A DNA stretch of 64,000 bases, from NCBI GenBank assembly GCA_015178975.1, contig WHVD01000080.1:330426-394425 (forward strand), in the 5' to 3' direction. The position numbers and the translations under genes were made by a program. The DNA is from Hysterangium stoloniferum. Its lineage: Eukaryota; Basidiomycota; Agaricomycetes; Hysterangiales; Hysterangiaceae. Within the stretch, counting starts at the first letter, position 1, and every line of letters starts with the position of its first letter. Shown piece after piece: positions 1-64,000 of this stretch. The notes under the pieces are model-generated. The model did no database searches. It saw nothing but the letters and a program-made list of their open reading frames with translations, and had not been told where the DNA came from.

Positions 1-554
1 ACTGTCTAAGTCTAATACAGACTGAACGCGTATTGACTGCTTAGTTCAATACGGTAGAGAGAAGTAGCTATCTAAAGTAAGGTAGAGAGCTAGAATGAAT
101 AAGTAGAATTGACTGTTAAGTGCGATTCTGAACGACTGCTCGAGTGCAAAGTAGAGTAACTAGAGAGTCGAATAATAGAGTAGCGTGGATGTAGTCCACG
201 CGGGTTGAGATAAGGATTGAGTTTCAACTGGTACAGTTCGAAACTCTGATTGAGTAGATAGCTAAAGCCCGTCTGTGACGGTCGAGACGATACACCAATC
301 ACAACTTACAGGACACTAACGGGTGTCTGGGTAAGTTGTGGTTGTGGTGTAAAAGTGTCTGAGTTCTAAACTACGGGCGCTAGAATACATAAGTCTGGCA
401 TGTATGCGCCCACAAGAGTCGATGTACCGCATACATAGGTCATCGAACTAATTATAGATATATAATAAAAGAGAGAAAATAGAAATAATAAAGGGAATAT
501 AGTAAGAGCTCATCCGACTATATTTCCTGAGTGTATTTCACCATACCTCTCACA
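1..554 (-). mobile_element. LTR-C, partial (Ty3/Gypsy-type LTR cut by the window edge)
   Basis: On the minus strand this begins TGTGAGAGGTATGG at 554. It matches the LTR-C copies at 9503-31797 and 32243-33068 over its whole length. The far end (expected CTCTTCACA) lies left of the window, so no target duplication can be read. The segment holds several perfect or near-perfect stem-loops and no reading frame worth calling. Confidence 0.8.
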
Positions 555-677
555 TACGGGTCCAGACTATATTTCAATTATTATTTCAATTTTCTCTCTA
601 TTTTATCATACACATATATTAGATCAATGATCTATGTAATCCTATGGTACATAGACTCTTGTGGGTGCATACACACT
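555..677 (+). mobile_element. Diverged LTR-C-like fragment in plus orientation
   Basis: This A/T-rich stretch resembles the sense strand of LTR-C around the segment ending in ACTCTTGTGGGTGCATACACAC, with many substitutions. It is the old flank into which G1 inserted; the expected left target duplication of G1 is ACACT at 673-677. The matching right copy is not in the window. Confidence 0.5.
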
Positions 678-1321
678 TGTGAAGGGTATGCATATATGCA
701 TGATTGGACAGTGGAATAATATGCATATTATAGTACTTTATTATCTAGTTTCTATTCCTTTTCTTTAATTCTCTATAGCCTTCGAGCATACCCGTATTTC
801 TTAGTTCAAAGTCTTGTGTATACCTATGGGTGCTCTCGGCGCCAAAAGACAGACACCTTTTACCCAGCAGACACCACCTCGTAATGACCCAGACGTCGAA
901 TAGCGAGAGGTGTCAAGGGTAACATCTCAGCTACTTATAAAAGTAGCAACTTCTTGCGTACTAATAATCTTTGGACTTGAACCGCGAAGGTTGAGTCCCA
1001 CTCTCAAGTCTTTGCGCTCGTCGACACTCTAGTTGATTCATGCTGCTACATATATCTCTACCTTTGATATTCAGTCTTTCGCTGATTATCTTTCTTACTT
1101 CTAGCTACAAGTTGTACCATAAAGGTCAACTCTTCTTTTCTTCGGTCCTTATCATCATGAGCAACTGTACAGTTGCTCTTGTGACGTGTAGTGCATCTTT
1201 TACTAGTACTATCAGTCTAGTAAGCTACAGTATTGTACAGAACGGTCAATACTTAATAATAGTAGTTGAATAAATACTATTCTTCGTACATTGAGCGGTC
1301 AGAATCTATCGACTCTTCACA
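678..1321 (+). mobile_element. G1 5' LTR (LTR-D, Ty3/Gypsy)
   Basis: The 644-bp LTR starts TGTGAAGGGTATGC and ends CTCTTCACA. It matches the LTRs of G2 and G4 and the solo copies at 3298 and 40204. It contains a chain of stem-loops, including the perfect palindrome GAGCAACTGTACAGTTGCTC at 1159-1178. G1's 3' LTR is absent because the element breaks off at 32242. Confidence 0.88.
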
Positions 1322-1322
1322 G

Positions 1323-1338
1323 TGGTGATCTGGGCCGG
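1323..1338 (+). other. G1 primer binding site
   Basis: TGGTGATCTGGGCCGG lies one base after the LTR end. It would pair with a tRNA 3' end finishing in GATCACCA. The same site follows the LTRs of G2, G3 and G4. I cannot say which tRNA this is. Confidence 0.6.
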
Positions 1339-1398
1339 ACCGTTCTTTTCCTACGAAGAAAGATCTTATTACTGGACTACTAAAACACGAACACGTGA

Positions 1399-4300
1399 AT
1401 GACTATGGGCAAGAACCAAACACCTAGGTCTTCATCAGCTCCGAGTAGCTCCATGCCTCGTCAAAAATCCGCTAATTTGGAACCACCCTGTAACGTCACT
1501 TTGAGGAAGTCTTCGTTGACTCTCCAAGGATCAACTCCTCTGGAGGATCCTTCCGGAGTAGTAGTGGAATTGTCAACGAACATTCCACCCGACCCACCTA
1601 AAGAACACTCGTCACCCGGGCAGTTGAACGCCCCTGGAGTCAATGTTGAGCCTGGTCGAGCACCCACGCCCATTCTCAAGTTCCCTCTGAGACAGGTTAT
1701 TCTCAAGCAGTTCCTCGGAGGTCATATGATTTATGCTCAGCCCATCGACTTACAATGGGATATGTACTACACCGATCGAATCTCTGAGGATCTGGTTACT
1801 CCCTTTGTAGAGGAGTACAATACAGATTATCCCATTTTACCAGTGACTGTAGCAGTTTGGTTAGGTCGTTACCAGGCGATCTTATCGGCATGAGATTTAT
1901 TCACGCAACCAGGGAACCTTGAGGACTTGACCCGATCGATTCCCGAATGGTCAAACGAGGTGACTACCGCTATGGAAGGAGGAAGAAGGATTCTCAAGCG
2001 GGAGGTGTTTTCTCTATTCCTTGAAGCACTTTGTACGCATGATGATGCGTTGCAGATCCTGCACGTCCTGCTCGGCGGAGATCATGTTGTGCCTAAGGTT
2101 GACTACCAGTACATGTACATCCGCATGTTGGAGGAGTCTCTCAATGGAGTCACGCCAAATCTGCCATTTGCATACTTCACTTTAAGGGGTCGGCTGAAGT
2201 GAAATCAAAGAAGACTCGATAAGATGGTTTTAGAGGTACTCCTCCCCTATAATGACTCGATTCAGGTCCCCGATTCACCTATCTCTATGACTAATTCGTT
2301 CGTTCGCAACCTAAATGGGTCTCCAGATACTCGTTTCCTATGTTCTCTCAACCATCCTGTGATATTGGAGGACTTTCCGCTGGACTTGAGGATGCAGGTG
2401 ATAGAATGCCTTCAAGAAAAGAGGATTGAGGTCTGTGCTCCCTTTCATCAACCTCAGCCGTGTTGACTCCTGAACACAATGGAGATCGAGAGACAAATCG
2501 CGATGGAACCCAGTCCCACGCCTTTTCAGGGAGATCCTCGCTCTCACGTTGCATTTGAGGGAGTTTCCAACAGCCCTAATGTTGGGAATGAGGTGACCAC
2601 TGTCAGAAACCGATCGGTTGCTAGCAAGGGTCGACGTCCTTTTCTACAGCGTTTACTGAGGGTATAGCTGGCCCAGTCGCTGGTTGAGGATCGCTGAACC
2701 CAGACAGTCCCCGCCATTCTCTGCCGATCACTTCGAATCCCTTCTTGCCATCAGGAGGACCCCCTAGTGATTCATCCGGGAGTTTGAATACTTCAGACTG
2801 AGGAGGGAACTCGGGACGTGGGGAGTGCCACAATGGAGTGCCTAATACCCCTTTTCGAACTCCGATGCGGTCTCAAGCTAGCGTGCTTATTGATGACTTA
2901 CCTAAGGACAAGAAGATCACTCGTAACACCAATGACCTCAAGATCAAATGGTCTGACCTCCCCGAATATGATGGAGCCCAATCCAAGGCCTTGGATTATA
3001 TCATGGACATCATGAGTCTTGCGGAGATATCAGACTCTTTGAGTGTGATGTTAGGAGTTGCTCTGCCAAGATGACTCACAGGAAACACTAAGGTCTGGTG
3101 GAGCACCCTAGACCATGAGCATCATACTGAATTCAGTCAATCTCATGGGTCATTTCTCTGGGGCATTGTGGAAGGATTGCTTGGAACTCGCTGGCGTGAA
3201 TCCTTGGCCTTAGAATGGGAAGCCATGAAATTTCGACAAGCTGGTCACAATCGCGAGACACCCATCCACTATATCCAGCGGAGAGTTAAACTCTATCTGT
3301 AAAGGGTATGCATATATGCATACCTGGACTAAGGAATAATAACCGGATTATAGTACTTTATTATTTACCTTTTATTTTCTTTCTTTATATTCTTTCTATA
3401 TTTTGAGCATACCTTGATTTGTAGTTCGAAGCTTTGTGTATACGTATGGGCGCCCTCGGTGCCAAAAGATAGACAACTTTTTACCCAGCAGACACCACTT
3501 CGTAACGACTCAGACGTCGAATAACGAGAGGTGTCAAGGGTAGTATCTCAGCTACCTTAAAGGTAGCATTCTCTAGTCTACTAATAGCCTTTTGAACTCA
3601 AACCGCTAAGGTCGAGTTCCGGTTTCAAGACTTTGCACTCGTCGACACCGTAGTCGACTCACGCTACTAATACTCTATCCTAGACACTCAGTCTTTAGCT
3701 GAGTATCTTTCTTATTTCTAGCTACTAAGTTGTACCGTAAAAGGTCAACTCGTTATCTTACTGTTCTAAGCCGTCGCGAGCAACTATACAGTTGCTCTTG
3801 AGGCGTGCAGTGCGTTCTTATACTAGTACTAACAGTCTAGTAGTCTATAGTATTGTACTGACGGTCAATACTCTCTAATAGTAGTTGAATAAACACTATT
3901 CTTCGTATATAGAGCGGTCAGAACCCACCACTCTTCACACTATCATTTCCTGTACGGGTTCCACCAGGACAGAGGAGATGAGACACGCAGACTCATTCTC
4001 ATGCTGCCTACAGAATGGCTCTACCTTCTTCAAGGACAACCCATCGACGATATCATGAGTTTGCAGACTTATGCTAATAACCTGAAAGAAGCTATGATTA
4101 ACACTTGGGTCCAAACACACTGGGAACATTACAGGTTCCAGAAACCGTGCGTAATGTTATCAGAGGGTCAGGAAGTGGATTTTAGAGTCACCGACGACTT
4201 CTCTTCACCTAACCATGTTCTCGTTAGTGAGACTAACGAGAGAGGCTCGACGAGAAGGACCGTCCCTGACATCGCTAATCCAACGCAGGGAAAGCGTCAC

Positions 4301-4966
4301 GGAAAAATGTTCTTCGAGAGGAGTAACAAGAAGAGCTCGGTCAAACCCACCAAGGAATGTTGGATATGTGGAAGTCCGGAGCATTTCAAGATAGATTGCC
4401 CCCATGCTGGCAAAATGTCTCATTATGTCTCTATCAACAAATGCTCCACACAGGATATGTCGGAGGAAGCTGAGGAGCAAAGGTTATATGAAGCGGTTCA
4501 TGGACTATCTATACAAGGACAAGTAAATAGCTCTGATGACGAATTGACTTTTGTTTCCATTTATGCACCCCGAGTCGGAGACAAATTAGTAAGGGAGGAA
4601 AATTGAACGACTAGTGAAGCTCTTCCGTCTGAAGTTTATGTATCCATACTTGCCACAGATTTCTTCAAAAAGGGAGACCGGTTGAGTGCTCATCAGCAGG
4701 ACCTTGAAGGCCTGACCGAGAAGTACCGTCAGACTGGAGATTCTCATGAACAAATCAGCTCGAACTCGCTCTGTTCGCCTGGAGCTGATGTTGACACATT
4801 CCCGTTTGATCCAGGAAACCCCCCCGACTTACTACCGTATGAGGACTCGGATTCGGAGGACAGCGGCAATGATCCGGTATTGGATTCCCCTTCAAAGCAT
4901 ATTCCTTGTCGAAGTGAGTGCAGGAACGTAAGCTTGTCCCTGCGCAAGGAAAGTAAGAGGCCTAGA
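1399..4966 (+). pseudogene. G1 Gag, broken (Ty3/Gypsy)
   Basis: Gag starts at a Met-Thr-Met-Gly-Lys context equivalent to the start in G2, G3 and G4. A roughly 400-residue N-terminal region of unknown fold precedes the capsid-like part and a CCHC zinc knuckle (C-W-I-C, H, C) near 4360-4400, which would bind the RNA genome. The frame is destroyed by TGA stops at 1891, 2200, 2464, 2685, 3071 and 4604, most of them CGA in at least one sister copy. A one-base deletion near 2635 shifts the frame. A solo LTR-D (3298-3939) interrupts it, and the TRIM-1 array then cuts the Gag/protease linker. Confidence 0.85.
3298..3939 (+). mobile_element. Solo LTR-D inside G1 gag
   Basis: This 642-bp LTR runs from TGTAAAGGG to CTCTTCACA, with target duplication CTATC at 3293-3297 and 3940-3944. 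Removing it and one CTATC restores the gag sequence seen in G2. Positions 3305-3324 form the perfect 20-bp palindrome GGTATGCATATATGCATACC. The second base pair of the terminus is A (TGTAAA) instead of G (TGTGAA). Confidence 0.92.
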
Positions 4967-4988
4967 TGTTAAAGGCATAGAAAAGAAT

Positions 4989-5063
4989 TGACCCAGCCTG
5001 GGATTGAACCAAGGACCTCCTGGCTTTATATGCAGGTGCTCTTAACCACTGAGCTACTGGACC
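4989..5063 (-). tRNA. tRNA-like sequence in TRIM-1 LTR, copy 1
   Basis: All acceptor, D-arm and T-arm pairs form (a few G-T). The A box (TAGCTCAGTGG) and B box (GGTTCAATCC) are intact. The anticodon arm is imperfect, with one surplus C; the base after U33 suggests an AUA anticodon, but this is uncertain. A TTTT terminator follows 6 nt downstream, still inside the LTR. It is probably a domesticated Pol III module, not a translation tRNA. Confidence 0.7.
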
Positions 5064-5306
5064 TATAATCTAGTATTATATGATGGATTATATATACATA
5101 TATATAAGGACTTGTGATGCCAACTTGTGCTCTTATAACAGCTTATATAACTGATGGCAAGCCTGGGTCTTATAACAGTCTATCACATATAGATATTGTA
5201 TTTTCCCATTTCTAACACTTCCCCTGAAATCAATATCTAGTCTATACCCTACGCAGCAGATGAAGCTGAACGGGGCCCATAACCTGTTAAAGGCATAGAA
5301 AAGAAT

Positions 5307-5381
5307 TGACCCAGCCTGGGATTGAACCAAGGACCTCCTGGCTTTATATGCAGGTGCTCTTAACCACTGAGCTACTGGACC
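5307..5381 (-). tRNA. tRNA-like sequence in TRIM-1 LTR, copy 2
   Basis: Same cloverleaf, boxes and offset (LTR base 22-96) as copy 1. It is part of the second LTR of the array. Confidence 0.7.
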
Positions 5382-5624
5382 TATAGTCTAGTATTATATG
5401 ATGGATTATATATACATATATACAAGGACTTATGATGCCAACTTGTGCTCTTATAACAGTTTATATAACTGATGGCAAGCCTGGGTCTTATAACAGTCTG
5501 TCACATATAGATATTGTATTTTCCCATTTCTAACACTTCCCCTGAAATCAATATCTAGTCTATACCCTACGCAGCAGATGAAGCTGAACGGGGCCCATAA
5601 CCTGTTAAAGGCATAGAAAAGAAT

Positions 5625-5699
5625 TGACCCAGCCTGGGATTGAACCAAGGACCTCCTGGCTTTATATGCAGGTGCTCTTAACCACTGAGCTACTGGACC
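5625..5699 (-). tRNA. tRNA-like sequence in TRIM-1 LTR, copy 3
   Basis: Third LTR of the array; the cloverleaf part appears identical to copy 2. Confidence 0.7.
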
Positions 5700-5942
5700 T
5701 ATAGTCTAGTATTATATGATGGATTATATATACACATATATAAGGACTTATGTTGCCAACTTGTGCTCTTATAACAGTTTATATAACTGATGGCAAGCCT
5801 GGGTCTTATAACAGTCTGTCACATATAGATATTGTATTTTCCCATTTCTAACACTTCCCCTGAAATCAATATCTAGTCTATACCCTACGCAGCAGATGAA
5901 GCTGAACGGGGCCCATAACCTGTTAAAGGCATAGAAAAGAAT

Positions 5943-6017
5943 TGACCCAGCCTGGGATTGAACCAAGGACCTCCTGGCTTTATATGCAGGTGCTCTTAAC
6001 CACTGAGCTACTGGACC
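5943..6017 (-). tRNA. tRNA-like sequence in TRIM-1 LTR, copy 4
   Basis: Fourth LTR of the array; A and B boxes unchanged. Confidence 0.7.
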
Positions 6018-6260
6018 TATAGTCTAGTATTATATGATGGATTATATATACACATATATAAGGACTTATGTTGCCAACTTGTGCTCTTATAACAGTTTAT
6101 ATAACTGATGGCAAACCTGGGTCTTATAACAGTCTGTCATATATAGATATTGTATTTTCCCATTTCTAACACTTCCCCTGAAATCAATATCTAGTCTATA
6201 CCCTATGCAGCAGATGAAGCTGAACGGGGCCCATAACCTGTTAAAGGCATAGAAAAGAAT

Positions 6261-6335
6261 TGACCCAGCCTGGGATTGAACCAAGGACCTCCTGGCTTTA
6301 TATGCAGGTGCTCTTAACCACTGAGCTACTGGACC
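6261..6335 (-). tRNA. tRNA-like sequence in TRIM-1 LTR, copy 5
   Basis: Fifth LTR of the array. The LTR outside the tRNA part differs slightly from its neighbours (like copy 1), while the tRNA part is conserved. Confidence 0.7.
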
Positions 6336-6489
6336 TATAATCTAGTATTATATAATGGATTATATATACATATATATAAGGACTTGTGATGCCAACTTGT
6401 GCTCTTATAACAGCTTATATAACTGATGGCAAGCCTGGGTCTTATAACAGTCTATCACATATAGATATTTTATTTTCCCATTTCTAACA

Positions 6490-6973
6490 CTAGAATCCAA
6501 TACCCTCATCCCAGTCGACTGATGAAGGAGGATACTATGATCCTTTATTGAAAACGGGATCCCCCCAGTGGTTACTCTAGCATAGGAGTTGCAGCACTCC
6601 ATGTTTTCGGTCATGTAGGAACTCCCGATTCACCCGAACACGTTAAAGTCCGAATGGACACGGGAGCGGATCTTTCCCTTATATCAGAGGAATTCTACAA
6701 GGGGCTGCAGGGCATATATAAGTTGAAACAAGGACTCAAGTTACCTCTAATCCAGCTCACGGGTAACGCTAAGGTTATTGGATATGTTAATATTCCTATT
6801 TACCTGGAGGATGACAGTGGAAAGTTACTGAAGTTCACGGCGGAAACTTATGTCATTAGAGGAATGACGGTGCCAATTCTTTTAGGAGAAGACTTCCATA
6901 TTACCATATTAATTATGAAATTGGTACTCTAAGAGATCAGCCGTTGGGATCTAGACTTATTCTCCCAGGATGA
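6490..6973 (+). pseudogene. G1 aspartic protease region, broken
   Basis: Continuation of G1 after the TRIM-1 array. The retropepsin motif M-D-T-G-A-D-L-S-L-I-S is intact near 6654-6690 and the flap/end motif I-L-L-G-E-D-F lies near 6875-6895. A short duplication of CATATTA around 6896-6912, absent from G2, shifts the frame. A TGA at 6971-6973 separates this part from the reverse transcriptase region; G3 has an arginine codon there. Confidence 0.85.
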
Positions 6974-7015
6974 CAGGGTTTTATTCCAGCCAGTTCTTCT
7001 AAGGAACCTCAACCT

Positions 7016-9502
7016 TTGACTTTCACTGTCAATAAGGCCCCTTTCGGGAAGCATGAGAAGGAGCAACCCAAGCTCACCTCTCTCCCTGATAAAGGCGTGC
7101 GTACTGAAAGAGTTGCGCGAGCCTTGGAGGATTGCACTATCGATCCAGAGTCAGCCAGACTAGTGCCCATTTTTGTTGAAGATCTAAAGGGCGAGGAGTG
7201 GATTGTTGAAGGAATTGTATTGCAAAACAAGGACGGTTCCATATTAGCCACACCAATCACGGCAATTTCAAGGAATAGTGCGGCAGTACCCTTAGCCAAT
7301 CCATCGCTAACCCCTAAGACTATCCGACGAGGGGAGAAAATAGGGATAATTCATGACCCTGCTCATTGGGCTCACAAGCCCAGGTCACTTGAGGAGAAAG
7401 GTTTAATGGCAGCAGGCGCGACCAAGATCGCACACCTTATCGAAAGTCTCTCTCAACTTGAGGAGGACCGTCAATTCACCTCAGAGAGGCCTAAGCCACC
7501 TGTTGAACCAGAGATTGCGGATGATTTCGAACCGCCTGGTCCTAAGACGGCTGTGGTGGCTAATAATGAGAAATTTGCCTCAGAGGATCTTCACAAGCTA
7601 GTCAACTTGGGACCAGATATACCAACGGAGGTCCTGCCACGTCTCAGATCAGTTTTGACTGAGAACGTTAAGGCTTTTGGAGTCAGCGGACGGTTAGGGC
7701 ACGTGGAATGTAGAGTCCCTGTCCCCTTGAAAGAGGGTGCCCAACCCATATCCATGCCTATGTTCCCTTCATCCCCTGCCAATAGGAGAGTTATAGACGA
7801 GCAAATGGATACCTGGTTCAAAGAGGGTGTCATTGAGCCATCTAAAAGCCCCTGGGGGGTGCCAGCCTTTGTAGTATATCACAATGGTAAACCGCGGGTG
7901 GTCATCGACTATCGGAAACTTAATCATCTCACTGTTCCAGATGAATTCCCTTTACCACGTCAATTGGAGATCATGCAGGCGCTGTCGGGATCAAATGTTC
8001 TTTCTTCTTTCGACGCGCTAGCTGGGTTTACTCAATTAGAAATGTTGGAGGACAATAAGCCTAAAACAGCCTTCAGATCTCATAGAGGGCTGTGGCAATT
8101 TAAAAGGATGCCGTTCGGGCTCAGAAACGGCCCCTCCACATTTCAGCGCGTCATGCAAACAGTTTTAGCACCCTACTTGTGGATTTTTTGTTTAGTCTAC
8201 ATCGATGACATAGTCATATTCTCTAAGAACTGGGATGATCATTTGCTTCACCTGAATCAGGTGCTTGGCGCTATCGCTTTGGCTGGTATCACTCTCTCTC
8301 CCAAGAAATGTTTTATCAGATATAATTTGATCTTGTTGTTGGGTCATAAAGTATCCAGGTTGGGCTTTTCGACCCATCAAGAGAAAGTTCGCGCTATATT
8401 GGAACTGGCCCCACACACTAAGGTTTCTGAACTACAACGGTTCCTTGGTATGGTCCTTTACTTTTTGGCGTATATACCATTCTATTCATGGATGGTGTCC
8501 CCTTTATTCTCGCTCCTAAAAAAGGGAACACCCTGGACGTGGACCGCTGAACATGTCCGAGCTTATGAGGATGTTAAAACCGCACTAGGATCAGCACCAG
8601 TGCTGGGACATCCAGTTAGTGGGATGCCCTATCGATTGTATACGGTCGCTTCGGATTTTGCCTTAGGTTGTTGTCTCCAACAAGTCCAGAAGATGGCTTT
8701 AGGAGACTTGATGGACACTAAAATCTATGCCCAAGCCAAGTTAGCTTTTGACCGTGTGCAGGATGTGCCATCCTTTGTTCATCGGTACAAAACCAAACAG
8801 CCCGAGATTGAGTGGTCGGATTCATGGGGACCCACTTTTGAGGCGACTGAAGTTACCATTGAACGAGTCATTGCATATTGGAGTCGCACACTGAAAAGCG
8901 CTGAACGTAACTATTCTGCCACTGAACAGGAAGCGTTAGCAGCAAAGGAGGGACTAGTCCACTTCCAGCCTTTCATTGAAGGTGAATATGTTCTACTCAT
9001 TATGGAACATGCAGCTCTGCAATGGGCTAGATCGTATGAGAACACTAATCGTCGACTAGCCGCATGGGGGGCGATATACGCTGCATTTCCAGGTCTCAAA
9101 ATTTTACATCGAGCAGGAAGAGTTCACAGTAACGTGGACCCACTGTCCAGACTCCCTCGGGTACCAGCCTTCGTGAGCCCTATTAGAGATGATTTACAAG
9201 CTATCACCTCGACCTCTCTGGACAAAAGCACTGAGGAAAAACTATGGAAGGACGAACCTGCTAAGAAGGCGGTCTTCTCGATCATAAACGATTCCATGGA
9301 ACCTTTTGGAGTAACTGAGAAGGTCCGACAGTCGGAATGGGATTTTCATAACGCAGTAAGGGACGATCAGGAGGACGAGTCTGACTTTGCACTGCGTCAT
9401 CCTCAGCTGCTAATCAGTATCGAGGAGGGATATATAAAGAAATTTCTAGAGGGATACTCGAAGGACCCAGTCTTCAGAAACCTCTACGCTCTAGATACCC
9501 CT
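7016..9502 (+). CDS. G1 pol: reverse transcriptase and RNase H (Ty3/Gypsy)
   Basis: One open frame of about 830 codons. After a linker (about 1-200) comes reverse transcriptase with Y-I-D-D near residue 395 and the primer-grip region after it. An RNase H domain follows from about residue 535, then the start of the integrase region. The RNase H motif usually read as Y-T-D-A-S is Y-T-V-A-S here, an Asp to Val change at a likely catalytic residue, so this copy is probably inactive. The first Met is only a convenience: the ancestral frame ran on from protease. A solo LTR-C interrupts it at 9503 and the frame resumes at 31798. Confidence 0.85.
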
Positions 9503-9754
9503 TGTGAAGAGTAGTGGAAGTTCTAACCATTCTATATATGAAGAATATCGACCGTTTAGGTACAACACTAAGATGTATTGACTGTCGAAGTCTAATACAG
9601 AATGAACGTGTATTGACTACTCAGTTCAATACGGTAGAAGGAAGTAGCTATCTAGAATAAGGTAGAGAGCTAAAACGAATAAGTAGAATCGACTGTCTAG
9701 TGCAATTCTGAACGACTGCTCGAGAGTAAAGTAGAGTACTAGAGAGTCGAATAA
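9503..9754 (-). mobile_element. Solo LTR-C in G1, first part (split by A1)
   Basis: On the plus strand it begins TGTGAAGAGTAGTGG, which is the 3' end of the LTR. Target duplication CCCCT is at 9498-9502 and 31798-31802. The uninterrupted site is seen in G5 near 58855. A1 landed at AATAA. Confidence 0.9.
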
Positions 9755-10103
9755 TGTTAAAACTGCCTCCACTGTCTCCAAAACCTTCTGGAACCTTCTA
9801 GAAGCTTCTAGAAGCTTCCAGCATGTTCCAGGGTATTCCCAGTTCATTTCCCATGACAGCTGTCAATCAGCTGTCACTTTGTATTCCAGCTGTCAATCAG
9901 CTGTCAGTTTCCATTCAAGCTGTCAATCAGCTGTCACTTATGACAGCTGTCAACCAGCTGTCAACCAGCTGTCACTTATGACAGCTGACAAGCCTACTGA
10001 TGTATAACATATATAAGCTTGTAGTTAGTGACCTGAATAGTAACAACTTTCCTCAGACTTGTGTGTGTCACGTGTCACAGTAAGTCACAGGTCACTTTTA
10101 ACA
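9755..10103 (+). mobile_element. A1 5' LTR (Copia-A)
   Basis: 349 bp, TGTTAAAACTGCC to CACTTTTAACA. It contains about a dozen CAGCTGTCA-type units and a TATA box TATATAAG at 10010-10017. That box sits about 90 bp before the LTR end, a plausible promoter for the genomic RNA. Confidence 0.93.
9855..9992 (+). repeat. CAGCTG/TGACA minisatellite in Copia-A LTR
   Basis: Variably spaced repeats of CAGCTGTCA, many forming the palindrome TGACAGCTGTCA. LTR lengths differ by whole units between copies (338, 349 and 365 bp; 290 bp in A4), consistent with slippage. Confidence 0.85.
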
Positions 10104-10117
10104 GGTTATGGGCCCCG
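10104..10117 (+). other. A1 primer binding site (half initiator tRNA-Met)
   Basis: GGTTATGGGCCCCG starts at the first base after the LTR. Its complement CGGGGCCCATAACC is the anticodon-stem-loop sequence of an initiator tRNA-Met, not a tRNA 3' end. Drosophila copia uses the same half-tRNA arrangement. Confidence 0.85.
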
Positions 10118-10347
10118 CGCTCTAAGCGCTCTAGTACAGTATAACGTTTTGCAAACTTGCTTCTTTTGAGTAAGTTTCAGCCTATACTTTTATATTCCCC
10201 TGCCTGGCCCAGCCTTATTGCTGTTGCTAGTAGGGAGGAACTTGTACGCCACTAAGGCTGAGTTTCCCTCGAGACTACCGTCTGGACCTCGAGTTAAATA
10301 CCTTTTTTTTCTGAACTTCTTTGCGAGTTTGCTCTGTGTATACTACA

Positions 10348-10663
10348 ATGTCATCTTCCATCCCCCAATTCCCTAAACTCAACTCTCATAACTACAACAC
10401 CTGGTCTGGTGAGATGCAGGCTTGGCTTCGTGCCCAGGGTGTCTGGTGCATTGTTGAGGCCACCTCCATTGCACCTGCACTATCCTCATCTCCCACAGAG
10501 GCTCAGCAAACTGCATTTGATGCTTGGGCTCTCAAGTTAGACAAAGCAGCAGGTTGGATGTACTTGAGTGTTGAGGATGATCAAAAGATTCATCTTAAAG
10601 GGATTGAGGGTGATCCGGTCAAGATGTGGACCAGTCTGTGTGATGTACACTTGCAGAAGCGCC
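10348..10663 (+). pseudogene. A1 Gag, N-terminal fragment
   Basis: It encodes the first ~105 residues of the Copia-A Gag (start M-S-S-S-I-P-Q, then the N-Y-x-x-W motif of copia-type Gag polyproteins). It is almost identical to A3. An upstream in-frame Met at 10321 exists, but the M-S-S-S start lies at the same place in A3 and A5. The frame ends at the TRIM-1 insertion. Confidence 0.9.
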
Positions 10664-10983
10664 TGTATTAAAGGCATAGAAAAGAATTGACCCAGCCTGG
10701 GATTGAACCAAGGACCTCCTGGCTTTATATGCAGGTGCTCTTAACCACTGAGCTACTGGACCTGTAGTCTAGTATTATATGATGGATTATATATACATAT
10801 ATATAAGGACTTATGATGCCAACTTGTGCTCTTATAACAGCTTATATAACTGATGGCAAACCTGGGTCTTATAACAGTCTGTCACATATAGATATTGTAT
10901 TTTCCCATTTCTAACACTTCCCCTGAAATCAATATCTAGTCTATACCCTACGCAGCAGATGAAGCTGAACGGGGCCCATAACC
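10664..10983 (-). mobile_element. TRIM-1, one LTR plus interior, fused to A2
   Basis: LTR 10664-10916 is 253 bp because of a 2-bp insertion at the terminus (TGTATTAAAGG). The 67-bp interior (10917-10983) ends in the primer site, where A2's LTR begins in place of the second TRIM LTR. There is no target duplication. Confidence 0.88.
10688..10762 (-). tRNA. tRNA-like sequence in TRIM-1 LTR (10.7 kb copy)
   Basis: Same cloverleaf and Pol III boxes as in the tandem array. Confidence 0.68.
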
Positions 10984-11332
10984 TGTTAAAAGTGACCTGT
11001 GACTTACTGTGACACGTGACACACACAAGTCTGAGGAAAGTTGTTACTATTCAGGTCACTAACTACAAGCTTATATATGTTATACATCAGTAGGCTTGTC
11101 AGCTGTCATAAGTGACAGCTGGTTGACAGCTGGTTGACAGCTGTCATAAGTGACAGCTGATTGACAGCTTGAATGGAAACTGACAGCTGATTGACAGCTG
11201 GAATACAAAGTGACAGCTGATTGACAGCTGTCATGGGAAATGAACTGGGAATACTCTGGAACATGCTGGAAGGTTCTAGAAGGTTCTAGAAGGTTCCAGA
11301 AGGTCTTGGAGACAGTGGAGGCAGTTTTAACA
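10984..11332 (-). mobile_element. A2 3' LTR (Copia-A)
   Basis: 349 bp, followed by the polypurine tract AGGGGGGTC (minus strand, 11333-11341). Confidence 0.92.
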
Positions 11333-11371
11333 GACCCCCCTGATCTCACATGTCTCCAAAGAAAAAGAAAC

Positions 11372-11394
11372 AGAGAGAGAGAGAGAGAGAGAGA
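11372..11394. repeat. (GA)n microsatellite between pol stop and polypurine tract, A2
   Basis: Copia-A elements all carry this tract of differing length: also 12434-12460 (A3), 30982-31010 (A1) and 33656-33678 (A5). Confidence 0.9.
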
Positions 11395-11433
11395 CTTTGC
11401 TAAAGTACAGAGAGTAAGAAAGAAAACAAGAAA

Positions 11434-12045
11434 CTAAGTCCTTATACCCATTCCATCACGGCAAAATTGAACCTTGGGAGTAGATAGAGGCTTGGTTAGA
11501 ATATCTGCAATTTGTTCTGCAGTAGGAATATAGGAAGGAGCAATACACTTGGCATTTACAGCATCCCTAAGCCAATAGTAGCGCAGGTCAAGATGTTTCA
11601 TCCTTCCATGATGCTCAGGATTCTTAGCAACACTGATGGCAGACTGGTTGTCAATGTGTAGAGTGGAGGGTTGATCAACTTGGTAGCCAAATTCACCTAG
11701 GATTTGCCGCATCCAGGCAATCTCCTTGCCAGCTTCTACAGCAGAGACAAATTCTGCTTCAGTTGTAGAAAGTGTGACAATACTTTGCAGTTTACTACTC
11801 CAGCCAATAGCACCTCTAGCCATCATAGTCACATAACCCCCAGTGGATCTTCCAGAATCAATACAATCACCATGAGCAGCATCAGTGTATGTGGTGAATA
11901 ATTCAGAGCCACATTTACCAGAGTAATGCAACTTGTAATCCAGTGTACCTTTTAGGTATCTGAACAAGTGCTTCACTGCTGTCCAATGCTTTGGTCCAGG
12001 ATTGCAATTAAAACGTGCCAAGTAGGACACAGTATAAGCAATATC
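11434..12045 (-). pseudogene. A2 pol piece 5: RNase H, C-terminal end
   Basis: Encodes the last ~200 residues of Copia-A Pol, with Y-T-D-A-A-H, T-E-A-E-F and I-D-N-Q-S RNase H motifs and the stop at 11434-11436. It is separated from piece 4 (17207) by A3. Confidence 0.9.
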
Positions 12046-12394
12046 TGTTAAAAGTGACCTGTGACTTACTGTGACACGTGACACCCACAAGTCTGAGGAA
12101 AGTTGTTACTATTCAGGTCACTAACTACAAGCTTATATATGTTATACATCAGTAGGCTTGTCAGCTGTCATAAGTGACAGCTGGTTGACAGCTGGTTGAC
12201 AGCTGTCATAAGTGACAGCTGATTGACAGCTTGAATGGAAACTGACAGCTGATTGACAGCTGGAATACAAAGTGACAGCTGATTGACAGCTGTCATGGGA
12301 AATGAACTGGGAATACCCTGGAACATGCTGGAAGCTTCTAGAAGGTTCTAGAAGGTTCCAGAAGGTTTTGGAGACAGTGGAGGCAGTTTTAACA
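12046..12394 (-). mobile_element. A3 3' LTR
   Basis: Matches the 5' LTR at 16858-17206 base for base as far as I can compare. Confidence 0.94.
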
Positions 12395-12429
12395 GACCCC
12401 CCTGATCTCACATGTCTCCAAAGAAAAAG

Positions 12430-12460
<31 letters not shown>

Positions 12461-12499
12461 CTTTGCTAAACTACAGAGAGTAAGAAAGAAAACAAGAAA

Positions 12500-15400
12500 C
12501 TAAGTCCTTATACCCATTCCATCACGGCAAAATTGAACCTTGGGAGTAGATAGAGGCTTGGTTAGAATATCTGCAATTTGTTCTGCAGTAGGAATATAGG
12601 AAGGAGTAATACACTTGGCATTTACAGCATCCCTAAGCCAATAGTAGCGCAGGTCAAGATGTTTCATCCTTCCATGATGCTCAGGGTTCTTAGCAACACT
12701 GATGGCAGACTGATTGTCAATGTGTAGAGTGGAGGGTTGATCAACTTGGTAGCCAAATTCACCTAGGATTTGCCGCATCCAGGCAATCTCCTTGCCAGCT
12801 TCTACAGCAGAGACAAATTCTGCTTCAGTTGTAGAAAGTGTGACAATACTTTGCAGTTTACTACTCCAGCCAATAGCACCTCCAGCCATCATAGTTACAT
12901 AACCACCAGTGGATCTTCCAGAATCAATGCAATCACCATGAGCAGCATCAGTGTATGTGGTGAATAGTTCAGAGCCACATTTACCAGAGTAATGCAACTT
13001 GTATTCCAGTGTACCTTTTAGGTATCTGAACAAGTGCTTCACTGCTGTCCAATGCTTTGGTCCAGGATTGCCATTAAAACGTGCCAAGTAGGACACAGTA
13101 TAAGCAATATCTGGACGGGTCATAGTAGCCAGGTATTGTAAAGACCCAACAGCACTGAGATAAGGAACACTACGCATGAAATCCACCTCTGCAGCATTCT
13201 CAGGACCCATTTCTTTGGAAAGAGATGTACCAGGTGTCATAGGTGTGAGAACTGGATGACAGTCAGACATGTTATAACGCTCAAGCATGTTGAGAATAAA
13301 TTGTCGCTGATCAAGAGTAAGGAGACGCTTAGAGCGATCTCTGCCAACTCCTACACCAAGTAAATAAACAGTGGATCCAAGATCACGGCATTTGAAATGC
13401 AGAGACAATTGCTTGACAGCTTTGTCAATGGCAAGAGTGGACTTGGATGCAAATGTAATATCATCAATGTAAATGGGTACAAAGATCTTCACCTCTCCAT
13501 TTGAATAAATGTAAACAGAGGTATCAGATTCAATTCGTTTGAACTCCATTTCAGTAAGTGCACCATGTAACTTGATGTTCCATTGACGAGATCCCTGCTT
13601 GAGACCATAAAGTGATTTCAAGAGTCTGAGAACCTTATTAGGACCTCCTTGATGGAAGCCTTCAGGTTGTCTCATATAGATTGTCTCATCAAGGTCACCA
13701 TGGGTGAAAGCAGCAGAAATGTCAACAGAGTGCAAGTCCATGTCTTCAATGGCAGCTAGGGCCAGAATCAAACGCAGAGTTGCAGGTCTAAAAGTAGGTG
13801 CAAACACTTCATTGTAGTCAATGCCAGGACGTTGTGAGTATCCTTTGGCAACAAGACGAGCTTTATAACGCTCAATTGTGCCATCTGCATTGTGTTTGAC
13901 TTTAAACACCCAACCAGAACCAATTGCCTTTGCACCAACTGGGAGGTCAACAAGTTCCCATGTCTTGTTTTCTACCAGTGTATTGTACTCTGCATTGATA
14001 GCCTCTTGCCATTTATCTGCATCATCACCTTTCATAGCCTGCTTGTAGTTTTGTGGATCAGCAGTTGAAGCTGTTCCAACAAACTGTACTTCCTCATAAT
14101 CAATGTCCTCATCATCATCTTCAGCTAGAGCTGGAGCTGGTTGTACCTTCCACCATTCACCAGGTTGCTTTGGAACACGCTGAGAGCGACGAAGCTGTGG
14201 TTCTGGTGCAGGTGGAGGAGGTAGTTGAATGGGTTCAGGAAGTGCAGGAGGTGCAGGAATCTGAACAGGAGGTGCAGGAATATAAGCAGGAGGTGCAGGA
14301 ATATGAGTAGGAGGGACAGAAATATCATTATCCCCCTCTACTTCTGGCACAAATAAAGGAATGTCAGAGTTTGGTATATTTGGGAAAAGCCTAATATTAG
14401 GCATTGGTCCAGTAGTAGATAGACCAGGAAAGTGGCGTTCATCAAATACAGCCCGTTCAGAGATGATAAACTTCTTTGTAACAGGGTTGTAGAATTGCCA
14501 ACCTTTGTATCCCACAGGATAGCCTAGAAAGAGGCATTTCTCCATGTGTGACTGAAGTGACTTCCTTTTGTCCCTTTGAATGTAAACATAGGCAGTACAC
14601 CCCCACACTCGCAAGTTGCTCACATCTGGTTTCTGCTTGTACCATTGCTCATAGGGTGTAGTTTTAGGCAATGGTGCAGTAGGTAGACGGTTCCAGACAT
14701 AAACATAAGATGTCACAGCATGGTTCCAGAAAGAAGCAGGCATACGCGCCTCATGCATCATGGCAGTGACATGATCAGCCATAGTGCGATTGGCTCTTTC
14801 TGCAACTCCATTCTGTTGAGGGCGATTGCGAGTAGTATGGCGGCGTACTATTCCACATTCATCTGTAAACTTGATAAAGGCATTTGACATATACTCCCCC
14901 CCTTTGTCATCCTGCAGAGCTTTGACCTTGCAACCCAGAAGATTCTCAGCATAAGCTTTATATCTCCTGAATGCTTCAAATGCATCACTCTTCCGTTTCA
15001 AGAACAGAACAGCTCGCAACTTGGTGCAATCATCAATAAAGGTTATCCAGTAGTGGTAACCCTCAGTTGTTTGCACAGGAAGTGGTCCATGTAGATCACT
15101 ATGAATAAGTTCAAGTGGTGTCTGAGAATGACTTGGTGAGATAGGGAATGGACTAGCAGTCATTTTGCCAGCAAGGCAAGGTTCACAGATAGGATCAGGT
15201 TGTTCCTTTGAGTCAAGGTTTAAGCCAACCACCAATCCTTCTCTGATCATCTTCTGGACATCAGCATAGCTGTGGTGTCCAAGACGGCAATGCCAGAGAT
15301 TGATATCAAAGGGAAGGGTGGAGACAGCACCAGCTTGCTCAATAATAGGTGCAGTGACACCATTGAGGATACCTGCATTCTGTGCAGTAACTCTGGCTGT

Positions 15401-16615
15401 AAACATAGTCTGTCCAGAGTGTTTGAAATGCATTGTTGTTCGATCAATGTGTATGAGTAGTCCTTTGTGCCTTGTGAGATAAAGACAAGACAGTAGGTTA
15501 CTGCGCAGTTGTGGTACATGCAAAACTCTTGTAAGCTCCACAGATCGCGATTTCCTTCCATTTATAACTGGGTTGAATACCACAGAACCAACTCCTGCAG
15601 AGTAGATAACAGTATGATCTGCTAACTTGATTGGGACACATAATGGTGTGTAGTTACGCAGCCAATGACTATGAGGAGTCATATGACTACTAGCACCTGT
15701 ATCAGCAAGCCAATCATAGTCAGAACCATTCTGCAGGGTGGAGGCATCGGATGAGGAGAAAGCAAGTGCATTTCCAGTATATTCAACATTGTTCTGAGAC
15801 ATTGTCTTCTGAGGCCTATTTGGCTTCTTCTTCCCTTTAGCACGATTGGTAAGGACACTCTCCTGTGCTTCCTGCTGCTTCTTAATGAAGCGATGACACT
15901 TGTCCATAGTATGGTTGGTCATAGAGCAGAAAGTACATTTGAGAAATGCAGTGGATGCATTGCCCTTTACAGTAAGTGCAGATGCAACTGCAGGAGCTTG
16001 TGAAGCCCGATGACGGCGTTGTGACTCTTCTGTGACAAAAGCTTGTTGGATAGTAGCCTTGTCCAGCTTGTCCATCAGAAGGAGAGAAGAGGCAAAGTTG
16101 TCAAACTGCTCAGGAAGTGCCCTGATCATTGCCATTGATGCAAGTTCCTCATCAAGTTTGGCAAGATCAAAATTCAATGGGCGCAGATCCTGGATGGCAC
16201 GGATGGCTAGATCCACCCGATTCATCAGAGTTTGCAAATTCTCATTCTCTTCCTTTCTGATGGAGAAGAGATCATCATACGCATTGAAGCGCATGCCAGG
16301 GCGCTTCTGCAAGTGTACATCACACAGACTGGTCCACATCTTGACCGGATCACCCTCAATCCCTTTAAGATGAATCTTTTGATCATCCTCAACACTCAAG
16401 TACATCCAACCTGCTGCTTTGTCTGACTTGAGAGCCCAAGCATCAAATGCAGTTTGCTGAGCCTCTGTGGGAGATGAGGATAGTGCAGGTGCAATGGAGG
16501 TGGCCTCAACAATGCGCCAGACACCCTGGGCACGAAGCCAAGCCTGCATCTCACCAGACCAGGTGTTGTAGTTATGAGAGTTGAGTTTAGGGAATTGGGG
16601 GATGGAAGATGACAT
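12500..16615 (-). CDS. A3 Gag-Pol polyprotein (Ty1/Copia), intact
   Basis: Single frame of about 1371 residues from the M-S-S-S-I-P-Q start (an in-frame Met nine codons upstream, at 16642, is the alternative). The order is the copia one. Gag has a CCHC knuckle (about 227-240). Protease has D-T-G-A-S-S (about 305). The integrase zinc region follows (L-W-H...H, C-x2-C), then the integrase core with Asp in H-S-D-L-H-G, Asp in Q-D-D-K-G-G and Glu in N-G-V-A-E-R. Reverse transcriptase has Y-I-D-D (about 1048) and RNase H has Asp/Glu/Asp motifs at the end. All catalytic residues I can place are present. One oddity: L-W-H-C-R where sister copies have L-W-H-R-R, beside the zinc ligands. There is no frameshift between gag and pol. 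It acts in virus-like particles and at chromosomal integration. Confidence 0.95.
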   Translation of the reverse strand: MSSSIPQFPKLNSHNYNTWSGEMQAWLRAQGVWRIVEATSIAPALSSSPTEAQQTAFDAWALKSDKAAGWMYLSVEDDQKIHLKGIEGDPVKMWTSLCDVHLQKRPGMRFNAYDDLFSIRKEENENLQTLMNRVDLAIRAIQDLRPLNFDLAKLDEELASMAMIRALPEQFDNFASSLLLMDKLDKATIQQAFVTEESQRRHRASQAPAVASALTVKGNASTAFLKCTFCSMTNHTMDKCHRFIKKQQEAQESVLTNRAKGKKKPNRPQKTMSQNNVEYTGNALAFSSSDASTLQNGSDYDWLADTGASSHMTPHSHWLRNYTPLCVPIKLADHTVIYSAGVGSVVFNPVINGRKSRSVELTRVLHVPQLRSNLLSCLYLTRHKGLLIHIDRTTMHFKHSGQTMFTARVTAQNAGILNGVTAPIIEQAGAVSTLPFDINLWHCRLGHHSYADVQKMIREGLVVGLNLDSKEQPDPICEPCLAGKMTASPFPISPSHSQTPLELIHSDLHGPLPVQTTEGYHYWITFIDDCTKLRAVLFLKRKSDAFEAFRRYKAYAENLLGCKVKALQDDKGGEYMSNAFIKFTDECGIVRRHTTRNRPQQNGVAERANRTMADHVTAMMHEARMPASFWNHAVTSYVYVWNRLPTAPLPKTTPYEQWYKQKPDVSNLRVWGCTAYVYIQRDKRKSLQSHMEKCLFLGYPVGYKGWQFYNPVTKKFIISERAVFDERHFPGLSTTGPMPNIRLFPNIPNSDIPLFVPEVEGDNDISVPPTHIPAPPAYIPAPPVQIPAPPALPEPIQLPPPPAPEPQLRRSQRVPKQPGEWWKVQPAPALAEDDDEDIDYEEVQFVGTASTADPQNYKQAMKGDDADKWQEAINAEYNTLVENKTWELVDLPVGAKAIGSGWVFKVKHNADGTIERYKARLVAKGYSQRPGIDYNEVFAPTFRPATLRLILALAAIEDMDLHSVDISAAFTHGDLDETIYMRQPEGFHQGGPNKVLRLLKSLYGLKQGSRQWNIKLHGALTEMEFKRIESDTSVYIYSNGEVKIFVPIYIDDITFASKSTLAIDKAVKQLSLHFKCRDLGSTVYLLGVGVGRDRSKRLLTLDQRQFILNMLERYNMSDCHPVLTPMTPGTSLSKEMGPENAAEVDFMRSVPYLSAVGSLQYLATMTRPDIAYTVSYLARFNGNPGPKHWTAVKHLFRYLKGTLEYKLHYSGKCGSELFTTYTDAAHGDCIDSGRSTGGYVTMMAGGAIGWSSKLQSIVTLSTTEAEFVSAVEAGKEIAWMRQILGEFGYQVDQPSTLHIDNQSAISVAKNPEHHGRMKHLDLRYYWLRDAVNAKCITPSYIPTAEQIADILTKPLSTPKVQFCRDGMGIRT

Positions 16616-16843
16616 TGTAGTATACACAGAGCAAACTCGCAAAGAAGTTGAGAAAAAAGGTATTTAACTCGAGGTCCAGACGGTAGTCTCGAGGGAAACT
16701 CAGCCTTAGTGGCGTACAAGTTCCTCCCTACTAGCAACAGCAATAAGGCTGGGCCTGGCAGGGGAATATAAAAGTATAGGCTGAAACTTACTCAAAAGAA
16801 GCGAGTTTGCAAAACGTTATACTGTACTAGAGCGCTTAGAGCG

Positions 16844-16857
16844 CGGGGCCCATAACC
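16844..16857 (-). other. A3 primer binding site (half initiator tRNA-Met)
   Basis: GGTTATGGGCCCCG on the minus strand directly after the 5' LTR. The leader continues CGCTCTAAGCGC, a short inverted repeat. Confidence 0.85.
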
Positions 16858-17206
16858 TGTTAAAAGTGACCTGTGACTTACTGTGACACGTGACACCCAC
16901 AAGTCTGAGGAAAGTTGTTACTATTCAGGTCACTAACTACAAGCTTATATATGTTATACATCAGTAGGCTTGTCAGCTGTCATAAGTGACAGCTGGTTGA
17001 CAGCTGGTTGACAGCTGTCATAAGTGACAGCTGATTGACAGCTTGAATGGAAACTGACAGCTGATTGACAGCTGGAATACAAAGTGACAGCTGATTGACA
17101 GCTGTCATGGGAAATGAACTGGGAATACCCTGGAACATGCTGGAAGCTTCTAGAAGGTTCTAGAAGGTTCCAGAAGGTTTTGGAGACAGTGGAGGCAGTT
17201 TTAACA
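16858..17206 (-). mobile_element. A3 5' LTR
   Basis: 349 bp, with the repeated CAGCTG units and TATATAAG promoter-like box (minus strand). Confidence 0.94.
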
Positions 17207-18152
17207 ATATCTGGACGGGTCATAGTAGCCAGGTATTGTAAAGACCCAACAGCACTGAGATAAGGAACACTATGCATGAAATCCACCTCTGCAGCATTCT
17301 CAGGACCCATTTCTTTGGAAAGAGATGTACCAGGTGTCATAGGTGTGAGAACTGGATGACAGTCAGACATGTTATAACGCTCAAGCATGTTGAGAATAAA
17401 CTGTCGCTGATCAAGAGTAAGGAGTCGCTTAGAGCGATCTCTGCCAACTCCCACACCAAGTAAATAAACAGTGGATCCAAGATCACGGCATTTGAAATGC
17501 AGGGACAATTGCTTGACAGCTTTGTCAATGGCAAGAGTGGACTTGGATGCAAATGTAATATCATCAATGTAAATGGGTACAAAGATCTTCACCTCTCCAT
17601 TTGAATAAATGTAAACAGAGGTATCAGATTCAATTCGTTTGAACTCCATTTCAGTAAGTGCACCATGTAACTTGATGTTCCATTGACGAGATCCCTGCTT
17701 GAGACCATAAAGTGATTTCAAGAGTCTGAGAACCTTATTAGGACCTCCTTGATGGAAGCCTTCAGGTTGTCTCATATAGATTGTCTCATCAAGGTCACCA
17801 TGGGTGAAAGCAGCAGAAATGTCAACAGAGCGCAAGTCCATGTCTTCAATGGCAGCTAGGGCCAGAATCAAACGCAGAGTTGCAGGTCTAAAAGTAGGTG
17901 CAAACACTTCATTGTAGTCAATGCCAGGACGTTGTGAGTATCCTTTGGCAACAAGACGAGCTTTATAACGCTCAATTGTGCCATCTGCATTGTGTTTGAC
18001 TTTAAACACCCAACCCGAACCAATTGCCTTTGCACCAACTGGAAGATCAACAAGTTCCCATGTCTTGTTCTCTACCAGTGTATTATACTCTGCATTGATA
18101 GCTTCTTGCCATTTATCTGCATCATCACCTTTCATAGCCTGCTTGTAGTTTT
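17207..18152 (-). pseudogene. A2 pol piece 4: reverse transcriptase
   Basis: Holds the Copia-A reverse transcriptase from K-A-I-G-S-G-W-V-F to the T-R-P-D-I motif, including Y-I-D-D. It is bounded by the ATATC duplication of A3 and the GTTTT duplication of B1. Open throughout. Confidence 0.9.
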
Positions 18153-18457
18153 TGTTGAAACAGTTGAATAACTCTTGACAAACACCCTGTGAGTGTGAGG
18201 AAAGTAAACACTTAATGTATTCAACTGTGAAATAACTACATACCTGTGAGTGTGAGGAAAGTAAACACTAAGGAGACTTTCCCACACCCACAGCGGAGTA
18301 TACTACAGGGTGCTTACCTAAGCACCTACACATCAGTTACCTTACTAGGTAACTCACTCAATACTGCACCTACAGTGCTGGGAAAAATACTACAAATATC
18401 AGAAAAATATAGGGAACATCATAGACTATGTAAGAGCTGTAATATCATACTCTAACA
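18153..18457 (-). mobile_element. B1 3' LTR
   Basis: Minus strand begins TGTTAGAGTATGAT and ends TTTCAACA. It is preceded by a purine-rich tract CAGGTGGGAG (minus strand, 18458-18467). Confidence 0.93.
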
Positions 18458-18478
18458 CTCCCACCTGATGAGACAGCT

Positions 18479-21400
18479 CTATGCTAGTCCCAGTAGTTTT
18501 CGTAAGTATTCTACCTTTGGCTTAGCCAATGGTTTTGTCAATAAATCAGCAGGCATCTCTGAAGTAGGGAGATGAACAACTTTGATCTTCCCACTATCAA
18601 CTTCCTGCCTTAACCAATATGTTCTCAAATCCAGATGCTTCATACGGCCATGATGTTCAGGATCTCTGGCAACTGCAATAGAAGATTGGTTGTCAAGATA
18701 CAAAGTGGATGCAGTCTTTTGAGGATATCCCAATTCCTCAAATAAGTTTCGCAACCATAGCACTTCCTGACCAGCTGACACTGCTGCAATATACTCTGCT
18801 TCAGTAGTAGAGAGAGTTACAATAGTCTGGAGTTTGCTCTGCCAGCTAATGGCTCCAGTACCCATCTTAACCACATATGCACCAGTAGATTTTCCAGTTG
18901 ACTTATCACCTCCATGGTCAGCATCTGAATAAGACACAAACAATTCCCTGTCATTACTAGGGCCAAAGGTCAAGCCCAAGTCAAGGGTGCCTTTGAGATA
19001 TCGAAAGAGATGTTGTACTGCTAGCCAATGAGCCTTTCCTGGATTGTGATTAAATCTGGCTAATACTCCAACAGTATAGGCAATGTCTGGACGAGTGGCA
19101 ACAGCCAAATACATAAGAGAACCAACAGCATGGATGTATGGAATGTCCTTCATGTATGCAATCTCTTCAGGAGACACTGGAGCCTGGTCTTTACTCAATT
19201 TTGAGTTAGGTATCATAGGTGTACCAATGGGATTGCAGTCAGCAAGACCATAACGCTGTAACATGTCCAAGATGTATTGACGCTGTGATAGAGTAATAGT
19301 ACGCTTTGTCCTGTCTCTTTCAATGCCAACACCTAACAAGTAAGAAGTAGGACCAAGATCATGCAATTTGAAGTGGCTCTTTAGATCATCTTTGAGCTTT
19401 TTGATAGCCTCCTTGGATTTAGATGCAATAGTCATGTCATCTACAAATACTGGTATAATGACTTTGACATCACCCTTTTGGAAGACCCAAATGCTATGAT
19501 CGCATAGCACTTGTTTGAAACCCAAACTGAGCAGGACAGCATTCAACTTCTTGTGCCAGATACGAGGTGACTGGCGTAAACCATATAGTCCTTTCAGAAG
19601 AAGTAAGAACTCATCACGAGCACCTTGGTGAAAACCTTCAGGCTGCTGCAAGTATACTTCCTCTTCAAGTTCACCATTCAAGAATGCAGAGGAGATATCT
19701 ACACTCTCAAGTTCCATGTCCTCCAGTGCAGCCAATGCTAGGACAGCACGCAAAGTGGCCCATTTGGCAGTAGGAGCAAAGGTATCAGTGAAGTCAAACC
19801 CTGGTCGTTGTGCATAGCCTTTTGCAACAAGACGAGCTTTGAACTTGTCAATTGACCCATCCTTCTTACGCTTGATCACAAACACCCAACGAGAGCCAAT
19901 AGCTTTACGACCCTCAGGTAGTTTAGCAAGGCGAAAAGTGCCATTTTCAAGCAGGGATTGCATTTCTGCATATGCAGCGTCATACCACTTGTCAGCATCA
20001 GGACTTTGTAAGGCCTCTTTGAGAGTTCTCGGTGCATCATCATGAGCACTGGCCTTGTAGGCAAACTCAAAGGCTTCATCCACACCAATGTAAAGATCTC
20101 CCTCACTGGCAGCTAGGGCTTCTTCCTCAGACTCAACTGGAGGAGGAGAATGTAGTGGAGAATCCTCTGCCTCATCACTGGACTCAACTACAGGAGTAGA
20201 TTCTCTATAGTTGTGGATGTGAGCAGGGTCAACTTGCCAGAAACGCTTAGGAGGAACTCTGTTTCTGGGTGGATTGCGACGTGGTTGAGGAGGAGGACTC
20301 GGTGAACGTTCAGAATGTTCAGAATTAGAATCAGAGTTGGAACTAGGACCAGGAGGCAAAGCATTATTCTGACCATCTCCCACTGGATTTGGTTCCTGTG
20401 GAGCTCCCATCTGATTAGGCTGGGCTCCCACCTGAATAGACCTAGAGGGTCCAGGAATAAACAAATCAATAAATTGTGGAGTATCAGGAAGAACATCAGG
20501 AGCAGTAGGAGTAGAAGGTATGGCAGGTTTAGACAAGCCTGGTAAGACTCTCTCATCAAAGACAGCATTATTACTGATAATAGTCTTCTTAGTCAAGGGA
20601 TTGTAAAACATCCAACCCTTATAATCTGGAGGATATCCAATAAAGACACATTTCTGTGTATGAGAGCCAAGTCCAATACGTTGATCCTTCTGTACATGCA
20701 CATAAGCAGTACAGCCAAATACCCTAAGATGTGATACTTCTGGTTTCCTACTATGCCAAACAGTATAAGGCACAGAATGCTTAAGAGCAGTGGTAGGTGA
20801 GCAGTTGCGCACATGAGTAATGGCAATGACAGCATGTCCCCAGAATGAGGGAGGGAGGTGGGATTCAGCCATAATTGAAGTAGCCCCTTCTTCCAATGTT
20901 CTGTTGAAGCGTTCAGCAACCCCATTCTGATGTGGTTCATTCCGCACAGTATGCTGCCGGCTGATGCCAGCAGTGGAAAGGAAGGTATCAAACTCCTTAG
21001 ACATATATTCTCCACCCTTGTCATCTCTGAATATCTTGATCTTCTGACCAAGCAAGTTCTCCACTTTAGCCTTATATTGCTTAAATGCCTGAAAGGCATC
21101 ACTCTTATTTTTGAGTAATGCAATCGAAGCATAGCGTGAGGCATCATCAATGAAAGTGATCCAGTAGCGAAACCCTTCCACAGTTTGTGTAGGCAAGGGA
21201 CCATGAACATCACTGTGAATGAGTGCAAGTGGTTTAGTATAGCGTGTTGTTGCTATTTTATTAATCACTCTGTTCTGTTTTCCAGCCAAACAAGGTTCAC
21301 AAATAGGATCAGGAGACGTGTGAGAGTCAATCTTTATCCCACCAACCAAATCACCTTTGAGGAGCTTCTGGATATCGGCATGATTGAGATGATTAAAGCG

Positions 21401-22723
21401 ACGATGCCAAAGTGTGGAGTCCAAGGGACAGGTTGTAACAAGACCTGCATAATCCGTCATAGGTACCGTCATTCCATCCAAATAGGCCTGGTTATGTTCA
21501 TTGACTGTGGCAGTGAAACGCAAGACCTTTCTCAAATAGAAAGACATGGTGGAATGAAAGATAGAGACACGGAAATTCTTTCTCTTTGTCAAATACAAGA
21601 CAGAGAGGAGGTTACTTGTGAGATGGGGAACATGGAGAACCCTTTCAAACTCTATTATTACATTTCCATTTCCTTTAGGCTTAAACCGCACTGCTCCTAT
21701 CCCTGCAGACATAACTATTTGTCCATTTGCAACTTGGATAGGTGTTTGAAACGGGGTATAACTTGAAAACCAATGACGATGGGGAGTCATGTGCGAAGAA
21801 GCACCTGTGTCAGCAGTCCAGTCAGAACTAGCATTGACAAGGAGAGCACAAGATGGATCGGTAGAGTCAGGGATAGAAACACTTGCATTTCCAGCACTCT
21901 CTGGTTTCTTCTCCTCTGATACCTTGTCAGACGCATTAGCTTTGTCAGCCTTAGCAGTCTTTCTTTCTTTATACTCCTTTTTCTTCTGCTCAACTTTGGC
22001 CTTTGCCTGTTTCTGTGCATTTGCATACTCGTAACAATTGTCTTGGGTGTGGGTGGAACCATTGCAGAATGTGCAAGGAACTTTACCAGAAGTGTTGGAA
22101 GTCTTTGACACAATTTTGTTCGCCGTCTCTAAACTTCTGGCAGACTGCAAACTCTCTTGTGATGCAAAGTGAGTTTTGACATCAGAGAATGTGATAGCAG
22201 TATTCATCATTAAAGATGAAGTCCACACAGAGTCAGATTCAGGCAGAGAACGAAGTAAAGTGAGAGCAGCAAGCTCATCATCCAGCATGGCAAGAGTGTA
22301 CCCCTTTGGACGCAAGTTCTGGACACGTGCACAAACCTTGTCAACACGACTCATTAATGAAGTTAGAGATTCATCAGGTTCCTTCCGAATATTAAAGAGG
22401 TCATTGTAGGCACTAAAACGAACTGCAGGGAGTTGTTTATTATGTGCCTTATCAATTTTAGACCACATATCATCAGGACCATCATCAATGTCAACATGGG
22501 TGCGCTGTGTAGGTCCAAGAGAGCGCCATATGATACCAGCTGCTTTATTGGAGCGCTCCAACCAGGCAGACTGTAAACTAGTCTCACTAGGTTGTTTTTC
22601 TTTGCCAGTGGCAATAGAGAGACAGTTCTCCATACGCAAAAGACCAATTACGTCATGTCTCCAATCCTCATAATTATTCTCTCCCAATATGATACTACGT
22701 TTGTAAGTATCACTGGATGCCAT
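18479..22723 (-). CDS. B1 Gag-Pol polyprotein (Ty1/Copia), intact
   Basis: Single frame of 1414 residues starting M-A-S-S-D-T. Gag carries a CCHC knuckle (C217 to C230) followed by a very basic stretch (about 238-275) likely to bind nucleic acid. Protease has D-T-G-A-S-S (305-310). Integrase has H-S-D-V-H-G (about 500), D-D-K-G-G-E and H-Q-N-G-V-A-E-R. A proline/serine-rich linker with runs of acidic residues follows. Reverse transcriptase has F-V-D-D (about 1094), and RNase H has the Asp/Glu/Asp set and ends at L-T-K-P. It is clearly a different family from Copia-A, sharing motif order but not close sequence. All catalytic motifs look intact, so it is a candidate active element. Confidence 0.95.
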   Translation of the reverse strand: MASSDTYKRSIILGENNYEDWRHDVIGLLRMENCLSIATGKEKQPSETSLQSAWLERSNKAAGIIWRSLGPTQRTHVDIDDGPDDMWSKIDKAHNKQLPAVRFSAYNDLFNIRKEPDESLTSLMSRVDKVCARVQNLRPKGYTLAMLDDELAALTLLRSLPESDSVWTSSLMMNTAITFSDVKTHFASQESLQSARSLETANKIVSKTSNTSGKVPCTFCNGSTHTQDNCYEYANAQKQAKAKVEQKKKEYKERKTAKADKANASDKVSEEKKPESAGNASVSIPDSTDPSCALLVNASSDWTADTGASSHMTPHRHWFSSYTPFQTPIQVANGQIVMSAGIGAVRFKPKGNGNVIIEFERVLHVPHLTSNLLSVLYLTKRKNFRVSIFHSTMSFYLRKVLRFTATVNEHNQAYLDGMTVPMTDYAGLVTTCPLDSTLWHRRFNHLNHADIQKLLKGDLVGGIKIDSHTSPDPICEPCLAGKQNRVINKIATTRYTKPLALIHSDVHGPLPTQTVEGFRYWITFIDDASRYASIALLKNKSDAFQAFKQYKAKVENLLGQKIKIFRDDKGGEYMSKEFDTFLSTAGISRQHTVRNEPHQNGVAERFNRTLEEGATSIMAESHLPPSFWGHAVIAITHVRNCSPTTALKHSVPYTVWHSRKPEVSHLRVFGCTAYVHVQKDQRIGLGSHTQKCVFIGYPPDYKGWMFYNPLTKKTIISNNAVFDERVLPGLSKPAIPSTPTAPDVLPDTPQFIDLFIPGPSRSIQVGAQPNQMGAPQEPNPVGDGQNNALPPGPSSNSDSNSEHSERSPSPPPQPRRNPPRNRVPPKRFWQVDPAHIHNYRESTPVVESSDEAEDSPLHSPPPVESEEEALAASEGDLYIGVDEAFEFAYKASAHDDAPRTLKEALQSPDADKWYDAAYAEMQSLLENGTFRLAKLPEGRKAIGSRWVFVIKRKKDGSIDKFKARLVAKGYAQRPGFDFTDTFAPTAKWATLRAVLALAALEDMELESVDISSAFLNGELEEEVYLQQPEGFHQGARDEFLLLLKGLYGLRQSPRIWHKKLNAVLLSLGFKQVLCDHSIWVFQKGDVKVIIPVFVDDMTIASKSKEAIKKLKDDLKSHFKLHDLGPTSYLLGVGIERDRTKRTITLSQRQYILDMLQRYGLADCNPIGTPMIPNSKLSKDQAPVSPEEIAYMKDIPYIHAVGSLMYLAVATRPDIAYTVGVLARFNHNPGKAHWLAVQHLFRYLKGTLDLGLTFGPSNDRELFVSYSDADHGGDKSTGKSTGAYVVKMGTGAISWQSKLQTIVTLSTTEAEYIAAVSAGQEVLWLRNLFEELGYPQKTASTLYLDNQSSIAVARDPEHHGRMKHLDLRTYWLRQEVDSGKIKVVHLPTSEMPADLLTKPLAKPKVEYLRKLLGLA

Positions 22724-23310
22724 GACACGTCAATATCCACCAAGAATTTAACTTAAAAAGAACTAAGTAATTGGACTCGCAGTTGTAACACCGCCTTGCT
22801 CAACAGGGTTACCGTGATATTGCAAGGAAGGTAAAAACAAAGGCCCACTGAAGAGCACAATGCCAACAGTTCAAGTTCAATGTATCTAAAAGACCGTGTT
22901 AAAAAGGGAAAATGACGTGGCACAGACCCAGATGATACTGTGAAGTGCTTGAGGTGTGAGGGAAGAGTGTGACTGGAGAGAGAGGTGACAGGGTGTGACA
23001 GGGTGAGTCACAAGGGTGATAAAAATGAAGTTGCCCAAAAAAGGGAAATTGAGCGACGACAAGCGATTTGGAGCGTGGGAATATATTTCCTTTTATGGAC
23101 TCGGGCGCCTAAATGGGCGAAAAATGCGCACAATCACAGGTGTGAGATGTGAGTTGAAAAAGCGACCAAATCAGGCCAAAATCCAAGGAGATATAACCAA
23201 AATAAAATCCAAACGCAATGTAGAGTGTTTTGGACAAGTAGAAGTTGTCAGAAAAGATGTGCAAAGTGATGGATTGCGCAGATGACAACTGGATGTACCG
23301 GTTTAGAAGC
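22724..23310 (-). other. B1 untranslated leader
   Basis: About 590 bp between the primer site and the start codon, without a supported gene. The equivalent region of B2 contains TATAAAA (59454-59460); B1 has CATAAAA there. Confidence 0.7.
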
Positions 23311-23324
23311 CGGGGCCCATAACC
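23311..23324 (-). other. B1 primer binding site (half initiator tRNA-Met)
   Basis: Same GGTTATGGGCCCCG as in Copia-A and TRIM-1, although the flanking leader differs (continues GCTTCTAAACCGG). Confidence 0.85.
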
Positions 23325-23629
23325 TGTTGAAACAGTTGAATAACTCTTGACAAACACCCTGTGAGTGTGAGGAAAGTAAACACTTAATGTATTCAACTGT
23401 GAAATAACTACATACCTGTGAGTGTGAGGAAAGTAAACACTAAGGAGACTTTCCCACACCCACAGCGGAGTATACTACAGGGTGCTTACCTAAGCACCTA
23501 CACATCAGTTACCTTACTAGGTAACTCACTCAATACTGCACCTACAGTGCTGGGAAAAATACTACAAATATCAGAAAAATATAGGGAACATCATAGACTA
23601 TGTAAGAGCTGTAATATCATACTCTAACA
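23325..23629 (-). mobile_element. B1 5' LTR
   Basis: 305 bp; contains two copies of the direct repeat TGTGAGTGTGAGGAAAGTAA. Confidence 0.93.
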
Positions 23630-24365
23630 GTTTTGTGGATCAGCAGTTGAAGCTGTTCCAACAAACTGTACTTCCTCATAATCAATGTCCTCATCATCAT
23701 CCTCAGCTAGAGCTGGAGCTGGTTGTACTTTCCACCATTCACCCGGTTGCTTTGAAACACGCTGAGAGCGACGAAGTGGTGGTTCTGGTGCAGGTGGAGG
23801 AGGCAGTTGAATGGGTTCTTCAACCCCAGAAGGAGGCAAAGGTGGTTCAGGAAGTGCAGGAACATGAGCAGGAGGTATAGGAATATGAGCAGGAGGTGCA
23901 GGAATATGAGTAAGAGGAACAGAAATATCATTATCCCCCTGTACTTCTGGCACAAATGAAGAAATGTCAGAGTGTGGTGTATTTGGGACAAGCCTGATAT
24001 TAGGCATTGGTCCAGTAGTAGATAGACCAGGAAAGTGGCGTTCATCAAATACAGCCCGTTCAGAGATGATAAACTTCTTTGTAACAGGGTTGTAGAATTG
24101 CCAACCTTTGTATCCCACAGGATAGCCTAGAAAGAGGCATTTCTCCATGTGTGACTGAAGTGACTTCCTTTTGTCCTTTTGAAAGTAAACATAGGCAGTA
24201 CACCCCCACACTCGCAAGTTACTCACATCTGGTTTCTGCTTGTACCATTGCTCATAGGGTGTAGTTTTAGGTAATGGTGCCGTAGGCAGACGGTTCCAGA
24301 CATAAACATAAGATGTCACAGCATGGTTCCAGAAAGAAGCAGGCATACGCGCCTCATGCATCATG
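23630..24365 (-). pseudogene. A2 pol piece 3: integrase C-terminus and linker
   Basis: Covers the region after the integrase core, including the proline-rich linker (P-A-P-P repeats) and the acidic run before reverse transcriptase. The linker has a slightly different repeat count from A3. Open within itself; cut by B1 and TRIM-1. Confidence 0.88.
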
Positions 24366-24387
24366 TGTTAAAGGCATAGAAAAGAAT

Positions 24388-24462
24388 TGACCCAGCCTGG
24401 GATTGAACCAAGGACCTCCTGGCTTTATATGCAGGTGCTCTTAACCACTGAGCTACTGGACC
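24388..24462 (-). tRNA. tRNA-like sequence in TRIM-1 LTR (24.4 kb copy)
   Basis: In the 3' LTR relative to the element sense; cloverleaf and boxes intact. Confidence 0.68.
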
Positions 24463-24704
24463 TATGGTCTAGTATTATATGATGGATTATATATACATAT
24501 ATATAAGGACTTATGATGCCAACTTGTGCTCTTATAACAGCTTATATAACTGATGGCAAACCTGGGTCTTATAACAGTGTGTCACATATAGATATTGTAT
24601 TTTCCCATTTCTAACACTTCCCCTGAAATCAATATCTAGTCTATACCCTATGCAGCGCACCAAGCTCACGGGGCCCATAACCTGTTAAAGGCATAGAAAA
24701 GAAT

Positions 24705-24779
24705 TGACCCAGCCTGGGATTGAACCAAGGACCTCCTGGCTTTATATGCAGGTGCTCTTAACCACTGAGCTACTGGACC
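24705..24779 (-). tRNA. tRNA-like sequence in TRIM-1 LTR (24.7 kb copy)
   Basis: In the 5' LTR of the same element; the same sequence as its partner. Confidence 0.68.
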
Positions 24780-24933
24780 TATGGTCTAGTATTATATGAT
24801 GGATTATATATACATATATATAAGGACTTATGATGCCAACTTGTGCTCTTATAACAGCTTATATAACTGATGGCAAACCTGGGTCTTATAACAGTGTGTC
24901 ACATATAGATATTGTATTTTCCCATTTCTAACA

Positions 24934-25803
24934 TCATGGCAGTGACATGATCAGCCATAGTGCGATTGGCTCTTTCTGCAACTCCATTCTGTTGAGGGCG
25001 ATTGCGAGTAGTATGGCGGCGTACTATTCCACATTCATCTGTAAACTTGATAAAGGCATTTGACATATACTCCCCCCCCTTTGTCATCCTGCAGAGCTTT
25101 GACCTTGCAACCCAGAAGATTCTCAGCATAAGCTTTGTATCTCCTGAATGCTTCAAATGCATCACTCTTCCGTTTTAAGAACAGAACAGCTCGCAACTTG
25201 GTGCAATCATCAATAAAGGTTATCCAGTAGTGGTAACCCTCAGTTGTTTGCACAGGAAGTGGTCCATGTAGATCACTATGAATAAGTTCAAGTGGTGTCT
25301 GAGAATGACTTGGTGAGATAGGGAATGGACTAGCAGTCATTTTGCCAGCAAGGCAAGGTTCACAGATAGGATCAGGTTGTTCCTTTGAGTCAAGGTTTAA
25401 GCCAACCACCAATCCTTCTCTGATCATCTTCTGGACATCAGCATAGCTGTGGTGTCCAAGACGGCGATGCCAGAGATTGATATCAAAGGGAAGGGTGGAG
25501 ACAGCACCAGCTTGCTCAATAATAGGTGCAGTGACACCATTGAGGATACCTGCGTTCTGTGCAGTAACTCTGGCTGTAAACATAGTCTGTCCAGAGTGTT
25601 TGAAATGCATTGTTGTTCGATCAATGTGTATGAGTAGTCCTTTGTGCCTTGTGAGATAAAGACAAGACAGTAGGTTACTGCGCAGTTGTGGTACATGCAA
25701 AACTCTTGTAAGCTCCACAGATCGCGATTTCCTTCCATTTATAACTGGGTTGAATACCACAGAACCAACTCCTGCAGAGTAGATAACAGTGTGATCTGCT
25801 AAC
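24934..25803 (-). pseudogene. A2 pol piece 2: protease end, zinc region, integrase core
   Basis: Carries the pre-integrase zinc region (H-R-R-L-G-H-H, C-E-P-C) and the integrase core with H-S-D and N-G-V-A-E-R. A run of eight C at about 25072-25079 (seven in A3) shifts the frame just at the D-D-K-G-G motif. A2 is therefore not translatable even ignoring its insertions, unless this homopolymer is a sequencing error. Confidence 0.88.
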
Positions 25804-26096
25804 TGTTAGGATCTGCAAGCCTGGGGGATCACAGTGCGATGACTCTCGGCACTTGGAGCGAATGCCACTAAGGACTGAGCGGGTAGAAGTAAACCGGTGA
25901 TATAGCTAGGTTTCCAGATGAGGTCCTACTCTCATCTGGATGTAACTATATACTAAGCTACATGGTCTGTGCACTTGGTTTGGAACTAAGGGAACACTAA
26001 ACTAAATATAGCTAATCACATGTGAACCAGACCGGAAAAATACATTCTCAATACGAGGTATGATTTAATACTAATCGTAATCATCATACTCTAACA
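25804..26096 (-). mobile_element. LTR-F, solo LTR of an otherwise unseen family
   Basis: 293 bp with TGTTAG...TAACA ends and target duplication CTAAC (25799-25803, 26097-26101). Read on the minus strand it begins TGTTAGAGTATGAT, the same 14 bases as Copia-B LTRs, then diverges. No other copy or interior is present here. Strand is inferred from that similarity. Confidence 0.85.
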
Positions 26097-27090
26097 CTAA
26101 CTTGATTGGGACACATAATGGTGTGTAGTTACGCAGCCAATGACTATGAGGAGTCATATGACTACTAGCACCTGTATCAGCAAGCCAATCATAGTCAGAA
26201 CCATTCTGCAGGGTGGAGGAATCGGATGAGGAGAAAGCAAGTGCATTTCCAGTATATTCAACATTGTTCTGAGACATTGTCTTCTGAGGCCTATTTGGCT
26301 TCTTCTTCCCTTTAGCACGATTGGTAAGGACACTCTCCTGTGCTTCCTGCTGCTTCTTAATGAAGCGATGACACTTGTCCATAGTATGGTTGGTCATAGA
26401 GCAGAAAGTACATTTGAGAAATGCAGTGGATGCATTGCCCTTTACAGTAAGTGCAGATGCAACTGCAGGAGCTTGTGAAGCCCGATGACGGCGTTGTGAC
26501 TCTTCTGTGACAAAAGCTTGTTGGATAGTAGCCTTGTCCAGCTTGTCCATCAGAAGGAGAGAAGAGGCAAAGTTGTCAAACTGCTCAGGAAGTGCCCTGA
26601 TCATTGCCATTGATGCAAGTTCCTCATCAAGTTTGGCAAGATCAAAATTCAATGGGCGCAGATCCTGGATGGCACGGATGGCTAGATCCACCCGATTCAT
26701 CAGAGTTTGCAAATTCTCATTCTCTTCCTTTCTGATGGAGAAGAGATCATCATACGCATTGAAGCGCATGCCAGGGCGCTTCTGCAAGTGTACATCACAC
26801 AGACTGGTCCACATCTTGACCGGATCACCCTCAATCCCTTTAAGATGAATCTTTTGATCATCCTCAACACTCAAGTACATCCAACCTGCTGCTTTGTCTG
26901 ACTTGAGAGCCCAAGCATCAAATGCAGTTTGCTGAGCCTCTGTGGGAGATGAGGATAGTGCAGGTGCAATGGAGGTGGCCTCAACAATGCGCCAGACACC
27001 CTGGGCACGAAGCCAAGCCTGCATCTCACCAGACCAGGTGTTGTAGTTATGAGAGTTGAGTTTAGGGAATTGGGGGATGGAAGATGACAT
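26097..27090 (-). pseudogene. A2 gag-pol piece 1: Gag and protease start
   Basis: Open from M-S-S-S-I-P-Q (27090) through the CCHC knuckle and D-T-G-A-S-S-H to the LTR-F insertion. Very close to A3. This piece would encode a complete Gag. Confidence 0.9.
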
Positions 27091-27318
27091 TGTAGTATAC
27101 ACAGAGCAAACTCGCAAAGAAGTTGAGAAAAAAGGTATTTAACTCGAGGTCCAGACGGTAGTCTCGAGGGAAACTCAGCCTTAGTGGCGTACAAGTTCCT
27201 CCCTACTAGCAACAGCAATAAGGCTGGGCCTGGCAGGGGAATATAAAAGTATAGGCTGAAACTTACTCAAAAGAAGCGAGTTTGCAAAACGTTATACTGT
27301 ACTAGAGCGCTTAGAGCG

Positions 27319-27332
27319 CGGGGCCCATAACC
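27319..27332 (-). other. A2 primer binding site
   Basis: GGTTATGGGCCCCG on the minus strand, adjoining the 5' LTR. Confidence 0.85.
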
Positions 27333-27681
27333 TGTTAAAAGTGACCTGTGACTTACTGTGACACGTGACACCCACAAGTCTGAGGAAAGTTGTTACTATT
27401 CAGGTCACTAACTACAAGCTTATATATGTTATACATCAGTAGGCTTGTCAGCTGTCATAAGTGACAGCTGGTTGACAGCTGGTTGACAGCTGTCATAAGT
27501 GACAGCTGATTGACAGCTTGAATGGAAACTGACAGCTGATTGACAGCTGGAATACAAAGTGACAGCTGATTGACAGCTGTCATGGGAAATGAACTGGGAA
27601 TACTCTGGAACATGCTGGAAGGTTCTAGAAGGTTCTAGAAGGTTCCAGAAGGTCTTGGAGACAGTGGAGGCAGTTTTAACA
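27333..27681 (-). mobile_element. A2 5' LTR
   Basis: 349 bp. It shares the diagnostic GGAATACTCTGG and AAGGTCTTGG variants with the 3' LTR at 10984, supporting the pairing of these two LTRs. Confidence 0.92.
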
Positions 27682-30600
27682 TTCTCCTCATCCGATTCCT
27701 CCACCCTGCAGAATGGTTCTGACTATGATTGGCTTGCTGATACAGGTGCTAGTAGTCATATGACTCCTCATAGTCATTGGCTGCGTAACTACACACCATT
27801 ATGTGTCCCAATCAAGTTAGCAGATCACACTGTTATCTACTCTGCAGGAGTTGGTTCTGTGGTATTCAACCCAGTTATAAATGGAAGGAAATCGCGATCT
27901 GTGGAGCTTACAAGAGTTTTGCATGTACCACAACTGCGCAGTAACCTACTGTCTTGTCTTTATCTCACAAGGCACAAAGGACTACTCATACACATTGATC
28001 GAACAACAATGCATTTCAAACACTCTGGACAGACTATGTTTACAGCCAGAGTTACTGCACAGAATGCAGGTATCCTCAATGGTGTCACTGCACCTATTAT
28101 TGAGCAAGCTGGTGCTGTCTCCACCCTTCCCTTTGATATCAATCTCTGGCATCGCCGTCTTGGACACCACAGCTATGCTGATGTCCAGAAGATGATCAGA
28201 GAAGGATTGGTGGTTGGCTTAAACCTTGACTCAAAGGAACAACCTGATCCTATCTGTGAACCTTGCCTTGCTGGCAAAATGACTGCTAGTCCATTCCCTA
28301 TCTCACCAAGTCATTCTCAGACACCACTTGAACTTATTCATAGTGATCTACATGGACCACTTCCTGTGCAAACAACTGAGGGTTACCACTACTGGATAAC
28401 CTTTATTGATGATTGCACCAAGTTGCGAGCTGTTCTGTTCTTAAAACGGAAGAGTGATGCATTTGAAGCATTCAGGAGATACAAAGCTTATGCTGAGAAT
28501 CTTCTGGGTTGCAAGGTCAAAGCTCTGCAGGATGACAAAGGGGGGGAGTATATGTCAAATGCCTTTATCAAGTTTACAGATGAATGTGGAATAGTACGCC
28601 GCCATACTACTCGCAATCGCCCTCAACAGAATGGAGTTGCAGAAAGAGCCAATCGCACTATGGCTGATCATGTCACTGCCATGATGCATGAGGCGCGTAT
28701 GCCTGCTTCTTTCTGGAACCATGCTGTGACATCTTATGTTTATGTCTGGAACCGTCTGCCTACGGCACCATTACCTAAAACTACACCCTATGAGCAATGG
28801 TACAAGCAGAAACCAGATGTAAGCAACTTGCGAGTATGGGGATGTACTGCCTATGTTTACATTCAAAGGGACAAAAGGAAGTCACTTCAGTCACACATGG
28901 AGACATGCCTCTTTCTAGGCTATCCTGTGGGATACAAAGGTTGGCAATTCTACAACCCTGTTACAAAGAAGTTTATCATCTCTGAACGGGCTGTATTTGA
29001 TGAACGCCACTTTCCTGGTCTATCTACTACTGGACCAATGCCTAATATTAGGCTTTTCCCAAATATACCAAACTCTGACATTCCTTTATTTGTGCCAGAA
29101 GTAGAGGGGGATAATGATATTTCTGTCCCTCCTACTCATATTCCTGCACCTCCTGCTTATATTCCTGCACCTCCTGTTCAGATTCCTGCACCTCCTGCAC
29201 TTCCTGAACCCATTCAACTACCTCCTCCACCTGCACCAGAACCACAGCTTCGTCGCTCTCAGCGTGTTCCAAAGCAACCTGGTGAATGGTGGAAGGTACA
29301 ACCAGCTCCAGCTCTAGCTGAAGATGATGATGAGGACATTGATTATGAGGAAGTACAGTTTGTTGGAACAGCTTCAACTGCTGATCCACAAAACTACAAG
29401 CAGGCTATGAAAGGTGATGATGCAGATAAATGGCAAGAGGCTATCAATGCAGAGTACAATACACTGGTAGAAAACAAGACATGGGAACTTGTTGACCTCC
29501 CAGTTGGTGCAAAGGCAATTGGTTCGGGTTGGGTGTTTAAAGTCAAACACAATGCAGATGGCACCATTGAGCGTTATAAAGCTCGTCTTGTTGCCAAAGG
29601 ATACTCACAACGTCCTGGCATTGACTACAATGAAGTGTTTGCACCTACTTTTAGACCTGCAACTCTGCGTTTGATTCTGGCCCTAGCTGCCATTGAAGAC
29701 ATGGACTTGCGCTCTGTTGACATTTCTGCTGCTTTCACCCATGGTGACCTTGATGAGACAATCTATATGAGACAACCTGAAGGCTTCCATCAAGGAGGTC
29801 CTAATAAGGTTCTCAGACTCTTGAAATCACTTTATGGTCTCAAGCAGGGATCTCGTCAATGGAACATCAAGTTACATGGTGCACTTACTGAAATGGAGTT
29901 CAAACGAATTGAATCTGATACCTCTGTTTACATTTATTCAAATGGAGAGGTGAAGATCTTTGTACCCATTTACATTGATGATATTACATTTGCATCCAAG
30001 TCCACTCTTGCCATTGACAAAGCTGTCAAGCAATTGTCTCTGCATTTCAAATGCCGTGATCTTGGATCCACTGTTTATTTACTTGGTGTAGGAGTTGGCA
30101 GAGATCGCTCTAAGCGTCTCCTTACTCTTGATCAGCGACAATTTATTCTCAACATGCTTGAGCGTTATAACATGTCTGACTGTCATCCAGTTCTCACACC
30201 TATGACACCTGGTACATCTCTTTCCAAAGAAATGGGTCCTGAGAATACTGCAGAGGTGGATTTCATGCGTAGTGTTCCTTATCTCAGTGCTGTTGGGTCT
30301 TTACAATACTTGGCTACTATGACCCGTCCAGATATTGCTTATACTGTGTCCTACTTGGCACGTTTTAATTGCAATCCTGGACCAAAGCATTGGACAGCAG
30401 TGAAGCACTTGTTCAGATACCTAAAAGGTACACTGGATTACAAGTTGCATTACTCTGGTAAATGTGGCTCTGAATTATTCACCACATACACTGATGCTGC
30501 TCATGGTGATTGCATTGATTCTGGAAGATCCACTGGTGGTTATGTAACTATGATGGCTGGAGGTGCTATTGGCTGGAGTAGTAAACTGCAAAGTATTGTC

Positions 30601-30942
30601 ACACTTTCTACAACTGAAGCAGAATTTGTCTCTGCTGTAGAAGCTGGCAAGGAGATTGCCTGGATGCGGCAAATCCTAGGTGAATTTGGCTACCAAGTTG
30701 ATCAACCCTCCACTCTACACATTGACAATCAGTCTGCCATCAGTGTTGCTAAGAACCCTGAGCATCATGGAAGGATGAAACATCTTGACCTGCGCTACTA
30801 TTGGCTTAGGGATGCTGTAAATGCCAAGTGTATTACTCCTTCCTATATTCCTACTGCAGAACAAATTGCAGATATTCTAACCAAGCCTCTATCTACTCCC
30901 AAGGTTCAATTTTGCCGTGATGGAATGGGTATAAGGACTTAG
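27682..30942 (+). pseudogene. A1 Pol, 5'-truncated Copia-A polyprotein
   Basis: Open for about 1085 codons from F/S-S-S-D just before protease to the stop. All of D-T-G-A-S-S, H-S-D-L-H-G, D-D-K-G-G-E, Y-I-D-D and the RNase H motifs are intact. An in-frame Met inside A2's LTR (27589) would give a fused product, but nothing suggests it is used. About 180 Gag/linker codons including the zinc knuckle are missing between 10663 and this point. Confidence 0.92.
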
Positions 30943-30978
30943 TTTCTTGTTTTCTTTCTTACTCTCTGTAGTTTAGCA

Positions 30979-31014
<36 letters not shown>

Positions 31015-31040
31015 CTTTTTCTTTGGAGACATGTGAGATC

Positions 31041-31049
31041 AGGGGGGTC
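31041..31049 (+). other. A1 polypurine tract
   Basis: AGGGGGGTC directly before the 3' LTR. Confidence 0.8.
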
Positions 31050-31414
31050 TGTTAAAACTGCCTCCACTGTCTCCAAAACCTTCTGGAACCTTCTAGAACC
31101 TTCTAGAAGCTTCCAGCATGTTCCAGGGTATTCCCAGTTCATTTCCCATGACAGCTGTCAATCAGCTGTCACTTTGTATTCCAGCTGTCAATCAGCTGTC
31201 AGTTTCCATTCAAGCTGTCAATCAGCTGTCACTTATGACAGCTGTCAACCAGCTGTCACTTATGACAGCTGTCAACCAGCTGTCACTTATGACAGCTGAC
31301 AAGCCTACTGATGTATAACATATATAAGCTTGTAGTTAGTGACCTGAATAGTAACAACTTTCCTCAGACTTGTGTGTGTCACGTGTCACAGTAAGTCACA
31401 GGTCACTTTTAACA
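31050..31414 (+). mobile_element. A1 3' LTR (365 bp)
   Basis: It is 16 bp longer than the 5' LTR because one 27-bp CAGCTG-containing unit replaces an 11-bp unit. A few substitutions also separate the pair, so A1 is older than A3. Confidence 0.93.
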
Positions 31415-31797
31415 AATAATAGAGTAGCGTGGATGTGGTCCACGCGAGTAGCGATAAGGATTGAGTTTCGACTGGTACAGTTGGAAACTCTGATAGAGTA
31501 GATAGCTAAAGCCCGTCTGTGATGGTCGAGACGATACACCAATCACAACTTACAGGACACTAATGGGTGTCTGGGTAAGTTGTGGTTGCGGTGTAAAAAG
31601 TGTCTGAGTTCTAAACTACGGGCGCTAGAATACACAAGTCTGGCGTGTGTGCGCCCACAAGAGTCGATGTACCGCATACATAGGTCGTCGAACTAATTAT
31701 AGATATAATAAAAGAGAGAAAATAGAGATAATAAAGGAAATATAGTAAGAGCTCATCCGACTATATTTCCTGAGTGTATTTCGCCATACCTCTCACA
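31415..31797 (-). mobile_element. Solo LTR-C in G1, second part
   Basis: Resumes at the repeated AATAA and ends CTCTCACA on the plus strand; joined to 9503-9754 it gives an LTR of about 630 bp. Confidence 0.9.
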
Positions 31798-32242
31798 CCC
31801 CTTCACCCAATGCGGTTGTTACTCCTTTCCACTACTTTGTGGGAGCAAACAGACTCCTGTACTTTCGTGACTCAGACTGGAAAAGTCAAGTCTGCGTGCC
31901 CAGAACGATGACTAACTCTATTTTAAGGTTGGTACCTGATAATCCTTTTGAGGGAGCACACGCCGGAGGCCAGCAGTTGTTCAACCTGATGAAAGACCGG
32001 TTCTTTTGGCCAAAAATGCTGCAATATTGCGTGTCATACGCGTGTACCTGCAACACCTGCCAAAAGACCAAAATTGATCACACCGCTCGTCAAGGAGCCC
32101 TCAGACCTGCCGACATACCTTTTAGGCCTTTTGAAGTAGTTTCTATGGACCTGATCACTGGACTACCTGACTCGGGAAAGGATTTGTATTCAGCAGTTTT
32201 CGTCACCCTTGATAAATTAACGCGTTTCGCTATTACAATACC
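31798..32242 (+). pseudogene. G1 integrase, N-terminal part
   Basis: Continues G1 pol after the solo LTR-C. The HHCC zinc-binding region is damaged: the first His of H-D-N-P is Pro here, while the C-x2-C pair near 32050 remains. The first catalytic Asp (S-M-D-L-I-T-G) is present. The sequence stops in I-T-I-P, where a truncated LTR-C begins, so the rest of integrase and the 3' LTR are lost. Confidence 0.85.
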
Positions 32243-33068
32243 ACGACCTATGTATGCGGTACATCAACTCTTGTGGGCGCACACACGCCAGACTTATGTA
32301 TTCTAGTGCCCGTAGTTTAGAACTCAGACACTTTTTACACCGCAACCACGACTTACCCAGACACCCATTAGTGTCCTGTAAGTTGTGTTAAAACTGCCTC
32401 CACTGTCTCCAAAACCTTCTGGAACCTTCTAGAACCTTCTAGAACCTTCTAGCATGTTCCAGGGTATTCCCAGTTCATTTCCCATGACAGCTGTCAATCA
32501 GCTGTCACTTTGTATTCCAGCTGTCAATCAGCTGTCAGTTTCCATTCAAGCTGTCACTTATGACAGCTGACAAGCCTACTGATGTATAACATATATAAGC
32601 TTGTAGTTAGTGACCTGAATAGTAACAACTTTCCTCAGACTTGTGTGTGTCACGTGTCACAGTAAGTCACAGGTCACTTTTAACAAGTTGTGATTGGTGT
32701 ATCGTCTCGACCGTCACAGACGGGCTTTAGCTATCTACTCTATCAGAGCTTCGAACTGTACCAGTCGAAACTCAATCCTTATCTCAACTCGCGTGGACCA
32801 CATCCACACTACTCTATTATTTGACTCTCTAGTACTCTACTTTACTCTCGAGCAGTCGTTCAGAATCGCACTTGACAGTTGATTCTACTTATTCGTTTTA
32901 GCTCTCTACCTTATTCTAGATAGCTACTTCCTTCTACCATATTGAACTAAGTAGTCAATACGCGTTCATTCTGTATTAGACTTAGACAGTCAATACATCT
33001 TAGTGTCGTACCTAAACGGTCGATATTCTTCGTATATAGAACAGTTAGAACTTCCACTACTCTTCACA
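32243..33068 (+). mobile_element. G3 5' LTR (LTR-C), 5'-truncated, with A4 inside
   Basis: Ends CTCTTCACA at 33068 next to the primer site. It starts internally at ACGACCTATG, lacking roughly the first 100+ bases of LTR-C. The joint with G1 pol at 32242 has no target duplication. Confidence 0.85.
32396..32685 (+). mobile_element. A4: solo Copia-A LTR (290 bp)
   Basis: Target duplication AGTTG (32391-32395, 32686-32690). Several CAGCTG units are missing compared with the 349-bp form. Confidence 0.93.
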
Positions 33069-33069
33069 G

Positions 33070-33085
33070 TGGTGATCCAGGCTGG
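33070..33085 (+). other. G3 primer binding site
   Basis: TGGTGATCCAGGCTGG, equivalent to TGGTGATCTGGGCCGG in G1 and G2. Confidence 0.6.
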
Positions 33086-33278
33086 ACCACTCTTTCCCTA
33101 TGAAGAAAAACATTTATTTCAACTATCAAATTCTAAGCACGTAAATGACCACTGGCAAGAATCAAACGCCGAGATCTTCGATGACCCCGAGTAGTTCAAA
33201 ACCTCATCAAAGACCTGCAAGTCTGGAACCACCCCGTAACGTCACCATGAGGAAGTCTTCGTTGACTTTTCAAAAACC

Positions 33279-33616
33279 TGTTAAATGTGACCTGTGACTT
33301 ACTGTGACACGTGACACACACAAGTCTGAGGAAAGTTGTTACTATTCAGGTCACTAACTACAAGCTTATATATGTTATACATCAGTAGGCTTGTCAGCTG
33401 TCATAAGTGATAGCTGGTTGACAGCTGTCATAAGTGACAGCTGATTGACAGCTTGAATGGAAACTGACAGCTGATTGACAGCTGGAATACAAAGTGACAG
33501 CTGATTGACAGCTGTCATGGGAAATGATCTGGGAATACCCTGGAACATGCTGGAAGCTTCTAGAAGGTTCTAGAAGGTTCCAGAAGGTTTTGGAGACAGT
33601 GGAGGCAGTTTTAACA
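33279..33616 (-). mobile_element. A5 3' LTR
   Basis: 338 bp; has TGTTAAATGTG at the terminus in place of TGTTAAAAGTG, as does its partner. Confidence 0.92.
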
Positions 33617-33717
33617 GACCCCCCTGATCTCACATGTCTCCAAAGAAAAAGAAACAGAGAGAGAGAGAGAGAGAGAGACTTTGCTAAACTACAGAGAGTA
33701 AGAAAGAAAACAAGAAA

Positions 33718-36700
33718 CTAAGTCCTTATACCCATTCCAGCACAACAAAATTGAACTTTTGGAGTGGATAGAGGTTTCGTTAGAATATCTGCAAGTTGTT
33801 CTGCAGTAGGAACATAGGAAGGAGCAATACACTTGGCATTTACAGCATCCCTAAGCCAATAGTAGCGCAGGTCAAGATGTTTCATCCTTCCATGATGCTC
33901 AGGGTTCTTAGCAACACTGATGGCAGACTGGTTGTCAATGTGTAGAGTGGAGGGTTGATCAACTTGGTAGCCAAATTCACCTAGGATTTGCCGCATCCAG
34001 GCAATCTCCTTGCCAGCTTCTACAGCAGAGACAAATTCTGCTTCAGTTGTAGAAAGTGTGACAATACTTTGCAGTTTACTACTCCAGCCAATAGCACCTC
34101 CAGCCATCATAGTTACATAACCACCAGTGGATCTTCCAGAATCAATACAATCACCATGAGCAGCATCAGTGTATGTGGTGAATAATTCAGAGCCACATTT
34201 ACCAGAGTAATGCAACTTGTAATCCAGTGTACCTTTTAGGTATCTGAACAAGTGCTTCACTGCTGTCCAATGCTTTGGTCCAGGATTGCAATTAAAACGT
34301 GCCAAGTAGGACACAGTATAAGCAATATCTGGACGAGTCATAGTAGCCAGGTATTGTAAAGACCCAACAGCACTGAGATAAAGAACACTACGCATGAAAT
34401 CCACCTCTGCAGCATTCTCAGGACCCATTTCTTTGGAAAGAGATGTACCAGGTGTCATAGGTGTGAGAACTGGATGACAGTCAGACATGTTATAACGCTC
34501 AAGCATGTTGAGAATAAACTGTCGCTGATCAAGAGTAAGGAGACGCTTAGAGCGATCTCTGCCAACTCCCACACCAAGTAAATAAACAGTGGATCCAAGA
34601 TCACGGCATTTGAAATGCAGGGACAATTGCTTGACAGCTTTGTCAATGGCAAGGGTGGACTTGGATGCAAATGTAATATCATCAATGTAAATGGGTACAA
34701 AGATCTTCACCTCTCCATTTGAATAAATGTAAACAGAGGTATCAGATTCAATTCGTTTGAACTCCATTTCAGTAAGTGCACCATGTAACTTGATGTTCCA
34801 TTGATGAGATCCCTGCTTGAGACCATAAAGTGATTTCAAGAGTCTGAGAACCTTATTAGGACCTCCTTGATGGAAGCCTTCAGGTTGTCTCATATAGATT
34901 GTCTCATCAAGGTCACCATGGGTGAAAGCAGCAGAAATGTCAACAGAGTGCAAATCCATGTCTTCAATGGCAGCTAGGGCCAGAATCAAACGCAGAGTTG
35001 CAGGTCTAAAAGTAGGTGCAAACACTTCATTGTAGTCAATGCCAGGACGTTGTGAGTATCCTTTGGCAACAAGGCGAGCTTTATAATGCTCAATTGTGCC
35101 ATCTGCATTGTGTTTGACTTTAAATACCCAACCAGAACCAATTGCCTTTGCACCAACTGGAAGCTCAACAAGTTCCCATGTCTTGTTCTCTACCAGTGTA
35201 TTGTACTCTGCATTTATAGCCTCTTGCCATTTATCTGCATCATCACCTTTCATAGCCTGCTTGTAGTTTTGTGGATCAGCAGTTGAAGCTGTTCCAACAA
35301 ACTGTACTTCCTCATAATCAATGTCCTCATCATCATCTTCAGCTAGAGCTGGAGCTGGTTGTACCTTCCACCATTCACCAGGTTGCTTTGGAACACGCTG
35401 AGAGCGACGAAGCTGTGGTTCTGGTGCAGGTGGAGGAGGTAGTTGAATGGGTTCAGGAAGTGCAGGAATCTGAGCAGGAGATGCAGGAATCTGAACAGGA
35501 GGTGCAGGAATATAAGCAGGAGGTGCAGGAATATGAGTAGGAGGGACAGAAATATCATTATCCCCCTCTACTTCTGGCACAAATAAGGGAATGTCAGAGT
35601 TTGGTATATTTGGGAAAAGCCTAATATTAGGCATTGGTCCAGTAGTAGATAGACCAGGAAAGTGGCGTTCATCAAATACAGCCCGTTCAGAGATGATAAA
35701 CTTCTTTGTAACAGGGTTGTAGAATTGCCAACCTTTGTATCCCACAGGATAGCCTAGAAAGAGGCATTTCTCCATGTGTGACTGAAGTGACTTCCTTTTG
35801 TCCTTTTGAATGTAAACATAGGCAGTACACCCCCACACTCGCAAGTTGCTCACATCTGGTTTCTGCTTGTACCATTGCTCATAGGGTGTAGTTTTAGGCA
35901 ATGGTGCAGTAGGCAGATGATTCCATACATAGACATAAGATGCCACAGCATGATTCCAGAATGAGGCAGGCATACGCGCTTCATGCATCATGGCAGTGAC
36001 ATGATCAGCCAAGGTACGATTGGCTCGTTCTGCAACTCCATTCTGTTGAGGGCGATTGCGAGTAGTATAACGGCGTGCTATTCCACATTCATCTGTAAAC
36101 TTGATGAAAGCATTTGACATGTATTCACCCCCTTTGTCATCCTGCAGAGCTTTGACCTTGCAACCCAGAAGATTCTCAGCATAAGCTTTGTATCTCCTGA
36201 ATGCTTCAAATGCATCACTCTTCCGTTTTAAGAACAGAACAGCTCGCAACTTGGTGCAATCATCAATGAAGGTTATCCAGTAGTGATAACCCTCAGTTGT
36301 TTGCACAGGAAGTGGTCCATGTAGATCACTATGAATAAGCTCAAGTGGTGTCTGAGATTGACTTGGTGAGGTAGGAAATGGATTGGCAGTCATTTTGCCA
36401 GCAAGGCAAGGTTCACAGATAGGATCAGGTTGTTCCTTTGAGTCAAGGTTTAAGCCAACCACCAATCCTTCTCTGATCATCTTCTGGACATCAGCATAGC
36501 TGTGATGTCCAAGACGGCGATGCCAGAGATTGATATCAAAGGGAAGAGTGGAGGCAGCACCAGCTTGCTCAATAATAGGTGCAGTGGCACCATTTAGGAT
36601 GCCTGCATTCTGTGCAGTAACTCTGGCTGTAAACAAAGTCTGGCCAGAGAGTTTGAAATGCATGGTTGTTCGATCAATGTGTATGAGTAGTCCTTTGTGT

Positions 36701-37278
36701 CTTGTGAGATAAAGACAAGACAATAGGTTACTGCGCAGTTGTGGTACATGCAAAACTCTTGTAAGCTCCACAGATCGTGATTTCCTTCCATTTATAACTG
36801 GGTTGAATACCACAGAACCAACTCCTGCAGAGTAGATAACAGTATGATCTGCTAACTTGATTGGGACACATAATGGTGTGTAGTTACACAGCCAATGACT
36901 ATGAGGAGTCATATGACTACTAGCATCTGTATCAGCAAGCCAATCATAGTCAGAACCATTCTGCAGGGTGGAGGAATCGGATGAGGAGAAAGCAAGTGCA
37001 TTTCCACTATATTCAACATTGTTCTGAGACATTGTCTTCTGAGGCCTATTTGGCTTTTTCTTCCCTTTAGCACGATTGGTAAGGACACTCTCCTGTGCTT
37101 CCTGCTGCTTCTTGATGAAGCGATGACACTTGTCCATAGTATGGTTGGTCATGGAGCAGAAAGCACATTTGAGAAATGCAGTGGGTGCATTGCCCTGAGA
37201 CATTGTCTCCTGAGTGCTGTTTGCCTTCTTCCCTTTAGTCTGATTGACTTTAGGGAATTGGGGAATGGAAGATGGCAT
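33718..37278 (-). CDS. A5 Pol with rearranged Gag (non-autonomous Copia-A)
   Basis: Open for about 1186 residues from M-P-S-S-I-P-Q. After ten Gag residues the capsid region (about 200 residues in A3) is gone. It is replaced by a K-G-K-K...T-M-S-Q segment that resembles the stretch normally found after the zinc knuckle, so this part looks duplicated. The CCHC knuckle is kept. The protease active site reads D-T-D-A-S-S instead of D-T-G-A-S-S (GGT to GAT), which should abolish activity. Integrase, Y-I-D-D and RNase H motifs remain. This copy would need Gag and protease from another copy. The open frame despite these losses suggests it is young or was mobilised in trans. Confidence 0.88.
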   Translation of the reverse strand: MPSSIPQFPKVNQTKGKKANSTQETMSQGNAPTAFLKCAFCSMTNHTMDKCHRFIKKQQEAQESVLTNRAKGKKKPNRPQKTMSQNNVEYSGNALAFSSSDSSTLQNGSDYDWLADTDASSHMTPHSHWLCNYTPLCVPIKLADHTVIYSAGVGSVVFNPVINGRKSRSVELTRVLHVPQLRSNLLSCLYLTRHKGLLIHIDRTTMHFKLSGQTLFTARVTAQNAGILNGATAPIIEQAGAASTLPFDINLWHRRLGHHSYADVQKMIREGLVVGLNLDSKEQPDPICEPCLAGKMTANPFPTSPSQSQTPLELIHSDLHGPLPVQTTEGYHYWITFIDDCTKLRAVLFLKRKSDAFEAFRRYKAYAENLLGCKVKALQDDKGGEYMSNAFIKFTDECGIARRYTTRNRPQQNGVAERANRTLADHVTAMMHEARMPASFWNHAVASYVYVWNHLPTAPLPKTTPYEQWYKQKPDVSNLRVWGCTAYVYIQKDKRKSLQSHMEKCLFLGYPVGYKGWQFYNPVTKKFIISERAVFDERHFPGLSTTGPMPNIRLFPNIPNSDIPLFVPEVEGDNDISVPPTHIPAPPAYIPAPPVQIPASPAQIPALPEPIQLPPPPAPEPQLRRSQRVPKQPGEWWKVQPAPALAEDDDEDIDYEEVQFVGTASTADPQNYKQAMKGDDADKWQEAINAEYNTLVENKTWELVELPVGAKAIGSGWVFKVKHNADGTIEHYKARLVAKGYSQRPGIDYNEVFAPTFRPATLRLILALAAIEDMDLHSVDISAAFTHGDLDETIYMRQPEGFHQGGPNKVLRLLKSLYGLKQGSHQWNIKLHGALTEMEFKRIESDTSVYIYSNGEVKIFVPIYIDDITFASKSTLAIDKAVKQLSLHFKCRDLGSTVYLLGVGVGRDRSKRLLTLDQRQFILNMLERYNMSDCHPVLTPMTPGTSLSKEMGPENAAEVDFMRSVLYLSAVGSLQYLATMTRPDIAYTVSYLARFNCNPGPKHWTAVKHLFRYLKGTLDYKLHYSGKCGSELFTTYTDAAHGDCIDSGRSTGGYVTMMAGGAIGWSSKLQSIVTLSTTEAEFVSAVEAGKEIAWMRQILGEFGYQVDQPSTLHIDNQSAISVAKNPEHHGRMKHLDLRYYWLRDAVNAKCIAPSYVPTAEQLADILTKPLSTPKVQFCCAGMGIRT

Positions 37279-37506
37279 TGTAGTATAGACACAGCAAACT
37301 CGCAAAGAAGTTGAGAAAAAAAGGTATTTAACTCGAGGTCCAGACGGTAGTCTCGAGGGAAACTCAGCCTTAGTGGCGTACAAGTTCCTCCCTACTAGCA
37401 ACAGCAATAAGGCTGGGCCTGGCAGGGGAATATAAAGTATAGGCTGAAACTTACTCAAAAGAAGCGAGTTTGCAAAACGTTATACAGTACTAGAGCGCTT
37501 AGAGCG

Positions 37507-37520
37507 CGGGGCCCATAACC
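37507..37520 (-). other. A5 primer binding site
   Basis: GGTTATGGGCCCCG on the minus strand beside the 5' LTR. Confidence 0.85.
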
Positions 37521-37869
37521 TGTTAAATGTGACCTGTGACTTACTGTGACACGTGACACACACAAGTCTGAGGAAAGTTGTTACTATTCAGGTCACTAAC
37601 TACAAGCTTATATATGTTATACATCAGTAGGCTTGTCAGCTGTCATAAGTGACAGCTGGTTGACAGCTGGTTGACAGCTGTCAGAAGTGACAGCTGATTG
37701 ACAGCTTGAATGGAAACTGACAGCTGATTGACAGCTGGAATACAAAGTGACAGCTGATTGACAGCTGTCATGGGAAATGAACTGGGAATACCCTGGAACA
37801 TGCTGGAAGCTTCTAGAAGGTTCTAGAAGGTTCCAGAAGGTTTTGGAGACAGTGGAGGCAGTTTTAACA
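37521..37869 (-). mobile_element. A5 5' LTR
   Basis: 349 bp, with one CAGCTGTCAGAAG variant unit not seen in other copies. Confidence 0.92.
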
Positions 37870-39257
37870 AAACCAGCTCCTCCCGGAAGTTCCGTCGAAG
37901 CAGTAGCTGGACCGTCAACGGATGCCCCTCCAAGTCCACGAGAAGAACATCCATCAACTGAGCAGTTGAACGTCCCCGGAGCTAATGTTGAAACTACCCG
38001 TGCTCCTGAACCCGTTCTCTTGTTCCCACCTAAACAGGTCATCCTTAAGCAATTCTTTAGGGGTCATATGATTTACGCCCAGCCCATCGACTTACAATGG
38101 GATGTGTACTACACCGATCGAATTTCTGCGGATCAGGTTACTCCCTTTGTGGAGGAGTACAAAACGGACTACCCCCTCTTACCAGTGACTGTAGCAGTCT
38201 GGTTAGGTCATTATCAGGCTATTTTATCGGCGCAGGATCTATTCACACGACCTGGAACCCTTGAGGATTTAACTCACTTGATTCCCAAATGGTTGAGTGA
38301 AGTTGCTTCTGAGATGGAAGGAGGAAGGACAGTTCTTAAACAAGAAGTGTTCTCTTCATTTCTCGAGGCGCTCCGCACGCTTGATGATGCGCTGCAAATC
38401 CTTCACGTCCTACTCGGTGGGGATCACATCATCCCCAAAGTCGACTACCAGTATATATACATTCGGATGCTGGAGGAGTCTCTTAATGGGATTACTTGGA
38501 ATTCTTTGTTTGCGTATTTTACCTTAAGGGGTCAGTTAAGGCGAAATCAGAGAAGACTTGATAAGATGGTTTTGGAGGTGCTTTACCCTTATGGTGATTC
38601 CATCCAGGTGCCCAATTCGCCCATCTCCACAACCAGTTTGTTTGTTTGTACCCTGAATGGATCTCCCGACACTTGTTTCCTTCATTCGCTCAATTGTCCC
38701 ATTATTTTGCAAGACTTCCCGTCAGACATGAGGATGCAAGTTGCGGAACATCTTCAGGAAAAAGGAATGGAAATATGCATCCCCCTCTATCAACCCCAAC
38801 CTCATCGACCTTTGAATACGGTTGAAATCGAGAGAGGGATCGCGACAGAACCTAGCCCTACCCCCCATCAGGAAATTCACCGCTCTCACGTTGTGTTCGA
38901 ACGAATCCCTGGTAATACGAACATAGGTGATGAACCAACTACGACTAGGAATCGATCAGTTGCCAACAGGGGTCGACCGTCTTTCTCCACTGCATTCACC
39001 GAGGGTATAGCTGGTCAGGTTGCTGGTCGAGGATCGCTGAATCCAGTTGATCCTCGCCATTCCCTGCCGATCTCCTCCAACCCCTTTCTGCCATCGGGAG
39101 GACCTCCTAGTAATTCATCTGGGAGTTCTAGTACCTCAAGCTATGGAGGGAATTCGGGACGTGGGGGGCATCACGGTAGAGTACCTAACTCTCCCTTTCA
39201 AACTCCGATGCAGCCTCGAGCCAGCGCGCCTATCGATGACTTACCTAAGGATAAAAG

Positions 39258-39508
39258 TGTTAGAAATGGGAAAATACAATATCTATATGTGACAGACTGT
39301 TATAAGACCCAGGCTTGCCATCAGTTATATAAACTGTTATAAGAGCACAAGTTGGCATCACAAGTCCTTATATATATGTATATATAATCCATCATATAAT
39401 ACTAGACTATAGGTCCAGTAGCTCAGTGGTTAAGAGCACCTGCATATAAAGCCAGGAGGTCCTTGGTTCAATCCCAGGCTGGGTCAATTCTTTTCTATGC
39501 CTTTAACA
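39258..39508 (+). mobile_element. TRIM-1 solo LTR in G3 gag
   Basis: 251 bp, TGTTAGAAATGG to CTTTAACA, target duplication AAAAG (39253-39257, 39509-39513). It is the only plus-oriented TRIM-1 in the window. The gag frame reads into it for about 28 codons before a stop. Confidence 0.95.
39412..39486 (+). tRNA. tRNA-like sequence in TRIM-1 solo LTR
   Basis: 75 nt, starts GGTCCAG and ends CTGGGTCA, then ATTCTTTTC. A box and B box intact. Confidence 0.7.
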
Positions 39509-40203
39509 AAAAGGATCGCTCTTAACACCAACGACATCAAGATCAAATGGTCAGACCTTCCCGAATACGATGGGACTCAATCCAAGGCATTGGATTACAT
39601 CATGGATATTATGAGCCTCTCGGAGATCTCTGACTCCATGAGTACATTGTTGGGAGTCGCTCTGCCAAGACGACTCACTGGCAGTGCTAAGATCTGGTGG
39701 AGCACCCTAGACCGTGAACATCGCACTGAATTTAGTCGATCTCATGGATCGTTTCTTTGGGGCATCGTAGAAGGATTACTTGGAACTCATTGGCGCGAAT
39801 CCTTGGCTCTAGAATGGGAAGCCATGAAATTTCGACAGGCCGGTCACAATCATGAGACACCCGTTCATTACATTCAGCGAAGGGTCAAGCTCTATCGATT
39901 CTTGTATGGGTTCCACCAAAACTGGAAGGATGAAACGCACAGACTTATCCTGACACTGCCCACGGAATGGCTTTACCTTCTACAGGGACAACCTATCAAT
40001 GACATCATGAGCTTGCAGACTTATGCGAACAATTTACAAGAGGCTCTAATTAACGCTTGGGTTCAAACACATCGAGAGCATCATCGGTTCCAAAAGCCTA
40101 GAGTCATGATTACCGAGCAAATCGACCCCACTAACCAAAGTCACGTCCTCCTCAGTGAACTCGAGGATAAAACCGTCCCTAGGAGATCGAACGCTAAGCA
40201 GGG

Positions 40204-40847
40204 TGTAAAGGGTATGCATATATGCATAATTGGACTAAGGAATAATAGTTGGATTATAGTACTTTATTATTTATCTTTTATTTTCTTTCTTTATATTCTT
40301 TCTATATTTCGAGCACACCTTTATTTTGTAGTTCGAAGCTTTGTGTATACGTATGGGCGCTCTCGGCGCCAAAAGGATAGACAACTTTTACCCAGCAGAC
40401 ACCACCTCGTAAACGACCCAGACGTCGAATAGCGAGAGGTGTCAAGGGTAACGTCTCAACTACCTTTCAAGGTAGTATTCTCTTGCATACTAACGTACTT
40501 TGGACTTGAACCGCGAAGGTCGAGTTCCAATCTAAGGTCTTTGTGCTAGTCGACATTATAGTCGACTCGTGCTATTATTTCTTTACTCTAGATATTCAGC
40601 TTCGCGTTGATTATCTATTTTACATCTTGCTACAAGTTGTACCGTGAAGGTCAACTCTTTCATTTTTTCATTCTAGCTGTCAAGAGCAACTGTACAGTTG
40701 CTCTTGTGACGCGTAGCATGTCTTCTTACTAGTACAGCTTGTCTAGTAATTTACGGTATTGTACTGTACGGTCAATACCTGCTAATAGTAGTTGAATAAA
40801 CACTATTCTTCGTATATCGAACGGTCAGAATCTATCGACTCTTCACA
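40204..40847 (+). mobile_element. Solo LTR-D in G3 gag
   Basis: 644 bp, TGTAAAGGG to CTCTTCACA, target duplication CAGGG (40199-40203, 40848-40852). Confidence 0.93.
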
Positions 40848-41300
40848 CAGGGTAAGAAACATGGCAAGTTCTTTTTCGAACAAAGTGACAAGAATAGCAT
40901 CGCCAAACCTCCGAAGGAGTGTTGGATTTGTGGGAGTTTAGAGCATTTCAAGATCGACTGCCCCCATGCGGGCAGGATGTCACACTATGTCTCTATTAAC
41001 AAGTGCTCCGCGCAGAACCCAATGGAGGAGGCAGAGGATCAAAGGGCTTATGAAACGGTTTATGGATTAAGTGTACAGGGACAAGTACATAACATTGATG
41101 AGGAATCAATTTTCATTTCTGTCTACCTTCCTCAGCCAGAGGACAACATCGTTTCAGACGTGAAAGCGTCCTCGAATGAGAACGAGACATCGCAAGTTTA
41201 TGTTTCTATATCAGACCATGATTTTCTCGAGAAAGGAGACTGGCTAGACGCTCATTGTCAGAACTGTGAAGGTCTGACTGAGACGAGAGTTTTATTGTGA

Positions 41301-42020
41301 CCTGAACCTCCCACCATTGAGGAAATCATCGACGAGGACACATTTGTGAACCGATCTAAGGAAATAAGTCAGACCTACGTTATAGAAGGCCCCTCTGAGT
41401 CAGAGGGATCGGAGGAGGAGAGCTTCCCCTTCGACCCAGGGCAATTACCCGACTTAATTCCTTGCGATGAGTCAGACTCTGAAGCGGACGACTCTATTTC
41501 GAATGCCACTCCCAAGGTACCTAACGGTAGATGTATCAGGAGAAACATCAAACTGGCTGCAAGAAAAGAAAGCAAAAGACCTAGAGTTCAATACCCCCGA
41601 TCCAGTCGACTTATGAAAGAGGATTCAACTATTATCTATCGCAGAAGGGACCCTCCAGGTGGATATTCCAGTATTGGGATTTCAGCATTACACGTCTATG
41701 GACGCGTAGGGAATTCAGAAGCCTCAAATCCTATTAAAATCAGGCTGGACACCGGAGCTGACCTCTCCTTAATCTCGGAGGATTTCTATAAGGAACTAGA
41801 GGACCGCCCTAAACTCAAGCAAGGACTCAAGCTGCGCCTTGGACAACTTACTGGTAATGCCAAAGTATTAGGATACATCAACGTCCCCATGTATCTCGAG
41901 GACGACACCGGTATACTCCTTAAATTTACCACCAAAACGTACGTTGTCTGAGGTATGACCGTCCCGATCCTTCTTGGAGAAGACTTTCACGTGAACTATG
42001 AGATCGGGACACTGCGAGAC
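41301..42020 (+). pseudogene. G3 aspartic protease region
   Basis: Acidic linker (S-E-G-S-E-E-E-S-F-P-F-D-P-G) then retropepsin L-D-T-G-A-D-L-S-L-I-S near 41747-41780. A TGA at 41949-41951 replaces the arginine codon found in G2 (V-V-R-G-M-T-V-P). The frame goes on to the solo LTR-E at 42021 and resumes at 43073. Confidence 0.87.
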
Positions 42021-42230
42021 TGTGAGGAGTATGCTTTTACCACAGTATCATTGTGGTGAAACACTCCTTTTATTTCATTTATATTTTACATATTCTATTC
42101 ATATTTTTCTATCTTTCATATTCTTCAAATATCGCATATTTCATTAGTTTGAAGCATTGTGTATACTTGTGGGTGCACTCAGCACCAATTAGAACTCAGA
42201 CACACTTTTGTTAAAGGTATAGAAAAGAAT

Positions 42231-42305
42231 TGACCCAGCCTGGGATTGAACCAAGGACCTCCTGGCTTTATATGCAGGTGCTCTTAACCACTGAGCTACT
42301 GGACC
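42231..42305 (-). tRNA. tRNA-like sequence in TRIM-1 LTR (42.2 kb copy)
   Basis: Cloverleaf preserved; downstream segment has GGTATAG for GGCATAG. Confidence 0.68.
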
Positions 42306-42547
42306 TATAGTCTAGTATTATATGATGGATTATATATACATATATATAAGGACTTATGTTACCAACTTGTGCTCTTATAACAGTTTATATAACTGATGGC
42401 AAACCTGGGTCTTATAACAGTCTGTCACATATAGATATTGTATTTTCCCATTTCTAACACTTCCCCTGAAATCAATATCTAGTCTATACCCTATGCAGCG
42501 CACCAAGCTCACGGGGCCCATAACCTGTTAAAGGCATAGAAAAGAAT

Positions 42548-42622
42548 TGACCCAGCCTGGGATTGAACCAAGGACCTCCTGGCTTTATATGCAGGTGCTC
42601 TTAACCACTGAGCTACTGGACC
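42548..42622 (-). tRNA. tRNA-like sequence in TRIM-1 LTR (42.5 kb copy)
   Basis: Same offset and boxes as its partner. Confidence 0.68.
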
Positions 42623-43072
42623 TATGGTCTAGTATTATATGATGGATTATATATACATATATACAAGGACTTATGATGCCAACTTGTGCTCTTATAACAG
42701 TTTATATAACTGATGGCAAGCCTGGGTCTTATAACAGTCTGTCACATATAGATATTGTATTTTCCCATTTCTAACAACTTTAACCCAAGAACCACCACTC
42801 GTAAGACATAAACTAGGTCTACTACGAGCGGTGATCAGGGTAACGTGTCAGCTACCACTTAGGTAGCATTATCTGAACTACTGAACACTTCTGGCCTCGA
42901 ACTGTAATAGTCGAGGCCTCCACTCGAACCATCGCACTCGTTGACTCCTTCGTCATCTTGTGCTCTTTCTCTCACTTTCTCTTATATTGCACCGAATAGG
43001 TCAATATTCTTCCTTTCTACTCATTTCTTCGTATATAGAACGGTCAGAACTTCTGCCACTCTTCACAGAGAC

Positions 43073-43606
43073 CAACCGCTGGGTTCCAGATTGATTTTGC
43101 CTGGGAGAGCAGGATCTATCCCAGCCAGTTCTTCCAAGGAGCCGCAGCCTTTAACCTTTTCGATTAGCAAGATCCCCTTTGAGGAATTAACCAATGACTC
43201 ACCTGAATTGACTTCCAAACCAGACAAAGGAGTGCGTACTGAAAGAGTCGCACGGGCCTTACAAGATTGTACTATAGAACCGGAATTGGCTCGATTAGTA
43301 CCAATCTTTGTAGGAGATCTTATTGGTGACCAATGGATAGTCGAGGGAGTTATCTTGCAGAATGACGATGGGAGTATACTAGCTGCTCCCACCACTGCCA
43401 TCTCTAGGGAATGTGCCGCAATACCTCTCGCTAATCCCTCTCTGACACCAAGAATCATCAGATGAGGGGAAACCGTTGGATTAATTCATGATGCGAACAA
43501 ATGGGCCCAGACTCCTAGATCTTCAACTGAGAAAGCATTGATGCAGTCAACAGCAGCCAAGATCGCCCATCTCATCGAGAGTCTATCAAAAATAGAAGAG
43601 GAGCGC
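43073..43606 (+). pseudogene. G3 pol linker between protease and reverse transcriptase
   Basis: Aligns with the G1 and G2 linker (R-T-E-R-V-A-R-A-L, L-A-N-P-S-L-T-P). TGA at 43463-43465 replaces a CGA arginine. Ends at the minus-strand LTR-E. Confidence 0.85.
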
Positions 43607-44080
43607 TGTGAAGAGTGGCAGAAGTTCTGACCGTTCTATATACGAAGAAATGAGTAGAAAGGAAGGATATTGACCTATTCGGTGCAATATAAGAGAAAGT
43701 GAGAGAAAGAGCACGAGATGACGAAGGAGTCAACGAGTGCGATGGTTTGAGTGGAGGCCTCGACTATTACAGTTCGAGGCCAGAAGTGTTTAGTAGTTCA
43801 GATATTGCTACTTATGTAGTAGCTGACACGTTACCCTGATCACCGCTTGTAGTAGACCTAGTTTGTGTCTTTCGAGTGGTGGTTCTTGGGTTAAAGTGTG
43901 TCTGAGTTCTAATTGGTGCTGAGTGCACCCACAAGTATACACAATGCTTCGAACTAATGAAATATGCAAGATTCGAAGAATATGAAAGATAGAAAAATAT
44001 GAATAAAATATGTAAAATATAAATGAAATAAAAGGAGTGTTTTACCACAATGATACTGTGGTAAAAGCATACTCCTCACA
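43607..44080 (-). mobile_element. Solo LTR-E in G3 (inverted to the 42.0 kb copy)
   Basis: 474 bp, target duplication AGCGC (43602-43606, 44081-44085). Confidence 0.94.
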
Positions 44081-44085
44081 AGCGC

Positions 44086-46399
44086 GTCCTTAATCCTCAA
44101 TCCTCCGGACTGCCCCCAGAACGGGAACTCGCAGACGATTTCGACCCGGCAGGTCTTAAAACGTCAGAGGTTGCCACCACGGAAATGTTTCATGTGGAAG
44201 ATCTGCATAAGCTTGTTAACTTAGGACCTGACATCCCTACTGATGTCTCCTCCCGCTTGGAGTTGGTATTAACTAAGAATGTCCTAGCCTTCGGAGTGGA
44301 CGGGTGACTGGGACAAGTGGATGTCAAGGTCAATGTCCCATTGAAAGAGGGCGCGCAACCTATTTCAATGTCAATGTTCCCAACCTCCCCAGCTAATAGG
44401 AAAGTCATTGATGAACAAATGGATACTTGGTTCCAACAGGGAGTAATTGAACCGTCCAAGAGTCCTTGGGGGGCACCAGCCTTTGTCATCTATCGCAACG
44501 GGAAACCACGAGTAGTGATCGACTATAGAAAGTTGAACAGTCTAACAGTTCCCGACGAATTCCCACTGCCACGCCAGTCGGAAATCATGCAAGCACTTTC
44601 GGGCTCCAACATCTTGTCTTCCTTCGATGCACTAGCCGGTTTTACCCAACTTGAAATGTTAGAGGAAGACAAGCCGAAGACCACCTTCAGATCCCATCGA
44701 GGACTGTGGCAATTCAGGAGAATGCCCTTTGGACTTCGTAATGGACCTTCTATATTCCAAAGGGTTATGCAAACCGTACTTGCACCTTACTTATGGATAT
44801 TCTGCCTGGTTTATATTGACGACATTGTGATCTTTTCTAAGACATGGGACGATCATCTAGAACATTTAGATCAGGTTTTACAAGCCATAATTGCTGCGGG
44901 AATCACTCTCTCGCCCAAAAAGTGCTATGTGGGGTATAATTCGATTCTACTACTAGGACATAAGGTGTCTAGACTTGGCTTTTTGACCCATCAAGAAAAG
45001 GTCGCCGCTATATTAGAATTGGCGATGCCCTCTAAGATAGCAGATCTTCAACGTTTTCTAGGAATGGTTCTGTACTTCTCCGCGTACATACCATTTTACT
45101 CCTGGACGGTCACTCCACTTTTCAACCTCTTGAAGAAAGGAGTTCATTGGAATTGGGATTCTGAACACACCCGAGCTTTTGAGGACATCAAGGTTGCGTT
45201 GAGCTCAGCTCCAGTACTCGGACACCCCACGAGCGGTATGCCTTATCAGTTATACACAGACGCTTCGGACTTTGCGCTAGGATGTTGTGTCCAACAAATA
45301 CAGAAAATGACGCTTAAAGACCTTAAGGATACGAAAATTTATGCCCAAGCACGAGCAGCCTTCGATCAATCACGAGATGTGCCCATTTTCGTTACTCGTT
45401 ATAAAGCCAAGGAGCTGGAATTCACCTGGACGGATTCCTGGGCCGCAGATTTTGACGACACCAGTGTCACGGTCGAACACGTTATCGCCTATTGGAGCTA
45501 TACGCTCAAGAAAGCAGAATGTAACTATTCAGCCACAGAGCGAGAAGCGTTAGCCGCTAAAGAAGGATTAGTCCATTTCCAGCCCTTTATCGAAGGCGAA
45601 CATATCCTTCTGATCACTGACCATGTGGCGTTACAATGGGCCAGATCTTATGAGAATACTAATCGTCGACTGGCCGCATGGGGGGTGGTATATGCTGCAT
45701 ACCCTGGTCTGGAAATCCTACATAGAGCAGGACGAATACATAGCAAAGTTGACCCACTGTCCAGACTTCCTCGAGTACCGGACTATGTTAGCCCCACGAG
45801 AGATGACCTTTTACCGATCGTAGCAGATTCTTATAACCAGAATGACAATGAGACGTTATGGGAGAAGAAACCAGCGGAAAAAGCCATCTTTCTCACTCAT
45901 CACGAGTTAGTCGAACCAGTCGGAACCATGGAAGAGGTCCCCCAAACGAAATGGGACTTGCACAATCTCCCCAGAAATGATGAAACCGATGAAGTGAACT
46001 TTACTCTCTCGAATCCACAATTGCTTATAGAGATCAACGCTAAAGAACTTCGCGATGGATACCAGAAGGATCCCACCTTCAGAAATCATTACGCCACCGA
46101 TCCCATTTCTCCAAACATGGTAACTACTCCTTTGCATTATTTCATCGGCAAGAATAAGTTATTGTTCTTTCGAGATTCGGACTGGAAAAGTCGAATCTGC
46201 ATTCCTAGCAGCATGACGACAACCATACTCAAGCTGATACATGATAATCCTTTCGAAGGAGCTCATGCAGGCAGCCACAGGCTCTTTAATCTGATGAAAG
46301 ACCGTTTCTTCTGGCCGAGGATGTTGCATGACTGTGTGGTGTACGCTCGCAGCTGCGACATATGCCAGAAAACTAAAATTGATCATTCCGCTCGACAAG
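44086..46399 (+). pseudogene. G3 pol: reverse transcriptase, RNase H, integrase start
   Basis: After TGA at 44305-44307 (CGA in G1 and G2) the frame is open for about 690 codons. Reverse transcriptase has Y-I-D-D near 44813 and RNase H has Y-T-D-A-S-D-F intact. The integrase zinc region has H-D-N-P...H and C-D-I-C. It is cut by the 5' LTR of G2, whose left target sequence is ACAAG (46395-46399). No continuation of G3 is found in the window. Confidence 0.87.
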
Positions 46400-47042
46400 T
46401 GTGAAGGGTATGCATATATGCATAATTGGACTAAGGAATAATAGTTGGATTATAGTACTTTATTATTTACTTTTTATTTTCTTCATTTACATTCTTTCTA
46501 TATTTCGAGCATACCCTTATTTTGTAGTTCGAAGCTTTGTGTATACGTATGGGCGCTCTCGGCGCCAAACGATAGACACTTTTTACCCAGCAGACACCAC
46601 CTCGTAAACGACCCAGACGTCGAATAGGGAGAGGTGTCAAGGGTAACGTCTCAACTACCTATAAAGGTAGTGATCTCTCGCATACTAACAGACTTTGGAC
46701 TCAAACCGCGAAGGTCGAGTTCCACTCTAAGGTCTTTGCGCTCGTCGACATTATAGTCGACTCACACTACTATCTCTTTACTTTAGATATTCAGCTTCTT
46801 GTTGATTATCTATCTTACTTCTAGCTACGAGTTGTACCGTGAAGGTCAACTCTTTCATCTTTTCATTCTAGCCATCAAGAGCAACTGTACAGTTGCTCTT
46901 GTGACGCGTTGCGTGTCTCCCTGCTAGTACTGCCAGTATAGTAATCTACGGTATTGTACTGAATAGTCAATACCTGCCAATAGTAGTTGAATAAACGCTA
47001 TACTTCGTATATTGAATGGTCAGAATCTATCAACTCTTCACA
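46400..47042 (+). mobile_element. G2 5' LTR (LTR-D)
   Basis: 643 bp. Holds a perfect 26-bp palindrome at 46876-46901 centred on TGTACA. Confidence 0.92.
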
Positions 47043-47043
47043 G

Positions 47044-47059
47044 TGGTGATCTGGGCCGG
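47044..47059 (+). other. G2 primer binding site
   Basis: TGGTGATCTGGGCCGG, identical to G1. Confidence 0.6.
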
Positions 47060-47113
47060 ACCATTCTTTTCCTACGAAGAAAGATCTTATTATTGGACTA
47101 CTAAAACTCGAAC

Positions 47114-49681
47114 ATGCGAATGACTACGGGCAAGAACCAAACACCTAGGTCTTCATCAGCTCCGAGTAGCTCCATGCCTCATCAAAAATCCGCTAATTTG
47201 GAACCACCCTGTAACATCACTTTGAGGAAGTCTTCATCGACTCTCCAAGGATCAACTCCTCTGGAGGATCCTTCCGGAGTAGTAGCAGATTTGTCAACAA
47301 ACATTCCACCCAACCCACCTGAAGAACACTCATCACTCGGGCAGTTGAACGCCCCTGGAGCCAACGTTGAGCCTGGTCGAGCACCCTCGCCTGTTCTCAG
47401 GTTCCCTCCGAGACAGGTTATTCTCAAGCAGTTCCTTGGAGGTCATATGATTTATGCTCAGCCCATCGACTTACAATGGGATATGTACTACACCGATCGA
47501 ATCTCCGAGGATCTGGTTACCCCCTTTGTAGAGGAGTACAATACGGATTATCCCATTTTACCAGTGACTGTAGCAGTGTGGTTAGGTCGTTACCAGGCGA
47601 TCTTATTGGCGCGAGATTTATTCACGCGACCAGGGAACCTTGAGGACTTGACCCGATCGATTCCTGAATGGTCGAACGAGGTGACTACCACTACAGAAGG
47701 AGGAAGAAGGATTCTCAAGCGGGAGGTGTTTTCTCTATTCCTTGAAGCACTTTGTACGCATGATGATGTGTTGCAGATCCTGCACGTCCTGCTCGGTGGA
47801 GACCATGTCGTGCCTAAGGTTGACTACCAGTACATGTACATCCACATGTTGGAGGAGTCTCTCAATGGAGTCATGCCAAATCTGCTGTTTGCGTACTTCA
47901 CTTTAAGGGGTCGGCTGAAGCGAAATCAAAGAAGACTCGATAAGATGGTTTTAGAGGTACTCCTCCCCTATAATGACTCGATTCAGGTCCCCAATTTGCC
48001 TATCTCCACGACTAATTCGTTCGTTCGCAACCTAAATGGGTCTCCAGATACTCGTTTCCTATGTTCTCTCAACCACCCTGTGATAATGGAGGACTTTCCG
48101 CTGCACTTGAGGATGCAGGTGATAGAATGCCTTCAAGAAAAGAGGATTGAGGTCTGTGCTCCCTTTCATCAACCTCAGCCACATTGACTCCTGAACACGA
48201 TGGAGATGGAGAGACAAATCACGTTGGAATCTGGTCCCACGCCTTTTCAGGGAGATCCTCGCTCTCGCGTTGCATTTGAGGGAGTTTCCAACAGCCCTAA
48301 CATCGGGAACGAGGTGACCACTGTCAGAAACCGATCGGTCGCCAGCAAGGGTCGACCGTCCTTCTCTACAGCGTTCACTGAGGGTATAGCTGGCCCATTT
48401 GCTGGTTGAGGATCGCTGAACCCAGACAGTCCCCGCCATTCTCTGCCGATCACTTCAAATCCTTTCTTGCCATCAGGAGGACCCCCTAGTGATTCATCCG
48501 GGAGTTCGAATACTTCAGACCGAGGAGGGAACTCGGGACGTGGGGAGCACCACAATAGAGTGCCTAATACCCCTTTTCGAACTCCGATGTGGTCTCAAGC
48601 TAGCACACGTATTGATGGCTTACCTAAGGACAAGAAGATCACTCTTAACACCAGCGACCTCAAGATCAAATGGTCTGACCTTCCCGAATACGATGGAGCC
48701 CAATCCAAGGCCTTAGATTATATCATGGACATCATGAGTCTTGCGGAGATATCAGACTCTTTGAGTGTGATGTTAGGACTTGCTCTGCCAAGACGACTCA
48801 TAGGAAATGCTAAGGTCTGGTGGAGCACCCTAGACCGTGAGCATCGTACTGAATTCAGTCAATCTCATGGGTCATTTCTATGGGGCATTGTGGAAGGATT
48901 GCTTGGAACTCGCTGGCGTGAATCCTTGGCCTTAGAATGGGAAGCCATGAAATTTCGACAAGCTGGTCACGATTGTGAGACACCCGTCCACTATATCCAG
49001 CAGAGAGTTAAACTCTATCGTTTCCTGTACGGGTTCCACCAGGACAGAGGAGATGAGACGCGCAGACTCATTCTCACGCTGCCTACGGAATGGCTCTATC
49101 TTCTTCAAGGACAACCCATCAACGATATCATGAGTTTGCAGACTTATGCTAATAACCTTCAAGAAGCTCTGATTAACGCTTGGGTCCAAACACACCGGGA
49201 ATGCTACAGGTTTCAGAAACTGCGTGTAATGTTATCAGAGGGTCAGGAAGTGGATTTTAGAGTCACCGACAACTGCTCTTCACCTAACCATGTTCTCATT
49301 AGTGAGACTAACAAGAGAGGCTCAACGAGAAGGACCGTCCCTGACGTCACCAATCCAATGCAGGGAAAGCGTCACAGAAAAATGTTCTTCGAGAGGAGTA
49401 ACAAGAAGAGCTCGGTCAAACCCACCAAGGAATGTTGGATATGCGGAAGTCCGGAGCATTTCAAGATAGACTGCCCCCAAGCTGGCAAGATGTCTCATTA
49501 TGTCTCTATCAACAAATGCTCCGCACAGGATATGTCGGAGGAAGCTGAGGAGCAAAGGTTATATGAAGCTGTTCATGGACTATCTATACAAGGACAAGTA
49601 AATAGCTCTGATGACGAATTGACTTTTGTTTCCATTTATGCACCCCGAGTCGGAGACAAATTAGTAAGGGAGGAAAATTGA
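47114..49681 (+). pseudogene. G2 Gag, with in-frame stops
   Basis: Starts M-R-M-T-T-G-K (or the second Met, as in G3). First segment 47114-48187, then 48200-48409 and 48467-49681, all in register with TGA at 48185, 48407 and 49679. Each is a CGA arginine in G4 or G3, except the last, where G3 is not alignable to one codon. The capsid-like part and CCHC knuckle (C-W-I-C-G...H...C near 49435-49475) are intact. The upstream ~400 residues resemble nothing I recognise. Confidence 0.86.
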
Positions 49682-50512
49682 ATGACTAGTGAAGCCCTTC
49701 CATCTGAAGTTTATGTATCCATACTTGCTGCAGACTTCTTCGAAAAGGGAGACCAGTTGAGTGCTCATCGGCAGGACCTTGAAGGCCTGACCAAGAACTA
49801 CTGTCAGACTGGAGATTCTCACGAACAAATCAGCTCGAACTCGCTCTGTTCGCCTGGAGCTGATGTCGACACATTCCCGTTTGATCCCGGAAACCCCCCT
49901 GACTTACTACCATACGAGGACTCGGATTTGGAGGACAGTGACTATGATCCGGTATTGGATTCCCCTTCGAAGCATGTTCCTTGCCGAAGTGAGCGCAGGA
50001 ATGTAAGCTTGTCCCTGCACAAGGAAAGTAAGAGGCCTAGAATCCAATACCCTCGTCCCAGTCATCTGATGAAGGAGGATACTACGATCCTTTATCAAAA
50101 ATGGGATCCTCCCAGTGGTTACTCTAGCATAGGAGTTGCAGTGCTCCATGTTTTCAGTCATGTAGGAACTCCCGATTCACCCAAACGTATTAAAGTTCGA
50201 ATGGACACGGGAGCGGATCTTTCCCTTATATCGGAGGAATTCTACAAGGGGCTGCAGGGCATATATAAGTTGAAACAAGGACTCAAGTTGCGTCTAATCC
50301 AGCTCACGGGTAACACTAAGGTTATCGGATATGTTAATATTCCTATTTACCTGGAGGACGACAGCGGAACGTTACTTAAGTTCATGGCGGAAACTTATGT
50401 CGTTAGAGGAATGACGGTGCCAATTCTTTTAGGAGAGGATTTCCATATTAATTACGAAATCGGTACTCTAAGAGATCAGCCGTTGGGATCTAGACTTATT
50501 CTCCCGGGATGA
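49682..50512 (+). pseudogene. G2 aspartic protease region
   Basis: Open for 276 codons: acidic linker, then retropepsin M-D-T-G-A-D-L-S-L-I-S near 50201-50240 and I-L-L-G-E-D-F-H. Undamaged motif. Ends at TGA (50510-50512), the same stop as in G1. In an ancestral copy this would be the middle of a Gag-Pol polyprotein. Confidence 0.87.
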
Positions 50513-50554
50513 CAGGGTTTTATTCCAGCCAGTTCTTCTAAGGAACCTCAACCT

Positions 50555-51177
50555 TTGACCTTCACCGTCAATAAGGCCCCTTTCGGGAAGCACGAGAAGG
50601 AGCAACCCAAGCTCACCTCTCTCCCCGATAAAGGCATGCATACTGAAAGAGTCGCACGAGCCTTGGAGGATTGCACTATCGATCCAGAGTCAGCCAGACT
50701 AGTGCCTATTTTTGTTGAAGATCTAAAGGGTGAGGAATGGATTGTTAAAGGAATTGTATTGCAAAACGAGGACAGTTCAATATTAACCACACCAATCATG
50801 GCAATTTCAAGGAATAGTGCGGCAGTACCCTTAGCCAATCCATCGCTAACTCCTAAGACTATCCGACGAGGGGAGACAATAGGGATAATTCATGACCCCG
50901 CTCGTTGGGCTCACAAGCCCAGGTCACTTGAGGAGAAAGGTTTAATGGCAGCAGGCGCGACCAAGATCGCACACCTTATCGAAAGTCTCTCTCAACTTGA
51001 GGAGGACCGTCAATTCACCTCAGAGAGGCCTAAGCCACCTGTTGAACCAGAGATTGCGGACAATTTCGAACCGCCTAGTCCTAAGACGGCTGCAGTGGCT
51101 GATAATGAGAAATTTGCCTCAGAGGATCTTCACAAGCTAGTCAACTTGGGACCAGATATACCAACGGAGGTCCTGCC
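50555..51177 (+). pseudogene. G2 pol linker before reverse transcriptase
   Basis: Continuous with the sequence after 50512 and almost identical to G1 7016-7636. It is cut at CTGCC by TRIM-2 and continues at 51839. Confidence 0.87.
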
Positions 51178-51316
51178 TGTTAGATTATATAATACCAACC
51201 ATTGTTCCAACTGGGACCATATGGTGTACAGCTCTGAGTTCAGTGTGTATATGATCTAATAGGAATGGCGCTTAGGGTTATATCCTTAAGTACAGTGTAA
51301 GACCAAACCTACCCAA

Positions 51317-51389
51317 GGTCAGATGGTGTAGTGGTTAACACCTTCGTTATGTAATCGAGAGATCCTGGGTTCAATCCCCAGTCTGGCTA
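51317..51389 (+). tRNA. tRNA-like sequence in TRIM-2 5' LTR
   Basis: Acceptor GGTCAGA/TCTGGCT, D arm, and a perfect T stem CTGGG/CCCAG with TTCAATC loop. A box TGGTGTAGTGG and B box GGTTCAATCC are intact. The anticodon arm is loose; with U33 assigned, the anticodon reads GTA (Tyr-like). TTTT follows 5 nt after the end. Confidence 0.7.
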
Positions 51390-51728
51390 TTCATTTTCTA
51401 CATTACTCATGTTTTCTAACATGGTAGCAACTCCAAGGTTAACTTGGTTTGGCTGTATTTGTGTGCTTGGTATAGTGGACAAGTCTGGACGAAAAAGAGC
51501 CAGAGAGGACCTATACTGGCATATGATATAGTTAATACCCAAGATCGAACCTGGAGTGTAGAATGAACAATGCTGGCATTAAGGGGGTGTGTTAGATTAT
51601 ATAATACCAACCATTGTTCCAACTGGGACCATATGGTGTACAGCTCTGAGTTCAGTGTGTATATGATCTAATAGGAATGGCGCTTAGGGTTATATCCTTA
51701 AGTACAGTGTAAGACCAAACCTACCCAA

Positions 51729-51801
51729 GGTCAGATGGTGTAGTGGTTAACACCTTCGTTATGTAATCGAGAGATCCTGGGTTCAATCCCCAGTCTGGCT
51801 A
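51729..51801 (+). tRNA. tRNA-like sequence in TRIM-2 3' LTR
   Basis: Exact counterpart of the 5' LTR copy, 412 bp downstream. Confidence 0.7.
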
Positions 51802-51838
51802 TTCATTTTCTACATTACTCATGTTTTCTAACACTGCC

Positions 51839-53353
51839 ACGTCTCAGGTCAGTTTTGACTGAGAACGTTAAGGCTTTCGGAGTCGACGGACGGTTAGGGC
51901 AAGTGGAATGTAGAGTCCCTGTCCCCTTGAAAGAGGGTGCCCAGCCCATATCCATGCCTATGTTCCCTTCATCCCCTGCCAATAGGAGAGTTATAGACGA
52001 GCAAATGGATACCTGGTTCGAACAGGGTGTCATTGAGCCATCTAAAAGCCCCTGGGGGGCGCCAGCCTTTGTAGTATATCGCAATGGTAAACTGCGGGTG
52101 GTCACCGACTATTGGAAACTTAATCATCTCACTGTTCCAGATGAATTCCCTTTACCACGTCAATTGGAGATCATGCAAGTGCTGTCGGGATCAAATGTTC
52201 TTTCTTCTTTCGACGCGTTAGCTGGGTTTACTCAATTAGAAATGTTGGAGGATGATAAGCCCAAAACAGCCTTTAGATCTCATAGAGGGCTGTGGCAATT
52301 TAAAAGGATGCCGTTCGGGCTCAGAAACGGCCCCTCCACATTTCAGCGCGTCATGCAAACAGTCTTAGCACCCTACTTGGGGATTTTTTGTCTAGTCTAC
52401 ATCGATGACATAGTCATATTCTCTAAGAACTGGGATGATCATTTGCTCCACCTGAATCAGGTGCTTGGTGCTATCGCTTTGGCCGGTATCACTCTCTCTC
52501 CCAAGCAATGTTTTATCGGATATAATTCGATCTTGTTGTTGGGTCATAAAGTATCCAGGTTGGGTTTTTCGACCCATCAAGAGAAAGTTCACGCTATATT
52601 GGAACTGGCCCCACCCACTAAGGTCTCTGAACTACAACAGTTCCTTGGAATGGTCCTTTACGTTTCGGCGTATATACCGTTCTATTCATGGATGGTGTCC
52701 CCTTTATTCTTGCTCCTAAAAAAGGGAATACCCTGGACGTGGACCGCTGAACACGTCCGAGCTTATGAGGATGTTAAAACCGCACTAGGATCAGCACCAG
52801 TGCTGGGACATCCAGTTAGTGGGATGCCCTATCGATTGTATACGGACGCTTCGGATTTTGCCTTAGGTTGTTGTCTCCAACAAGTCCAGAAGATGGCTTT
52901 AGGAGACTTGATGGACACTAAAATCTATGCCCAAGCCAAGTTAGCCTTTGACCGTGTGCAGGATGTGCCATCCTTTTTTCATTGGTACAAAACTAAACAG
53001 CCCGAGATTGAGTGGTTGGATTCATGGGGACCCACTTTTGAGGCGCCCGAAGTTACCGTTGAACGAGTCATTGCATACTGGAGTTGCACGCTGAAAAGTG
53101 CTGAACGTAACTATTCTGCCACTGAACGGGAAGCATTAGCAGCAAAGGAGGGACTAGTCCACTTCCAACCCTTTATTGAAGGTGAACACGTTCTACTCAT
53201 TACGGACCATGCAGCTCTGCAATGGGCTAGATCGTACGAGAACACTAATCGTCGACTAGCCACATGGGGGGCGATATACACTGCATTTCCAGGTCTCAAA
53301 ATTTTACATCGAGCAGGAAGAGTTCACAGTAACGTGGACCCATTGTCCAGACT
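51839..53353 (+). pseudogene. G2 pol: reverse transcriptase and RNase H
   Basis: Open for about 500 codons. Reverse transcriptase has V-Y-I-D-D-I near 52400; RNase H has Y-T-D-A-S-D-F near 52840 and T-D-H-A-A-L later, all catalytic acids kept (unlike G1). Interrupted at AGACT by a solo LTR-E. Confidence 0.88.
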
Positions 53354-53827
53354 TGTGAAGAGTGGTAGAAGTTCAGACCGTTCTATATACGAAGAAATGA
53401 GTAGAAGAGGAGGATATTGACCTATTCGGTGCAATATAAGAGAAAGTGAGAGAAAGAGCACGAGATGACGAAGGAGTCAACGAGTGCGATGGTTCGAGTG
53501 GAGGCCTCAACTATTACAGTTCGAGGCCAGAAGTGTTTAGTAGTTCAGATATTGCTACTTATGTAGTAGCTGACACGTTACCCTGATCACCGCTCGTAGT
53601 AGACCTAGTTTGTGTCTTTCGAGTGGTGGTTCTTGGGTTAAAGTGTGTTTGAGTTCCAATTGGTGCTGAGTGCACCCACAAGTATACACAATGCTTCGAA
53701 CTAATGAAATATGCAATATTCGAAGAATATGAAAGATAGAAAAATATGAATAGAATATGTAAAATATAAATAAAATAAAAGGAGTGTTTTACCACAATGA
53801 AACTGTGGTAAAAGCATACCCTTCACA
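53354..53827 (-). mobile_element. Solo LTR-E in G2 pol
   Basis: 474 bp; target duplication AGACT (53349-53353, 53828-53832). Confidence 0.94.
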
Positions 53828-53832
53828 AGACT

Positions 53833-55242
53833 CCCTCGGGTACCAGCCTTCGTGAGCCCTATTAGAGATGATTTACAAGCTATCACCTCGACCTCTATGG
53901 ACAAAAGCACTGAGGAAAAGCTATGGAAGGATGAACCTGCTAAGAAGGTGGTCTTCTCGATCATAAACGATTCCATGGAACCTTTTGGAGTAACTCAGAA
54001 GGTTCGACAGTTGGAATGGGATTTTCATAATGCAGTGAGGGACGATCAGGAGGATGAGTCTGACTTTGCACTGCGTCATCCTCAGCTACTAATCAGTATC
54101 GAGGAGGGATATATAAAGAAATTTCTAGAAGGATACTCGAAGGACCCAGTCTTCAGAAACCTCTACGCTCTAGATACCCCTCACCCAATGTGGTTGTTAC
54201 TCCTTCTCACTACTTTGTAGGAGCAAACAGACTCCTGGACTTTCGTGACTCAGACTGGAAAAGTCGAGTTTGCGTGCCCAGAACCATGACTAGCTCTATT
54301 TTAAGATTGGTACATGATAATCCTTTTGAGGGAGCGCACGCCAGAGGTCAGCGGTTGTTCAACCTAATGAAAGATCAGTTCTTTTGGCCAAAAATGCTGC
54401 AAGATTGCGTGTCGTATGCGCGTACCTGCGACATCTGCCAAAAGACCAAAATTGATCGCACCGCTTGTCAAGGAGCTCTCAGACCTGCCGACGTACCTTT
54501 TAGGCCTTTCGAAGTAGTTTCTATGGACCTGATCACTGGACTACCTGACTCGGCAAAGGATTTGTATTCAGCAGTTTTTGTCGCCGTTGATAAATTAACG
54601 CGTTTCGCTATTACAATACCTAGTTTCTCGAACCTTATGGCTGAAGGATTTGCACGAATGTTTGTTAAACAGGTGGCCAGCCCCTTCGGACTACCCTCTC
54701 GAATAATCTGCAATCGGGACAAGAGCTGGACCTGCAGGTTCTGGCGGGAAGTCTGTAAGATTTATGGCACCACCCTTGCGGTATCTTCTGCCCATCATCC
54801 CCAAACGGATGGACAGATGGAGAATATGAATGCGACCATAGAACAAATGCTTCAAGCCTATTGTGCTTCTGCTAAGGAGAGCTGGTCCCAATGGATTGAG
54901 GTGGTAGTCCACACGTACAACTCAACCGTTCACAGTTCAACGAACTACGCTCCGGCCTTCTTATTAATGGGATACCTCCCGAGAAGGATGTCTCGAGTTC
55001 TGGGAGGTGACGAATCCCTAGTTCCTAGAGAACTATCAGACAGCCCTATGGCTGACCAATGGATTCTCGAACTAGAGAATCATCGACAGATGGCTTGGGA
55101 TTCCATTGCTCGAGCCCAAGAGATTCAAGCACGAGCGTATAACAAGAAGCAAAGACCTGTAGAATATATCTCCGAGGGAGACTTTGTATTGGCGTATTCA
55201 TATTGCATGTCCTTAGGTAGCCCTATCCAGGACCTTCCATGA
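53833..55242 (+). pseudogene. G2 integrase (Ty3/Gypsy), frameshifted and catalytically altered
   Basis: A single T is missing near 54180 (ACCCCTCACCC against ACCCCTTCACCC in G1 and G5), shifting the frame. After it the zinc region (H-D-N-P...H, C-D-I-C near 54426) and the first catalytic Asp (S-M-D-L-I-T-G) are normal. The second, usually in S-D-R-D, reads C-N-R-D: the acid is Asn. The Glu in G-Q-M-E-N is present. The typical GPY/F region and chromodomain that often follow are not recognisable. TGA at 55240-55242 ends the frame, with open sequence continuing in the same frame. Confidence 0.86.
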
Positions 55243-55248
55243 GAGCGA

Positions 55249-56055
55249 ATGGATGTCGATTTGGACCCTCCTACACCGGACATCATCATTCCCATGGCAA
55301 GCAGAAAGGCAAAGGAGATGCAGAAGGCCACCACTCCTCTCCGAGAGCGATCCCCTATTCCCGTCCTCGACAGCCCACTTCTCCCCACTGAGCCCGTATC
55401 CACAACTTTCTGGATGCGAGTAGCTGTCAACTACCCTTCCGAACAGTTTCCTGTCAGAAGGGTGCTATCACAGCTCGTGCCGGTACTTCAGCAACCGGTC
55501 CTTCAAGGGAGCCTTAAGGGTTGTCGCGGTCTGGCTCCGTTGTCGGAGATAATGGAGGATTTCTATCGCTCATTCGAGGATCTCGCAGAGGGGAAGAACT
55601 TTGCGCAAGCAGCACAGGAGATTAAACTCTCTATGTTCCGGCACATAATAGTGGAGCTTCACCATCTGCACCCAGACTCAGCGAGTGTCCTCTCTATTGC
55701 TGGCTTAGTAGATTTACTCGAGGCCCTCGTCCTGACACCTCCCACAGAGACCACCACGCAGCCACACGTTCCTGCCCCGCTACCCACATCTTCATTTCCC
55801 CTCCCCAATGCTCCTCTTCTCGTGCAAATTTCCGCTCCACCGGTTAGTGTCCGCGCAGTCATTCGTTGCAGAGAGAAAGCCTACAGACGATGGGCCGACT
55901 CCTTGTACAGGAATTCTAGTGATTTGGCTCGGGCAAGAATAGCCGAATCCTTCAGAGTAAACAGGGAACGATGGGGAAACATCATTTTGGACCTTGGGGG
56001 ATCCTCACAGGAAGCTTGGGGTGGCATCCCAGATGCTCTTCGACACCTTGTATAG
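55249..56055 (+). CDS. Unrecognised 3' coding region of G2 (Pol C-terminal extension or third ORF)
   Basis: 268 codons from M-D-V-D-L-D-P-P, in the same frame as integrase and two codons after its TGA. It is thus either the C-terminal part of Pol behind a CGA-to-TGA stop, or a separate ORF. It fills the gap exactly to the polypurine tract (stop at 56053, tract at 56071). Features: proline-rich segments (about 1-50 and 160-200) around a helical-looking, leucine-rich centre, and an Arg-rich C-terminus. No signal peptide, membrane segment, zinc motif or chromodomain is seen. I do not recognise the family. It is the only copy in the window. Confidence 0.6.
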   Translation: MDVDLDPPTPDIIIPMASRKAKEMQKATTPLRERSPIPVLDSPLLPTEPVSTTFWMRVAVNYPSEQFPVRRVLSQLVPVLQQPVLQGSLKGCRGLAPLSEIMEDFYRSFEDLAEGKNFAQAAQEIKLSMFRHIIVELHHLHPDSASVLSIAGLVDLLEALVLTPPTETTTQPHVPAPLPTSSFPLPNAPLLVQISAPPVSVRAVIRCREKAYRRWADSLYRNSSDLARARIAESFRVNRERWGNIILDLGGSSQEAWGGIPDALRHLV

Positions 56056-56070
56056 CACATCCCTTCGAAC

Positions 56071-56080
56071 TGGGGGGCAC
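56071..56080 (+). other. G2 polypurine tract
   Basis: TGGGGGGCAC directly before the 3' LTR. Confidence 0.65.
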
Positions 56081-56722
56081 TGTGAAGGGTATGCATATAT
56101 GCATAATTGGACTAAGGAATAATAGTTGGATTATAGTACTTTATTATTTACTTTTTATTTTCTTCATTTACATTCTTTCTATATTTCGAGCATACCCTTA
56201 TTTTGTAGTTCGAAGCTTTGTGTATACGTATGGGCACTCTCGGCGCCAAACGATAGACACTTTTTACCTAGCAGACACCACCTTGTAAATGACCCTGACA
56301 TCGAATAGCGAGAGGTGTCAAGGGTAACGTCTCAACTACCTATAAAGGTAGTGTTCTCTCGCATACTCACAGACTTTGGACTTGAACCGCGAAGGTCGAG
56401 TTCCACTCTAAGGTCTTTGCACTCGTCGACATTATAGTCGACTCGCGCTATTATCCCTTTACTTTAGATATTCGGCCTCTTGTTGATTATCTATCTTACG
56501 TCTAGCTACGAGTTGTACCGTGAAGGTCAACTCTTTCATTCTTCATTCTAGCAGTCAAGAGCAACTGTACAGTTGCTCTTGTGATGCGTTGCGTGTCTCC
56601 TTACTAGTACGGCCAGTCTAGTAATCTACAGTATTGTACTGAACAGTCAATACCTGCTAGTAGTAGTTGAATAAACGCTATACTTTGTATATTGAATGGT
56701 CAGAATCTATCGACTCTTCACA
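56081..56722 (+). mobile_element. G2 3' LTR (LTR-D)
   Basis: 642 bp. It differs from the 5' LTR mainly by CpG to TpG/CpA changes (for example CCTTGTAAATGACC against CCTCGTAAACGACC). It abuts the G4 gag at GTTTC without a matching duplication. Confidence 0.9.
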
Positions 56723-57940
56723 GTTTCTGACAGTGGTCACCTCGTTCCCGACGTTAGGGCTGTTGGAAACTCCCTCAAACACGACGCGAGAGCGGGGATC
56801 TCCCTGAAAAGGCGTGGGACCAGATTCCATCGCGATTTGTCTCTCCATCTCCATCGTGTTCAGGGGTCGACGCGGCTGAGGTTGATGAAAGGGAGCACAG
56901 ACCTCAATCCTCTTTTCTTGAAGGCGTTCTATCACCTGCATCCTCAAGTCCAGCAGAAGGTCCTCCATTATCACAGGACAGTTGAGAGAACGTAGGAAAC
57001 AAGTATCTGGAGACCCATTTAGGTTGCGAACGAATGAATTAGTCGTGGAGATAGGCGAATTGGGGACCTGTATCGAGTCATTATAGGGGAGGAGTACCTC
57101 TAAAACCATCTTATCGAGTCTTCTTTGATTTCGTTTCAGCCGACCCCTTAGAGTGAAGTATGCGAACGGCAGATTTGGCGTGACTCCATTGAGAGACTCC
57201 TCCAACATACGGATGTACATGTACTGGTAGTTGACCTTAGGCACGACATGATCTCCGCCAAGCAGGACCTGCAGGACCTGCAACGCATCATCATGTGTAC
57301 GAAGTACCTCAAGGAATAGAGAAAACACCTCCCGCTTGAGAATCCTTCTTCCTCCTTCCGTAGCGGTAGTCACCTCATTCGACCATTCAGGAATCGATCG
57401 GGTCAAGTCCTCGAGGTTCCCTGGTCATGTGAATAAATCTCGCGCCGATAAGATCACCTGGTAACGACCTAACCAAACTGCTACAGTCACTGGTAAAATG
57501 GGATAATCCGTATTGTACTCCTCTACAAAGGGGGTAACCAGATCCTCGGAGATTCGATCAGTGTAGTACATGTCCCATTGTACGTCGATGGGCTGAGCAT
57601 AAATAATATGACCTCCGAGGAACTGCTTGAGAATAACCTGCCTCGGAGGGAACTTGAGAACAGGCGAGGGTGCTTGACCAGGCTCAACGTTGGCTCCGTG
57701 GACGTTCAACTGCCCAGGTAATGAGCGTTCTTCAGGTGGGTCGGGTGGAATGTTCGTTGACGATTCTGCTACTACTCTGGAAGGATCCTCCAGAGGAGTT
57801 GATCCTTGGAGAGTCGATGAAGACTTCCTCAAAGTGATGTTATGGGGTGGTTCCAAATTAGCGGATTTTTGACGAGGCATGGAGCTACTCGGAGCTGATG
57901 AAGACCTAGGTGTTTGGTTCTTGCCTGTAGTCATTCGCAT
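56723..57940 (-). pseudogene. G4 Gag, N-terminal part
   Basis: Starts M-R-M-T-T-G-K at 57940. One TGA at 57423-57425 replaces the CGA of G2 (F-T-R-P-G-N). Otherwise open to the break at 56723. It keeps CGA arginines at P-Q-P-R-R-P-L, where both G1 and G2 have a stop, which shows the ancestral reading. Confidence 0.86.
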
Positions 57941-58011
57941 GTTCGGGTTTTAGTAGTCCAATAATAAGATCTTTCTTCATAGGAAAAGAACGGTCCGGCT
58001 CGGATCACCAC

Positions 58012-58653
58012 TGTGAAGAGTCGATAGATTCTGACCGTTCAATATATGAAGTATAGCGTTTATTCAACTACTATTGGCAGGTATTGACCATTCAGTACAA
58101 TACCGTAGATTACTATACTGGCAGTACTAGCAGGGAGACACGCAACGCGTCACAAGAGCAACTGTACAGTTGCTCTTGATGGCTAGAATGAAAAGATGAA
58201 AGAGTTGACCTTCACGGTACAACTTGTAGCTAGAAGTAAGATAGATAATCAACGAGAAGCTGAGTATCTAAAGTAAGAGATAGTAGCGCAAGTCGACTAT
58301 AATGTCGATGAGCACAAGGACCTTAGAGTGGAACTCGACCTTCGCGGTTCGAGTCCAAAGTCTGTTAGTATGCGAGAGAACACTACCTTTATAGGTAGTT
58401 GAGACATTACCCTTGACACCTCTCACTATTCGATGTCTGGATCATTTACGAGGTGGTGTCTGCTGGGTAAAAAGTGTCTATCGTTTGGCGCTGAGAGCGC
58501 CCATACGTATACACAAAGCTTCGAACTACAAAATAAGGGTATGCTCGAAATATAGAAAGAATGTAAATGAAGAAAATAAAAAGTAAATAATAAAATACTA
58601 TAATCCAACTATTATTCCTTAGTCTAATTATGCATATATGCATACCCTTCACA
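58012..58653 (-). mobile_element. G4 5' LTR (LTR-D)
   Basis: 642 bp, on the plus strand TGTGAAGAGTCGATAG to CATACCCTTCACA. The primer site complement lies just left of it (57995-58010). Confidence 0.9.
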
Positions 58654-58921
58654 GAACCTTTCGGAGTAACTCAAAAGGTCCGACAGTCAGAATGGGATTC
58701 TCATAACGCAGTAAGGAACGACCAGGAAGACGAGTTTGACTTCACATTGCATCATCCTCAGCTACTAATCAGCATCGAGGAGGGATATATAAAGAAATTT
58801 CTAGAGGGTTATTCAAAGGACCCTGCTTTCAGGAATCTCTATGCTCTAGATACCCCTTCACCCAATGCAGTTGTTACTCCTTCTCACTACTTTGTGGGAG
58901 CAAACCGACTCCTGTACTTTC
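58654..58921 (+). pseudogene. G5: remnant of Gypsy pol between RNase H and integrase
   Basis: About 89 codons, open, matching G1 9300-9500 and 31798-31865 (E-P-F-G-V-T-Q-K through V-G-A-N-R-L-L). Flanked by the G4 LTR and by B2. Shows the uninterrupted CCCCTTCACCC site used by the LTR-C insertion in G1. Confidence 0.85.
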
Positions 58922-59226
58922 TGTTAGAGTATGATATTACAGCTCTTACATAGTCTATGATGTTCCCTATATTTTTCTGATATTTGTAGTATTTTTCCTA
59001 GCACTGTAGGTGCAGTATTGAGTGAGTTACCTAGTAAGGTAACTGATGTGTAGGTGCTTAGGTAAGCACCCTGTAGTATACTCCGCTGTGGGTGTGGGAA
59101 AGTCTCCTTAGTGTTTACTTTCCTCACACTCACAGGTATGTAGTTATTTCACAGTTGAATACATTTAGTGTTTACTTTCCTCACACTCACAGGGTGTTTG
59201 TCAAGAGTTATTCAACTGTTTCAACA
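58922..59226 (+). mobile_element. B2 5' LTR
   Basis: 305 bp, differing from B1 LTRs at only about three positions. Confidence 0.94.
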
Positions 59227-59240
59227 GGTTATGGGCCCCG
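59227..59240 (+). other. B2 primer binding site (half initiator tRNA-Met)
   Basis: GGTTATGGGCCCCG at the first base after the LTR. Confidence 0.85.
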
Positions 59241-59453
59241 GCTTCTAAACCGGTACATCCAGTTGTCATCTGCGCAATCCATCACTTTGCACATCTTTTC
59301 TGACAACTTCTACTTGTCCAAAACACTCTACATTGCGTTTGGATTTTATTTTGGTTATATCTCCTTGGATTTTGGCCTGATTTGGTCGCTTTTTCGACTC
59401 ACATCTCACACCTGTGATTGTGCGCATTTTTCGCCCATTTAGGCGCCCGAGTC

Positions 59454-59460
59454 TATAAAA
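59454..59460 (+). promoter_or_regulatory. TATA-like box in the B2 leader
   Basis: TATAAAA, followed by G, 228 bp downstream of the LTR and about 370 bp before the start codon. B1 has CATAAAA at the same place, so function is doubtful. Confidence 0.3.
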
Positions 59461-59829
59461 GGAAATATATTCCCACGCTCCAAATCGCTTGTCGTCGCTC
59501 AATTTCCCTTTTTTGGGCAACTTCATTTTTATCACCCTTGTGACTCACCCTGTCACACCCTGTCACCTCTCTCTCCAGTCACACTCTTCCCTCACACCTC
59601 AAGCACTTCACAGTATCATCTGGGTCTGTGCCACGTCATTTTCCCTTTTTAACACGGTCTTTTAGATACATTGAACTTGAACTGTTGGCATTGTGCTCTT
59701 CAGTGGGCCTTTGTTTTTACCTTCCTTGCAATATCACGGTAACCCTGTTGAGCAAGGCGGTGTTACAACTGCGAGTCCAATTACTTAGTTCTTTTTTTAA
59801 GTTAAATTCTTGGTGGATATTGACGTGTC

Positions 59830-62800
59830 ATGGCATCCAGTGATACTTACAAACGTAGTGTCATATTGGGAGAGAATAATTATGAGGATTGGAGACATGA
59901 CGTAATTGGTCTTTTGCGTATGGAGAACTGTCTTTCTATTGCCACTGGCAAAGAAAAACAACCTAGTGAGACTAGTTTACAGTCTGCCTGGTTGGAGCGC
60001 TCCAATAAAGCAGCTGGTATCATATGGCGCTCTCTTGGACCTACACAGCGCACCCATGTTGACATTGATGATGGTCCTGATGATATGTGGTCTAAAATTG
60101 ACAAGGCACATAATAAACAACTCCCTGCAGTTCGTTTTAGTGCCTACAATGACCTCTTTAATATTCGGAAGGAACCTGATGAATCTCTAACTTCATTAAT
60201 GAGTCGTGTTGACAAGGTTTGTGCACGTGTCCAGAACTTGCGTCCAAAGGGGTACACTCTTGCCATGCTGGATGATGAGCTTGCTGCTCTCACTTTACTT
60301 CGTTCTCTGCCTGAATCTGACTCTGTGTGGACTTCATCTTTAATGATGAATACTGCTATCACATTCTCTGATGTCAAAACTCACTTTGCATCACAAGAGA
60401 GTTTGCAGTCTGCCAGAAGTTTAGAGACGGCGAACAAAATTGTGTCAAAGACTTCCAACACTTCTGGTAAAGTTCCTTGCACATTCTGCAATGGTTCCAC
60501 CCACACCCAAGACAATTGTTACGAGTATGCAAATGCACAGAAACAGGCAAAGGCCAAAGTTGAGCAGAAGAAAAAGGAGTATAAAGAAAGAAAGACTGCT
60601 AAGGCTGACAAAGCTAATGCGTCTGACAAGGTATCAGAGGAGAAGAAACCAGAGAGTGCTGGAAATGCAAGTGTTTCTATCCCTGACTCTACCGATCCAT
60701 CTTGTGCTCTCCTTGTCAATGCTAGTTCTGACTGGACTGCTGACACAGGTGCTTCTTCGCACATGACTCCCCATCGTCATTGGTTTTCAAGTTATATCCC
60801 GTTTCAAACACCTATCCAAGTTGCAAATGGACAAATAGTTATGTCTGCAGGGATAGGAGCAGTGCGGTTTAAGCCTAAAGGGAATGGAAATGTAATAATA
60901 GAGTTTGAAAGGGTTCTCCATGTTCCCCATCTCACAAGTAACCTCCTCTCCATCTTGTATTTGACAAAGAGAAAGAATTTCCGTGTCTCTATCTTTCATT
61001 CCACCATGTCTTTCTATTTGAGAAAGGTCTTGCGTTTCACTGCCACAGTCAATGAACATAACCAGGCCTATTTGGATGGAATGACGGTACCTATGACGGA
61101 TTATGCAGGTCTTGTTACAACCTGTCCCTTGGACTCCACACTTTGGCATCGTCGCTTTAATCATCTCAATCATGCCGATATCCAGAAGCTCCTCAAAGGT
61201 GATTTGGTTGGTGGGATAAAGATTGACTCTCACACGTCTCCTGATCCTATTTGTGAACCTTGTTTGGCTGGAAAACAGAACAGAGTGATTAATAAAATAG
61301 CAACAACACGCTATACTAAACCACTTGCACTCATTCACAGTGATGTTCATGGTCCCTTGCCTACACAAACTGTGGAAGGGTTTCGCTACTGGATCACTTT
61401 CATTGATGATGCCTCACGCTATGCTTCGATTGCATTACTCAAAAATAAGAGTGATGCCTTTCAGGCATTTAAGCAATATAAGGCTAAAGTGGAGAACTTG
61501 CTTGGTCAGAAGATCAAGATATTCAGAGATGACAAGGGTGGAGAATATATGTCTAAGGAGTTTGATACCTTCCTTTCCACTGCTGGCATCAGCCGGCAGC
61601 ATACTGTGCGGAATGAACCACATCAGAATGGGGTTGCTGAACGCTTCAACAGAACATTGGAAGAAGGGGCTACTTCAATTATGGCTGAATCCCACCTCCC
61701 TCCCTCATTCTGGGGACATGCTGTCATTGCCATTACTCATGTGCGCAACTGCTCACCTACCACTGCTCTTAAGCATTCTGTGCCTTATACTGTTTGGCAT
61801 AGTAGGAAACCAGAAGTATCACATCTTAGGGTATTTGGCTGTACTGCGTATGTGCATGTACAGAAGGATCAACGTATTGGACTTGGCTCTCATACACAGA
61901 AATGTGTCTTTATTGGATATCCTCCAGATTATAAGGGTTGGATGTTTTACAATCCCTTGACTAAGAAGACTATTATCAGTAATAATGCTGTCTTTGATGA
62001 GAGAGTCTTACCAGGCTTGTCTAAATCTGCCATACCTTCTACTCCTACTGCTCCTGATGTTCTTCCTGATACTCCACAATTTATTGATTTGTTTATTCCT
62101 GGACCCTCTAGGTCTATTCAGGTGGGAGCCCAGCCTAATCAGATGGGAGCTCCACAGGAACCAAATCCAGTGGAAGATGATCAGAATAATGCTTTGCCTC
62201 CTGGTCCTAGTTCCAACTCTGATTCTAATTCTGAACATTCTGAACGTTCACCGAGTCCTCCTCCTCAACCACGTCGCAATCCACCCAGAAACAGAGTTCC
62301 TCCTAAGCGTTTCTGGCAAGTTGACCCTGCTCACATCCACAACTATAGAGAATCTACTTCTGTAGTTGAGTCCAGTGATGAGGCAGAGGATTCTCCACTA
62401 CATTCTCCTCCTCCAGTTGAGTCTGAGGAAGAAGCCCTAGCTGCCAGTGAGGGAGATCTTTACATTGGTGTGGATGAAGCCTTTGAGTTTGCCTACAAGG
62501 CCAGTGCTCATGATGATGCACCGAGAACTCTCAAAGAGGCCTTACAAAGTCCTGATGCTGACAAGTGGTATGACGCTGCATATGCAGAAATGCAATCCCT
62601 GCTTGAAAATGGCACTTTTCGCCTTGCTAAACTACCTGAGGGTCGTAAAGCTATTGGCTCTCGTTGGGTGTTTGTGATCAAGCGTAAGAAGGATGGGTCA
62701 ATTGACAAGTTCAAAGCTCGTCTTGTTGCAAAAGGCTATGCACAACGACCAGGGTTTGACTTCACTGATACCTTTGCTCCTACTGCCAAATGGGCCACTT

Positions 62801-63958
62801 TGCGTGCTGTCCTAGCATTGGCTGCACTGGAGGACATGGAACTTGAGAGTGTAGATATCTCCTCTGCATTCTTGAATGGTGAACTTGAAGAGGAAGTATA
62901 CTTGCAGCAGCCTGAAGGTTTTCACCAAGGTGCTCGTGATGAGTTCTTACTTCTTCTGAAAGGACTATATGGTTTACGCCAGTCACCTCGTATCTGGCAC
63001 AAGAAGTTGAATGCTGTCCTGCTCAGTTTGGGTTTCAAACAAGTGCTATGCGATCATAGCATTTGGGTCTTCCAAAAGGGTGATGTCAAAGTTATTATCC
63101 CAGTATTTGTAGATGACATGACTATTGCATCTAAATCCAAGGAGGCTATCAAAAAGCTCAAAGATGATCTAAAGAGCCACTTCAAATTGCATGATCTTGG
63201 TCCTACTTCTTACTTGTTAGGTGTTGGCATTGAAAGAGACAGGACAAAGCGTACTATTACTCTATCACAGCGTCAATACATCTTGGACATGTTACAGCGT
63301 TATGGTCTTGCTGACTGCAATCCCATTGGTACACCTATGATACCTAACTCAAAATTGAGTAAAGACCAGGCTCCAGTGTCTCCTGAAGAGATTGCATACA
63401 TGAAGGACATTCCATACATCCATGCTGTTGGTTCTCTTATGTATTTGACTGTTGCCACTCGTCCAGACATTGCCTATACTGTTGGAGTATTAGCCAGATT
63501 TAATCACAATCCAGGAAAGGCTCATTGGCTAGCAGTACAACATCTCTTTCGATATCTCAAAGGCACCTTGACTTGGGCTTGACCTTTGGCCCTAGTAATG
63601 ACAGGGAATTGTTTGTGTCTTATTCAGATGCTGACCATGGAGGTGATAAGTCAACTGGAAAATCTACTGGTGCATATGTGGTTAAGATGGGTACTGGAGC
63701 CATTAGCTGGCAGAGCAAACTCCAGACTATTGTAACTCTCTCTACTACTGAAGCAGAGTATATTGCAGCAGTGTCAGCTGGTCAGGAAGTGCTATGGTTG
63801 CGAAACTTATTTGAGGAATTGGGATATCCTCAAAAGACTGCATCCACTTTGTATCTTGACAACCAATCTTCTATTGCAGTTGCCAGAGATCCTGAACAAT
63901 CATGGCCGTATGAAGCATCTGGATTTGAGAACATATTTGGTTAAGGCAGGAAGTTGAT
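59830..63958 (+). pseudogene. B2 Gag-Pol, frameshifted near the end (Ty1/Copia)
   Basis: Open and almost identical to B1 for 1250 codons: CCHC knuckle, D-T-G-A-S-S, integrase acids and F-V-D-D all present. One C is missing at about 63570 (CACCTTG against CACCCTTG), an extra A lies at about 63899 (GAACAATC) and an extra T at about 63938 (CATATTTGG). These shift the RNase H region in and out of frame. All three are in short homopolymers, so sequencing error is a real alternative to decay. Confidence 0.9.
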
Positions 63959-64000
63959 AGTGGGAAGATCAAAGTTGTTCATCTCCCTACTTCAGAGATG

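Follow-up and report, generated by a model that had tools for sequence, protein, structure and literature searches.

The closest described relatives of the element analysed here are the Helenus retrotransposons (PMC10886601), described in that paper from Pucciniales, Agaricus, Coprinopsis, Amylostereum, several animal phyla and Selaginella. The fungal members make 5-bp duplications, have iMet anticodon-loop primer sites and are assigned a Copia helper by inference, the tie being primer-site likeness and, in one pair, likeness of the interior (PMC10886601). Cassandra, a plant TRIM, likewise carries a Pol III-type promoter in its LTR, with 5S rRNA rather than tRNA sequence, and forms tandem LTR-interior arrays (PMC7215508); according to PMC10886601 it is transcribed and has no known helper. 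Other gene-less plant TRIMs have been paired with named autonomous LTR elements as putative helpers, the partners sharing LTR and internal sequence (Gao 2016, PMC4717578). Complexes ascribed to template switching, for which mixed packaging was proposed, are described as having a shared inner LTR, an outer target duplication and outer LTRs that are alike (Sabot and Schulman 2007, PMC1950507).

A stretch of 64,000 nucleotides from Hysterangium stoloniferum (contig WHVD01000080.1; hereafter the window) holds two families, T1 and T2, that are Helenus-type in the features tested. RPB2 pieces from the 111-Mb genome agree with this host, showing 100% identity to Hysterangium stoloniferum over 753 aa, with Gautieria, Ramaria and Clathrus following at 96%; the Copia protein has distant matches only, Sparassis crispa at 49% being the best named one. 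Because that category was published in 2024 as Helenus/TRIMp3 (PMC10886601), it is not new, and the first-pass annotation, which had presented T1 as a new fungal analogue of Cassandra, was right in describing a protein-less fungal TRIM with a tRNA-derived module fixed in the LTR and is not supported as to the novelty of its kind. T1 resembles Helenus as described there in size, in its tRNA-like LTR module, in the primer site and purine tract of its short interior and in the 5-bp duplications seen in fungi; further points of resemblance are the proposed Copia partner, the solo LTRs, the occurrence of several families per genome and the conserved A and B boxes. The comparison is one of features. 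T1 differs from Helenus in its host, Hysterangium not being named in the main text of PMC10886601, and in that its helper is put forward on the strength of reciprocal hybrids within the genome itself instead of from primer-site or interior likeness. Our literature search for later work on Helenus/TRIMp3 returned nothing related beyond that paper. T1 is set apart from Cassandra by its LTR, in which no 5S rRNA was found, tRNA alone reaching the Rfam gathering score across the window, and by being known here from sequence alone.

The full T1 unit comprises a 251-bp LTR, a 66-67-bp interior and a second 251-bp LTR (569 bp) and encodes no proteins; it is thus under 1000 bp, with two LTRs, a primer site and a purine tract, as expected of a TRIM. 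The LTRs run from TGTTAG to TTTAACA with 98-100% identity among the window copies, and the interior opens with the primer site GGTTATGGGCCCCG and closes with the purine tract CAGGGGAAG. These copies bear out the TG...CA LTRs, interior length, primer site and purine tract given in the first-pass annotation, and its central observation, of a protein-less LTR element with a tRNA-like module in the LTR, is confirmed. The window contains 11 T1 LTRs, rather than the ten counted previously: five in the array at 4967-6489, one at 10668-10916, two at 24366-24933, one at 39258 and two at 42209-42776. The copy at 39258-39508 had been presented as the element itself and is a solo LTR with AAAAG on either side; it contains no CpG. 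The T1 loci with target duplications are as follows.

39258-39508, plus strand: T1 solo LTR, 251 bp, target duplication AAAAG, between Gypsy gag-like frames (named by eye)
4967-6489, minus strand: tandem T1 array of five LTRs and four 67-bp interiors, outer target duplication CTAGA
5536-5602, minus strand: one T1 interior of that array, 67 bp, primer site GGTTATGGGCCCCG at 5602-5589 and purine tract CAGGGGAAG at 5544-5536
24366-24933, minus strand: complete T1 element, LTRs identical, target duplication TCATG
42209-42776, minus strand: complete T1 element, LTRs differing at 6 sites, target duplication ACTTT

All four of these duplications, as previously listed, are exact; the fifth T1 locus, at 10668, is a hybrid and has none. 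Joining the flanks of three T1 insertions, 42209 not among them, and of one T2 insertion recovered an empty site each time: every joined sequence aligned to a paralogous stretch of the window across all 120 of its columns, gapless, at 85-100% identity. The five-LTR array has the marks of the complexes described in PMC1950507: elements that share an inner LTR, an outer duplication, outer LTRs only 2 differences apart, and inner LTRs 5-10 differences from the outer ones.

The tRNA-like module of the T1 LTR occupies one fixed position in all 11 window copies. The parts of the LTR that bear on its transcription are listed for the solo copy.

39368-39389, plus strand: TA-rich stretch lying 23-44 nt before the module, possibly a TATA element for TFIIIB or Pol II
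39412-39486, plus strand: tRNA-like module, 75 nt, Rfam RF00005 at 48.6 bits, called by ARAGORN as Tyr with anticodon ata
39419-39429, plus strand: A box TAGCTCAGTGG, LTR positions 162-172
39465-39475, plus strand: B box GGTTCAATCCC, LTR positions 208-218
39491-39494, plus strand: TTTT run, candidate weak Pol III terminator, LTR positions 234-237, ending 14 nt before the LTR end

The cloverleaf-capable sequence reported for every LTR, with its A box, B box and TTTT, is recognized in all 11 copies by both programs, the Rfam tRNA model scoring each at 48.6 bits (E 2.4e-7) and ARAGORN assigning all to the one type. In the Rfam alignment the cloverleaf pairing is standard, and the D loop, the anticodon arm and the variable region each hold additional bases. 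The A and B boxes are both preserved in all 53 distinct T1 LTR copies from the window and the fetched loci L001-L030, as they are in every T2 copy examined (37 of 37); faster decay of the boxes than of the rest of the LTR, which the first-pass annotation had named as refuting its reading, is thus not seen. Of the sites that vary in more than one T1 copy, none falls among the 75 of the module and 15 fall among the 176 elsewhere in the LTR (Fisher p 0.0067); for variable sites of any kind the counts are 4 of 75 and 32 of 176 (p 0.0095). These classes were compared after looking, and the copies, being the best matches to the query, form a young and biased sample. Private changes are not significantly fewer in the module (4 of 75 versus 17 of 176, p 0.33). 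Such a pattern would arise if new lineages were founded solely by copies whose module is intact.

The fixed position had also been taken to argue against a random SINE insertion, and random insertion is indeed rejected by it. As an argument against any SINE origin it does not hold, since Kojima proposes that Helenus-like elements arise by SINE insertion into an LTR (PMC10886601), and an old SINE origin of the module is possible. T1 itself is not built as a tRNA-SINE, which would lack LTRs, carry a non-LTR tail and insert by target priming; it has TG...CA LTRs, a primer site, a purine tract and 5-bp duplications.

Across the genome T1 has at least 62 LTR matches, one of them incomplete; the scoring covered 40 of 319 candidates, which makes this a minimum. 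Thirty fetched LTR loci resolve into 27 distinct elements, and matching 5-bp flanks are present in 16, two of which are the window's own. The 11 scored as unmatched include L005, a hybrid whose own ends match, and L008, two solo LTRs merged by the script.

The second family has the same architecture on an otherwise dissimilar LTR.

51178-51833, plus strand: T2 element, 244-bp LTRs, 168-bp interior, target duplication CTGCC, primer site TGGTAGCAACTCC
51317-51389, plus strand: T2 tRNA-like module (Thr-tgt) in the 5' LTR, with a second copy at 51729-51801

By eye, this T2 copy is inserted in a Gypsy-like pol frame. A first look across the genome gave 424 T2 candidates, and matching 5-bp flanks were found in 20 of 25. 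Module-specific conservation fails in T2, where shared-variable sites number 4 of 73 in the module and 6 of 171 in the remainder of the LTR (p 0.49). All four shared-variable module sites lie in the anticodon arm; the shared variants in the module involve C/T and G/A substitutions within CpG, as methylation decay would produce. We also note a two-mismatch match to the T2 LTR-end/primer-site string at 46114-46130.

The first-pass annotation had T1 borrowing Copia proteins. This is most likely so, and the junctions described below allow a partner, Copia-1, to be proposed by name. The elements concerned lie on the minus strand.

12046-17206, minus strand: Copia-1, the proposed helper, identical 349-bp LTRs, target duplication GATAT, primer site GGTTATGGGCCCCG
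12500-16663, minus strand: Copia-1 open frame, 1387 aa, with Retrotran_gag_2, gag_pre-integrs and RVT_2
18153-23629, minus strand: Copia-2, the control pair, with the same 14-nt primer site and target duplication GTTTT
10984-11332, minus strand: Copia-1 LTR joined at the primer site to a T1 interior, hybrid junction 10984/10983
10917-10983, minus strand: T1 interior, its upstream end at the primer site fused to the Copia-1 LTR
10668-10916, minus strand: T1 LTR, aligned over 249 of 251 positions, that closes the Copia-1/T1 hybrid on its 3' side

The integrase core (rve) of Copia-1 scores 31.1 bits, just below the Pfam cut-off of 32.6. Over the join of LTR and primer site T1 and Copia-1 have 21 nt in common, TTTAACAGGTTATGGGCCCCG, of which Copia-2 shares 18. 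The primer site is common to all three, and we take it to resemble the tRNA-iMet anticodon-loop type reported for Helenus. A gapless pattern search for a tRNA-iMet gene across the genome gave no match.

Fusions between T1 and Copia-1 occur in both directions. A Copia-1 LTR end leads into a T1 interior at 10 places genome-wide among 81 Copia-1-type LTR-end/primer-site strings, and a T1 LTR end leads into a Copia-1 interior at 6 places (at most one mismatch) among 66 T1-type strings, two places being counted in both totals; reversed-pattern controls gave 0 in each case. The other 18 rows of the latter search have three mismatches: 14 have the known GTGAGCT interior start of T1, two lie on contig C4 between T1 LTRs and two read GTTCGCT. 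A join of a T1 LTR to a Copia-2 interior would appear at three mismatches in this genome-wide search, and none was found. The 10 Copia-1-LTR/T1-interior joins comprise five different strings, and the 16 joins may not all be independent, some perhaps having been copied from others. Structure was read beyond the junction string in 6 of the 16, at four loci: four of the 10 in one direction (the window, two in L005, and L094) and two of the 6 in the other (L013 and L094). L005 contains two hybrids of opposite direction, one within the Copia-1 LTR of the other, with the inner one flanked by CTGTC on both sides. L094 reads Copia-1 LTR, T1 interior, T1 LTR, Copia-1 interior, and L013 reads T1 LTR, then Copia-1 interior, both without the far end. 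Judged by spacing, a putative composite of T1 LTR, Copia-1 interior, Copia-1 LTR, T1 interior and T1 LTR extends from G000:C2:477284 to about 482107.

From the fusions at the shared primer site we infer joint reverse transcription of the T1 and Copia-1 RNAs, and the reciprocal fusions point to co-replication of the two. Intermolecular second-strand transfer at that site would give exactly such joins, in both directions. The main rival for the joins is DNA recombination between integrated copies at the shared 21 nt, which we regard as rather unlikely. It would suit the loci read, in which T1 and Copia-1 are nested in each other, and the window hybrid, whose want of an outer target duplication fits recombination between LTRs as a later step. 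Against it stand the two directions of joining and the brevity of the shared stretch, 21 nt being short for homologous recombination. Copia-2, with its 18 shared nt and a similar number of joins (90), also argues against it: in the 68 that are readable, the other 22 being omitted from the count, the Copia-2-type LTR end leads to a Copia-2-type interior 62 times, to other interiors 6 times and never to T1 or Copia-1, joins of a Copia-1 LTR to a Copia-2 interior lying outside the comparison. The matched 5-bp flanks of one hybrid, that in L005, tell against recombination too. That match counts for less because it lies in a Copia LTR where CTGTC-like repeats abound, and a search of the 94 loci and the window did not turn up the target string in uninterrupted form. 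Recombination probably helped, later on, to shape the hybrid in the window. Copia-2 is not favoured as helper, its readable joins including no hybrids.

The window hybrid closes a nest at 9755-27681, in which an older Copia-1 holds a T1 element, Copia-2 and a full Copia-1. The inverted Copia-1 that surrounds it lacks about 540 bp, a loss of the kind expected from recombination between LTRs. Dasheng and RIRE2 of rice reportedly form a pair of the kind that we propose for T1 and Copia-1, a non-autonomous LTR element with a named helper. The LTRs of Dasheng are described as highly similar to those of its helper (PMC1940013), whereas those of T1 and Copia-1 are not. T1 and Copia-1 likewise differ from the plant TRIM/helper pairs of PMC4717578 in being linked by the primer-site region and the hybrids only, and the hybrids differ from the complexes of PMC1950507 in joining a gene-less TRIM to a Copia, with dissimilar LTRs, at the primer site. 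Among the matches listed in a literature search on TRIM hybrids and strand transfer, no title concerned TRIM/helper hybrids.

The tRNA-derived stretch in the T1 LTR is probably an internal Pol III promoter. Pol III transcription of T1 is something we infer from the anatomy only, and a functional Pol III promoter is likewise not demonstrated for the published Helenus elements, as described in PMC10886601. The status of the TTTT run as a proper terminator is weakened by its length. It is four T in 52 of 53 T1 copies (seven T in the other) and in all 37 T2 copies, whereas the first T-run is at least five in 9 of 11 non-Lys tRNA genes and 18 of 19 Lys-type tRNA-like repeat copies, all fetched from the genome; in S. 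pombe, Pol III termination is given as about 90% at five T and negligible at four (PMC4982682). The run is thus probably a weak terminator, and a T1 transcript ending there, as first proposed, is doubtful, which does not put Pol III transcription as such in doubt. If Pol III acts as in S. pombe, transcription would pass the 5' LTR and often the 3' LTR too; a full-length T1 template would need such read-through of the 5' LTR, which fits a weak four-T stop.

Alternatively, the TA-rich stretch at LTR 111-132 could drive Pol II transcription of T1, with the module a passenger or in another role, such as RNA folding or packaging. We consider this unlikely. In its favour, the stretch, TATATATATGTATATATAATCC, precedes the module by 23-44 nt; Copia-1, whose frame exceeds 4 kb, would be expected to use Pol II; a four-T run works poorly as a Pol III stop in S. 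pombe; and T2 gives no sign of module-specific conservation. Against it, the boxes are intact in 53 of 53 and 37 of 37 copies of two families with otherwise dissimilar LTRs, and the TA stretch does not exclude Pol III because the Lys-type tRNA-like repeats carry a similar AT-rich stretch about 21-30 nt upstream. The AT content upstream of the 11 non-Lys tRNA genes has no clear TATA position. The Lys-ctt-type repeat, which has an intron-like insert and mostly a T5 run, was seen among L036-L060 at G000:C112:987097-1219099, with many copies within about 230 kb of C112, and on C68, C526, C290 and C410; candidate identities are a SINE, a further TRIM and arrays of tRNA genes. As a reading of the 75-nt module, a functional tRNA gene that travels with the element is very improbable and is rejected, the standard pairs and score notwithstanding, because the ata anticodon of a Tyr call and the arms with their extra bases are irregular, and PMC10886601 holds that the majority of the Helenus modules it describes do not function as tRNA.

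Considered together, these data make it quite probable that T1 is a Helenus-type TRIM, probably with an internal Pol III promoter in its LTR, whose RNA is copied together with that of Copia-1. Pol III would start near LTR position 150, as the anatomy suggests, and read through the four-T run of the 5' LTR, giving an RNA of some 0.4 kb or more, bounded on either side by a repeat. Half of a tRNA-iMet, the putative primer, would prime at GGTTATGGGCCC, and the reverse transcriptase and integrase of Copia-1 would copy and insert T1. The two RNAs would be reverse-transcribed together, most simply in one particle, where intermolecular second-strand transfer at the shared primer site could join them either way. 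A stronger version can be put forward tentatively: that one Copia, and not a sister with the same primer site, packages a non-coding Pol III transcript as a true second template, with a four-T stop tuned for read-through of the 5' LTR and strand transfer swapping LTRs in both directions. If this is true, Copia-1 copies with a Pol III-type LTR would arise naturally from the LTR swaps.

Beyond what PMC10886601 describes, what is new is a helper proposed from reciprocal hybrids, with T1 and T2 as members in a host outside its main text. Modules of this type are argued in that paper to inflate tRNA gene counts. For a T1-type element, reciprocal hybrids in one genome point to one helper, and it becomes directly testable, in a non-pathogenic fungus or laboratory yeast, whether a Pol III RNA enters Copia particles.
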